DNA of 64,000 nucleotides, from assembly GCA_949710005.1 (NCBI GenBank), contig OX453279.1, positions 9,612,378 through 9,676,377 of the forward strand, in the 5' to 3' direction. Source of the stretch: Ricordea florida (Eukaryota > Cnidaria > Anthozoa > Corallimorpharia > Ricordeidae). Below the pieces are notes generated by a model. It ran no database searches and was not told where the DNA came from. It saw nothing but the letters and a program-made list of their open reading frames with translations. Below, piece after piece: positions 1 through 64,000 of this stretch (positions within the stretch are counted from its first letter, which is position 1; the number at the start of each line of letters is the position of its first letter). A program made the position numbers and the translations under genes.

Positions 1-2
1 AC

Positions 3-239
3 ATAACACAGTCCGTCCTGTCACGAACTCCGTCAATAAGTCATTCTACAAAGACAACCAGTTCTAAACCTGCAGCATCTGATGAATCAAAAAAAGTGGT
101 CGCCCGAAAAGATTTCAAGCACTTACCGTCAGGCATGCCCGCATCCAGTACCAAGCAGTTTGGAGCAGCGATCACGGCATTCAGCAGGGAATCAGCAAAT
201 AAGGATCCTAAGACTGAAAAGGGCTCTTCTGATGCGTGA
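3..239 (+). CDS. possible 3'-terminal coding exon, unknown gene (partial)
   Basis: Frame 3 of the plus strand is open from the window edge to a TGA at 237-239 and encodes a Ser/Thr/Lys-rich tail of about 78 residues containing a DESKKVVARKDFKHLPSG segment. An ACACAG resembling a splice acceptor lies at positions 6-11, so this could be the last exon of a plus-strand gene lying to the left. The antisense ORF at 41-388 covers the same bases but shows no recognisable motif. I do not recognise the protein, and composition alone is weak support. Confidence 0.25.
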   Translation: MTQSVLSRTPSISHSTKTTSSKPAASDESKKVVARKDFKHLPSGMPASSTKQFGAAITAFSRESANKDPKTEKGSSDA

Positions 240-1499
240 CATATCAGTTTTGTTGCAGCCGTGATAATGTAACGATCGACTTTCAACGATATGCCAGGAA
301 CGTTGTGAAGCAAACGATGCGCACAGGTGCTACTCAAGACTACTCTGTAGCACCCCATACTCCCTGAGTGGCAACCCCTTTTTGTCATAAGACTTCCGGA
401 CCCAAAACTTTCTCGAGGTCAGTATGCCACTCCGAGACTAACTGCAAAGACTGCAGTGTATTTATAGTTATTATGGTTAATTGATGAGCAGTCGTAACCC
501 GCACTCATTTACCGGATGTTCTCTTAGCAGTTTTCTACCTCTTTTGTATTTTCTTCGGCTGCACGCAAGAAATTTATAAAAGTTCATTCAAGTTTTGTAA
601 TCTCTGTGGAAAGTGTTACATTAGTAATAGTTTTGCCTAGTAGAGTAAGGCATATGATTGTGCCGAAAAAGATACCTTTGGTATTTTTTTGTTTGTTTGT
701 TTTGCGCATGCTTACCATTGTCGCCGAGTGACACAACCTCGTCTCTTCATTTATCAGGTTGAATTTCAGCTAATCTGCATAGCAGACGCTGGGTAACGGG
801 GTTCGTGCTCTGCATCTTAAAATTCAGCTCGCCATCTCGGCTAAGTCAGGAGCTTAAGTTATTGGTCAAGAAACAGTGGCTGTGTTAATGATTTACAAAG
901 AAGTAATAGCCACATGATCATTTATTGATATTAGGAAGTCGTTCGCTTTGTTGATTGGGCGGACGTCGCTCATCGAATACTCTCTCAAAGTTGTGTCATT
1001 GGCTTAAACCACGGAAATGCAGTTCAACCCATCGCATCCTCTAGGCACACAGGACACCAAGCCCTATAATCCAGTTATAATAGACACACCATGTCAAAAC
1101 TTGTGCTTGGTCAAACTCTGGCACACGATTTAGCGCACCAATTAGATCTTAACGTTCATACATGTCGGCAGCGAGCACGTGAAAAACGCGTGTCGGCTAG
1201 CGACAGTTGGTTCTGGTTTTACTTACGATTGGTCGAAAAATTGGTGGGAAACTCCTGAGCCAATCACGTCGCAGTGAAGCAAACCCGAAGCAATCGGGAA
1301 ATAACTTCCGATAGGAGGCTCCTGCCATCAACAGTTAAATAATCATTGCCCCAACTGAGTTTTAGCAATTTACAATACTTCGCAACCATGTCCCCATGCG
1401 AGCCTTAAAACCTCACTTGCGTTTCTACTCAATACAAGTATCCCCTTATAAACATGGGCCTATGTGGACACCAATGACCTGCTCCTACCGTGCAAACTG
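240..1499. other. no gene recognised
   Basis: No convincing exon, RNA gene or complete mobile element was found. Around 1160-1310 a GC-richer stretch with GTGTCGGC and CAATCACGTCGC motifs looks like an old dispersed repeat. Confidence 0.4.
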
Positions 1500-1565
1500 G
1501 GTTGGATAGCTCAGTAGGTAGAGCATCACACCATTGTTAGCGAGACCATGTTTCAAATTCCATTT
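1500..1565 (+). repeat. degenerate tRNA-like / SINE head
   Basis: An A-box-like GGATAGCTCAGTAGGTAGAG is followed at tRNA spacing by a B-box-like TTTCAAATTCC. The B box departs from GGTTCRANYCC, so this is probably a decayed tRNA-derived SINE head and not a working tRNA gene. It belongs to the same type as the better copy at 14784. Confidence 0.5.
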
Positions 1566-1635
1566 AACCTTGATCCTTCTGAAATGAGGGTCTCCCAGGG
1601 GTTTTGGGGAACAAGGAGGCCCTGCCAGGTGGGGG

Positions 1636-1655
1636 GGGGGGGGGGCGGTCCCAGG
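1636..1655. repeat. poly-G run
   Basis: A run of about 15 G sits at the start of a segment (1650-1850) that repeats GTCGCTGTCGG and CGCTTGTCGGAATTT several times. The segment looks like a low-complexity repeat and no gene is visible. Confidence 0.6.
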
Positions 1656-2944
1656 TCGCTTGTCGGAATTTTAAAATGCCTCGTGTCGGCGTTTTGTCAA
1701 GGCTTCACGTCGCTGTCGGAAATTAAGGGACAACTACTTCAGTTCTTTGTCACTAATTCTCGGCTTTGATGTCGCTGTCGACATTTTTTAATAGAATGGC
1801 AGTCGTTTGTCGCTACTTTTCGGCCCGTGTCGCTTGTCGGAATTTACCCGGGCAGGACCTCAACAAGGGAAGGAAGGTAAAATCGTAGGGAACATGACGT
1901 CTGTTTTAGGGAACTAGGGAACAAAAGGGGGGAAATTGAGGGTAAGGGGTACCTGGCAAGAAGATATGTTACGGGAACAAAGAAGGAAAAGATTTGGGAA
2001 CATAGGGCAATTTTGGAAGGGCAGAAGGACCCCCCTGGGAGACTCTGAAATACATTTGCTTACAACTATCTTTGTACTGTGAGGGGCAAATCTTCACCTG
2101 AGTTTCCATCTGAAGTGTGGACCTGAATTGTTTTAGAAGTCGTAAACTGCGCGAGAGCATGGGCTACCCGAGGTTTCAGGCTACATAGCTCATGAACAAT
2201 GAAAATTTAACTTTTCACTGTGTAGAATCAAAAGAGACATAAAATAAGGCAGCAGTCAAAGATTTGAAATTCTTTTGGGACGAAAGGCAAATGCTTGAAG
2301 TTATAACAGTGCATAAAATGAGGCTTGCCAAAAGGCTTTTTCCTCTTCAGTATACTGGGTTTTGCAGCTGGTTGCAACTACTGAGTTGAGTCAGACTTTA
2401 CCAAACTGCTGCCATGCAAGTGGCTGTGTGATTACACCAGCTCCAGACTTAAAAGGACCTACTTGACTAACTTTGAAAGTCCCGATACAAATTGTCAAGT
2501 TTCCAACACATTTTTTGTACCCTTTCCCTCAAAAACAGGGAGATTATTTCATCGAAATGCAGTTTTTTAGAGGTTGTGGCTATGATGTAGGTAATTTGTG
2601 CTATAATGTTCAAAGGGAACAATGCAAGAACAAAGAAAGAGCAGAACCTTACATGTAACTATGCAAATGCAAGTTTATTTTGATTGACAAGTTTATTAAA
2701 TCTATGTAAATTAGTGAACTATTTTTAATTTCTTCCAACGCAAATCAAAACAGACAGAGCTAACAGTAAAGAAAAAAGGCAAAACATGGTATCTAGTTTC
2801 TCTCTACAAAGAAAGTACAACTACAACAGTATCCTACAAAACCAAATGAAGAAGGCAATTGTATTCTCTGGGTTGAAGAACATGTGAAAATCATCTGAAA
2901 ATGGTATAATACTTTAACAGACTTTTAAACGTAATACAACTTAA

Positions 2945-3099
2945 TATTCCAAAATGCCCACCTTTTAAATAGTCTTTTGTTTTTATTCAAATTATCCCCT
3001 GATGCCTCGAAAGAATATTTTACCTTGAACAAGGCATCAAGGTCTAATTTAAATAAAAACAAAAGAATACATAAAAGGGGGCCATTTTGGAAGAAGGCA
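2945..3099. mobile_element. palindromic MITE, ATTCCAAAATGGC family, copy 1
   Basis: The arm beginning ATTCCAAAATGCCCACC returns inverted as GGGGGCCATTTTGGAAG, and the inner arms TTTTGTTTTTATTCAAATT and AATTTAAATAAAAACAAAA also pair. The copy at 58825-58985 has the same arms and core (AAAGAATATTTTACCTTGAAC), which shows a dispersed non-autonomous family. It lies downstream of the cyclin T stop codon. Confidence 0.8.
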
Positions 3100-5496
3100 T
3101 ATACATAGGAGTGGTTCCCAGCTAAACTGACCTACCAGTAAAAGCCAGGTTGCTGCAATTAACCCAAAACTGACAAACAAGTAAAGAAATAAACATTTTA
3201 CCACTTCATCATATTTAATATACTTGCTAACAAAGTATCATTTGTTTTGTTCCATTTATCTAGAAGCTGCAACTTTCTTTGTAGAGACAATTCTCTAAAT
3301 AACATGAATAAATATTAGTGTACTGTGAAGTACAAAGCCTTTCTTCCTGTTAGCTGGCTACAAGTGATCACATAAATTAATTAATAGCTGCTCTGCAAGA
3401 TGCATGTAATTTTCTTTTCTTTTTTTACAAATTACAGATTCTTTGGCCAGCAAAGTATCTACATTTTTGAAAACTGTTGAGCTATAAAGGGTTTTACACC
3501 AGAGTACTTTTTCCCACTGTATCATATAAAGCTCTTCAACCTAAGAGCCACTGTTCTTGCACAGCAAAAGAATACCTTCTAACAACAAAGGCACTGAATT
3601 TGCCTGACTATACTAGTTACAGAATACTTATACCAGAAAGAAAAATTCAACTTCTAAACTAAAAGAATTTTTGGTGCTGTATGAGAGGGTTAGAATTAAT
3701 TTTTTTTAGTTGTTTCATTTTCTTCCACTCCCTGTCCAACCCATATGCAAACAAGTACTCATCAAATACTGAGCAAATTATGTTTCTTACAGCATAGGGT
3801 AAAATTTGTTCTTCAGAATAAATTATGGCAATAATTTTATGTGTAAGTTGATTACACATGATTATAAGGGCATACTTTAATACAATATGCATCAAATAGC
3901 AGAACAAAAAAAAAAACATTCCAAAAAAGCTAATATTGATAAAAGCAGCATTATTCCTTTGTCTTTAAGTTTAACAGGGGTATGACATGCTATCCTAAGA
4001 AATTCTTGCGACGAAATTTGATTACAATCAAATGGAACCTCCACACGAATGTTGGAAAGACAACATGCAAAGAATCAAAATCCCTAAATTAGAAGAATGA
4101 CTGGTTGCAGAAGATTAAAACAGATTGTAAAAATGAAATCTTTTTCGTGGCTACTCAAAGTAACTCAACTTTGGTTGATCTAAATTGGTCTGTTATTTTA
4201 TAGATTTGTCTATGAATGGACAATATGGTTTAAATTAACCAGTATGGTAACGAGCATGACATCACCCCATTAGAGTGGTAGATTTCAGGGCTAAATGGCA
4301 AAACAATCATTTTGTCTATCATAACTTTAAGTGTACAGCAGTATTTCTTTACTGGTAATTGGCCATTACTTGCTAACACTACATGTATGTCAACTATTAA
4401 GAGTGTAGCAGTAACACTGCAATTGCTAGAGAGTGACCTACATACTTGAGCAGTTGATACTATTGTTAAGACCTGCTTCAGTTGTTGTCCATCAAAACAT
4501 AAAATAACAGGGTGAATTTAAGGCTTCTTATGAGCCATGAGGGTATGACAATTTGTTCAGGATACTTGAAAATAAATTCAATGGTTTTCATTTTTGGCTG
4601 GTGAAAGAAATGTCATGAAGAGTGATCTGAAAACATTTTGTCATCTACTATGAATTTTGCAAAAGTTATTGAAAAAAACTTCATACAGTTTTACCTAAAA
4701 TCTGGTCAGTAAATCACTTCAAATTCTTGGTCTCAGATTAACTCAGAATTGAGTGAAATAGAATGTACTCTAACACTAAAATATTTAATTACAACAATAT
4801 ATCTTATGACACATACTAATTATGATAAAAGTGATCAGATCAATGTAACTGACCTATACACACCTCAAGTGCAGGCGTTTATAATGCCACCAGTTGATAT
4901 TACTGTTACGTCCAGTGGCCTCAAATCTTTTTTGTGATTTTTACTGTCAGTACAAAGTCTTACAAATATTTAGAATGAGGTCACAATGTAAGTCCATTAC
5001 ACCACTTGATAGGTATTGTACCAAGGTGCATTTTGTTCCATTAGCTCCAATTCATGGGGGTTCAAAGCTATCTCACCATTATTAACTGAAGCATGAAAGT
5101 AATTAACCATGACAGACATGTTTAAAAAATTACTCAAAATTACTCCTTGAACTGGCTATATTTTTTTTGAAACATTAACCTCTTTCAGGCTGCTTTAGAT
5201 GTTAGAAGAAAAATGTACTGTATTATATGCATCTTAGATGCCTTGTACCTGTACAATACTGTTGTGGGTACACGTACTCAATAGTCTGAATTTCCTTCTC
5301 TTATAGCCAAAAGCTATTTCCATCTGCATGCCCGTACTTTAACTTGGTTTAACAGAGAATGCAGCCCAAAATCAGTAGCAAACAGGAGCCTTGTACACAC
5401 ATATGCTCTGATCTGTTTTGTTGGAACACCTCACCTGTACAGCATGCCACTGTATAACTTTTTATGAGGATTCATAATTTTTAATACCACCAGTTG
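3100..5496. other. cyclin T 3' flank / possible 3' UTR, no gene seen
   Basis: This AT-rich sequence lies directly downstream of the minus-strand cyclin T stop codon. Part is presumably its 3' UTR, but I could not choose a polyadenylation site with confidence. The short ORFs here have no protein-like motifs. Confidence 0.4.
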
Positions 5497-8400
5497 TCAA
5501 GGTAAGGGAGGAGGGGGTGGAGGTGGTGGTGATGAAGGTTCAGGAGGCGGTGGCGGCGGTACCACAGTGGAATTCATTCCTTGCTTGATACCGCTAACAG
5601 AAAATGGATTTCCAAGAAAACCACTTTGTGGTGGCACCAAACTGGATCTTTGAGACATACTAGCTGAATAAGTGGGCGCCAGAAATGATGTTGGAAACTG
5701 TACCACTGATGGTTGCAATTCAGAGCTCCCAGGAAAGCTACAAGTTGCTGAACTATTAAGTGAAGATAGCATATCTAAGTCCATGGATGGTGGGGGAGGG
5801 GGAGGCGGTGGGGGTGTCATAGGCTTAGTTGGTAACTGCGACGCTAATGTTGCTGCTGGTTTACTGGGGGTTGAGTGCTTTTTTGATACCTGTGTTGAAG
5901 ATAAAGATGGCTTGTTTGCTGATGAGTGTCCGTGGTGCGAAGATGATTTGTGGCTTGATGAGTGATGATGAAGGGATGGATGAGCTTTTTTGGAAGAATG
6001 AGAAGAACTGGGGTGAGCATGAGATGATCCAGGTATGACTTGTGAAGAATGGTGATGTGAAGGTTTTACAGTGTGGCTTGAGCTCTTGTGTGAGGAAGAA
6101 TGAGAATGTTTTGCACTAACAGAGGGTGATGAATCCGATGATTGTGATGATGATCCAGGTTTGCGATGTGATGAATGCGGCCGTTGGGAGTGTGATGACT
6201 TGTGCTTCTTAGCTGGTTGAGATTCATCAGAGTGGTGATGTCTATGCTTGCTACGTGATGATGCAGAGTCTTTTACTGTCAATGTACCTGAAGTTGAGTG
6301 TGCTAACGATGTAGAAACCTTGCCATCTATGCCTGGTAACTGAGTAGCTGTTGTGGTAGTTGCATACTTAGATGTAAGTGGTGGTAAAGGGGGTAACGGA
6401 GGCATAACTGCAGTAGATGATGAGGCCGCGCCAGTTGCACTTGTTACAGTTGAAGATACTGGTAAGGGTTTTAGTTTACCTAATGCAGAATCTTTTCTCT
6501 TCTCCCTTTCTTTTTCCTTGTCGCTTTTTTTCTGTAATGTACTTACATCAAGATCATTTGAAAAACTTGTTCCATCATGTGCTTGATATCCATTATGAGC
6601 ACCATCAATGCTATTGTGACCAGTGGCATGGGATGATGAGCCTGCTGCAGTTGAAGTTGTACCAGTGATCCCTTTGCTTGATTCAATCTTTGGCATTTTG
6701 CTGTGAGGCACAACACCCTGCAATTTGCAATTGGTCTCATAATAACTGTCAATAATGTACCTATACCATTAACAATCAAATTATTTAATGTGTTAATCCA
6801 TACCACACTCTGGAGAAAAATGAAAAAACATATGGGAGTTACTAAGAAGAGTAAAATTTTACAAATGTCTTAAAAGAAAGGGGTTCTGGATCATAACAAC
6901 ACTGCATTTGTTTATTTAACTTTTGTGTAGTAACCTAAGAGAACTGAGGAATCATCCAGCACAGACATACATGTATATTCTACCATAAATAGTGTAGTTA
7001 AAACTTGCCTTTAAGTTGGCGACAGAGTTGATTTTTCTCTTGAGTCTGTTAGGACATTTTTCCATGACTTTCAGGAAATCTTGGACTATGTCTGTGAAGC
7101 AGTAAGCTGTATGTTAATAGAGAGCCAATACAGTGTGTCTATGTATGCATTTATATAATATATATAAATGTATTATATGCGAGATCACAAAGATTGCCAA
7201 TCATGCAAATAGTATAAACCTGCAAGTTGCATTATGCAGTGGACCTTGTTTTAATGGTCAGATTTTACTAAAATGCAACTTCAGACCAGTAAAAGTTCCT
7301 CCTTCAGCTGTGTTTGTAGTTTTTCCATTTTGTACAATTATCCTAATCATGCTATTACAAGTCATTATATTGTTGCTGTGAAGCACCATCAATCCATACC
7401 ATCTAATAGTGATTTATTAACTGAAGAGTCAATATACTCCCACCAATCTTTACCATCATTTGAACGAGGAATCTGATGAAAAAATTAAAACCAAAATGAA
7501 CGTAATTTTTAAAAACTGGATATTGCAGTGGGAATTAACTATCTCATTCAAAAACATGCAAGTCAACATCAAGCAAAATGTGACACCAAGTTAATCACCA
7601 TAAACTTAAGACTGCAGGCAAATAAAACAAATATGTTCCAATAGTATGCTCAGTTTTTACATGTTCTTACATTCAAAGCCAAACTTTCACATTCCTTTTA
7701 GTAAAACCTTTTCCATACAGCATCTCAATCAAGTTAACCAGCACTTAAGTAACACCAGCTACAAAGTGTACCCTACTGTACCTCCCAGTTAGACCACTTG
7801 GAAGCTAGATGAATACATGCACAGGCCACAACTGAGGGTTTGTACTGCAGACACAATGTTGTAAGATGGAGGCTGTCAAGAGATAAATGATTACATTAAA
7901 ATTACACATCCTTAAGATAAAAAGAACCATAATGAGAGTAAAATAAAAAACTGTAGAAACTCATGTGCAGAAATGTATCCAAGTTACATCCTTACATTTC
8001 AATGCCACACCAAGAAAAACTGATGAGACACTATGGTTTAAAGTGGATTTGGTTTCAAACATCTGCCAGGAAACTGCTATCACGTTATTTCAACAGAGCA
8101 AGGCAGCAGCAAGCTACATAGAGGCTGTTCAATGTATACATGTTATTTACCGGGCGGGAGGTCTGTATGGAAAAAACTGTGCCTGAGGTCTTGAGTACAG
8201 CCGAAGGCCGAGGGCCGTACTCAAGACCAAGGGCACAGTTATTTCCTATACAGACCGACCTAGCCCGGTATTAAATAACTTGTTTATTTATTTTTTTTTT
8301 TGAATGTCTTCTTTTTAAAGTAAGAAAAGAGATAGGAAATTGTTACAGCAGGGAAAAAATCCGGTCATGGTCATGTGCGCGTGATTAGCCAATCAAATTT

Positions 8401-11400
8401 GAGGATTTAGTATTCCAGCCCGCTCAGATGCTTGAGAAAAAAATAAAATGTAGAACTAACTTCCAGCTATTAAGATCAGCTTTTGAAATAGTCCTACAAT
8501 AGGCATTTATCTTTAAGTTATACTCTTTCTTCAAGAACCTGGATACATTTCTGCTATTCATGTTTTGATTTTCTGTAATCAAATTGCCCAATGCACATGC
8601 AAATATGGAAACAATGGAGTCTCCAGTAGTTTTGTCTCATTGGTACCTCTGAAAGCATCAAATTAACTTTTTAAATGTGCATCACACAGTATCATGCAAC
8701 AAATTATGTTTCTGAAGCAGAGAGGTGGTTCCCAAACTAGTTACTGAATAGCACTTATTTTTGATGTAGTTTACTTTTTAATTTCTTGTCATTGCTGTTG
8801 GAAGATAAGGATTTGTGGCAGCAAGAAATGACTTTTCAATCTACAGATTAGAAGTAAACAACATCATCAAATGAATACTATTCAATGGTTCCATTGTCAC
8901 ACGGAACATAATCATTAGACCCCCATGCACATCCATTCCTGTTTAAACAATCCCACTGTCACAGCAGTACTGAGGACAAGCTTCCATGAACTGCCTTCAC
9001 CAAGGGCTGTCACCCATGGCAACCCAGGTCAATAGCATCACATGAAACAAACACAAGGTAGTGAAGTTCTACCTGTTGGTGGCCATGAAGTATGATGTCT
9101 GGCCAAGGTCCTTGCTTGCTGGAGTGGGCAGTGTGAAATGTCAAATTAGCATCACATATTTATACAACTATATGCATTTATAGGACAGTGTAAGGTGAAG
9201 CAGTAAGCTGGGGAATAATTATGTTTCAGCACAGCACCTTCAGCCCTGTAAGCACTTCACACATCTGTACATGTAACAGTTTGTGAGCATGAAGTTCTAC
9301 TTCTAAAAAGGTGCTGTTTATCCTTAGTGCACATGTGAATACTACAATCTTGCAACCATAAGACTGCATTTTGAAAAACACTTTGCAATATTATTATAAG
9401 GTGTCTTGTTACATCAACCCATCCATCCAACCAGTCATTATTTATTCCTAGATGTACAACAGATGCATTTAGGAATAATTCACATCCGATTATTTTGCCT
9501 GCCAAAATAGATGTATTACTTTTTCAGTTTACAATAATGTAATAAAAAAGCTATGAGAAACTGAATTCAGCTTGAACATCTATCTTAACCTTTTAAGCCC
9601 CAAGGGGTCTCCCTGTGACAAGTAAAATCGTCTAGCGTTAGCCAGAGTAAAAATCGTCTGGCATTAGCCTGCGTAAAATCTGTAAAGACACTATCGGGGC
9701 TTAAAGGGTTAAATCCAGAGCTTCACAAGTCAATACAGATGTGTTCACAACATACTTATATGTTACAGGTCATTTTGTTCCCTAGGTCAATTTGTTTCAA
9801 CATTCATCAAGTTGTTTCAACCTAGGTCAGGTTGGGGTAGGTACAAAACACAGCTCACAGGTCATCCAATACAGAAAGTATCCTAAACATTCATTAAAGC
9901 TAACCTTAGGACCAACTAGACCTACGAAAAAGTTTCTAGGTCCAATGTTAAATGGTTAGGGTTATTTCTGTATTGGTAAAACAACGACCTGTGACCTGTG
10001 TTTTAAACCTGCCCCAACTTGACCTGGGTTGAAACAAGTTGTCCTAGGTTGAAACAAGTTGACCTAAGGAACAAAATGACCTGCAACTTATATACGTTAT
10101 GGTTCAATTTTATTTTGGTTTAAATTTTCTTTTTCTTTGTTTCAAACTCATTATCATCAAATTACCATAACCAAAACAAAGGAAAACCAAATTTGAACCA
10201 AGGATAAAACTGAACTACAACATATACACTAATTCATATGACTTCTGGATTTGTTTTTCACCAAACAATAATTATACAGTAAAAGCAGAAATCATTTTCT
10301 TGACCCAACCAACATGTCAAGCTACAGTACACATGAGCAAATATAGTTATAATACTCACTCACCTCTGACTAATTGTATGCACTTTACCACATACGTATG
10401 AGGATGATGTACAGTTATTTCAAATCCTGTGGAACAATTGCACAATGTCAGGTAAAGTTCTATTGAGAATAAAAAAACTGGACATTTTCTGAAGCAAAAA
10501 AACTGGTTCCAGTGCCTTCTATGCCCATTCACAATATCTACTGGTCTAGAAAAGTTAAACAAGTAACCCCACAAAATAAACATTTCCTCTTATAAACATG
10601 CTACTTCATGTAAGTCAACTTATCCTCTTAAATCTGTCAACTTTACAAGTAAATTTCATCAAAAGCATTTGCTTTTAAACTTACCAAGAGTTTGCAATAG
10701 AATGGCTTCATTTTCCACTAAATCTTGAGCTTGCTGCATGTACTCCTAAATAAGAGAATAAAGTTGAATCATTAGAGTTTCACATCTAGAACAAGTTTAC
10801 CTTAAGCTTATCCATAAGTAAATAAAAACTGCTCTTCCAAATTTACAGAATTACTACCTGTCAAGCAACTAACCAGACCTGTAACTAACCATCTTTATTT
10901 CATGTACATCATTTTGCCATCTAACTTGTTCTGACAGTTCATTAAAAGAAAAATCTTTACATATACCTCTTAAATTGTAAATCTTTCACTCTCAGAAAAC
11001 CACTTAAAAGGTTACAACAGTAGGGTCAATCTAGCTGTCATAAGCCAGGCTGAGGATGATACAAAATCCATCTCACTTAAATCAGGGCTCAGAATAAGGG
11101 CTCGTCAAAGAACAATGTCTGGCCAAGATGACTATTTATCAGGACAAAATTTCGGTTTGGTGGTGACGTGACCAAGCTAAAATTGGTTTGGCTGATCAAA
11201 ATGACTGCCTACTGTCCAAAAATTATTTTGACCCCAGCTAATCATGACAGATGTGATATGATAGATTCTAGACATTTACTGAAGCAAAGGGTAAGTGTGG
11301 TTGTTTTTTTTTAGTGATCAAGAGACTGTTGTTTTAAACTTCATGACCCCACTGTGACTTAGAAACAGTCCTGCCAATGCGGTGAGACAAACTTATGCTG

Positions 11401-14400
11401 CACAGAAGTGGTTCATACTACAGTCATCTCCTGATAACTTGAACTTTCAAGGGACATTGAAAAAGGTTTGAGTTATAGAGAGTGAAATGACTTCAAGAAA
11501 AATGAAAATTGGTTCAAGTTAGTGGGAGGTCAGAGTTTGTGAGGATTCGAGTTGCTGACAGTTGACCGTAACACTAAAAATTATTGAAGAACTAATTTAA
11601 GTAACACAGAGCAATTTTTAGGTAACAAATTGCACCAGCACGTACTTCACTTCGTGGATCAAGTGGAGGACTATCTCTGTGAAGACAGGCATGTGCCACT
11701 CTGATGACATGTTCTAGTTTACGTGGTTGTTCTTCAACTTTGGCAGCCAGAAACAAGCAGCATGGAGCCAGAGACTACAAGACAGGAGAAAACAAAAACC
11801 TCAGCCATAAGCAATTTACATAACTCTATCATCTATATGATGTATAGCAACTAACTGTTGTCCCAAGGAATGTATCATTTTCATTCAACATATATTGGTG
11901 GTTAAATATATTTTTCTGCAGAATATCTTTTTACAATTTTCAGCATTCCTCAAAGAAAGCTTTACTATAGACAACCATGTAGTGAACATAGTGTTCATTT
12001 TTGAAGAACAAATATAAAGCAATTCAGTATCCTTTACCGAGGACCTAAAATCTGGAATTCGTTGCCTGTTTCACTAATTAGTTCTCCTTCTATATCTGTT
12101 TTTAACAAAATCTAAAGAATTACCGTATTTTCCGGTGTATAAGTCGAACCGGTGTATAAGTCGACCCTACTTTTTGAGCCTTAAAATTAAGATTTTCTTG
12201 ATTTCAGGAGTAAAAATGGAGTAAAAAATTGTTTAAGATAATGTGGAAAAATGAGTCTTGCTTGTCTTGCAGAACATCTTTGAGGCCACGCATCAAATTC
12301 AACAGAACGATCGCATCCATCGTGTAAGATGCGAACTTGAGAACTGTGTTAATAAAAAAATTGAACGATTTAGCCTGAAATTGTTAAAATACCTGTGTTT
12401 AAAACAGTGGTCACTACTTTTATCAGACATTTTGAAGCTTTTTTTGACCAAGGAACACCCAAAACGTAAGAAAGAAGCCAGAGAAACGAGTCTGTAAACA
12501 AGCCTCCATATTGGTTTACCTTAGTAACCAGGCAATGAAAAGCATGGACCTGTTTCTGTTCGATCGAAGAATTCGATGTTCACTGTGGATTTGATCAAGT
12601 TTATTTACAAATGTCTCTCACTTATAACATCACAAAGTAGACCCAATGGACTTACAGGAAAAGCGATGATTTCTGCGAAGATATCAAGCTTAAGGGACGG
12701 TGTGTGATGGAACGAAGAGGTTAAGTGTGATGTCAGTTGGAAAGACCGAATGTAGCGTACACGTATTACAGTAGCAAGGTTACAAATGAGACAAATCAGG
12801 GAAGGAACCACACATTTTTAAACATTTCCTTTATTCATTATCGTTCTATTTACTATTAAATGTTCTTCTCCATGTTATTTGTGTAGTTGCTTTTACGTGT
12901 TTTCACTTTGGAGTCTATTGTTATGCTGATGAAGTGTTATGTTTTTCACCCGGCGATTTTTGGCCGGTGTATAAGTCGAGGTCGATTTTTTGGACTGATT
13001 TTCAAGACTTAAAAGGTCGACTTATACACCGGAAAATACGGTATCTCACTGATAGCCGATCTGTTGTTTAATTTTTCGATCTTGCTCACTCTGCACTCAG
13101 CCATGAATTTAGTTCATTAGTAGTTAAAGGAAGCCTATTAATATAAGCTTCAAGCTTCGTTAGGGTTCCTTGTCACATTAATTTTATAATTTAATTAACA
13201 CCTTTTGTTCTGTTGTGTAAGTTTTGTGAGTGACTAAATAAGTAAATAAAAAAAATCTACTTCATTGTAATAGCCCGTGTTAAGATGCAACTATATGCTG
13301 ACTCCAAATAGAGCTCTGATTTAATACCACAAATCATGATAATAATTACTGACTTTCTCATTTCCAAAGAATTATCACCTCTGATTTTCTACAGTACATG
13401 AGAAATTTAAAACTTAGTTTTCTACCTGGATACGTTGTGGTCTAAAATATAAATTTATCTTTGATTTGAAATTAATAAAACACTGTAATACTAAACAATG
13501 ATCAAGAGATGAATATTCCCTTCATACTTAATCAAAGTTGTTGTTTGCTCAGAAAAATCTGGGCAAACAGACTGTTACCATCCATTTTGGTTTGGTGGTG
13601 ATCAGTTTCTCTCAAAGAAAAAGGATGAACATACTCGTTATTGTTTAACCATAGATAACAAACTTTAGCAGGGTTGTCACTAAGATTTCAAGTTGCCAGG
13701 TATTTGTTGTTAGTTGCTAGGGAAGCCACAAGTGCCATGGAGCATGCTTATCTCCTTTTCAATGTAGAATTTTCAGGTGCATGTTTGGTTTAATTTAACA
13801 ATGAAAGTGGCTGGAGGTCATGCTCCCAGTAACCAGGGGAAATCCCTGGCCCCCAGCCCTTAGTGACAGCCCTGTTTAGACAAAGGTATATGTTGTTTTG
13901 GTAATTGGTTACAGCCAGGGGCTTAAGACTTTTAAATATGGCTAAGTATTTTTCCTTTTTTGTCCTTTTCTTGGAGGCGGGGGGGGGGGGGGGGGAGGGG
14001 GAGAAGGGGTGTTGGAGGAGAAGGATGGAACCTAATAAGTAACAGGGCCAAACACACTGGGTGACATGCACTACCCATCCACTCTGTATGTCTTCCGCAT
14101 GTGTTATTTCTCAGACAACAGGTTAACCCCAATGACAATTGATTCAATCTAAACTATGTCTGTTAGATGTCATAGTCCTGTTAATACACAGAGTTGCAGT
14201 TCATGACCTAAAAAAGATCTCTTTCTTGAATCAAAGAAAGTCAATAACCAAGGTAAAGCTCGGCTAAACTATAGAATACGGGGCCACTTTTCCAGAGTTT
14301 CTAATTCAAGTGGCTCGACAGCTTGCCAGTCAAACCATGACAAGTGTTGTTTAAACAGCTTGGCGGCCTGCCAGTCAAATAATACTTGTTCGGTGACTGA

Positions 14401-15633
14401 CGAGCCACAATGCCACTGAAATATAATTATACCTTCTTCAATAAACACTTGCTGTGATTGGCGAGCTGCCAAGCCACTTTGCGTAATACCACTCCAAAAG
14501 TGGCCCTCCATTCTATAGTTGCTTCACAAGCTTTAAATAACAGGCATGTTGACAACTAGGGCATGGGGCCGTTTAGTATAGTATTTGTATCAGCTCTTAC
14601 TAAAACCAACTACAGTGTATAGAATACAAAGTTTGGTTAGGTGATAAGCTAGTTCGGCTAGATTGCAAAATACCTGGCCCATTCATTTACATGCTACAGG
14701 TAGATACCATATAATTTATTACTTTTAATCATTCTTCTCCACCTACGGGTATAGTACGAACTCACAACATGACCAGCTCTTAGTTGGCTTGATAGCTCAG
14801 TTGGTAGAGCACTGCTCCAGTATCGCAGAGGCCATGGGTTCAAATCCCGTTCAGGTCTGAGTTTGTTTTTTTCAGGCTTTAATTTCACAGCTGATTAAGT
14901 TGTGTACATAACTGTGATGGTCAATTAATATCATTACAAATAGATTCCAGTGTTATATGCCTTGTTCTTTGTTCAAAAGCCTCTGACACATGTAAATGAG
15001 TGGGCCAGGGATTCTGCAATCGCTCCGCCAGTTCTTAATAATACAGTATTTAATTACCACTACCAGTAACTGTGGTGAATGAAAGTGGAAGACTAAAGCA
15101 TACTACTGACACATTTTACTTAATCATGCAACATTTGCTGCGGATTCTGAGGATACAACTACCCATTAACGTAATAAGTGTGGAAAGCAAGACAATTAGG
15201 AAAGAGTATAGGAGATGGAAGTCGCCGGTAAAACTTACGTTTCGATGGAATTTGCTGAATGAATGGAACATGTAGAAGCGATGCACGTACACGATAGCGG
15301 TATTGATGGTCAGTTGACTCCTACATAACAGAGTTAAGGAATGTAACAATGAAGGACCTTAAAAGTTTCCAGAAAAGAATAGTAAAAATATTTGGCATGA
15401 TAAAGCAAATATCGTGATGTAACAGACATGCAATTGCAATTAAGAAAGGCGAGCAATAAATCGCGAGGATACACAGAAAGGCGTTGTCCCATATCTTGAA
15501 TAAGCGTTGCTGACTGTTGCCTGTAACTCTGCTCTTTTTCTGTATCGATCCCGTTCTTTCTAGACGGTGTATTTTGCAGTTCTTCTTTAGTGAAGTAGAA
15601 CCGATCTGTAGTACTCACAGCGCTGACCGCCAT
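5497..15633 (-). CDS. CCNT: cyclin T (P-TEFb regulatory subunit), complete, 10 exons
   Basis: Cyclin T pairs with CDK9 to form P-TEFb, the nuclear kinase that phosphorylates RNA polymerase II and pausing factors to release elongation. Exons, in order of translation, are 15633-15473, 15320-15239, 11774-11646, 10745-10685, 10426-10364, 9118-9073, 7872-7782, 7472-7400, 7091-7009 and 6717-5497. All phases agree and give 669 residues, near the 726-730 of human CCNT1/2. Family hallmarks are [15 protein letters not shown] near the start, [77 protein letters not shown] and DGKDWWEY across the two cyclin folds (about residues 5-260). The large last exon codes for a disordered tail with a His/Ser/Lys-rich stretch (about 420-545), as in vertebrate cyclin T, and polyproline runs reaching the C-terminus. 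The exon 9 donor is GC, not GT. The start is the first ATG of exon 1, inside CCAAGATGGCGG, 120 bp from the divergent UBR3 start. MITEs fill the introns. Confidence 0.95.
6718..7008 (-). other. CCNT: GC-AG intron in cyclin T
   Basis: Read on the minus strand, exon 9 ends AAG and the intron begins GCAAGT; the acceptor is TTGCAG before GGTGTT. The surrounding AAG|GCAAGT is the strong context expected of GC donors. The phase 0 join gives ...SVANLKGVVPHSK..., so the reading is consistent. Confidence 0.75.
8142..8281. mobile_element. hairpin MITE, GTTATTTACCGGGC type
   Basis: GTTATTTACCGGGC at the left returns as GCCCGGTATTAAATAAC at the right. Inside, AGGTCTGTATGG pairs with CTATACAGACC and GGTCTTGAGTAC with GTACTCAAGACC, so the unit can fold into one long stem. 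A degenerate relative starts at about 60115 (AACCGAGCAGGAGGTCTGTATGG). It lies in a cyclin T intron. Confidence 0.75.
9585..9712. mobile_element. MITE with AACCYTTTAAGCCCC inverted repeats, copy 1
   Basis: TTAACCTTTTAAGCCCC at the left matches GGGGCTTAAAGGGTTAA at the right, a 17-bp terminal inverted repeat (TIR). An internal near-duplication of AAAATCGTCTRGCRTTAGCC is visible. A second, longer relative lies at 43011-43222. Confidence 0.7.
9762..10087. mobile_element. foldback element, GTTRCAGGTCATTTTG arms
   Basis: GTTACAGGTCATTTTGTTCC at the left pairs with an inverted copy ending in CTGCAAC at the right. The arms are over 100 bp long and contain repeated TTGTTTCAACCTAGG motifs. The inner part (AGGTCATCCAATACAGAAA, ACATTCATTAAAGC) is shared with the palindrome at 34008-34166. 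Both ends abut TATA sequence. See the family finding. Confidence 0.75.
10096..10221. mobile_element. small foldback element, GTTRTRGTTCARTTTTAT arms
   Basis: GTTATGGTTCAATTTTAT at the left and its inverted partner ending CTACAAC at the right bound about 126 bp. TTGGTTTAAATTTTC pairs with GAAAACCAAATTTGAACCAA. It sits 8 bp from the preceding foldback element. Confidence 0.65.
12121..13043. mobile_element. non-autonomous TIR element, TACCGTATTTTCCGG termini
   Basis: TACCGTATTTTCCGGTGTAT at the left is exactly inverted at the right end (13024-13043). GGTGTATAAGTCGA occurs twice near the left end and again inside the right end. No transposase is visible in the 920 bp, so it must rely on an enzyme supplied elsewhere. 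It lies in cyclin T intron 2. Confidence 0.85.
13978..14008. repeat. poly-G / purine tract
   Basis: About 20 consecutive G are followed by an AG-rich tail in cyclin T intron 2. This is simple sequence; the minus-strand ORFs reading through it as polyproline are spurious. Confidence 0.7.
14267..14520. mobile_element. MITE with AACTATAGAATRC TIRs
   Basis: AACTATAGAATACGGGGCC at the left matches the inverse of GGCCCTCCATTCTATAGTT at the right, and both are followed by CACTTTT. The interior repeats CTTGCCAGTCAAA-like and GGCGAGCTGCCAAGCCAC-like blocks. The element has no coding content. Confidence 0.75.
14784..14859 (+). repeat. tRNA-derived SINE head (tRNA-like)
   Basis: There is an intact A box (TAGCTCAGTTGGTAGAGCA) and B box (GGTTCAAATCC) at tRNA spacing, with a short CTGC/GCAG stem in the anticodon region. 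The acceptor arm does not form well, so I call it a tRNA-derived SINE fragment rather than a functional tRNA gene. The antisense reads as the familiar spurious RDLNPWPL...ALPTELS peptide of such repeats. Confidence 0.65.
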
Positions 15634-15753
15634 CTTGGAACTGCAACAAGCTCACCACGCATGCGCCAAATACTCGTTCCAGTCCTCGCACGATGGCGAT
15701 TCCCAACAATCCATGACGCAAAGCACCACAGCAACAACAATGAACTTAGCAAA
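15634..15753. promoter_or_regulatory. probable bidirectional promoter between cyclin T and UBR3
   Basis: Only 120 bp separate the two divergent start codons. CCGCCATCTTGG (15629-15640) spans the cyclin T start and AAAATGGCGG (15751-15760) spans the UBR3 start; both match the YY1 consensus AAnATGGCGGC. A CACGCATGCGCC resembling an NRF-1 site lies at about 15655-15666. No TATA box is seen. This is the layout of a housekeeping, YY1/NRF-1-type bidirectional promoter, though transcription starts themselves are not visible. Confidence 0.6.
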
Positions 15754-18438
15754 ATGGCGGATTGCTCAGTGAGGGCAAAACAAAGCACTGCCGCCAATTT
15801 CAAGGCTCACTGCCATACAGAGAAGGGAAAAAGTGAAATTAGAGCCTTCTTAGATGGTGTGCTTAGTCTTCAACATCCGTTTGACACTGAAAGACAAGAC
15901 TGGTGTTCATGGCTGATAGCAGGAGGGAGGCCTCCAGAGGAATTTAAACATGTCTTAAGATCTTATGACACTCCGACAATTTGCGGTCTGGTGTGGAATA
16001 AAAACTTTGTGGCGTATCGTTGTAGAGACTGTGGGATCTCTCCGTGCATGTCATTATGTGCGGACTGTTTTCATGCTGGGAATCACGAAGGCCACGATTT
16101 TAACATGTTTAGGAGCCAGGCCGGCGGTGCTTGTGACTGTGGTGATGAAGATGTTATGAGGAAGGAGGGGTATGCATTTAGTTATGGCAGCTTACAGTTT
16201 GCTGCTTGTTACAGGAAAATCAATAGCTCATTATTTTATTGCATAAAATCGTTTGTAAATTCTTTACCTTAAAAGTCTCGGACGTGAATTCAGTTGAAAT
16301 ACCTGTACTAGTTTATTTTAAGAATAATAATTATTTTTCTCGAACTCAATTTAGGTTGGAGGTTTTTTTTATTTTGTTTTGGTGCAGCCACACTGATGCT
16401 CTTTTGTGTTAATATTTATATCTAAGGCCATAAAAATGGACTGTAACATTTTATATATTTTTGACCCTTACAGCCTTAAGGCTGATAGAAGTTTGATACC
16501 TTTTTTTTCTTCTGCAAATTTGATTTTAGGGTTAAACTTTCAATGGATTTAAAAGTTTTGTTTGCTCCAAATTGCTTGCTTTTCTTCATTCAAGGCAGAT
16601 TAAATCAAGAATTTTATGGTTTAAATGATATGGTACTCTGCCTGGAATTTGAGAGATGATTTTTTTTTATAACCCTATATAAGTTAAGAATACTTTTTTA
16701 AGAATTAGTCTTATCTAAACTTGCAGTGTAAATACTATAGTTATTAGTTAAACTCTGGTAAGTCGAACTCTGAAGAGAAAGAATGCAGTTCTAGTTAGCA
16801 AGGGTTTATATGATTGGTGTTGAATATTCATTAGGCCATAGTATACAGCACAGTGCAAATTAAACTTGTCTTGTCAGAAAGTGTAACATGTTTATGCATT
16901 CTTATGATGAAACAGTACTGTGGCTGTAACTCACTCACATGTACATACTGTAGGCGTACAGGTGGGAGGGGGAGGGTGTGCTGGCCCCACCCCTCTCCCC
17001 CCAAAAAAATTGAGGCAACTTGGATTGTTTTGGGCATGAAAAATAATTTAATTTGAATTACTGCAGAATTCAAGTTATCAGAGTTCAGGTTAACAGAGTC
17101 AAGGTGACTGAAAAGTGGGGTCAATTCCAAGGGAAATGGGAGTTTGATTTAGCAGGGGAGTTCAAGTTACCCTAGTGCAGGTAACAGGGATTCTGCTGTG
17201 CATACAACTAATTATTAATTGGGGCTTGCATTTTTATCTTAGCATTGTATTTTCTTTATGAAAGTTACATATGTACCAATATTGCTACATCTCATACATG
17301 TACACTGTAGATGTTGGATGAAGTTATTGATCAGTTATGCCAAGTCATTGTTGATGCTAAGGTAAAGGCGCACAGAACTGGAGCTTATCCTGGTTTCTGA
17401 AGCATGAGGCACCTGGGAGTAAATTTTACTCTCCCCAGGATGGGATGCTAGTCCAACACAGGGTTATCCCCAGCATTCTATCTCTGGTACCCAATTATAC
17501 ACCTGAGTGGAAAGAGACAGTGTGGAGTGAAGTTTCTTGTCTAAGGGAACAACATAGTGCCACTACCAGGGTTTGAACTCTAGACCTCTTGCTTGGAAGT
17601 CTGACACCCTAATCACTACACTACCGTGTATCGACATGCCAAAGACAATATGATAATATTGACTATGACATCCTAATTTAAAAATAGTTGTCTAATACAC
17701 TTTGTTGTTGGAGAACCTTGAAAGTAGATTCTTAGCAGTGATAAAATGATTCCCTGTAGACATGTACATCCACTGAATTTCCATGTGCACTCACTGGTAT
17801 TATACAAGTGGCACTAGGCTTTTGGCAACTGCATTGTAATGATTATGAAACTCCTTTCAGCTGAGCTTCAGAGACTACTGATTACAGCTTCACATGTTTG
17901 CATTTTCTTTTGATAGTCTAATTGCTTTGTTTCCTGTTAAGGTTTTGTGACCGTCATGGAGCAAAGGACACTGAGCCACGCACACCACCTCCAGAACTTT
18001 TGGCTATGGCACACATTGTTGTCCTACGGCTCTGTATCAGATTATACCAGCAGTTAAAAGAACTGTATCCTGAGGCATTAGGTGTGTTCACTCATGTAAC
18101 TGTCTATGATAATAATTATTATCATTATAGAGTTATTTATAACTGGGATTTCATAAACCATTGGACTACAGGAAACCACTAAGTGCTTGTCATACATGTC
18201 AATGAGTGTCCTGTTCGTTCCTTGTCACAAACTAATAATTATTAGTATCACCTAACTAGTGGACTAATGCAAATGCCACAATCTGATTGGCTACACTACT
18301 AGAGGACTATTAGTAATAGTCATTGAGTAGAGAAATTTGTGACGCTTTCTTTTGTTCTATTCCCAATTAAATATTTTTTCAACTGGCATTTGCTAACTTT
18401 ATGATTGCCTTTTCTGTCCGACTAGTTGGGTGATACTA

Positions 18439-18470
<32 letters not shown>

Positions 18471-21400
18471 AGGTCAATAGCCCATTCGGCTGCGCCTCAT
18501 GTGCTATTGACCCATAGTCCTTGGGTCTAATTGTTAATTATTCACTTACATAGCTAGACACTTGTAATATTTTTTGTGAGCTGATAATTTCTTCAATGTG
18601 AAAAGTCAATTATTTTGTTTCTCCAAGTTATTATATTTGATGGAAAAGGTGAACCTTAGTTATTTCTGGGTCATTGGTAGGGTAACGTCATGTGTTTGGC
18701 CCAATTCTCCTACAGTTGTATATAATATTTATACCTGGATTGATGAATATGTGGTAGTAAATAACCAAACTAAGCAGTCAGATTTAATTTATCTTGAATA
18801 TCCCATTGCAGAACCTGTTTTAAGTGACCTGCGAGACGTAGAAGCCTTGGTTGACTTTGTTGTAGTTCTGTGTGACACTAACACATTGAAAACTGTAACA
18901 GCTGAATGCTTGATGATGAAAATTGTTGAGGTGGAAAGAATTTACAAAGAGAGAAAATTTTCATTGTCAGCATCTTCATCGCTTTCTCAGACAACAAGAA
19001 AGGGAAGCTCCACTTCTGTTTCAAGTGTCCTTTCCTCAAACAGCCTTGATGAATATTTGGATAACACTTTCTTGGAATTTTTGATGGACTTTGTTGCGCA
19101 GTTCGAATTTCCACAGAAGATTGTAACATTTCTTTTACATCTTTTACCCAATGCAGAATACAAGGTAGGTAGGGTACCTAACACGCTTAGTGTATAACAT
19201 AGCATTGGGAAAGCGTGCACTATGATTGGCTAATGCGTGTGATCCGTTTGCCCATGGGTTGCATGCTGATGTCAGATTGTGAAGTTGTGAAGTCCTGTGT
19301 TATGAGAGATATGGTAAATGCAGCAGCTTTGCAACCATTGAGTTATGGTCAAAGCTGGGACGTTTGCTAAGCACTCAGTAAGCTAGAGATGTCCCCTGCT
19401 GCGCCTCTAGCATCTCTTATGCTTCATTCATGCTTAGCAAAGTTCTGATCCATACCTTGATGGTTGAATGCTGCACATTAATTACCACTCCTTCAATAGA
19501 CCCTTTTCATAATGATGCTTTATCATGTCTACATGTACCATTATAATTATGTATGTGTATGTTGATTGGCCTTTGTAACCTTGTTAACATGCAAAGAAAA
19601 TATAATGGATTTTTGCATTTAGACATGGTAATAGACAGATTATTAACACACAAAAGAAAAGAATAAATATAGAGGATAGCACTGTAAAAAAGTTCCATGC
19701 ATATTTTAAAGTACAAATATGACTTATTGTTCAATAATTTATTAGCTCTTATTGAATAGTACCATTAGACTGCCATTTTGCATTAGGAGTGTTGAGCAAA
19801 ATCATGCAATATTACATGTACAGAATAAAAGATCAGCTCTGATCTTAAACTTTACTCAATATTGAGGCATAATACGCGGGCAGGGGATGGATAAGAGGAT
19901 ATATTGACCTGTATCCATCTCATTGATATTTTTCTATAGTGATACTGTTGCAGCTCTTTGAATAGTGGAGGTGTTACAGTTTTTTTTTTCCATTACTGTT
20001 GACTTGCTGTATGATAAGCAATTATCCCACAAAATGGCATACATGTAGAATATCTGATACTTGGATGATAAGGCTGAAGGTTAAGATGACTGTAATTTTG
20101 AGATACTGCACAATTAATGTATATCTGGCACAGGATATAATAATATTGTTTGTATTATTCAACAAAAACTGGTTTTACTTGATTTCTCTATATTTTTGTT
20201 TTCTTACAAGTGCTTTTGTGACTCTCTTCAACCCTGCTAGTGTTTATATCATTTCTTCTTATAAAACTACCTATATCACTGCTGCACAATATCTGTCATG
20301 CAAGGCTGCAAATAACAGTCAGTCATCAGACAATTGTCCGGTAAATTTGACGTTTTGACCGGCGAAATATTTGTCTGGTCTGTCACTCTGACCGGGCACT
20401 TTTGATGATCATACTTTACTCTGAGGAGAGTCTTTTTAAGTGCGACATCAGTGAAGACTGATCAGTGAACTAATACAACTGTTACAGCTCCTGTCTGTGA
20501 TTAATATTGTGCAATTAAAGCAGTGAAATAGATTGTTTTGTTGAATTCTTAGTTTTGCTCTTTCATTTGGAATTTTTTTGTCCGACCAGATTGTTTCCTT
20601 GTCAGGTCAGGTGTGGTCTTTGACCTGACAAATGACCTGCCTACGAAAAAAATTATTTGCAGCCTTGGTCATGTACATGTCCATTTATGAATGATATTTG
20701 TGAATCTTTTGTTGTACCAGGAAGCCTTTACTCGAGTGTTCTGTCAACACTATCAGAAGATAGCAAAAACGCTGGTCTCCAGTAGTGACCCTCACAATGT
20801 GGAGCAGTTGTCAAATCGGGTGGTGCATGTCAGCGTACAGTTATTTAGTAACAAGATCTTGGCAGAGAAGGTTGTGAGAGAGCAAAATCTTCTGCATGTT
20901 ATGGTGAAGGTTTTGCATGACATGATGAGACCAGCACTGGAAACCTTCAAGAGAGGAGGTATACCATATGGTATATTTATAGGCATGTCTTGTAGAAAGC
21001 CTTAAGCAGAGGTATCAGTATACATGTAAAGACCTTGAAAATCTCTGAAATCCTTGTTTAAAAATCCCATACCCAGTTTTCAGCACAGATAGGCTTTAAG
21101 TTAATATTCATGGCCAGTTAAGACATGTATTAAAGAGGGGTAGCACATGTTAAGTATTTGCAATTTTCAATATTCTGAAGATTATTGTGGCCAAATTATG
21201 ATCAATAACCGAGTGGCATTCTGGACAACTGCTGTCAGCTGAGTTGTGCATCGTCCTGATGTTCCAGCATGCAACTTTCAGACCTTTTGGTGAGGGTAAA
21301 ACCCTACTGTATGACAACTTTCAAATTCCTGTTTATTATAACTGAGAAGTTGTTCACTCCTCTTGCCAGTACATGTATATGTTACAGGTTAAATTTGATT

Positions 21401-24400
21401 TCAGGTTAAATTTAATTTAACCTACAGTAGGTTGGTTTGTAATTTCTCTGTCTATATTTATGATAATGAATACCAGGCACAAGTTTAATAAAATTAAAAT
21501 TAATTAGTTCATTAATTTAATTTCATTAAAAATTCAAATTCAATTATTTAACCAAGGTTAAATCAATTTAATAACCTGTTCATACCCCAGGGTTGGTGCA
21601 AAATTTAAATGCAGATATGAGAGCTTAGAATGCACATTCAGTATAATTCTTTTTGAATACAATTTGATGATTGTATGCTTTGAAGAAAAATAGAGAAAGT
21701 TATCGGAGAAAATTCTTTTTAACAAGAGAATAAGAAAGCCGGGTTAAAATTTAACCCTGTCTTTACGCTAATCGGCCTTTGAACAACCTGCCCCTGAAAT
21801 CAAAATAATTTAACCTTTACATACAGTGTATACCCTGTAACATTTTCAGTATACTGTACATGTACACTACTAAGCACGTGACATTTGCTACACCTTTCTT
21901 TATCTTGTGTTATTGCAGATAGAGGTTGTTATCATTTGGTTGTCAACTGTGATGATGCTGCTCTTCGTCACCACTGTCACTGGCCAATTGTCAGTGACTT
22001 CATTAATGTGTTATCACACAAGTCAATAGCAGAAATCTTTATGCAAAATGTTGACCTCGTAAAGCAGTGGATGTCGTTCATTGGATTTCTGACTGGTAAG
22101 TTAAACAATATAATTACTGTTAGCCATTTGTGTCCTCTTAAGTAATGGTCTGCGTAAGAACTAGGCAAAAGAACAATAGGCTAGTGCAATAGCTCTAACT
22201 TTTGATTGGCGCATAGAACAATGCTAATATTTGACCGTGAGGTAGACAGGAGGGACCTGGGGAAAACTAAGGAGAAAAATGTTGTTTATGTCGGGTTTTT
22301 CATTGTTTTTTCGGCGATTTTTGGCCGTCCACCAATCAGATTCGTCGATTTAATTGATATTAACAATTAAGAGTTCACACTTTTTAATCGATTTTGCGTT
22401 TGACCTGCCTAGTTCTTACGCGGACCATTACTTAATATATACAGTATCCTGCAGGAGGACGCAGGTCTCTGGATCAAATTGAAATGAGAAAACATTTCAA
22501 TAACATGCGTGAATTCATTCAACTGGTAAAGTTCATACAAATCTCCCATGTGATGATTAAATTAAAATGACAGTTATGATGTGGTTAGGAAATCAATACA
22601 GTCATGACTAAATGTGACCATGAACGGGAAAACGTACCTTAATGCTTATCCGTTAAACGGGTAAAAACTAACGGATAGTTAACGGCCATCAAAGCGTTCT
22701 AACGGTTTGCTTTAATGTTCTAACGGCTAACTAGTTGTGCCTACCAGATCATTAAAGCTTTCTATTGTTTTGTCCTAACGCTCTAACGGCTAGGTAGTTA
22801 TGCCTAACGGATGGTGAAAACGTTCCAACGGTTGTGCAATTTGTTCTAATGGATGGCTGGAACCATTATAAGGCTTAGAAAAAAATCAAACGGATACTGT
22901 GCAAGTTTCTAACGGTTATCTAGACTTCAGCGTTATTATACAGTTTTGACGTATGGATAGCGTGTAGTGGTAGCTTGCAGTCTGATGTTATTGAGCCGCC
23001 GAATATTCTTACAGTCTCGGTACAGCAAACAACGCCTGCATGAAATGTTGATTTCATTGTTCACGAATAAGTAATGGAAGGAACACACAATAATAACTAT
23101 TGCGTCTCACTATCCATTAAACTTCGAAGATTATCGAGATAAGGTTGCACCCAATGACTTTGTAGTCCAATGCAAAGCGGAATTAAGACGACCATTTCGT
23201 GTTGGAGGCGGATTCAACATTATTTTAGAGTCCAAGACATGCGGCTTAGTTCTTATTATGCCCAGATGTGCCACTCAATGCGGGCGTTAACAAACTCGTC
23301 AATGACATGTTTTTACTTTGTTCAAATAGTCCTTGGTTGATTGCAAAGATGGCATGGTATGTTTTTCGTTTTGGATTGTGTGATGCTGGCGTTGTTGACA
23401 TTCATTCATGACTTAATTTTTTAGGTCAACAGCGACATCAAAATAATCGTTAAACCTTTCACTGAAACAATCATAGTTCTCATGACTTGATGTAAACAGA
23501 GCGAAGAGCTGCTCTTCGTTTAGGCTCTCGATCATTTTAAGTAATGGTCCGCGCAAGAACTAGGCAGGCCAAACGCAAAATCGATTAAAAGGTGTTAACT
23601 CTTAATTATTAATTTCAATTAAATCGACCAATCTGATTGGTCGATATCAAAAAATCGCCCAAAAAAACAAAGAAAACCGCGACATAAACATCATTTTTTC
23701 ACTTAGTTTTCCCCATGCCACTGTTTTCCACCTCACGGCCAAATTTCAGTATTGTTCTATGCGCCAATCACAAGTTAGAATGGAAAACGTGCAACAAGCG
23801 TGATCCTCATGCGACGCCATCTTGGATTTGCGAACGGAACTTTGAGCTTTCAAGACCTTTTATCAGCGATAGTCGTCATAGTTTTCAAGAAATCTATTTA
23901 TTTTCATACTTTTCGAATATATACATGTTATTTATTTCAAATGTAAAGCAAATTACGTCCAAACACTCGAAAAAATGCCCTTCAAGAGTGGCTGCTGCTG
24001 TCCACAACATGAGGAGTGGGGCTTTGGAAATGTTGGCCTGAAAAAGTTGTTTTCTCTCACCTACCGAGAAGAAAAGTTTTGTGGCACTGGCAAGTGGAGT
24101 CTTTCTGGCCACAAGGAGCGAAGGCGAAAGATATGTGGCTTTTGTCGGGAAAGGATTCAACTCCAAACGAGATGTGAAGAACTTGAGGTAAGCAGAAGAC
24201 AGTGGAAACATTTTCACACGTCCTCACGTGTTACCTATTATTTCTTTCGAAATATTCGTCTATATATTTACTCCTCTTTATTTGATTTTGCTATTTTCTA
24301 GGCTGCTTCATCAAGTCACAATGAAGTTTTCCATGAGCGTAAATTCGAAGAGTCTGAATTCTTCGATGATCCAGTCGAAAGTGACAGTTTCTCGGAGCAT

Positions 24401-27400
24401 TTTGGAGAAAAAGCTTCAGAAGACAAAGCTTGTCAGGTCCCGGAAATCACCCAGAATCGCCAGGGCTACGAATGTGTTGGTCTTCGGAGGAAGATTCACC
24501 TTAGGAATGAAATTATGAGCAAAATAGACCTGCTGCTGGGGAACTACACCTTCCTTGGTGAGCAGGGTACTCAGGCCATCATGAGAGACATTCTTGGTAC
24601 CAAAAAATTCAGAGCTGAGTTTGCTGATGTATTCAATAGCCACCAGAAAGGCAGCAGCGATGATAAACTGTTGAAGTCATTAGCTAAGGACTACATTGCA
24701 GCCAAAGATAAAGACGGCAGCCGATTGATACGGGCACAGGGTGCAAAAGTAACCAGCAAACTTCTCATTGGTGACAGCATAAAAGGAAGTAACTTGAATG
24801 TGAGTGGAGTGGGACAAGGAAGAAATCGAGTTGAGACTGCACGAGCTATTGGACGAGTCAGTAAGTTTGGGGATGAACGTAGAAGGCTGTTGTCAATTGT
24901 AGCCCAAGACTTCTCTAGGTCTGAAATTCAGACGTATTTTCCTTGCTCAAAGAGCACCATCACTGCAGCAAGAGTGCATGCCATATTGTTTGGAAAAGGT
25001 GGTGCCCCCCGCGATGGTCTTTCGTTTACTAGGCAGGCAGTAAGCCCAGAAATCATACACGAATTTCAAAATTTCATCAACCAAGATGATATCTCAAGGC
25101 CTTCTTCGTGTAGAAGTGTGCTTGTTTATGGAAAGGAAACTGGGATCAGATACTGGCAGTGTGATATCAAAAATGTTATCCAGCAATATCAGCTGAAGTT
25201 CCCTGATGGTCTGAAGAGGACCTACATTTATTCTCATCTGCCAAGGAATTTTAGAATGAACACGATGCTGGCAGGCCTTTGCAACCTGTGTGATGACTTT
25301 GGTCATTCTAACTTTGAATCCATGCAGCTACTCCTAGATGACCTCAAAAAGGATGGTCTGCTACATGCCGCTGCTCATTCTGAATTTGTCTCAAGCACAA
25401 GACAGTACCAAAAGTTTCTGAAGGTGGAATTTCCCAAAGAGGTAAGCAGAAATACAGTACAATATTGGTATTATTTGAAAAATGCTGAATTTGTAGCTAG
25501 GGATGGACAGTGAAATCTAAAGTGGTCTGTCACTGACTAATGTACTGGATGTTATGAACTTTGTACATAGTTTTTTGTACATTAGTCAACATCAGACAAG
25601 TTCATTTTCATCAAGGAACGATTGTTTAAGCAATGGATAAGGGAAAGCTTTTACTTCGGAAAACTAAACATGTTCAATTTGTGCAACAATTTATAAATAA
25701 ATGAATTGAAATTGATAAAGAAATTAACTTATCGGAACATTGTTCTCAACGTGTAGACCTGTGTATTGTGTAATGTGCCTTGAAAACTGGGGTTTAGGTA
25801 AATGGTATCAAAAAACATTGAACAGTTTAGATTTGGTTGAAGCTGATGTTTTCTTAATACCAGGCTGTCAAACATCTTTCCAAAAGTTCATTGAATATTG
25901 ATCCTTTTGATAAAATGAATAATTATGACAAGATAGATTTGCCCTGAGGAAAATCGGCCAGCCTTGTGGTCTTGTAGGGCAATGCTTTGGCTGTTTATTA
26001 TGGGTCAGGCTCATGTAGCATCGCCTGCAAGGTCTTGCATGAATGGGTTGCTTTCTGTCAAATGAATAATAGAACAAATAACAGGAAACAGTGGCTTCTG
26101 CCAGTAGTGCCAGTGGGATTACTAGCTTACATGAGACCATAGACCATCATCTGTAATTAGCTGCCTGTATTGTTTTTCCCTTTTTTGTTTAGCTGGAGAG
26201 GCATTCTGCTTGTGCTGAGTTCTGTTTGGATTTTGCTCTGGGGCACTGTTCCAGGGAACACAACCAGCATTCTTCCAAAGTAGATGAATTTCACAAGATC
26301 AGGAAAGGTGTGGAAGAAGCTCTGGAACAAATTTCTGATCTGCCCAAAAAGGCTTCCTTCTCCAAGTCCTGGGAACAAATTATTTCGAACCATAAGGAGT
26401 ATCTTGCACACATTGTCCGCACAAAACACCAGGGAAGCTACTATCGCTATGTTCTTGCAAACCTTTGTCCTGGTGAGATTGTTGTAATCATTGATTACAA
26501 GATGAAAGTTGAACTGGGCCTGAGGACTCGTGAAAACCAACGAGAGTGGTACGGAAAGAGGGGGATTTCTCTTCATGGTTTCCTAGTAATTGCACAGGTT
26601 AGTTCTTTGCTGGAACCTAACTTTATGTACATTTGCATATAACCCTTTTGATATTGTAAACTTGTACATCCCATTTGATTTTAATTCATTTGTTTGATTA
26701 TTTTTATGTCTTAGGTTGCGGAGGGACAGAGAAAGACAGAAGTCATCGACTTGTGGTCCGAAGATACTAAGCAGGATGCCTGGTTTACCCAGAGTGCCCT
26801 TGACATTGGGTTCAGATGGTTGGAAACTGTGTACCCGGGATTTTCAGTGTACTTGTTTTCTGGTAGGCTTATTTTTAAAGAAAAAATGTAGTTCCTGAAC
26901 AAGTTATGCAGTAACATGTAATAGTAGCTTGTCAACATGATGTGGGGCACATAGTGTCATAATTTGTTCTTTGTTTCCATTACAAAACTAAAAAGGTTTT
27001 TTCCTAGTTCTTTACATAATAGATTTAAAGAAATAGATAATGTTAATAAATATATTATAAAATTAATGAATTTGACTTGTTTTGTTTAGACAAGCTATAG
27101 GTTGTCAACTTTTTGTTATTGTTTTGCTGCTGTTTGAATTTTCCAAACTTTCGTATATAGATCTGTAATCATCACCTGAAAGAAACGAAAGGCAAAGAGA
27201 ATCAAATAGTCTCTAATTTTCTAAGCTATATGTATATGTTGTGATTTAAATTTATCTTTGGTTTAAAATTTTTTAAACCAGTTTGATTTTTATTTTTCAT
27301 TGTCTCGTGGTCATTATTATAATCTGAAACAAAGGGAAATAAAAATCAAACTGGTTTGAAAAATTTTAAACCAGAGATACATTCAAACCACAACATATAT

Positions 27401-30400
27401 ACCATTCTTACTTCCTATCTTTTAGATAATGGGCCACATTATCACAACAGTGGGGTTCTCTTTTACCTATCTGAAGTGAACCAAACTTTTAACTTCACCA
27501 TTAAGGAGTACAACAACTTTGAAGCTGGTGAGGGGAAGTCACAACTCGATTCCCACTTTGCCCACATCAGCCACAAAATTGTCCGGTGGGTGCGTTTGGG
27601 AAACAACCTGGAAAGTGGTGAACAAATTGCAGAGTTGATAAAGGTAAATTGTACATTGCATGTTTATTTCATGTAAACCAAAAAAAAAACCCCTTGTTTA
27701 TAAGAACATGGCTATAGGTTTTATGTTGGTGGTGAAGGTGATACAGTGTAAAGTCAGTCTGCATTGCAAAGTCAGTCTGCATTGCAGATTGAAAGGCTAT
27801 CCTGTGTGCTTTTGGTCTGTTGGCCATGTAAATGGTCTGTAATACATGTAGGAGTGCCTGCTGTTTGTTTCATTTATCATTGTTGAAGATAACCATTAGC
27901 TGTACTGTGTTACTAGCATTGAGGGAGGTGCTTATTTGTCATTTGTTGGGTTTATAATACTAACTTAAAACAGAAGCGTTCATCGTTTTCATACATTCAA
28001 TCTTTTTTCCCTACAGACAATGAAGAATTCATCATGCAAGAAGCTGGTGATAGACAGACCCAAGGCAAAAAAAGTGTCAACTTTAAAGGATATTTCCTTA
28101 TTTGGAAACTTTACCTTTCCTACTGAAGGCGAATTTGCTGATGGTTTGCAGTTGAGGCCATTGGCAGGGATTGGCAATGCTATATGTAAAACCAAGGCAC
28201 AAATATCACAACTGTCTGGGCGCCAGAATCCCATAGCTGGTGCAACTGGTGCTTTGGTGACTGAAGAACAGCCAGCAGCAGAACCTCTTGAATGCCCAAC
28301 ACCTTTTCCAGCTACAAGGAATGAGGACTATGCTTTAAGGTTTATTCAACACGCCCCTGAGCAGTCAGTCACTTCATCAATGCAGCCCTTTTTGGTTGAC
28401 CAGTATCTTTCCCAGAGGCTGGAAAAGGGATATGCTCTAAAACATGGTCCAGGAAAGAGGACAGTGTTCAGCCAGGCACAGAAAGAAATAATGGTTGAGT
28501 TTTACAATAGACAAGCCATTAATCACATTAGAGCCGAACCACGAGATGTGATTAAGGCAATGCAAAATGCTGGCTTGAAAGTGCTTACAGCGGCCCAAAT
28601 CAAGAATTGGTGGTCGACTTACCACCGCAAGAATAGAAATTTACTTGCCACTGGATTTCCTGCTGCTAGTGATGTCCCTCACAGTGCACCATCAGTCACT
28701 ATACCATCCACTGCATCATCAGCTTCCGTTCTTCCCAGTTCAACATCTGCTACCATGCCTTCCAGGGCACCACCTGCTACGGTACCATTGTCCTCTGCAT
28801 TGCCAGCTACTGTGCCTTCCAGTGCTCCACCTGCTACAGTTCCATCATACCCAGCTACTGTGCCTTCAAATGCATCCTTTGCTACATTACCATCGTCCAC
28901 TGCATTGCCAGCTACCGTGCCTACCAGTGCACAATCTGCTATACACATAGTACCATCGTCCACTGCACACCCAGCTACTGTGCCTTCAAATGTATCGTTT
29001 GCTACATTACCATCGTCCACTTCATTGCCAGCTACTGTGCCAACCACTTTAACTGGCCATCTGTCACAACTGTCAGGTGCTGTAATAGAATGGCATTTCC
29101 CTGAAGATTTCAGTCAGTCCACTATTGATGTTAGGAATGGAAGCAATGCATGTGCTTTCATTTCTCTGTACTTTGGACAAGTGGCTTCGAAGGGTCTACT
29201 TTCCCCAAGGCAGGGATTTGCATTGACTGTTCATTGGAAGGATGCCCTTAGAGAAGCAATTATGCGAGGAAATGACTTGCATGATGAAATGTTTGATTAT
29301 GAAGGGGTAAATCTTAACGTGGATGAAGCAGTTGAAATGGCTGGAGAGGACTGTGGCGTTCTCAGCCTTGGACAGCAGAAAGATTTATTTGGTGGTACTG
29401 GTGTTGCAAAACAGTTACTTGCTGAGTTTCTTGATGAATTATCTGGAAGGAACCAAAGAACTTGTCTCCTGTTTTTTTCTTCTGGAAGAACAATGCTTTT
29501 ATTTGTTGACAGTCATGGACATTTCTATTTTGTGGATTCACATTCCCACAGAGACTGTGGAGCAATTGTAGCAAGTGCACCACCTGGTTCCGGAGCAGCA
29601 TTTACAGAATGGATTGACAGAATGATGGACTTAACTTGGCAGACCCCTCTTACTTTGGGGTCAGTAACTGAGGTTATTTATGCATAAGGGCTGACATTTT
29701 TTTTAGTGTACGCTTGCATCACGCAAAAATCACATACCAATTTCATAAAAAGAGTAGCACAAGTACAAATGTTTTAGACTGGGAGCAGGCTCTCCTTTTT
29801 TGTGGCATGGAAAGAGGTTCAAAAGCAACAATTGAAGTTGCATTTGAGATAAGCACGCACAGGCACAATTTTGTCCTGGCCCCTAATTGTTTTTACCACT
29901 GATTTGCATGATTGATCCCCTTATTGTATTCACTATGGGATCTGACAAAATTGGATGACAGTTCAAAACACATGTATTTTTGTGCTGCTTGTGTGACTTT
30001 CTTATATCAACATACATTTACTAGTAAATGTAGTATCCAGACTTTTCTCAAAGGAAAACAAGAGAGGAATTTATTGTTCTAATTTATTGGAAAAATTGCT
30101 GTCAACCTCCTGGAATTGGTCAAGTGATTATCAACAGTTTCGGAAGAAAACACCAGTTTTCTGATGTGGAAAGCGTGTGATGAATGTTCATCAATCATGT
30201 CTTTGTTTCGAAAAAAAATTATGATTAATACAGAAAGTTTCAATAGGATGTTGTTTGCACTTAGGATTTATTTTTACCTCATAATTTTAAAACAGAGGTC
30301 ACTATTATCAGGGTTCTCTTCCATCCAAAAATAGAAAAGTGCTATGTTGTTCATTCTAAAAAAGGGAAAATCTAGTTAGTTGAAATGTCTTGATGTTGAT

Positions 30401-33400
30401 TTTCTTATGGTCTAAGGTCATTTCCAGTTAGCCTTGTAGTGCACTCGAGAAACATTTGCATTATATTATCATTGACAAAAATATGCTCTGATCACTTGTT
30501 CTGTGAAGTTGCAACAATGACAGTAAAGGTACTATAGAATAGTAATAGAATTATTTATTGTCAGTGGATTTCTGTAGGAGGGAGTGTTTTGATTGGTTGA
30601 AGGAATTCGCTGTGTAAAGGGGGTTTGTACATATCCACCACTCAGCCCTCCCCCCCCCCCCCAAAAAAAAAAAAAAATAATAACAAAAAAATTAAATATG
30701 TATGTACATATAAAATAAATAAAATAAAACAAGACAGGATCTCGGGGAATGTGGAAGTGCTAACTAAATCCATATAAGACAAAACATAAACATAGAAAGT
30801 TTACGTTGATTCCAAAAACATTTTTTTTTTATTTTCCAGCAATGAAATACATAGAAAAGCCTCTGTCATGGAAAACGGAAACTGAAGAATGAAAAATTAG
30901 TATAAAAATGACAAATAATTTGATGTTGAAAACTGCCTTGGTTACATAAATGCATCATTCACTTGACGTGTTATATCGTAAATTCCAATTATAAGCTATA
31001 AGTTGACTATTTCATTGCCTTTGCTAATTAGCAGAGGGGTTTACACTAAAACAGTATGCACCAAACACCACATGGGATATAATTGGGAGAGGGAGCCTCT
31101 CGCGTCTGGGTTTTGATGTCAGATTATCGGGGTAGGATGGGTGGTGTTCGTGTGTGCGTGTGTGTGTGTTGGCCTGGGGGGGGGATACTTATCATTGGAA
31201 TTGTACGGTACATGGGAAAGAGATTACAGCTCAAGTTCATGATCATGAATCAGGCATGCTAAAACAAAACGTATTTGATTATACGAGTAAGTTTGTTCAA
31301 GGTTGTCCCTTACGGTGCGAAGTTTCTTGTCCTCGTTAGCCATGATTTCACCCTTGATGATCTCAAATGACCGCTTGTCAACTCTCAGATATTCTGCCAC
31401 AGTTGTGTGGTTTACATCTGCTCCAGCAGCAAGACAATCAATGCCGTAAACCTCGGCGGTTGCTTGGGCAATACTCAGCTCGGTCGATATTGTAGCAAAA
31501 TTTTTCCCCAGCTTAAGGCCTTGCATCACCAGTCGTTTCTGAGGCGATGGATTGTTTTCTGCCATAAAGTCTGCAAAGCTCCATCTTCTACGGCAAGAAA
31601 AGAAAATCCGATTTTAGTAAACGAAAATGCCTAAAAGTTAAGAAATCAGCTGATATACTCACGCCGGAATCTAACTTCGTGCGCTTCGATTCCGAGGGGC
31701 CATCTCCATGTGATTGCGAAGACTTCTTTCTGAAATAAAAACAGAAAGTCAGAACAAATAAAGGCACTGATTCGAAAACTCAAATCGCCAGCAAAATTGA
31801 CTTGCCTCTGTTCCATTTTTTTCGGATGAAGAGTTGTTCCAGGAATGATTCACTGTCAATACAAATTGTAAGCTTGCAGTGGATTCAATGAATGAGGCGT
31901 GGAAATAAGATGCAAGCGGCAACATGAATGAAGATTCGGGCCAATCAAAAGGTGTGAGATTTACGCAATTTGGCACTTTTTACCGAGTAGCTGAAGTTCG
32001 ACCAAAACAGCTCGAAGAAAGGAAGCTCGTTTATTTTTGGAGGGCGCTTGTGTTTGATTATCTTGGCCCGGAAGATCTTGCAAGTGTTGCTTCGGTTTGC
32101 CTAACTTGGTGGAAATTTGTTTTCGAGAACAGAAAGCATCTTCACAAAGATTCATTGAGTGTCAAGATCTCATCTTGTGCACACAGGAAGGGTCATTGGT
32201 TCTAAAAACAATAGATAACAGGTCATAACAATGCCCCTAGCCCTGAATAACAATAGAGGTAGTGTTTACAGCGGGCGAATGAAAATAGAGGTTCCAGAGA
32301 GGTAGTGTCTTACTGCACAGGAAGGCTTTACCACAAAGTTCCGCTGAAATTGTATTCTCGAGGCTACACAGAATCCACTTGTTTAGGACATGCATCTCTT
32401 CCGTGAGAATGTTTTACAACTGGTTTCAACTGCTACGCGACATCAGGAATTGAACATACGAAACTGTGAGGGAATTGCAGGGTAAGCGCTGTTTACCGTC
32501 ACTTCGATTCTCGAGATGTATAAAGATTTTACATAACGAACAGTTCGGCGTTCTCGTTATCGTTTGTCTCCGTTCATTGGGAAGTCTAAAAGAAATTTGT
32601 TGTCTGAGGAATCGATTTGTTTTTACCAAAGACCTTCCCATGGACCCGGGCCCACGGATCGAAAATGGAGTTGATCTCGAGCTGAAAACCGACACGGGAG
32701 ACGGCGATTTTTTTTACATATGATGGGCATTGCTTCAGACTATGATGTTTCAGAAGACTTGTTTTGAAAAGCTTTACCGAACGTTTACATTGAGGTCTTT
32801 TTTATTTTGTGTATTTGTTATGGTTGACGATATTTCGCGCGACTTTGGCGCGTTCCCAATATCCGCGTGAGTTGTTGCTGTTCTGAATCACAAATTGACA
32901 GTTCCTTTGTGAAATCCGAGCGAAATGTTTTTCACAAGGTCGCTGATTGATGTATCGCTGAACTAATCCCGAAGCTATTTTATATCATTGTAAATTTCTC
33001 GCTTTTGGCACGTAGAAATTGTCCAAATTTTAGATATGTTACAGTTTTGAATGTATTGAATGGGTAGCTGAAATAAAATATTGTTTGAATGATATACAAG
33101 TTATCTTAAATCAAATTCTAAATTCAAAATTCGCGCTTTTAGCGTATGGGCCAATCAGGTCGTTCGGATTTAATTTGATTAGAGAAATTAGCGCCTGAAG
33201 CCTAACTGACGCTATTTCACTAGCCTATTGTTCTTCTGCCTAGTTCTTACACGGACCATTACTTAAACTGTTAGGCGCCTGATCATTCTTTACTTCAACA
33301 TCTGCTATGCCATTCTAACGGATGTCAAACAGCTATTAACTGTTTAACAGATTCTAATTTTTTCTAACGGCTTTGCTACCCGTTCTAATTTCTGCTAATG

Positions 33401-33775
33401 GTTACGCTTTCCTTTCTAACGGTCTAAAGTTAACGGCTAACGGATAGAGAATTCTTGCGAACGGTTACACTTAAAGTTCTAATGGTTGAAAGCTAACGCC
33501 TAACAGTTAGGCTAACGCCTCTAACGCTTTTGAGAAAACGTTCTAACGGATGTCTAACGGCGTTGCCCGTTTAATGGATAAGCGTTAAGGTACTCTTTCC
33601 TGTTCACGGGACTCACAAATGCAAAACCGTTATTAGATCTTTGACTCTCTTACTTACCACCATGGGATACCATTTGTGTTTAGCTTGCAAGGTGTATTCA
33701 ATTTTTATATCCTGATTATGCATGCCCATGTACCTTGAATTCAAGTTACCATGTGTATTACTATCAGTGATACAT

Positions 33776-33836
<61 letters not shown>

Positions 33837-35845
33837 CAGTTAATTTTTGTTTTCAGTTAATTTTTATTTTGAACTAGATAATTTTTTTCTTCCTAGTTAG
33901 TTTTATTTTTAGCTAGGTGATATTTTTTAACTAGGTGACATTTTTTTAACTAGGTGATATTTTTTTTAACTAGGTGATATTTTTTTAACTAGGTGATATT
34001 TTTTTAAAAAAATACAGGTCACAGGTCATTGTTTTACCAATACAGAAATTATCCTAAACATTCATTAAAGCCAACCTTGGGACTTATCTGACCTAACATT
34101 AGCTTTAATGGATGTTTAGGATAATTTCTGTATTGGTAAAACAATGACCTGTGACCTGTATTTTTTATAATAATATACATGAAAAAATTTCTCCATTTTG
34201 ATTGGCTAAGAGAAATGCAGTTTTCAGTTAACACAATGCAGAAAAGGGGTAATTCAGTGCAAAATGACGTAATAAACCAAGCATTCTGATTGATCAATGA
34301 TGAAAGAAACACACAGATAGCCAATCAAATGCAAGCCCTTTGTGGCGCAAAATTTGGATACACTGAAAATTTGCGAGTGAAACAATGGCCGGCGTTTTAA
34401 GTAGGTTTTCTTTCGCCACCGCAACAACAATACAAGAGCTGAAAAACAGCTCTAAAAACAAAAATACTGTGAAAAGCACTGCTTTTTGGTTGTCGGTGTG
34501 GAATAAGTGGTGTTTAGAGAAGAGAATTTCTGAGAAAATCGAAAACTATGAGCCGGCGGAGCTGAACACTTAGCTCGAGCGATTCTATGCGGAACTTAAA
34601 AACAAACACGGTGAAGATTACGAACCAGAAAGCCTGAAAGTAATGATTACATCACTTGATAGACACTTGAAGAACAAAGGGTATAGCCTGTCCATTGTTC
34701 GCGACAGAGAATTCAGTTCCTCCAAACAAGTACTGGACGGGAAAGCGAAACAGCTTCGCTTGGCTGGCCGCGGCAAGCGCCCAAACAAAGCTCGACAGCT
34801 ATCCGAAGTGGAGGAAGAAATTCTCTGGAAGTGCGAGAAACTCGGTGGTAAAACCCCAGAATCCTTGATTCATACAATGTGGTGGCTACTCACCCAACAA
34901 TTTGGTCTCCGTGGAAGACAGGAACATCACGGAATGAGACTGAACCCTGAAAGGTGACGACGGCCTTGAATTTGTCGAGTTTGCTGAAGGGCCAACGAAA
35001 ACCAGACCTGGAGGTTTGAACGCAAAACCAAGACAGTTTCAACCAAAAATGTTCCAGACTGGCGGAGAGAGATGTCCAGTTGCGTTATTTCGCCAGTACA
35101 TCAGCCGTAGGCCTCCCAGTCTCAGGCGAGTGGTGCATTTTATCTCTCGATAAAACACAACAGAGGACCTGGCGATGAAATCTGGTACAAAGTCCAGCCC
35201 ATGGGAGAAAATAAAATCAACTCCATGATGAAAAACATCATCTCTGAAACCACCCTTGAGTCATCTGAGAAGCGATTTTCCAATCACAGTGCCCGCAAAA
35301 CACTCGTAAGCAAGATGAAGAAAGCAAATCTCGAGAGGTCGTCAATTGCAAAAGTCACTGGTCACAGAAATATCCAGTCTTTAGACGACTACGATGAAGC
35401 AGACCAAGACGAACAGCGACAGCTTTCCTGGGCCATCTCGAAGGGAAATAGCACAGCAAAACCCAGTAGTCAATCTGGTCATTCTACTTCAAACGCAGTA
35501 ATTCCAGACATGATGAGCTCACAAGCACAGAATCTGATGAATTCCTTCACTAACTGCACTGTCACATTCAACCTCAACAGCAAGACCTCGCCTGTCATTA
35601 AACCTTGCAAACGACGATTCCATTTCATCGAAATTGATTCGGATACAGACTGATACAGACAATTCCTTGAACTTCTCAGCTGTACTTTGAACTTTTTTTG
35701 AGTCAAACTGTTATTTTGATCGAAAAGCGGTTGACATTTCCATGGTTTGAATAAATTATTTTTGCACGTGATTAGCGCGCGTTGCTTCTGCATAATTATG
35801 ATGACATATCGCATTTTTTCATGTATATTATTAAGAAGTAATCAC

Positions 35846-35881
<36 letters not shown>

Positions 35882-35947
35882 TTGTAAATTTTTCCATGAC
35901 CACAAATTGCACTCGCCCTACGGGCTCGTGCAATTTTGTTGGTCTGA

Positions 35948-35983
<36 letters not shown>

Positions 35984-36023
35984 TCGAAATCATGTGATTA
36001 CCTATACAAAAAAATATCACCGA

Positions 36024-36059
<36 letters not shown>

Positions 36060-37425
36060 ACAATCGACCTCAAATCGCATCCGATCGCACAATTCACGAA
36101 AAATCGCATAATTCAAAAAATAACGCACAACGTTCATAAAATAAAGCATGAATCAACAAGTGTCTTTGGAATTCCTGCAAAAATACGCCATTTTCAAGAT
36201 GATTTACCTTGGAAAAAGGCTAACAAGACTCTTTCACGTTCGATTTTGTATTCATTCGAAGTTAAGGCGTTATTTTGAATGTCAAGGACCTGGTACGAGT
36301 CTCATTCTTAAAGAGTCGCCTATTGGTGTAACACAAACACGCCCCTTGTTCAGATTAGCCAATCTGAATGGCTGTAATTTCCGGCCATTTACCCGCACGG
36401 CGGACTACCCCCACGGGTGATTTTTGCCAAAAGGAAAAAGGGAATCGTCAGAACACGCACTTGCACATAACCCGCACACGAAAACAAAACAAACTTATGC
36501 AAAATAGGTAGAGAACTCACAAAATTTGAAGCTATGGAGCGCTTTGAAAATTGCTCTGAGCCTTTCAGGCATTTTTTAATTGAACTCGTATTTCTCGTAA
36601 TTGAGTGCTAAGGCAGTGCTAGCTAGGAATATTTAGCTGATGCGTTGAGTATTCTTACATTATTTTTTTATCACAGACAATGTTAGGTTTGCACTGCACG
36701 TGTGTCGACAGACGTCAGCGTCATGTTTCAGTTTAGCTCCACCTCTTTCCCAGGGTTCTCTCCTACTCGGGGGCTGAGTGGGAGAGGACCCTGGGAACGA
36801 GGTTGAGTTTAGCTTTGTGTTTTACACAATAAAATTGTTTCATATAAAGCAGAAACGCATTCAAAATGTCTTAAGAGCAGCAAAAAAGTGTTTTTCTTAT
36901 CCTGAAACCTTATAAAACAAGCTTAAAATTGCTCAGAAAAAAATCGCACAATCTTCATTATTTATCGCATAATTGGCCTCTGTAATCGCATAATCTGCCC
37001 TGCAAATTTCGCATAATTTGCATTTTTTTATTGCACCCTATCAGAAGGCCTGCAGCTAGTTAAAAAAATGTCACCTAGTTAAAAAATATCACCTAGTTAA
37101 AAAAAATGTCACCTAGTTAAAAAAATATCACCTAGTTAAACAAAAACTATCTAGTTCAAAATAAAAATTAACTGAAAACAAAAATTAACTGCAACATATG
37201 TATATATATATATATATATATATAGGTAACTGACGAAGGTCTAAGACCGAAACGTTTTTTCTATTAAATTTTTAACTTTTTAACTTTTTTATCGTCAGAA
37301 GTTGTCCGTCCTTGCTTTATCTAACGTTTTTAAATTCATTTTTGTGGTGAGGCTTGGACTGTGAATCTTCATTGATCCTCCTGACGCAGTGGCATTCTTT
37401 GTTGGCTTGAGGCATTTTATAACCG

Positions 37426-37456
<31 letters not shown>

Positions 37457-40400
37457 TTTTAAATGCAAAGGTAAATGCGATCTTTGCCGTAACTTTTTAG
37501 TTGAATCTGACCACTTTACTAGCGCTAGTTCTAAAAGATCCTACCAAATTACACAACATGTTCATTGCAAATCCAAAAATGTTATCTATTTGGTCACCTG
37601 CACAAAATGTAGTGTGCAATATGTAGGTTCGACTAGCAATGAATTCAAAGTGCGTTTTCGGAATCATAAATCGGCCATGAATACTAATAAGAACACTTGT
37701 GAAGTTGCGACACACTTCAACAAAACTCTTCATGTTCTCTGTGACTTCAATTTTACAATAATTGAACAAATTTCCAACCCAAGAGACAATAACAGCCTTG
37801 ATGAACGTCTTCTAACAAGAGAAGCTTATTGGAGTGCACAACTTTGCACCCTTCAGCCTTATGGATTGAATAAAAGATCTGAATTCAATTCAAGGAATAG
37901 AATAAGATTTAACTAACATCTGTCAACGGTTTTGTTTCTTTTCTTTTCACAAGTCTTATTACGTAAAGTTTTTATTCTATATATGTTAATCAAGGGCCCA
38001 ATTAGGGATCACAAATTGTATCACTAATTAGTCCCTATTCATTAGGTTTTTATTAGATGTTAGTTTTTTAAAAATTTTTATTGTTTGTAATTTTCTTTTT
38101 TCTTTCCTTTCTCATATATAAGACACCAATATTGTAAATAATTTTTTTATTCCAAGTATTTGTAATCTTTTTAATCTTACATACTGTACTGAAGAAGCCC
38201 GAATGGGCGAAACGTTTACAGTATTAAACCTTATGTGAGAAGTTCGCTGTTCCTCTTTCATTCCTACTAAATCCACCGAGTGTAAGCGTCGCGTATCCTT
38301 TGGGATCCTTCTCACTAGCGTCATCGTTGGCAAACCTTCTTTTCTACACAACTATATATATATATATATATATAAATGTCATTTGGTACAAGCTCAAACC
38401 TATGGATGGGTGTCTACTGTTTGTACAACTGAGGGTGTATATTGTACACTAGTAAGTTATGAGTAGAACACTCAATGGTATTCCCCAAGACACATTTAGC
38501 ATCACATAACTATGAATACAATTTCCTGCAACCTAACTGGTTGATTGGCTGTTTCTGCTTTTGTACAGTTCATGCATGGTAGAAACAATGGAATCCTTAA
38601 TCCTTTTCCGTTAGTTTTGTTTTGACCATCACAACCTTCATGTTACAGGTCTGTACAATAATACACCTGTAGTCATATTAAATTTTGTGCCTTTGTTTGT
38701 CATTCCAGGGATGAACGTGAACACCCGCAAGCTACTCACACACATTGAATATGAACCCAGTACATACTATACTGCATTTTCTATGGAGCTGGAGGCTGCT
38801 TCCTCTCCAGTCTGGAGCCTCAGAAATGCTTGTGTTACTCTGGTATGTGTGCTTACCGAGGTTGTTATAGAGCATACTTATTTTTCCTATTTTTCTTGGA
38901 CATTTTCTGTCCAAGGAGGCAAAGCACAAAGAAGTTATCCCTGTGTGAAGCGCCAACCCAAAGGCCAGACCACAACACCGGGAACTACATCCCCTACTCT
39001 TTACGATCAGTGTGTGGGTTCTTTAACATCCTACTAAGTTAAATTAGGGTTACAAAGGTAGCACTTTCTGCATGTTCGTTTGGCCAGGATTTGAACCCGC
39101 GACTGCTTGGTCCTTAAATGCTCTACCAACTGAGCTAACCTGTCGGCAGTTATGATCATTGTTGACACATTATTAAAAGGTGCACATGCACACGTGTTAC
39201 AAGAAACAAAATGGTCAGAATGCATCCTAAGTTTAAGGAAACAACGAATGTGATTGTTATTCCTCATTGGACCATTTATCCTCATCATTGCATTACCATC
39301 CTGACTGTTAGCCCATCCTGACAATTGTCATTTCAGTTATTCCTTCAGGCAAAATGAGATACACGATATCTGGATCTAACTTTCTCATTAAAGAAAAATA
39401 ATAACACAATGCTATATGTATTACTTGAAGTGAAATTAGTGATCTTCCAGTCTGAAATCCAACATGCCAACTGTGCATTTAACTAACGGCCTGACTTAAG
39501 TGGATAGTGGGTACCTGGGATACCCAGGGGCTTCCACTGTGGCCATGCAGCCATCCCCTAGATAGAATACTGCCCCCATGGCTGGCAAATCCCTGCAACC
39601 AAGCCATGAGCCCCCATTCCAGGCACCCATGACACTGGTGAAACAGTGGAGGCGAAGGTGGCAAAGCTTAAAACAGCTACAGTAAGCTTACAACCGCTTG
39701 ACCGCTAAGCTTACACATTTTGCTTGTGGGCCACTTAACCCCAAAGCTTGTGGTGGTTAACTTAGTTAAATTACATTTAACCAAATTAAATTTGTTTGTA
39801 TGGAAAATTTGATCAAAATTTTAACTTTTTTGAGCTAATTAGGTGACAAGTTATTTGTGGAGATTATTGAGTACTTTTAGGGAATGCGTCCAAGTATAGG
39901 CATCGGGTCATGCTAATGCCAATCAGTTGGGTGCCAAATCCCATTGCCGATTCTGTTTTCAATCGGTACCGATTGAAATGGAATCGGAAATGGGTCAAAA
40001 TTCTTCATCAGGCCAATTAACATAAGTTATCAAACATTGACTTATATCTGTCTGTGGTTTATCAAGGGTCGAAAGGGTTGAAATACATGTAGTCGGTCAC
40101 GCTATGATCAAATACTAAGTTTATGTAGCAAAAGCAAAGCGTGAATGATTGATTTTTTGATGCACAAACAGGCTGGGTATGACCAACTGTTTATCGCCGT
40201 ATTGTATCTTGTGTTTGCAAAATGTGTTTTGTTTCAAACAAAATTTAGCAACAAATTGTTCAGCAACGCTCAAGATAGAAGAGCATCTCAAAGCGAAATA
40301 TGGGGCACTGAATGCATGACCTTTGAATCCAAAACGCATGATTGAAGAATCCTTGCGGGAGGAATTTTAAATTGTTTTAGCGAAGAAAATAGGGCACAGA

Positions 40401-43400
40401 ACACTGTCAGATGAGGCACAACATTTGGTGAACAGGTATTAAATTAAAATGTCAATGGAGACATTTAAAACAAGTGAACTTGAACCGGCCAGAATCAGGC
40501 ACAAAAATATTTGAACTTCTCTTGTCGAGTCAAACTCACTGGACATTTCATTGTTACATTGATGGTACAATGCTCCGTTAATGCTAGGAATTTTTAAAGA
40601 AACAACTAATTTTCACTCTTTTCTACAAACGAGAGAAAACAAAAGGAAAGAAAACTGCTTTTAATTCAGCTCGTCAATGTCCAAGTGCACGATCCCTTGT
40701 GATGTGCGAGCCAATGTAACTCTATGTTTATAGCTGTATGTAGGCAGTGACAACTTAAAAACACTATTCCCTATTGTAACTGATTAACTCCCGGTTACCC
40801 GTTATCATTTGCGGTTTTTTATCTTAAAGCATTGAGTAATCATAGTTGGAGATAATGCGAGAGTTCTTTAAAAAGGATATTTTAAGACGACAGGATTTCA
40901 CCCTTACTTACCTTTAAGACTAAGGCAGAGAAAAGAGGTATGACTGTTTATTTCCATCAATTCTTTCTGCTGTAACGCTCGTATGTAACTTGGTCAGATA
41001 TCCCTTAGTGATTTGCCATAGTTCCTAAACCAACCTGTGTAATTGTCTAGATGGCATGCGTGCTAGTGGCTTAATCATCAAATAATTAATTTCAATGTCC
41101 GCAATAATTCTATGTCGCTACAATATATTTCAGTTTTTACGTGGTTCTACAATAAAGAGAATATTGCTTGAAGAACCCAGTTATAAAACCTTTCTCCGAA
41201 GCGAGGGATAAACATTATAAACACGTCAAAGATCCTCCAGACGCTACACATATATTTACAACTCAGAAGTGAATTGAATGTGATAAACTTTTAATTGCAA
41301 GTTAAAGAAATTACAAAATACAGGTGACGCCTACTGTACAAGTTTGAATGAACTTTTTGTCCTTTAAAACAAAAAATTTGAGTCATGGCAAACTCGGGTC
41401 CGTTTCTGTTGATCGGGTTGCTTATCCATATTTTGGACGCGTTCCCTATATTACCGTATTCGCACGTGTATAGGCCGCACTCGTGTATAAGCCGCACCCT
41501 GAGTTTTGCCATATTTCTTGAAAAAAAATTCACGCGTTCTTAAAAACGCAAAGGTCTGGCGAGTGCCGAGTGCCGAGTACCATCAAGATATTGTTATTTG
41601 TTTATATGACAAAATTCATCGCGATAAATAATCTATAACAGCATGCATTCGATCGAACAAACAAAACTGTAACAACTCGATCGTATGAAAGTTCATGTTG
41701 CGTTTCTTATGCAGTGTTTTTTGTTCTCAGACTTTGTTTTCGTTAGAAACAAAGCTCAGATGTAAGTACACATAACGGATAAATTATTTGACAGAAAAAT
41801 CAATGTTGGATCTCAAATTTAATATAAAACATAAGCATACGAGACATGCGATTGCTACTTTGGTGTACTTGTACTCGCGTTGTCACGGATATGTTAACGA
41901 AGATTCTGGCAATTCCACATGCTTGAATCATTTCTTTGTTATGAGAAACGGGGAGACCCCTCAGATTGTCTCTGAAGGATTTATTGACTCAGTGAGGTGC
42001 AGGAATCAAACTTCAAGACATTCGTTTCGTTCACGCACAATTGTTATCGGTTGCTAAGGTTACTGAATGAATCAAAGATGGCGGCGGATTGCGTCGACTC
42101 GCACGAGGGTTTATGCTGTGTTTTCTATGTAGTGTTTGATGTTCTTGGACTATGTTTTCATTGGAAACCAAGCTAAGTTGTAATTAAATGTAACTATCGG
42201 GTAGAAAAAGCCCACGTTGAATCTCAAATCTATTTCTAAGCATGTCGCATGCTAGACATGCGATCGCTACTTGTACACGTGTTCTGTTAGATTCTACGTA
42301 CTTGGATCATTTTTCGGTTATGAGAAATATTTAAAGCCTCCATATTCAATGATTTATATCTCAGCGAGGTTCAAGGATCGGACGGATGCTTTCAGGCTTC
42401 AAAACTTTCGTTTCAGCAGCGATTGACTAAAACATCAAAGCTCCATATCTGCCCAAGCCTATACACTTGTGTTGTACGAAGAATTACGTGACAACTTTAA
42501 AGGGGCTTTCACTACATCATATGAAGATCTTAGTTATACCGTGTATAGGCCGCACCCCCATTTTGCACAAAATTTATTTCAAAAAACAGTGCGGCCTATA
42601 CACGTGCGAATACGGTAATTTCAATTGATTGTAGTTTGATCAGCTCCTTTTATTATTTTTTCTCTCTTGATATATTATTTTTTTATGTTTATGATGACCA
42701 TTATTTTCAATGTTAATTATTAAGTTCTAAAATTTATGATTATATAGTACATGCATTTGTTCTCTCTTTGCCTAGAAAAATGCTCAGTGTGTGCAAAATA
42801 TGATCAATGGAAGTGTAAGTGCACTTGAAAGATGGTACCGTAATGTTGATAACAAGGTAATTGAATTTCACTCTGTTGTTTATACTTCTTTGAAGCTATA
42901 GACCCACTATATACCATGTACAATCATGAGTTTTTTTAAGAACAGGTTTTCAGAATGAATGTTCTATGTATTTACTATAAGCTTTTTGTGCCTGAAAAGT
43001 TTGGGACTTTTAACCCTTTAAGCCCCAGTGTCAATATTCATTTTCTCCTAACTCTTCTCATATATTTGTTATGGTACGAGTAAAGAGAATTTGTTTTTAA
43101 ATATCAATACAACTCTTTGTTGGTGGTCATTTTGGTTATTCTCATAACCTGAATGGTTGATGAACAGCCAATATTGTAATGCAAAATTGGATTCTGGTCA
43201 CTACTGGGACTTAAAGGGTTTAGAAATCTCTGCCAGTTCTCTGTAATTATGCAAGTTGTCCATTGATTACCTACAGCACTCAAACTTTGACTGCATTTTT
43301 TTTCTTTTCTGTCATTCAACACATTACAGGTGGCTTGTCTTGAAAAATGACTTGGTAAATTCTTACACATTTTGCCCTCCCTCTATCCCCTCATACCAAG

Positions 43401-46400
43401 AGTTTTTTTTTATTAGATACTCATTTCATGTGTCTTACAAGAGCACCTTATTAAAATTAATTGATGCATCCTATACAAACGATACAGCCTGGCAATAATT
43501 CTATTGTACAGCCAACAAAAATGACTGTGTAAGGTAATGTACACTTGTAATGTAATACCGCATACCACAGTGCTGATTGCGACACGGATCACTACCTTGT
43601 CTGCATGAAGGTCCAGTTGCGTCCAAAGAAATTCCATCATGCCTTAAGCAACCCATGAAATGTCGCATCAACACTGCTGCCACTGCCATTTCTGATAAGA
43701 TCTCTCTATTCAATGACATCCTGAGCTCGAAACTTGGGGACTGCCAGGAGCTCGATATAGATGATCATTGGTGCCACATCAGGGACACAACCCATACTGC
43801 AGCACTAATGGCCTTTGGCAAGAAGGAACCTAAAAGCCAAGGCTGGTTCAGTGCAAACATCGTGTTTCTCCAACCTCGTAAAGAGGCATGCCTAGCAGAA
43901 CTACCGGCATAACCCTTCAGCTAGCTCTCTGGAAGCACTCCGAGAGGCCAGACGGCATGTAAAAGAAGAATGCAAGAACTGTGCTACCAACTACTGGATG
44001 AATCTCTGTGCTGAGATCCAGTCAGCTGCTGACACTGGAAATTCATGATGCATGTTTGAGGGCATCAAGAAGGCAATTGGACCTACACAGTCTAAGTGCA
44101 TGCTACTGAAGACATCAACTGGCGAGACCATTACTGACAAATCAAAATTGATGGAGTGCTGAATGGAGCAGTACAGTGAGTTCTGTGGTGGAATGAACTT
44201 TGTCTCACCCTCTGTCCTTGACGACATTGAGACGCTTCCCATATTGCTTGAACTTGATGACACCCCCACCAAAGGAGAACTCTCAAAGGCTATCAAGGAC
44301 AGATCATCTGGAAATGCCCCAGGGCAAGATGGCATCCCGGCCGAATTGTTCAAGTGTGGTGGAAGCCAGTTGCTTGACAGTCTCCATCAGTTGCTGTGCA
44401 GGTGCTGGGAGGAGGGTCCCATCCCACAGGAGATGAGGGACTCTATAATCATAACCCTGTGCAAGAACAAGGGAGACAGCAGCGACCGCAATAACTACCG
44501 TGGCATAGGACTTATGTGCATTGCTGGAAAGCTGTTTGCCTGAGTAGCACTATATCGCCTACAAAAACTCGTTGAGAGAGTCTACCCCAAATTCCAGTGT
44601 GGTTTCCACTCCAATCGCTCATGGACATGATTTTCTCACTGAGGCAACTCCAGGAGAAGTGCAAAGAGCAACAACAACCCCTTTACATTGCATTTATTTA
44701 TTGATCTAACAAGGTCTTTGTCAGTAGAGACGGCCTCTTCAAGGTCCTGGGATTAGTTGGTTGCTCTCCAAAACTCCTTAACTTCATCAAGTCGTTTCAC
44801 GATGGGTCACGGGGTACTGTGCAATATGACAGAAGCATGTCTGAGGCATTCAACATAAACAGCGGCGTGAAACAAGGCTGTGTATTGGCCCCAACTTTCT
44901 TCAACATCTTTTTTCTGTTTTCCTGAAACATGCATTCAAGTCCACTGAAAAAGGCGTCCTGTTATGGCCTCGTTCTGATTGAAAACTCTTCAACCCTACT
45001 TGCCTACGAGCAAAGACCAATGTTCACAAAGTAATCCTATGCGTCTTCCTTTTTGCTGATGATGCTGCCCTTGTTGCTCACAGTGCAGAAAAGCTCCAGA
45101 GCCTTCTTAACCAATTCTCTAGTGCATGCAAGGCCTTCAGACTTACCATTAGCCTAAAGAAGATGAAAGTCGTGTGCCAAGGCAATGAAGCTACGCCTGC
45201 CCTTACCATCAAAGACAACACCTTGGAAGTCATGCCACAGTTTACTTATTTCGGCTCTACCTCCTCCAACAACGCCTGTCTTGATGTGGAGCTTGGAAAG
45301 AGAATTGGTAACTAAAGGCTGCAGCCAACATGGCAAAGCTTTGTGCTCGAGTGTGGGAGAACAGGAAACTAACTACCCATACTAAAATTGCTGTCTATCG
45401 TGCCTGCATCGTGAGCACCTTACTTTATGGCAGCAAGTCTTGGACAACCTATGCTGGGCAGGAGAAGCACTTGAACACATTCCATATGAGATGACTTTGT
45501 CGCGTCCTTTCCATCTCGTGGACGGATAAGGTCTCAAACAATGAGGTACTTGAAAGAGCTGTTAGCCCTCAATGTTTACCCTCCTCAGGCAATGCAAACT
45601 GAAGTGACTATGCCACGTGCACTGAATAGAAGATGGGTAAATCCCCAAGGAGCTGCTGTACAGTGAGCTGGAGTCTGGGTCGAGGCTTGTTGGCAGACCT
45701 AAGCTGCGCTTCAAGGATGTCTGTAAGAGAGACATGCTTGTCACTGGTCTGCCAGCGGGCAACTGGGAGACACATGCTGCAGATGATGGCGAATGGAGGT
45801 CTGTGTGCAGTCAGGCACTTCAGGTAGGAGAGACATGACTGAAAGCTGAAGCCGATGAAAGAAGATCAAAGAGAAAAGCAGCAGCGAAGAAAACAGCATC
45901 AGCAGCATCTGACTATATCTGTGGTATATGCGGCTGTGTCTGCTGTTCCAGAATTGGACATTTAAGTCACAAAAGAAAATGCTGTTGCAAGTGCTCTAAG
46001 TCATGGACATAATGCGACGTCTGCCTACCTGATGTAATGTGCACTTTATTTTGAATTCAAAATAAAGCAATGGAATTCAGTAATAACTGATACACACTCT
46101 GTCAATTCTTGATTGAGAAAAGTGAATAATTATTCTAAGACCAGACATTAAGATAGAAACATATGTGTCTAATAGTCAAGGAAGACTGAGTAACATTTTT
46201 TTTTGGTTAATCCATAGCCACGGCAAGGAGAAGTCACATTCCATCTGCCTTTACATAGACATCTAGCTGCCTTCATCAGCCTGGTAATTAGTACATAACT
46301 TATAATAATATTATGATTATTGTTTGGTGGAAAACCAATAAAAAATGGTTAAATCAGCATGTATATATATACCTCTTCTTAAAAGTGTGGATTTGGTGTT

Positions 46401-49400
46401 TTTTTATCTTTAAAGGCTGTATCTCAGTTGAACTTGCCATTAGAACAAATAGTACCTTCACAAGACCTGTTAAAGAACATCTGTGTAGATCTCCTTCATA
46501 TCCAGGTAAGGTGGCTTGTGCTGTACAAAATGATTTCTACTTGAACCTCTTGCATCTAGCAGAGTCTTAGACTGAATTGGTCTTTTTTCTCAAACTTCTT
46601 CCCTGTAGCACTGTTTTTAATACATGTAACTTGTACCCATGATTTTTCTTGTATAATTAGATAAATTTTTCTCGTGATAATAATTATTATTAAATTTTCA
46701 ACCTCAGATATTGAGCATTTCTAGCCTTCTGATTGGCTCATTCAATCTCAGTTATCAGCTCATTTACCTTTATAGTTTGGCAATATTATAATGGAAAATG
46801 ATCACGGCATTTGCAAGTGTTGCCAAGCTAAAAACTGGCGGAATTAGGGGAATAAGTAGCTTAGACGAGCTTTCTACTGAAGAAATACAAGCACGAAGGG
46901 AAAATGCTGTACTGGCAATTATCAAGAAAGCTAAGTTTTCTTACAGATAAAGAAAGGAATTCTAAGTCTTGTCTGAAACACTGATAAAGGTAACCCTACA
47001 AAAGTAAGAATAAAGTTTACCTATAAAATTTTCAAAAGGTCTTGCAAGACTGTGTACATGTAGCATGACGTTTTTTGGCAAAGCCAAGTGAAGAAATGAC
47101 CGAACAAGAGCTTATTTTAAATCTCATGCAAGATTTTTAGCACGCCTCCAATGAAAAATGATGGATGTTTCACCAAGGGTACTTCAGTAACATTCATTTC
47201 ATATTTAGCTCAATTTTCAGTGATCAAAGCATCTAGATCAATATAATTCCATTTGTACTTGCTGGATCTGAAATTGATGATAGCCAACTCATATCCATTG
47301 TACGCTCATGGAATATTGATTAATTATAGAAAAAAAATTCTTTTAATTGCAAGTTTTAAGTGGTTTAGCCTAGTTACAACCTCTTACATTCTCTACTTAG
47401 CTCCCATGTAGCACTGTTCAGTACTGCCACTAGGTTGCCAAAACAAAAAGACCAACAGATTCAAGCAGGCCCAAGAGTTGAAAAATGCATATATTTAGTT
47501 TTGTGTTCACAAGGGAATACCTGTGTGCTCTTTTCCGTAGTACCCTGTATCTAAATTTAATCGGCAGTAACATTAATTACTGTTAATTTACAATATGTTC
47601 TGCATCCTGTGGTCTTCCAATGCTTCTCAATTTAAATTTAAATTTGGGAGCAGGGTTGGGGCAGTGGTGAGAGTGCCCGCCATCAAATAATGTGGCCTGG
47701 TTTGATTCCTGGCCCCAGTGTCATATGTGGGCTGAGTTTTTTGGTTCCCCTCTCTGCTCCGAGAGGTTTTTTTCTTGGTACTCCAGTTTTCCCCTTTCCG
47801 CAAAAACCAACAATTGATTTGATTTAATATAATTATTGGTAAATGAAGAGCTGCTCTGTACATTTGTTGCCAATAAAGCCGATTATTATCATTATTATTA
47901 TTATTATTATTAAATGTAGTCTTTCAAATATGTATTACGTGTTCTTAATGTAAACAGCATGACATACTCACATCACTTACACTACCTTTTTGGGCATCCT
48001 ACAGGTATGTAAGTCAGTTCCAACAATAACTGCTGTTCAACCCAAATTTATTGTTCCTTTGTGAATTCATGAAACCCCTGTTTCCTTGTATGTAACAACA
48101 TGTGTGCATTGATAGCAATTAACACATTGACCATAAAACAAGTTACAAGAAGCGTGGATAGCAAAGTTATTTTCCTACTAGGCTGCTATTTGTGAGATTC
48201 GTGCTGGCCGGTGGGTACGTAATGGTTTCCAGATCAGAAGCCAAGTGCGCTTGTATATGGAGTGTCACTTCTGCAATTCCATGCAGGATTTAGATATTTT
48301 TTTACTGCAGGTATGCTTTATTTTAATGTCAGTCAATATAATAGTCGTAATCCAAACACTTGTTATATATTACTTATTAACCAAGAGTGAGTTCATTACA
48401 TGAAAATATAGGACTGAGGCCTTGATGTATTTGATGTCAATACATCAAGGCTGAGGTAAGTTAATAAGGTATTTATTGCGTGGTCTTTTAAGCACTGGAA
48501 AAAAAAGAAGGGTTTTTCAATATCCGCTTGCATATGCAAGAGGTCATTCAAGATCATGTTCACTGAACCAAAACACACCTAACCATGCAATTGAAACCAG
48601 AAGTGACAGAAGAAAAAGTTTCTTCAAAATTGAGACAACTTTTGTTTATATTTAAAAGTATAGTTTCTTCAAAATTGAGACAACTTTTGTTTATATTTAA
48701 AAGTCCAATTTCTTCAAAATTTAGACAACTTTTGTCTATATTTAAAAGTATAGTTTCTTCAAAATTGAGACAACTTTTGTTTATATTTAAAAGTCCAATT
48801 TCTTCAAGATTTAGACAACTTTTGTCTATATTTAAAAGTATAGTTTCTTCAAAATTGAGACAACTTTTGTTTATATTTAAAAGTATAGTTTCTTCAAAAT
48901 TGAGACAACTTTTGTTTATATTTAAAAGTCCAATTTCTTCAAAATTTAGACAACTTTTGTCTATATTTAAAAGTATAGTTTCTTCAAAATTTAGACAACT
49001 TTTGTTTATATTTAAAAGTCCAATTTCTTCAAAATTTAGACAACTTTTGTCTATATTTAAAAGTATAGTTTCTTCAAAATTGAGACAACTTTTGTTTATA
49101 TTTAAAAGTATAGTTTCTTCAAAATTGAGACAACTTTTGTTTATATTTAAAAGTCCAATTTCTTCAAAATTTAGACAACTTTTGTCTATATTTAAAAGTA
49201 TAGTTTCTTCAAAATTTAGACAACTTTTGTTTATATTTAAAAGTCCAATTTCTTCAAAATTTAGACAACTTTTGTCTATATTTAAAAGTATAGTTTCTTT
49301 AAAATTTAGACAACTTTTGTTTATATTTAAAAGTCCAATTTCTTCAAAATTTAGACAACTTTTGTCTATATTTAAAAGTATAGTTTCTTCAAAATTGAGA

Positions 49401-52400
49401 CAACTTTTGTTTATATTTAAAAGTCCAATTTCTTCAAAATTTAGACAACTTTTGTCTATATTTAAAAGTATAGTTTCTTCAAAATTGAGACAACTTTTGT
49501 TTATATTTAAAAGTCCAATTTCTTCAAAATTTAGACAACTTTTGTCTATATTTAAAAGTATAGTTTCTTCAAAATTGAGACAACTTTTGTTTATATTTAA
49601 AAGTCCAATTTCTTCAAGATTTAGACAACTTTTGTCTATATTTAAAAGTATAGTTTCTTCAAAATTGAGACAACTTTTGTTTATATTTAAAAGTATAGTT
49701 TCTTCAAAATTGAGACAACTTTTGTTTATATTTAAAAATCCAATTTCTTCAAAATTTAGACAACTTTTGTCTATATTTAAAAGTATAGTTTCTTCAAAAT
49801 TGAGACAACTTTTGTTTATATTTAAAAGTATAGTTTCTTCAAAATTGAGACAACTTTTGTTTATATTTAAAAGTCCAATTTCTTCAAAATTGAGACAACT
49901 TTTGTCTATATTTAAAAGTATAGTTTCTTCAAAATTGAGACAACTTTTGTTTATATTTAAAAGTCCAATTTCTTCAAGATTTAGACAACTTTTGTCTATA
50001 TTTAAAAGTATAGTTTCTTCAAAATTGAGACAACTTTTGTTTATATTTAAAAGTATAGTTTCTTCAAAATTGAGACAACTTTTGTTTATATTTAAAAGTC
50101 CAATTTCTTCAAAATTTAGACAACTTTTGTCTATATTTAAAAGTATAGTTTCTTCAAAATTGAGACAACTTTTGTTTATATTTAAAAGTCCAATTTTTTC
50201 AAAATTTAGACAACTTTTGTCTATATTTAAAAGTATAGTTTCTTCAAAATTGAGACAACTTTTGTTTATATTTAAAAGTCCAATTTCTTCAAAATTTAGA
50301 CAACTTTTGTCTATATTTAAAAGTATAGTTTAGTTTCTTCAAAATTGAGACAACTTTTGTTTATATTTAAAAGTCCAATTTCTTCAAAATTTAGACAACT
50401 TTTGTCTATATTTAAAAGTATAGTTTCTTCAAAATTGAGACAACTTTTGTTTATATTTAAAAGTCCAATTTCTTCAAAATTTAGACAACTTTTGTCTATA
50501 TTTAAAAGTATAGTTTCTTCAAAATTGAGACAACTTTTGTTTATATTTAAAAGTCCAATTTCTTCAAAATTTAGACAACTTTTGTCTATATTTAAAAGTA
50601 TAGTTTCTTTAAAATTGAGACAACTTTTGTTTATATTTAAAAGTCCAATTTCTTCAAAATTTAGACAACTTTTGTCTATATTTAAAAGTATAGTTTCTTC
50701 AAAATTGAGACATTTTTTGTGTATATTGAAAAGTCTAATTTCTTCAAAATTTAGACAACTTTTGTCTATATTTAAAAGTACAGTTTCTTCAAAATTGAGT
50801 CAACTTTTGTCTATACTTAAAAGCACAGTATCTTCAAAATTGAGACAACTTTTGTCTATACTTAAAAGTACAGTTTCTTCAAAATTGCGACAACTTTTGT
50901 CTATACTTAAAAGCACAGTTTCTTCAAAATTGAGACAACTTTTGTTTATATTTAAAAGTCCAATTTCTTCAAAATTTAGACAACTTTTGTCTATATTTAA
51001 AAGTATAGTTTCTTCAAAATTGAGACAACTTTTGTTTATATTTAAAAGTCCAATTTCTTCAAAATTTAGACAACTTTTGTCTATATTTAAAAGTATAGTT
51101 TCTTCAAAATTGAGACAACTTTTGTCTATATTTAAAAATGCTTTGAAAACTTTTCACAATGCCTTGTCATCACAAGAAAATCTTGCCCACTTAGCAGCCA
51201 GTCAGAGCACCTGCACTATTGTAGCCATATAACCAAGCTACTTATAACCTTTCCCATTACTGTTCTGTTAATGTAATGGGCTTGAAAATGTTTTCCTTCT
51301 GCATTGAACTCCCACTTTTCTTACCATGGTCACATGTTTAGTTTATACTCTGTGGTTCCTTTCTAACTTATAGAGGTACAATTTACAATTTGTTATAAGT
51401 GGTACAAAGAACACTGGTTGCACTGATGAAGAAAAGTTTCACAAAATTGAATTTCCTTTGAGTGCCAATTTTGCAAATCGCTCCTTAAATTTGTACCAAT
51501 TGTTCACCCTTCATGTAGCATTGGAAAAAAACCACATGTGAAGAGTTTTTTTTCTTTGAACATTTAATATTTGTATTTAATATTGTATTTAATGGTAGAT
51601 TTGTTGTACATATATGTTGTTAGGTGTGTGCCATATTTCTGGATCCTGAAGACTTTATCAACACTATGTTGGACTGGTAGGTAACCTGTTGTATCTCTGT
51701 GTAACATCATTGTATGCACACTCTATAACCAAATTCAACCAAGCGTACTTGCAGTCATTACTTTCCTAAGAACCATCCTGTTTGTACAGTATTTAAGAAA
51801 GCAATTTCCAGTTTCATATTACTTTTATACTGTTGTGAGATAAATTTCGTTGTGAGTTATTAGTAGCAGAATTAAGGGTCTGTGGACTTGACAACAAAGC
51901 TGTCACTGTTTAACATTTTGTTGTTCTCACAAACATTTTTTTCAGTGGTTGATCTTCTCTTGTTTATTTGTTTTTTCCTTTGATAGTTCAGATAAGTATC
52001 GGGGTACTCATTAGGCATCGGACATCGGAGATTTCTCCCGCTACTACGAAGAATTCTCCGGTTAAATTTAGTTGGCCTCAAGTAGTTTCAAATTCAGACA
52101 TGGAGCGCTTTCAGAACATTCTCCTTCTACTTTACACAATTCTCCTGCAGCTACAATTCTTATTGAAAACCCTGAAGTATTTCAACAAGACTGCAAGTAT
52201 GGTGTACAAATGTTCTGAGTGCAATAGTTAATGGTCTAGTTTCAAGATTTTTATGAGGTGGACATAACATATGTATACATTTTGAGATGCGGAAAGTCTT
52301 TGTTGAAAACATGCAGGACCAAACCTATGGATAGTATAATTTGGGTGTATATTTTGTGTAGTTTTAGCCTGAGACAGTGGTTGCAGTTTGGTGTTCCCAC

Positions 52401-55400
52401 TGCGCAAAGTCCTCCCAGTTTTGATGCTGATACTGAAGTGTCCATGGTGGAGGGAATGCTGACACTTCTGGTTACACTCTTAAGCACACGACTCAATCTA
52501 GGTCAGTAACAATTACATCTACTTGTGTTCTTTCTAACTACCTTCCTTGCATCCAAGGGCGTAGCGTCCATATACGCACATACGCCCGTGCGTACAGCTG
52601 AAACCTGGAGAAAAATTATTTTTTTTATTCCTTGAAAGCATTTTTATCATTAAATCGGGATGACTTATAAATTTTTCGCATTGTATTGGTGTCTTTGTAT
52701 CAGTATTTCCTTTATCCTTTTATTAGTCCATAAATGGACAAGAAACGTTAAACGTTCCTTCCCGGGCGTACACCTTCAAAATCTCACACATTACGCCTGG
52801 CATCGTGAACCAAGAACCTGTGCCAACACTACCAAGTGATAGAAAGATGTATCCATCAAGCAGTTGTCTCCATTTTATGGCACACTTTGCTTTTCTATCT
52901 TTCTATTCCTCTTTTCCCATAAAGCTGCACTGTATCTAAAGAAGCCCACACGACCAGATCTTATCCAGGTTTCTTTGGCATGAAGCAGCATAGTTAAGTT
53001 CTCTTGAATGGGATGCTAGACCCTCACAGGTTCCAACATTATATCACAAGTGTTACTTGATTGTCTAAAAAAAGCGACATGGTGTAGAATTCAACCCCGG
53101 ACTTCGTGATTGGACGTACTTGGCTTTGTGTATGTGGTATAGGTTTCTTGGCAGAAGAATACCTTTTTCATTCTATATCCAGGGCTAAGAATTAACTCCA
53201 GTGCTTGGTGGCCAGTCGGGCCAGTTTCCTTGAATTCTTAGTGGCCCATCCCAAAATGAAGTAGCCCTCGATTATTTTTTTTTTGAGAGTCACGTGGCAA
53301 TCACAAAATCAAAATCGCGTCTATATGTTGTGAATGTGGATCGCTCGTGAAATCACTGTTAAAACGACTCGGGATTTCCACTTCAGAACTAAAAATTCGC
53401 TAAAATGGATGATCTTAGAGTCCAGGCAAAGAAACGAAGAGAAAGATAGTCCAATTTAACTACATGTTGAGTTTTATTTTTAACTTTGTACTTCGCGTTA
53501 TTTACATTGCAGTTTTTCGAAATTCTGTAGCATAGTCGCTCATTGGGCGTTCAAACCTTAAGTTTTGGTAGCCCTGGTCAGTTTTAACTCACCACTGGCG
53601 ACCGTGCGACCGACAGTTTTTAGCCCTGTATATCTTCCTCTGATGTTCTTTACAAGGCGCAGGAATAGGGCCTCTTCGGTGGATACCGTTGCGTCCCATC
53701 ACTGTTGTTGCAGTTCGGTTCCTGAACTTGGCATCCAAAACAGGATGACACTAGATTGGACGCTGTTATCTTGAATCCTTCCCTCCTCCTATCCCCCAAA
53801 ATAGGTAACAATTAATCAGGCTCGGGTTGTTCGAAGCAGGGTTTAGGTAACCTAGGGTTAGTGCGAAATTTAAATGAAGATTTGAGAGCTTAAAAAGCAC
53901 ATTTAGTATAATTCTTTTTTTAATACAATCTGATGATTGTATGCTCTGAAAAAAAAATAGAAAGTTATCGGAGAAAATGCTTTTTAACATGAGGAAAAGA
54001 AACCCGGGTTAAAATTTAACCTTGGATTAGCGCTAATCGGTCTTCGAACAACCGGCCCCGGTGACCTCTAAGTTTCATTTTCCGATAGGGATTCGTTGCA
54101 AAAAACAGCCACTCCGTGGAGATGCCACTACAAATTCCCATCTATCTTACATTCCTCAATTACTCTGTACTCTTTGATGATTCTGTGACTCTTACATACT
54201 AAAATATACGTCTTTCTTGTCGATCTGTGTCATGTCTTAGGTCTCAGCGATAAGGAGATCCTACGCCAGGAGATGGTGGCTCAGCTTTGTATGGGAGACA
54301 AGACTCATAGCCAATTGATTGATCTGATATCCTTCTCTAGACCAAATGTATTTGCATTAAAGAGTAGATTTCAGTTTCTAAGAAAGTTATCTTAAATCAG
54401 TAAGCTGAGTAAGGAAATCGCAGGAAAACATAACGTCTTACTACTTAAATCTTGAATTTATCAAAGCTGGAACTTGAACAAAAACGAAATCTAAATTTTA
54501 CTCCTCGCTGTGTTTCTGAAGTTAAGACTGACTGGACTAAAGTGTTTCATTTAACAAATCAACACTCTTTTGCTTGGTCTGCAATCTTGTAGATCATAGG
54601 ATGAGGTCACAAATGGACCAAACCTCAAAAACGAACTGTGTACCGCAGAAGAAGGGTCTCTTTGCAAAGTTTGGAACGTTTTATGGCGTCATTCCTAAGT
54701 CTATGAGAGTTTAGTATCACCCAACTAGTGGACTAATGCAAATGCCGCAGTCTGATTGGCTACGCTACTAGAGGACTATTGGTAATAGTTCTCGAGTACC
54801 GAAATTCGTGACGCTTGCTTTCGTTTTATTCCCAAATAAATATCTCTTCAACTGGTACTTGCGAACTGTATTATTGCCTTTTCTTTCTGACTAGTTGGGT
54901 GATACTAAAACAATTAGACCCTTCGCCCTCAAGGGCTACGGATCAAAAACCCATTCGGCTGTGTCTCATGGGCTATTGACCCGTAGGCCTTGCGGGCTAC
55001 GGGTCTAATTGTTTAGTAGACCCGGCATGCAGAGTGTTGCCTATTCGTTTTTAATATCATCGAGATTTAATGGTAAATGAGAGGGTGTCGAGATTCCTCA
55101 TTAACGTTTTTGTTAACTGTTGCTTTTGTGGTATAACACATTAGCTCTCAGCTCACATTTCAACTCTTGAAATAACCATTTCAATAAAAGGCCGTTCCCT
55201 TTGGCAATGTTCGTCCTCGTTGGTCTGAAAAGGTCCCTCAGTGGGAAAACCCTTAGCTTGTTTTCAGAGTACTGAATCAATAGATCCAAAAGAGAAAAAC
55301 CCTTGACAAACTGTACATTCCAGACAAACCAGGCCAGTGTCATAACACGCAGGAGTTTGAGAGAGTTCTTAGTGAGGTACGTGATGGTGATAGTGCAATA

Positions 55401-58400
55401 CGATCTATTATTATGTCTCTTAGTTAGTACGCGCGCTGTGATTGGTCAATTTAGCGGGCCGTACTTCACTGTACGGCCCACTAAATTCAAAAGTTTGTTT
55501 TGAGATAGTAAATATCTTAGTAAATATCTTACAAACCTCGTTTTCTCGGTCCGCACTGTAAGTTGCGGATGCTCGTCTTTTTCCGCTTAGATTTTTAGAT
55601 AAATTTTAGCGGAAAAACGCGGTCCATAACTTACAGTACGGACCTCGAACTCGGTTAGTAAGAGGTACTTACTTGCGTTCGCTTGGATGCGTATACTCAA
55701 GGTCACGGGTAATCATGTCATGTATGACCGCGGTGCATGATTTCTAAGGGTAATCATGTCAAGTTCGCGCGCTTTGTGAAGCTTGCCGTCAGTGAAGAAG
55801 CAAGAACATGACTTCTAGGTTTGCTTCGTTAATGTATAATTAAACAATTATTAGATTCGGATATTGTGACATCCATAATAACCAAGGTCTCTGTAAGGGT
55901 TATCAGCCTCAGCCTTCGGTTCGGTATCACAAAAACCTCATCCAATAATTGTTTATAATTTGTCATTAGGCTAAGTGTCTTAAACGGTATTATTATATAG
56001 ACGTGACTGTTTTACTGGGAATTACACCACTCGTAAAATTTATTTGAAACTACATCCAGGACCGTAGTGACATATTTTCCATATCCTCACCAGTGAGCAT
56101 ATCGACGACGTCATTTCCCGCCTTGCACGATTCAGTTTGTGTACAAAGCTGCCAAACGAACGTATTAATATGTTTTTGTCTATATACTGAATCGACAATT
56201 ACACGTTAGCTAGGAGATATGAAATTTATGTTCTCGTGGCAAGAAAAATATCTCACTCATTCACTGTGCTCACTCGTGAGATATTGTTCTTACCACTCAA
56301 ACTTAAAATTCATATCTTCTCGCCAATATCTTCTTTTTACCTCATTAGAAAATAACGGTACTTAAAATATGAAGCCTGTTCTGGGCATGGCATCAGAGAG
56401 ACATTCAGTGTTTGATATGGTATTCCACACTAGTGGTTCTTTAAGTAAATTACTGAACTATTTCATTTATTTGGTGCAACGTGGCTTATTGTATCTCTCA
56501 GTTAGTACGCGCGTTGTGATTGGTCAATTTAGCGGGACGTACTTCACTTTACGGCCCGCTAAATTCAAAATTTTGTTTTGGTCGCCAAAATGTCTCCAGA
56601 GATATGAATATCTTGCAAACCTCGTTTTCTCGGTCCGTACTGTAAGTTACGGATTCTCGTTTTTTTTCCGCTCGGATTTATGGCCCAAGCGCAGGCCATA
56701 AATCCGAGCGGGAAAAAAACGAGGATCCGTAATTTACAGTACGGACCGAGAAAACTCGGTTAGTAAGAGGTATGTTTGTGATCTGTCAGGTTGCTGATTA
56801 CAAAGCGCCGGGGTTTGAAAGTGGTGTGATGCAACAAGGCTGCTATGTTCCCAAAGGTGTGGTGCTAGTTTGTTATTGTCATAGCGATCATCTGCTCTGT
56901 TGAGTGTTTCCAACATTCAAACCTGTAGATGCCTCTCTCATATCCATTTGCTCATAGCAAACAAAACCCACTTATTCTTAGTCACTTAATATGTTCTCTC
57001 GTTGACAACTGACATTCTCTGGAGTGAGGCTGTATCTCTTTTGTATGCATTTTCAATACTCGATGACGTCATATGGAATGGCGCCCATATAATACTACTG
57101 TTTCCGATGGGAGAAGAATATAGACGATGTGGTAAATATAATTTCGGTCAATGTCCTTTCTGCTAAAATGGCGGGTTTGTGATTGTTGAAGTAAATTTGG
57201 TCGGTTTTGTGGCGACAATTCTTCTCCACGGGCAGAATTTCTCACTTGTCGTCATGTTGGAGCATGGTGACGTCAGCGCGTCGTTGCTTAACTATTTCTC
57301 GTTTCCCATCACTTCTTGAGCGGTGCCTAGATCATTTTTTTAACCATTGGGAGTATTTAGCCCTTAACTGCACAAAGCCTTTGGAATATGTTCCTGTGAG
57401 AAGGTTTTGGCGCTGTCGTGACGTCATTGAGCAGATAGAACGAAAACATGGCGGCGAGTGATATGTTTAAAATTGTAAAACTAAACACTTTGCATACATA
57501 CCTAGACTTAATTTAAAATTCATTCAGTGTCTTTTGTATCAAAACTACTTGTTAGCCGAGATTCACTGTCTTATACTTTTCGCGCTTTTTGCCTGTAAAA
57601 CATAAGTATGATATTGTTGCTTTTGTGTGTAACCGTATACGCGATCGTTTATTATCAACAGATTCTGTGTGGAAGAATGACTTTGATTTTGTTCATGTGT
57701 TGTTGAGAGCTGTGCAGAAACAAGATGCACAGTCAGCTCTGAGCCGTTACACTGCATAGTAAGTAAAGTTCAAAGGTGTCACCGTAGTACAGGATTTTAA
57801 GTCCTTAGGTAGTATTAGATCTGTGAAAATTCTTTGCACGTCCCTTACTGTTTGGTATGAGGACTTCAGCTTCATCTGTCGGTTTTTTTTTAATTTATGA
57901 GAAGCTACATACCGGAAATGTTCGATTTAGCGCCCAGCTATAAATAAGCGCCCCGCTTTGAATTCGTGCCCCTCGTTAGGCTTAAAATTTGGAAAAAGCG
58001 CCCCACTTCACATCAATCAATCAATCAAGTTATTTATTGTCGATAACGTGGGGAGTGGTCACCCAGTCTCCCGAGCCAGGGGCTCATGTAAGAAACGCTC
58101 GACATATATAATTACAACTACATGTACAAGGGCCTAACCACAACACCGGGTTCTCCATCCCCTACTTTTCGCGAACAGTGTGTGGGTTCTTTAACGTCCC
58201 ACAAAGTCATTACAAACAAGGGTTGTGAGACGGGACCTACGGTTTATCGTCCTTATCTGAGAAGACTAGAAAGTCTAACCATTTACAGATATCATTGCAA
58301 AGGCAGCACTTTCTCCTCAGTTTTCTAAAGACCTTGAGTGATGGTCCGGCCGAGGTTCGAACCCACGACCTCCCGCACGATAGTCCAGTGCTCTACCAAC

Positions 58401-61225
58401 TGAGCTAACCGGTCGCTTTAGCGCTTAAGAGTGAGACACTTCATATGGTAATTGCTGGCCAGATATTGGAAGTGTAAAAGTAAACTGTGATCTGTTTATT
58501 TGCAGTGCTTGTAAAGTTGGTGATATTAGCTCTTCTGCCGCTGCCTCAGGTTCTTCGTGGCCGCCATTTCCGCCTCTCAAGCCATTTTATAAGTATAGCG
58601 GAGTAACAAGACTTCTCTGCTCTAAGAAATTACACGCAATTCTATTCTTCATCTTTCATAAGGTACGCGTGTTACGGAGTTGTTATAACAGATGACCGCT
58701 CTCAACGAAGTTCATCATTTTCTTTTGGCATTATGCCGGGCCTAACATGATTTTAGCATTGTTACCATTTATCGCCTCCGATCAGTCAAAAATTGAAAAT
58801 TATAAAAACTTGTACACCTCATTCCAAAATGGCCGCCATATAAATATTCTTTTATTTTTATTCAAATTATCACTTGAAGCTAAAATTCAAAAGAATATTT
58901 TACCTTGAACGAGGCATCATGGTTTAATTTAAATAAAAACAAGAGAATATATAAAAGGCGGCCATTTTGGAATAAGGCCTATAGTGCCTATCTCCCTACA
59001 TGCTACAAAACCCAACATACAAACTTAGAGAAGGGACGGACCATTAGAAAAGTGATGGGGGGGGGGGGGGTGTGGAATTTTCAGCTTGCACGAATTTTTT
59101 TTTCGCTCACTGCTTGTGCAGGAATTTTTTTTTCAGGTGAACCCCTCTGCACGAATTTTTTTACTACATGTGAAAAAGTCACAATTGGATCTTCCTTCTG
59201 CATGAATTTTTTTTACCTTCTTCTTTGCATGAATTTTTTTTCCTGGCATTTTCCTTGCATGAATTTTTTTTTGTTTTTTTCCCCACCCCCCCCCCCCCCC
59301 CTCCCCATCACTTTTCTAATGGTACGTCCCTAAGGAATACAACCAGCAAGTAACCAATTTGAAATTATATAATTGGCTTGTCAACTTCTGCTTTTTGATT
59401 GGTTCAGAGTGAATGACGTCATAAGCGACGAAAGGTTCCGTTTCACTTTCTTTCAATATGTCAAGCAAGTAGATACCATGTGGCACTGAAGAACATTTTC
59501 TAAGAACATAGGTTCTTAAAACTGGGTGTTAATGTAGTTCCGTTGGTTCCGTCCCTTGTCGTACGTAATTATGCTTGTTGCAATGATTTCTAGTGCTGAT
59601 GGCGCAGAAATCCAGTCATTGTTGCTGATTTGTTTGCAACTCTGTTCTTCTACAGGCTGTGGAAGAGAACAACAGCGGCAGCTTTTCAAGTGTGATGCTT
59701 TACATGGCAGTGTATCTCACTAAGCTAGCAGTGCAAGTCAATCCAATCCCACCACCGTGTCAGGTAACGTGGTTCGATCTAAAAGTAGGAAATTGAAGAA
59801 GCATTTCGCAATAAAGTGAACCCCATTGAAAAGAGCTATGCCATAGTTTGAGAAGCTGTGAATAAAACGATCTATCTAACAGTATTTGGTGCTGTTTGTT
59901 TTACTGAACAGTGAAGCGTCAAGACTTATGTCTGCAAACCATGCAGTGCCGAAATACAATTCGAAAATGTTTTTTACTGTTTTACTGCACAGTGTCATTT
60001 TCATTTGGGGAATAAAGCGTGTTAGCATTTTGTGGAAAGCTACTGAACAGTTCTGTACTGTGGTTTTGTTTGCTTAACTTTTAAGTATGGTTCTTACTTT
60101 TACTAAGCTCTTATTAACCGAGCAGGAGGTCTGTATGGGAGAATCTTAACCGAGTGAGCCTGTACACACGACCGAGGTTTTGCACTAGCTGATATTTTCC
60201 TTGCGAATGGCGATGAGCCGAACTCAATTCTGCCAAGGCTTGCTCGTCCTGAATACTTTTTTCTCATCAGGCTTTTTGACACTTTCATAAATAAGTATCA
60301 TTAAAAGAAAATAGTCAATAATTTACATTTTAGTTTACAACTTTTCACCGCGACCATGTAACCGGTCTAGATGCCGGTCTAGATGGGAAAATCCAGATAT
60401 CGGTTTCAGCCAACCATATTCGTGAATTCGGTAGTTCCCAGTCCTTGTGAGACACATCCATATAATAAATCTCAATATAAAACCATGCAGTGTGACCATT
60501 TTTCCAAAAGCTACAGAACATAGCAGTACAGTGGTACTGTTTGCTGTACTTTATAGTATGGTTCTTTCCTTTTTTATCTGAATTTGAAACCATGCGATGT
60601 GACCATTCTTTGGAAAGCTACTGAACAGTACTGTTTGTTTTACTATACAGTGTGGTTCTGACTTTTTCATCTGTGAATCAAACCAAGCAGTGTGACCATT
60701 CTTTTGATGGCTACTGAACAGTACTGTACTGTGGAACTGTTTGGTTTACTATACAGTGTGGTTCTAACTTTTTCATCTGTGGATCAAACCATTCAGTGTG
60801 ACCATTCTGTGGAAAGCTACTGAACAGTACTGTACTGTGGTACTGTTTGGTTTACTATACAGTGTGGTTCTAACTTTTTCATCTGTTGATCAAACCAAGC
60901 AGTGTGACCATTCTTTTGATGACTACTGAACAGTACTGTACTGTGGTACTTTTTGTTTTACTATACAGTGTGATGCTAACTTTTTCATCTGTGGATCAAA
61001 CCATGCAGTGTGACCATTTTTTTGATAGCCACTGAACAGCATTCTGTGTGGTGCTCTTTGTTTGTTTGGAACTTTTGGATCATTTTTTCCGATTAGCTAG
61101 TGTTTTATCTTTAGTCTGATTGTTTTTGTTTCAGCCTTCACCTCCTAAATTACCTGGTATTGAGGAAATCAGGGATGTCGGTTGTTCAATAGTCCACACT
61201 TGTATTGACTTCCTGGACACCCATG
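15754..61225 (+). CDS. UBR3: UBR3-type E3 ubiquitin-protein ligase, N-terminal part (19 exons, continues beyond window)
   Basis: UBR3 is a large RING-type E3 ubiquitin ligase of the UBR-box family. Exons are 15754-16169, 17942-18081, 18812-19164, 20721-20958, 21919-22095, 38709-38842, 42776-42856, 46218-46283, 46416-46505, 48182-48310, 51624-51676, 52368-52501, 54241-54326, 55317-55376, 56790-56856, 57662-57758, 58506-58662, 59656-59763 and 61135-61225. All phases agree, giving 892 residues plus one base. The UBR-box zinc domain (about residues 55-145) reads [47 protein letters not shown] and GGACDCGD, continuing over the splice as FCDRH. Later anchors are [88 protein letters not shown] and VADYKAP, all resembling animal UBR3. 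Exons 1-5 carry the zinc domain; intron 5 spans 16.6 kb of nested transposons. The RING and C-terminal domains lie outside the window. The upstream in-frame ATGs from 15517 overlap cyclin T exon 1 antisense, so the MADCSV start is preferred. Confidence 0.93.
17365..17628 (-). mobile_element. tRNA-derived SINE
   Basis: On the minus strand the element opens with a tRNA-like head: CACGGTAGTGTAGTGATTAG contains an A box, and AGAGTTCAAACCC is a good B box. The body extends to about 17365 and includes an AGCATCCCATCCTGGGGAG-like segment. A degraded relative of the body lies at 52930-53110. It sits in UBR3 intron 1. Confidence 0.7.
18243..18536. mobile_element. composite MITE, AGTATCACCYAACTAGT family, copy 1
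   Basis: AGTATCACCTAACTAGT (18243) is inverted as ACTAGTTGGGTGATACT (about 18421). Directly after it a second palindrome is bounded by AACAATTAGACCC and GGGTCTAATTGTT. The same pair of hairpins, in the same order, recurs at 54711-55019, so both move as one unit. It lies in UBR3 intron 2. Confidence 0.8.
20301..20667. mobile_element. TIR element with CAAGGCTGCAAATAA ends and GTCATG duplication
   Basis: CAAGGCTGCAAATAA at 20301 is inverted at 20653-20667. GTCATG lies immediately outside both ends (20295-20300 and 20668-20673) and looks like a 6-bp target duplication. The interior has several GACCTGAC/GTCTGGTC-type motifs but no ORF with protein character. It lies in UBR3 intron 3. Confidence 0.8.
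21381..21841. mobile_element. foldback element, GTTACAGG ends, with nested MITE
   Basis: The left arm starts GTTACAGGTTAAATTTGATT. The right arm, inverted, starts GTTACAGGGTATACAC and then also reads AGGTTAAAT...GATTTCAGG. The interior repeats AGGTTAAAT/ATTTAACC blocks and holds a second MITE at 21588-21796. It lies in UBR3 intron 4 and ends about 77 bp before exon 5. Confidence 0.55.
21588..21796. mobile_element. MITE ending in GGTTGTTCGAA-type sequence, truncated copy
   Basis: The segment from AAATTTAAATGCAGAT to TAATCGGCCTTTGAACAACC matches 53818-54065 nearly base for base, including GATGATTGTATGCT and AGTTATCGGAGAAAAT. The left terminal part present in the other copy is missing here. Confidence 0.75.
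22142..22431. mobile_element. 290-bp MITE with TTAA target duplication, derived from the 9.7 kb transposon
   Basis: TTAA at 22138-22141 and 22432-22435 flanks GTAATGGTCTGCGTAAGAAC...GTTCTTACGCGGACCATTAC. The right 60 bp, inverted, match the left end of the element at 23541. The left 50 bp match that element's right end (AGAACAATAGGCTAGTG). It is therefore an internally deleted copy in opposite orientation, starting 46 bp after UBR3 exon 5. Confidence 0.9.
23975..29687 (+). CDS. transposase-like protein: Cys-rich, HTH, D-D-E core, homeodomain-like, cysteine-protease-like (1264 aa, 6 exons)
   Basis: Exons 23975-24187, 24302-25441, 26193-26597, 26715-26862, 27426-27643 and 28017-29687 join in frame at GT-AG sites without a single stop. 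Residues 1-71 are Cys/His-rich ([18 protein letters not shown]). About 275-300 ([18 protein letters not shown]) looks like a helix-turn-helix, and [15 protein letters not shown] at about 395 may bind zinc. An RNase H-like pattern is VVIIDYKMK (D552), [11 protein letters not shown] (D636) and [16 protein letters not shown] (E668), an assignment from pattern only. Residues 855-917 ([17 protein letters not shown] at the end) resemble a homeodomain third helix. A linker of repeated PATVPSS follows. The C-terminus has [11 protein letters not shown] (C1087) and FVDSHSH (D1215, H1217), the order expected of a papain-fold deubiquitinase-like protease, perhaps near peptidase family C76. It presumably moves the host element; protease targets are unknown. 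The family is not assigned. Confidence 0.8.
27238..27394. mobile_element. foldback MITE inside the transposase gene's fourth intron
   Basis: GTTGTGATTTAAATTTATCT and its inverse ending CCACAAC form arms of about 65 bp (TTGGTTTAAAATTTTT, AACCAGTTTGATTTTTAT). TATA lies on both sides. It has the GTTRYRG start shared by other foldback elements in the window and is a third level of nesting. Confidence 0.8.
29688..31223. other. non-coding part of the 9.7 kb transposon
   Basis: Presumed 3' UTR and spacer of the transposase gene. It includes a C14A15 run at about 30649-30677 and a GT-rich run at about 31150-31170. No supported gene. Confidence 0.4.
31224..31565 (-). CDS. small ORF resembling the WRN/RecQ C-terminal helix-turn-helix (HTH_40-like)
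   Basis: The 113-residue ORF reads [40 protein letters not shown] and [14 protein letters not shown]. This spacing (IS..L.IA..T, then D...AG) resembles the helicase C-terminal helix-turn-helix found in WRN-type RecQ proteins; that is a similarity judged by eye. A TTGCCGTAG acceptor 13 bp upstream of the ATG and exon-like stretches at about 31670-31735 and 31803-31848 hint at a spliced gene, but I could not find a phase-consistent join. It lies head to head with the F-box-like ORF and inside the transposon. Confidence 0.5.
   Translation of the reverse strand: MAENNPSPQKRLVMQGLKLGKNFATISTELSIAQATAEVYGIDCLAAGADVNHTTVAEYLRVDKRSFEIIKGEIMANEDKKLRTVRDNLEQTYSYNQIRFVLACLIHDHELEL
31924..32205 (+). CDS. 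F-box-like small ORF within the transposon
   Basis: The 93-residue ORF contains [32 protein letters not shown], written here in two parts for reading: [17 protein letters not shown] and [11 protein letters not shown]. This resembles the F-box pattern (I..YL...DL......VC..W) that binds Skp1 in SCF ubiquitin ligases. No substrate-binding repeats follow in the same frame; a GGAAG-GGTCATT tail ends in TAA, so further exons are possible. The assignment is by eye. Confidence 0.4.
   Translation: MNEDSGQSKGVRFTQFGTFYRVAEVRPKQLEERKLVYFWRALVFDYLGPEDLASVASVCLTWWKFVFENRKHLHKDSLSVKISSCAHRKGHWF
33779..33832. repeat. (TA)n microsatellite
   Basis: About 25 AT units end directly at the GTTGCAG terminus of the next element. 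A matching (TA)n tract resumes at 37198-37225 beyond its other end, so the element sits inside a TA repeat. Confidence 0.95.
34008..34166. mobile_element. near-perfect palindromic MITE
   Basis: ATACAGGTCACAGGTCATTG reads inverted at the right end, and the arms extend about 64 bp each (TTACCAATACAGAAATTATC, CTAAACATTCATTAAAGC). The same arm sequences occur in the foldback element at 9762-10087. Confidence 0.8.
34385..35653 (+). pseudogene. decayed Crypton/DUF3504-type tyrosine recombinase
   Basis: Fragments 34385-34573, 34574-34957, about 34960-35190 and 35201-35653 lie in successive frames separated by stops and frameshifts. They read in order as a KIAA1958/ZMYM-like (DUF3504) tyrosine recombinase: [46 protein letters not shown] (first catalytic Arg), [30 protein letters not shown] (HxxR), [16 protein letters not shown] (GH and the likely Tyr). 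The first break is the TAG after NT at 34571-34573. Members of this family excise and insert circular DNA intermediates; this copy cannot produce a full protein. Confidence 0.8.
35838..36003. mobile_element. palindromic MITE, GTAATCACATGATTT ends
   Basis: AGTAATCACATGATTTTTCT at the left and AATCATGTGATTACC at the right frame arms of about 45 bp (TCGTGCAATTTGGAATAAAT and inverse). The centre, CGCCCTACGGGCTCGTGCAA, is itself a hairpin. Confidence 0.8.
36024..37052. mobile_element. 1.0 kb non-autonomous TIR element, CAGGCCTTCTGATA ends
   Basis: CAGGCCTTCTGATA at 36024 is inverted as TATCAGAAGGCCTG at 37039-37052. The subterminal regions carry repeated AATCGCATAAT / ATTATGCGA-type motifs in opposite orientation, as in hAT-like elements. 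No transposase was found. Confidence 0.8.
37228..37432 (+). mobile_element. short Penelope-like terminal fragment
   Basis: ACTGACGAAGGTCTAAGACC followed by GAAACGTTTTTTC is the type of motif found in the repeats of Penelope-like elements. The fragment lies between two (TA)n tracts and has no coding content. Confidence 0.45.
37455..37916 (+). pseudogene. Penelope-like element GIY-YIG endonuclease domain (C-terminal remnant)
   Basis: The reading frame contains [11 protein letters not shown], a Cys-rich block, then [20 protein letters not shown] (the Y..YVG pair of GIY-YIG nucleases), FRNHKSAMN and [12 protein letters not shown], ending RNRIRFN and a stop. In Penelope-like elements this endonuclease nicks the target for telomerase-like priming. 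It follows the reverse transcriptase in full elements; here nothing upstream of it remains except a TA repeat. Confidence 0.8.
37455..38350 (+). mobile_element. 5'-truncated Penelope-like retroelement
   Basis: The left part encodes a GIY-YIG endonuclease (37455-37916). The right part is a non-coding tail with a TGAAGAAGCCCGAATGGGCG / GAAACGTTTACAG motif at 38190-38218, after which (TA)n begins. Reverse transcriptase sequence is absent. It lies in UBR3 intron 5, close to exon 6. Confidence 0.75.
38961..39146 (-). mobile_element. tRNA-derived SINE
   Basis: The minus strand starts with a tRNA-like head, with A box TTAGCTCAGTTGGTAGAGCA and B box GGGTTCAAATCCTGG. The body (GTTAAAGAACCCACACACTG, GTGTTGTGGTC) also occurs in the SINE at 58015-58416. 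It begins about 120 bp after UBR3 exon 6. Confidence 0.8.
39160..41450. other. UBR3 intron 6 sequence, nothing identified
   Basis: I see no coding segment, RNA gene or complete repeat. A few CAATCGG/CCGATT segments at about 39940-39990 form a local inverted repeat. Confidence 0.4.
41451..42618. mobile_element. 1.17 kb non-autonomous TIR element, TTACCGTATTCGCACG ends
   Basis: TTACCGTATTCGCACGTGTA at the left is exactly inverted at the right, with GTGTATAGGCCGCAC and GTGTATAAGCCGCACC subterminal copies at both ends. The interior shows a near-duplication (about 41690-42060 and 42110-42430) with shared GACATGCGATYGCTACTT. No transposase is seen. It ends 157 bp before UBR3 exon 7. Confidence 0.85.
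43011..43222. mobile_element. MITE with AACCCTTTAAGYCCCAGT ends, copy 2
   Basis: TAACCCTTTAAGCCCCAGTG is inverted at the right as CACTACTGGGACTTAAAGGG. It shares its outer 15 bp with the element at 9585-9712 but not its interior. Confidence 0.7.
43565..46060 (+). pseudogene. dead non-LTR retrotransposon (LINE), endonuclease tail plus reverse transcriptase
   Basis: Successive frames give [16 protein letters not shown] (endonuclease end), [40 protein letters not shown] and [17 protein letters not shown] (reverse transcriptase), [30 protein letters not shown] (the F-ADD catalytic motif) and, at the end, [20 protein letters not shown] (terminal zinc knuckle). At least a dozen stops and frameshifts interrupt it, and the first part of the endonuclease is missing. 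The sequence resembles LINEs common in cnidarians and fish, but I do not assign a clade. It lies in UBR3 intron 7 in the gene's sense direction. Confidence 0.85.
47646..47925 (+). mobile_element. tRNA-derived SINE with ATT tail
   Basis: The head has an A-box-like GGCAGTGGTGAGAGTGCC and a B box GGTTTGATTCC at tRNA spacing. The body ends GCCAATAAAGCCGATTATTA followed by an (ATT)n tail. It lies in UBR3 intron 9. Confidence 0.75.
48618..51139. repeat. 45-bp minisatellite, about 56 copies, with higher-order structure
   Basis: The unit TTTCTTCAAAATTGAGACAA plus about 25 more bases repeats every 45 bp for 2.5 kb. Two main variants differ at a few sites: GAGACAAC...TTTATATTTAAAAGTCCAA and TTAGACAAC...CTATATTTAAAAGTATAG. 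They alternate mostly as AB with occasional AAB groups, giving 90- and 135-bp higher-order periods. Because 45 is a multiple of three and one frame lacks stops, the array reads as ORFs of 582 and 295 codons ([13 protein letters not shown] repeats). A 5-bp insertion at about 50330 separates them. It lies in UBR3 intron 10, so it is best read as a satellite, not a gene. Copies near 50700-50930 are the most divergent. Confidence 0.95.
52930..53110 (-). repeat. degraded SINE fragment
   Basis: The segment GATCTTATCCAGGTTTCTTT...AATGGGATGCTAGACC resembles the body of the SINE at 17365-17628. The tRNA head is barely recognisable. Confidence 0.4.
53818..54065. mobile_element. MITE with GGTTGTTCGAA ends, full copy
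   Basis: GGCTCGGGTTGTTCGAAGCA at the left is mirrored by CTTCGAACAACCGGCCCC at the right, a GGTTGTTCGAAG terminal repeat. GGGTTAAAATTTAACC is an internal palindrome. A truncated copy lies at 21588-21796. Confidence 0.8.
54327..55316 (+). other. UBR3: U12-type AT-AC intron of UBR3
   Basis: Exon 13 ends ...QLIDL (CTG) and is followed by ATATCCTTC, matching the U12 5' splice consensus RTATCCTTT at eight of nine positions. Near the 3' end, CCCTTGAC (55300-55307) matches the U12 branch consensus TCCTTRAC, with the branch A 10 bp before the terminal AC at 55315-55316. The next exon then starts ATT CCA GAC (IPDKPG), which restores the conserved DLIP of animal UBR3 in frame. No GT-AG pair gives that result. 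A composite MITE (54711-55019) has inserted in this intron. Confidence 0.88.
54711..55019. mobile_element. composite MITE, AGTATCACCYAACTAGT family, copy 2
   Basis: The same two-hairpin arrangement as at 18243-18536, about 85% alike by eye, including TAATGCAAATGCC, CCCTTCGCCCTCAAGGGC and GGGTCTAATTGTT. It sits within the U12-type intron. Confidence 0.8.
55420..55675. mobile_element. hairpin repeat, GTTAGTACGCGCG family, copy 1
   Basis: TTAGTTAGTACGCGCGCTGT begins the unit, and GGTTAGTAAGAGGTAC ends it. Inside are the hairpins GGGCCGTACTTCAC/GTACGGCCC and TCGGTCCGCACTGTAAGTT/AACTTACAGTACGGACC. A sister copy lies 1.07 kb away at 56490-56772. Confidence 0.75.
56490..56772. mobile_element. hairpin repeat, GTTAGTACGCGCG family, copy 2
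   Basis: Same layout as 55420-55675, with a stronger central hairpin: the arm TCGGATTTATGGCC is followed by its inverse GGCCATAAATCCGA. The unit ends only about 17 bp before UBR3 exon 15 (56790), so it may lie over that exon's branch point and polypyrimidine tract. Confidence 0.75.
58015..58416 (-). mobile_element. tRNA-derived SINE
   Basis: Read on the minus strand, the head contains GGTTAGCTCAGTTGGTAGAG (A box) and GTGGGTTCGAACCTC (B box). The body includes GTGCTGCCTTTGCAATGAT and GAACCCACACACTGTTCG and ends in a CAAT-repeat at about 58015. It matches the shorter copy at 38961-39146. It lies in UBR3 intron 16. Confidence 0.8.
58825..58985. mobile_element. palindromic MITE, ATTCCAAAATGGC family, copy 2
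   Basis: CATTCCAAAATGGCCGCCAT and GGCGGCCATTTTGGAATAAG are inverted ends with arms of about 50 bp. It is the sister of the copy at 2945-3099. Confidence 0.85.
59033..59335. mobile_element. MITE with GGGACGKACCATTAGAAAAG ends and G/C runs
   Basis: GGGACGGACCATTAGAAAAG followed by TGATGGGGGG is inverted at the right end as CATCACTTTTCTAATGGTAC plus GTCCC. Between them, GCACGAATTTTTTT-like units repeat about seven times. The ORF through it is spurious. Confidence 0.85.
60481..61050. repeat. about 106-bp tandem repeat, six copies
   Basis: AAACCAWGCAGTGTGACCAT recurs at about 60480, 60588, 60680, 60786, 60892 and 60998, i.e. 106 bp apart in the better copies. Each copy holds GCTACTGAACAGTACTGTAC, TACTATACAGTGTGGTTCT and ACTTTTTCATCTG. 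A diverged unit at 59937-60095 suggests older copies. The array lies in UBR3 intron 18, just before exon 19. Confidence 0.85.
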
Positions 61226-61797
61226 GTACGTTACCATTTTCCTTGTTTCGTGACTTTCTCAGTCAGTTTGTCCTTAAATAAAGGAGCGTCGAAGTGCTGC
61301 AGTGAAACATGTTAGCGCGGTTATTATAGCACAGAAGGGCGAGAGGGCGTTTCGTAAACTGTCACCAATTCTGCCGCCGCAGAATAAAATGTTTGTCATT
61401 CCTGAAGAAAAGCAAATCGGCAATGTTAGAAAGTGGCACACAGGGTTTTCCCTCAACTTCTTTGAGGGTGAGTCCTAAGGACTCCTCTAGCCTAATAATG
61501 TGAGTCCCAGGGGAGAAGCAGGGGTCCACCGGTAAACATTGTTTTATCATAAATTCCAAGAGAGCAATGTAATAAATAAACATCATTTACTCAATCAGTT
61601 TCTGCTGTGTTTACTTTAACTGAAAAGGTACAAAGCACTTGAGGTTTTTCTCGCTAACTCAAACTTAGTCAGGATAATACACAAAAAATTTGCTAACTTC
61701 AATTCTAATTGAAAAATTTTAACGTTTGCAATTAACATCTTTAGTAGCTGCATCTGTTCAGTAAGAAAGTTAGAAGAGGTGCCATGTTCAACAATTT
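61226..61797. other. UBR3 intron sequence / 3' side of the hAT element, nothing identified
   Basis: No exon is visible. The left end of the hAT element should lie here, but I could not recognise a TIR because its other end is outside or too close to the window edge. Confidence 0.35.
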
Positions 61798-63792
61798 TCA
61801 CTTTTGCCTTTGCTTCATGTCTCTAAATGTACGTGCTGCTGAAAGAAAATCAACATTTTCAAAGCTGGGTCCAACCAGTCTAATCATCATCATTCTATTC
61901 AGCCGCTCAGGATTGAGTCTGTTTCTCAGCTTGGTTTTGATTGCATTTTGTACAGAAAACCCTCTCTCACAGGGAGCACTTGATACTGGGATTGCAAGAC
62001 TGACTAAGGCTAGTTGCACAAAATCAGGGTGAACATCTTTATACTCTTGAATGAGAATGCTCGTAAACTGTTCAAAGTTCATAGCTCTGTAACTGCGTAC
62101 TAGATGCTTGAAATGAAGAAACTGGTTTTTACACCTGTCTGAGTCAAGAACAGTTTCAAAGTGATGACAAAGTTTATTGAGTTGGTGAATACCATGGGGT
62201 CCTAACTCTCTTGCACTATCAGGTAGTCTTCTAGGATTTAAGACAACATCAAAACACTCCAGTAGCTCCAAGTCATTTTCTGGAAACCTGTCGTGTAGGT
62301 TGCTGGTAAGCTGGTTCAGATATCTCCTTCGTACAGAGTTGAACCGGGCTCGTAGGTTGTTATTGTCAGCAATCTCCACTCCATTGCAGGTATTTGTCCC
62401 AGTGTCAGGAACATCACCTAGGTCTGCCAACACTCTGTTTACCACAGGAGAACCACTGATCATTCCTTCAATTGCCTCAACCGTGGAAGTTACACTGTGT
62501 CTTATGACAGACAAATTGGCAATGTCCTTTTGAAACAGAAAACTTAGTGTCCCAATAACTGACAGGACATCAATCAGCAAGGCTGTGGTAAGAAGAAACA
62601 GTGTTGAAGCTGTAAACTCCCAAATTCCAACAGCTGTAGCGTTAGAACTCTTTTCATTTTCCAAAGACATGACAAGTGAATCATAGTACTCAAATATCAT
62701 CTTGACGCATGCCTCAACAGACAGCCATCTAACAGATGAGGCTTCCACCACTTGTTTTACTTTTCCATGCATGAGCTGCTGAATCTCCTTCAGTTTATCA
62801 TATCGCACACTTGAATTTGAATAGAATTTGTAGATGGTGTTGATGTTCCTTTTATACTGTTCAAGATAATCAATGCCCTTACTTGCCTGTGAGGCAGCAA
62901 GGTTAAGTCTGTGAGCAACACAGTGTACTTGGATAAGAATATTGTTTAACTGCTTCAACTTTACCCCAAGGCCATTATGACGTCCCGTCATGACAGCTGC
63001 CCCATCTGTTCCAAGTCCTACAATTCGACTGTAGTCATCCCCCTGTACAAGGTGTTTTTCTTTCAGAAAATCACAGAGAGCATCCTTAATGCCAGCAGCA
63101 GTGCAGTTTACTATCCTTTTGTTTCCCAGAAATGAGGTATTAACAGAGCCAGTTCCTAAATTGACATATCTCACATAAACAGCTAATTTTTTCTCAACAG
63201 AAATGTCACATGTCTCATCAAGCATCAGTCCAATAAAAGGTGTTTGGCAGTCATTTATTTCTTTTATCAGGTTGTCTTCCACACATTTGGCCAAGACATA
63301 TTCCATCTCCGAAACAATTTCCGGTTTCCTGTAAAAAACAGAACAATCACTACAACCATTCGCAGCCTGAAGCTCCATTATTGGAATAAAGTTATCAGCA
63401 GCAATGTTGTTCTTGGTCATAACATACACAGTTCTCAGCTGGACAATGTGCCTCCTTATTAGTTCTTCGGTTTGCTTCTCTACGTTTCTTGCTGCATTTG
63501 AAACTGTTTCTTGAAAACTTCTTCTAAGCTTGACGTCAGTGAGACTGGTGATGTGGTCTTTGGAATTTTGGTGTCTTTCTAGAGCTGACATCTGGAAATT
63601 GTTGCATCCTGTAGTAGTAAATTGGTTTCTCTTACCTGATGTCTTACAAATATCACAGTACATTTTTTCATCTACTTCTTTCAACCATTTATATTTGTTC
63701 AGCCAAGCTGGCAGGAAACGCCTTTTTTTCTTCGTAAGCTGTTCTGAATACGCCGAATCCGCCATTTTGGTTCGAACCACAATCTTTCCCAC
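61798..63792 (-). CDS. hAT-superfamily transposase (ZNF862/KIAA1586-like), intact 664 aa
   Basis: A single uninterrupted exon. An N-terminal TTF/BED-like zinc finger (about residues 30-80: KWLKEVDEKMYCDICKTSG, LERHQNSKDH) would bind DNA. The RNase H core shows FIGLMLDETCDISVEKKLAV (first Asp), IVGLGTDGAAVMTGRHNG (second Asp), IQVHCVAHRLNLAAS and SSVRWLS. The C-terminus has the hAT dimerisation block ending PVSSAPCERGFSVQNAIKTK and LNPERLNRMMMIRL. The length fits ZNF862-like transposases. An alternative start is MADSAYS (residue 10). It lies antisense in the UBR3 intron after exon 19. Intactness suggests recent activity or selection; I cannot tell which. Confidence 0.88.
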   Translation of the reverse strand: MGKIVVRTKMADSAYSEQLTKKKRRFLPAWLNKYKWLKEVDEKMYCDICKTSGKRNQFTTTGCNNFQMSALERHQNSKDHITSLTDVKLRRSFQETVSNAARNVEKQTEELIRRHIVQLRTVYVMTKNNIAADNFIPIMELQAANGCSDCSVFYRKPEIVSEMEYVLAKCVEDNLIKEINDCQTPFIGLMLDETCDISVEKKLAVYVRYVNLGTGSVNTSFLGNKRIVNCTAAGIKDALCDFLKEKHLVQGDDYSRIVGLGTDGAAVMTGRHNGLGVKLKQLNNILIQVHCVAHRLNLAASQASKGIDYLEQYKRNINTIYKFYSNSSVRYDKLKEIQQLMHGKVKQVVEASSVRWLSVEACVKMIFEYYDSLVMSLENEKSSNATAVGIWEFTASTLFLLTTALLIDVLSVIGTLSFLFQKDIANLSVIRHSVTSTVEAIEGMISGSPVVNRVLADLGDVPDTGTNTCNGVEIADNNNLRARFNSVRRRYLNQLTSNLHDRFPENDLELLECFDVVLNPRRLPDSARELGPHGIHQLNKLCHHFETVLDSDRCKNQFLHFKHLVRSYRAMNFEQFTSILIQEYKDVHPDFVQLALVSLAIPVSSAPCERGFSVQNAIKTKLRNRLNPERLNRMMMIRLVGPSFENVDFLSAARTFRDMKQRQK

Positions 63793-64000
63793 AAGGCCTC
63801 GTGATAAAGCATTAGTTTCCAGTCCTCCACAAGCTTCCAGATGTTCGAAAACATCGGAGAACCGTCCAATGAGCGTCTTTTTAGTGTTAAAAGAACATGC
63901 CAGATAACTGAGCGAAGATTCAAAATCTTTTTTATTCTCAAAAAGGATTTTTTGCGCGAATTTTAATGTACTCAGTTATAAATTACTTCCTAGTAAACTA

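Follow-up and report, generated by a model that had tools for sequence, protein, structure and literature searches.

A 9.7 kb span (positions 23541-33262) of the window, by which we mean the whole 64,000-nucleotide stretch of Ricordea florida contig OX453279.1 that was analysed, is best explained as an autonomous, recently active cut-and-paste TTAA transposon, a reading to which we give a probability of roughly 0.7. Its main protein would combine a DDE-like core, a helix-turn-helix and a cysteine-protease-like domain resembling the viral-tegument-like deubiquitinases (VTDs), and an antisense gene with an HTH_40 domain would accompany it. The features of the element are collected in Table 1.

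Table 1. Features of the TTAA element and its surroundings, in window coordinates.
Feature	Position	Strand	Basis
Short non-autonomous derivative (290 bp) belonging to this element family, inserted separately just upstream	22142..22431	.	TTAA on both sides
TTAA target-site duplication, left	23537..23540	.	window sequence
Left terminal inverted repeat, 27 bp	23541..23567	+	window sequence
Main gene, exon 1 (aa 1-71), with the Cys/His-rich N-terminus	23975..24187	+	also conserved in relative L038
Main gene, exon 2 (aa 72-451)	24302..25441	+	sequence, relatives
Main gene, exon 3 (aa 452-586), with D552	26193..26597	+	sequence, relatives
Main gene, exon 4	26715..26862	+	window sequence
Main gene, exon 5, with D636 and E668	27426..27643	+	sequence, relatives
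Main gene, exon 6 (aa 709-1264), with the helix-turn-helix segment, the linker rich in Ser, Thr and Pro, and the protease-like domain at the C-terminus	28017..29687	+	sequence, relatives
Likely helix-turn-helix segment (aa 836-921)	28398..28655	+	alignable with distant relatives L069-L071; model
Cysteine-protease-like domain (aa 1053-1264), C1087, D1215-x-H1217	29049..29684	+	relatives, selection
Second gene, HTH_40 domain	31224..31816	-	Pfam PF14493, E 2e-8; relatives
Second gene, proposed exons	31806-31816, 31663-31729, 31224-31587	-	proposed by eye; first intron of GC-AG type
Right terminal inverted repeat, 27 bp	33236..33262	-	window sequence
TTAA target-site duplication, right	33263..33266	.	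window sequence

The TTAA duplications and terminal inverted repeats that a first-pass annotation had reported are present at both ends of the window copy, the repeats matching at 25 of 27 positions and the ends reading 5'-GTAATGG (termini 5'-GT...AC-3'). That annotation had also proposed collecting other genomic copies and comparing their ends; four full-length copies lie elsewhere in the genome, 99.60-99.78% identical over approximately 8.5 kb each, and TTAA flanks both ends of all four, as it does in the window. For one insertion there are nine full-length matches to the empty site. Because the copies occupy different places with different flanks, and because empty sites exist, we rejected an assembly artefact. 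When the genome was searched with a 26-base pattern of the left terminal repeat, in which three positions could be C or T, there were 437 matches, 416 of them adjoining TTAA, and the reversed pattern, used as a control, gave none. The element has moved in the past, and it has multiplied very recently in this genome.

The main gene reads in frame through six exons to exactly 1264 amino acids with no stop, just as first proposed, and the residue numbers originally given for D552, D636, E668, C1087 and H1217 are correct. Two other full-length copies that cover all six exons (L002 and L003) have unchanged exon lengths and likewise no stop. Comparison with relatives lends independent support to four of the five exon joins, those downstream of aa 71: a relative that is 51% identical (L009) carries aa 133-635 as one uninterrupted open reading frame, spanning two of them, and the distant relatives L069-L071, which have no introns, can be aligned over aa 261-746, spanning all four. 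For the gene, dN/dS is 0.12-0.35 in those relatives, 5 of 13, for which dS was estimable, the other eight being saturated. Relatives were also sought in viral contigs, where none of 164 and 43 pattern matches was confirmed, and, with the core alone, in contigs of prokaryotic genomes, where none of 103 was.

Within this protein D552, D636 and E668 follow the order D, D, E of the conserved acidic residues of DDE transposases. Counted only among the alignment rows that cover each residue, many of which are copies of one family, D552 is kept in 14 of 14, D636 in 10 of 11 (one gap) and E668 in 12 of 14 (two gaps); all three are also kept in relatives at 23-25% identity, which supports the DDE-like core first suggested from their spacing. 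No classified family accounts for the protein in Pfam, where the search advised in the first-pass annotation returned no family at E values up to 5, and solved structures, searched both by sequence and by profile, gave no credible match, the best being a cytochrome through the linker (E 0.09) and designed helical bundles (E 0.18). There is nonetheless a substantial chance, if somewhat short of even, that the core belongs to a divergent member of a named superfamily, most likely Sola through its group Sola3, with a captured protease domain and no novelty at the superfamily level. Sola3 elements make TTAA duplications, as this element does, and occur in cnidarians; Pfam offers no match to the main protein, although it may lack a Sola model. 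Repbase lists Sola3 as a group of Sola.

The segment at aa 836-921 had been called homeodomain-like, a specific claim that we rejected: it has no Pfam match, and a structural search with its model gave no significant match (best E 0.68), a homeodomain appearing first at rank 12 with E 1.5. The model itself has three helices at a mean pLDDT of 72, and a helix-turn-helix is the likely identity of the segment.

The C-terminal domain had been likened to papain-fold cysteine proteases such as peptidase C76, and this reading holds in part. Its candidate catalytic residues are conserved, C1087 being kept in 23 of 23 covering rows and D1215 and H1217 each in 24 of 24, a single family again supplying many of the rows. 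Where dS could be estimated, dN/dS is 0.15-0.36 for the domain (six of seven relatives) and 0.36-0.60 for the linker (three of five); judged by these ratios, it is under purifying selection and constrained like the core. The Asp-x-His follows the Cys, with 128 residues from C1087 to D1215, an arrangement that fits the VTDs, in which two solved examples have Cys-to-Asp spacings of 129 and 121 and an invariable Asp-x-His (PMC9741609). Membership of C76, in contrast, finds no backing from profiles: the Herpes_teg_N profile (PF04843) is blind to the domain, none of its 150 places in the genome is among the places listed for the domain when the two lists are compared by eye, and no peptidase family could be linked to it by profile. 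In PMC9741609, divergent VTDs also required more sensitive searches. A single-sequence structure model of the domain (pLDDT 37) was too poor for judging a papain-like fold.

It is rather unlikely, in our estimate, that the domain is not an active deubiquitinase but a papain-fold-like relic, or else a module for protein interaction, with its Cys and Asp-x-His serving a structural role or another substrate (self-cleavage, or tags of the UFM1 or ATG8 type). The missing profile link to peptidases would agree with such a role, as would the Asp-x-His enzymes UFSP2 and ATG4, whose substrates are other ubiquitin-like proteins (PMC9741609), but all three candidate residues persist in every covering row and constraint on the domain resembles that on the core, in which it differs from the insect VTDs, which are without catalytic residues and are presumed inactive (PMC9741609).

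The element was initially described as having a single gene. A second gene lies antisense, downstream of the main gene, and encodes a domain of the HTH_40 type, which is found at the ends of RecQ-like helicases; it is conserved in the divergent relatives L052-L058, and the window copy is frameshifted relative to its sister copies. An F-box-like open reading frame at 31909-32205 (+) was left out of the model, its 21.3 bits falling below the Pfam cut-off of 24.3; among the loci compared it occurs only in copies of the same element family.

That the element is neither piggyBac nor Kolobok, as originally implied, is borne out by their hallmarks, of which it shares the TTAA duplication. piggyBac has the terminal motif CC[C/T]T (PMC2872659), and Kolobok has termini 5'-RR...YY-3' and a C/DxxH motif between the second D and E (PMC9587614), whereas the termini here begin 5'-GT, and because the 31 residues that separate D636 from E668 include no C and no D, there is neither a C/DxxH motif nor a Cys-type zinc finger. 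Kolobok lineages also have downstream accessory genes, which are antisense in KolobokP and Kolobok-1_CCri, as in this element, and which encode a RecQ helicase in KolobokH and Kolobok-1_CCri (PMC9587614); the accessory gene here, in contrast, has an HTH_40 domain without a helicase. That we are dealing with a Kolobok or a piggyBac that has acquired unusual additions is therefore highly improbable, despite the shared duplications and antisense accessory genes, given these ends, the D636-E668 interval and the want of a Pfam match to any transposase family.

The intronless proteins L069-L071 carry DWAMK...SD(N/E)AGCYH...EPQSGK motifs, and proteins of this kind occur more widely in animals. It is conceivable, although we regard it as doubtful, that they and the element make up a superfamily outside all those named, of which one branch would have gained a deubiquitinase of the Asp-x-His type that differs from the VTDs described so far, acquired an HTH_40 partner gene and joined the recently active elements of its host, so that ubiquitin removal would be built into transposition.

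If the element is the autonomous TTAA transposon that we favour, its main protein would be a transposase with an N-terminal Cys/His-rich region, the DDE core and the helix-turn-helix segment, followed, after a Ser/Thr/Pro-rich linker, by a cysteine-protease-like domain whose Cys...Asp-x-His active site would be VTD-like. The core would cut the element ends and join them to TTAA, and the protease would act on the transposase or on host factors assembled there, stripping off ubiquitin or some ubiquitin-like tag, such that the complex would be spared degradation or repair would be steered. The small HTH_40 protein probably helps to bind the ends or to tune expression, and the transposase probably also mobilises the numerous short non-autonomous copies that share these ends.

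The joining of a protease to a transposon has precedents. In Ginger1, found in animals including Hydra, the DDE transposase ends in a cysteine protease domain of the OTU or Ulp1 kind (PMC2836005). Ginger1 resembles this element in its fusion; it differs in its Gypsy-type integrase core and CCGG/CCGT duplications (PMC2836005), where the present element has TTAA, no integrase-core match, and neither core nor protease recognised by Pfam. The closest account of such an element found in the literature is PMC9741609, which mentions fusions of VTD domains with transposon-associated domains in several corals and sea anemones; VTD fusions in corals are hence already in print. The transposon VTDs characterised there come from rolling-circle Helitrons, so that the likeness lies in a transposon-borne VTD-like domain and the difference in its carrier, a TTAA DDE element. 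In the available parts of both papers a role for the protease in transposition is suggested, not tested. Since the fusion here is found on nearly identical, open and recently moved copies, together with short non-autonomous partners, that role becomes directly testable. The element would also add a TTAA-specific type of transposase, which is of practical interest because piggyBac, likewise a TTAA element, is described in the abstract of PMC7351741 as excising without a footprint.

The TTAA transposon proposed in the first-pass annotation is real: TTAA is present at both ends, the 27-bp terminal repeats match at 25 of 27 positions, and splicing of the six exons gives a continuous frame for a protein of 1264 aa, for which the residue numbers of that annotation are correct. 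A search of the genome containing the window (537.8 Mb, 48 contigs) recovered five full-length copies, the window's included, besides internally deleted and diverged ones. The four others are 99.60–99.78% identical to the window's over the approximately 8.5 kb of each that was compared, and all five have TTAA on both sides and flanks that differ among all of them. The copy on contig C15 sits inside a repeat; when its two flanks were joined by a single TTAA, the resulting 116 nt query had 14 matches, comprising nine full-length (93–98% identity), the copy's own two flanks and three partial. The nine are unoccupied sites, and hence TTAA was duplicated by this insertion. The element has moved recently.

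A terminal pattern of 26 bases, with three C/T positions and zero mismatches, occurs 437 times in the genome (221 + 216), against none for the reversed pattern, and TTAA precedes 416 of these matches (208 + 208); the count with TTAA is 556 where up to two mismatches are allowed. Among the 100 places listed, many are paired at a distance of about 300 bp, and we read these pairs as short non-autonomous copies. A 290-bp derivative within the window has two parts, which are 86% and 92% identical to the ends of the element. Elsewhere, six right-end matches of the element family spaced about 4.7–4.8 kb apart (contig C4, 35444296–35468430) suggest that copies of a related element are arrayed in tandem.

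Features in and around the element
Feature	Position	Strand	Details
UBR-box zinc finger ORF	15514-16272		PF02207, E 1.7e-18
Non-autonomous derivative, 290 bp	22142-22431		flanked by TTAA on each side; about 1.1 kb upstream of element
TTAA transposon	23541-33262		
Inverted repeat in intron 4	27233-27399		83% match to its own opposite strand; resembles a small foldback insertion
Second, small gene	ends at 31224	-	tail to tail with main gene
Two ORFs	34574-35653		DUF3504 and tyrosine-recombinase matches
GIY-YIG nuclease ORF	37365-37916		E 1.1e-5
Long repeat array	48560-51232		several frames open on both strands
725-aa ORF	61798-63975	-	hAT dimerisation region and C17orf113-type zinc finger

Within this genome, relatives align with the main protein segment by segment, at about 34–88% identity per segment. 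No single locus among those compared covers all 1264 residues. Taken together, loci of one family that lie next to each other (L009 or L010 plus L052 or L053) cover aa 133–757 and 709–1263. Four of the five exon joins are supported by uninterrupted reading frames, since L009 encodes aa 133–635 as one ORF spanning two of the window's introns, and the single ORFs of about 1000 aa in the divergent loci L069–L071 align to aa 261–746 over those two joins and two more. L069–L071 retain D552, D636 and E668 at 23–25% identity, together with invariant C/C/C/H positions upstream and a C-terminal helix-turn-helix segment; the protease-like domain has no match in them. L071 is itself repeated, with seven further places matching at 95–97%. 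Conservation was assessed by entering 47 of 78 loci in an alignment, after 31 loci belonging to the window's own family had been dropped as near-identical or overlapping; 38 gave rows, many being copies of one family. Among the rows covering each position, D552 is kept in 14/14, D636 in 10/11 (one gap) and E668 in 12/14 (two gaps). Read by eye, the order around these residues would be that of an RNase H core: a hydrophobic strand ending in D552, two more strands, a helix, a strand ending in D636, a helix, a strand, and E668 before a helix.

A helix-turn-helix is likely in aa 836–921, judging from an alignment-free model in which one helix precedes a unit of three (mean pLDDT 72). The homeodomain previously proposed here is unsupported; no solved structure matched the model at E ≤ 0.001 (best 0.68), and a homeodomain structure ranked twelfth (E 1.5).

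The proposal of a protease-like domain with Cys followed by Asp-His stands in its residue order, conservation and constraint, but Pfam PF04843 (Herpes_teg_N) matched none of the element family's proteins that were scanned. Covering rows retain C1087 in 23/23 and H1130, D1131, D1215 and H1217 in 24/24. Estimates of dN/dS for the domain were 0.15 (L046), 0.17 (L047), 0.15 (L048), 0.36 (L053), 0.24 (L061) and 0.20 (L057), with dS saturated for L050, against 0.36, 0.46 and 0.60 for the linker, where two further comparisons were saturated; the domain therefore behaves like a functional component of the element. Estimable values for the N-terminal region, core and helix-turn-helix were 0.09–0.36. 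The single-sequence structure model of the domain had a mean pLDDT of 37, too low for the model to be usable. In L064–L068 the domain, at 32% identity, ends a different ORF, and may thus have been attached more than once; Pfam found nothing in this ORF, the upstream part of which, from a sequence motif, looks like the end of a different transposase. Weaker matches (25–30%) occur elsewhere in the genome, many of them within reading frames some 300 aa long.

Viral-tegument-like deubiquitinases (VTDs), in which Asp-x-His is invariable, have the same residue order and motif: Cys322/Asp451/His453 in DrT1-VTD2 and Cys319/Asp440/His442 in Wc-VTD1, with Cys-to-Asp distances of 129 and 121 compared with 128 here (Erven et al., PMC9741609). 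PF04843 itself matches 150 places in this genome, 105 at or above the cut-off, and none of 14 control genomes was positive, suggesting a large VTD expansion. Several of the 150 lie in open frames of 900–2600 aa. Compared by eye, none of them coincides with the places listed for the protease-like domain, which, like the lack of a PF04843 match in the scanned proteins, speaks against membership in the VTDs.

The earlier reading of a single gene was wrong, because a second gene lies antisense and downstream of the main one. Its last exon has a Pfam match to HTH_40 (PF14493; 34.8 bits against a cut-off of 27, E 2e-8; 34.9 bits in sister copy L002), and it keeps this arrangement in divergent relatives (43–47% identity in L052–L056, 31% in L057, 34.5% in L058). 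Only some copies carry an intact version of this gene: the window's is frameshifted near the start of the last exon relative to sister copies, and among five of these aligned, the frame is open through the domain in L002, L004 and L005 and broken further on in L003 and L006; L007 and L008 match in pieces only. HTH_40 is found at the end of RecQ-like helicases. RecQ helicases are carried by KolobokH and Kolobok-1_CCri (PMC9587614).

Upstream of the element, the UBR-box ORF probably belongs to a host ubiquitin-ligase gene. Downstream, the DUF3504 ORFs are perhaps a decayed Crypton-type element, and the GIY-YIG ORF perhaps derives from a Penelope-like element.

Concerning classification, piggyBac shares only TTAA, its terminal motif being absent, and Kolobok likewise shares only TTAA, lacking agreement in both terminal motif and C/DxxH motif. 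Sola3, which is TTAA-specific, is the serious taxonomic rival. For the architecture, the best precedent is Ginger1, which has a different target-site duplication and core. Searches of open-licence papers gave no description of this element. Similar fusions are already hinted at in print, VTD domains being fused to other regions, transposon-associated domains included, in several corals and sea anemones (PMC9741609).

The RNase H and protease folds of the main protein are predictions from sequence. The transposase would bind the terminal repeats, cut next to TTAA and insert at another TTAA, and the attached protease would most likely either prevent the ubiquitin-dependent elimination of the transposase or of host factors, or act on repair proteins at the element ends. 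Similar suggestions have been made for OTU and Ulp1 in the Ginger paper (PMC2836005) and for Helitron VTDs by Erven et al. (PMC9741609). The element is richer than the first-pass annotation had it, with two genes, non-autonomous partners and recent movement.
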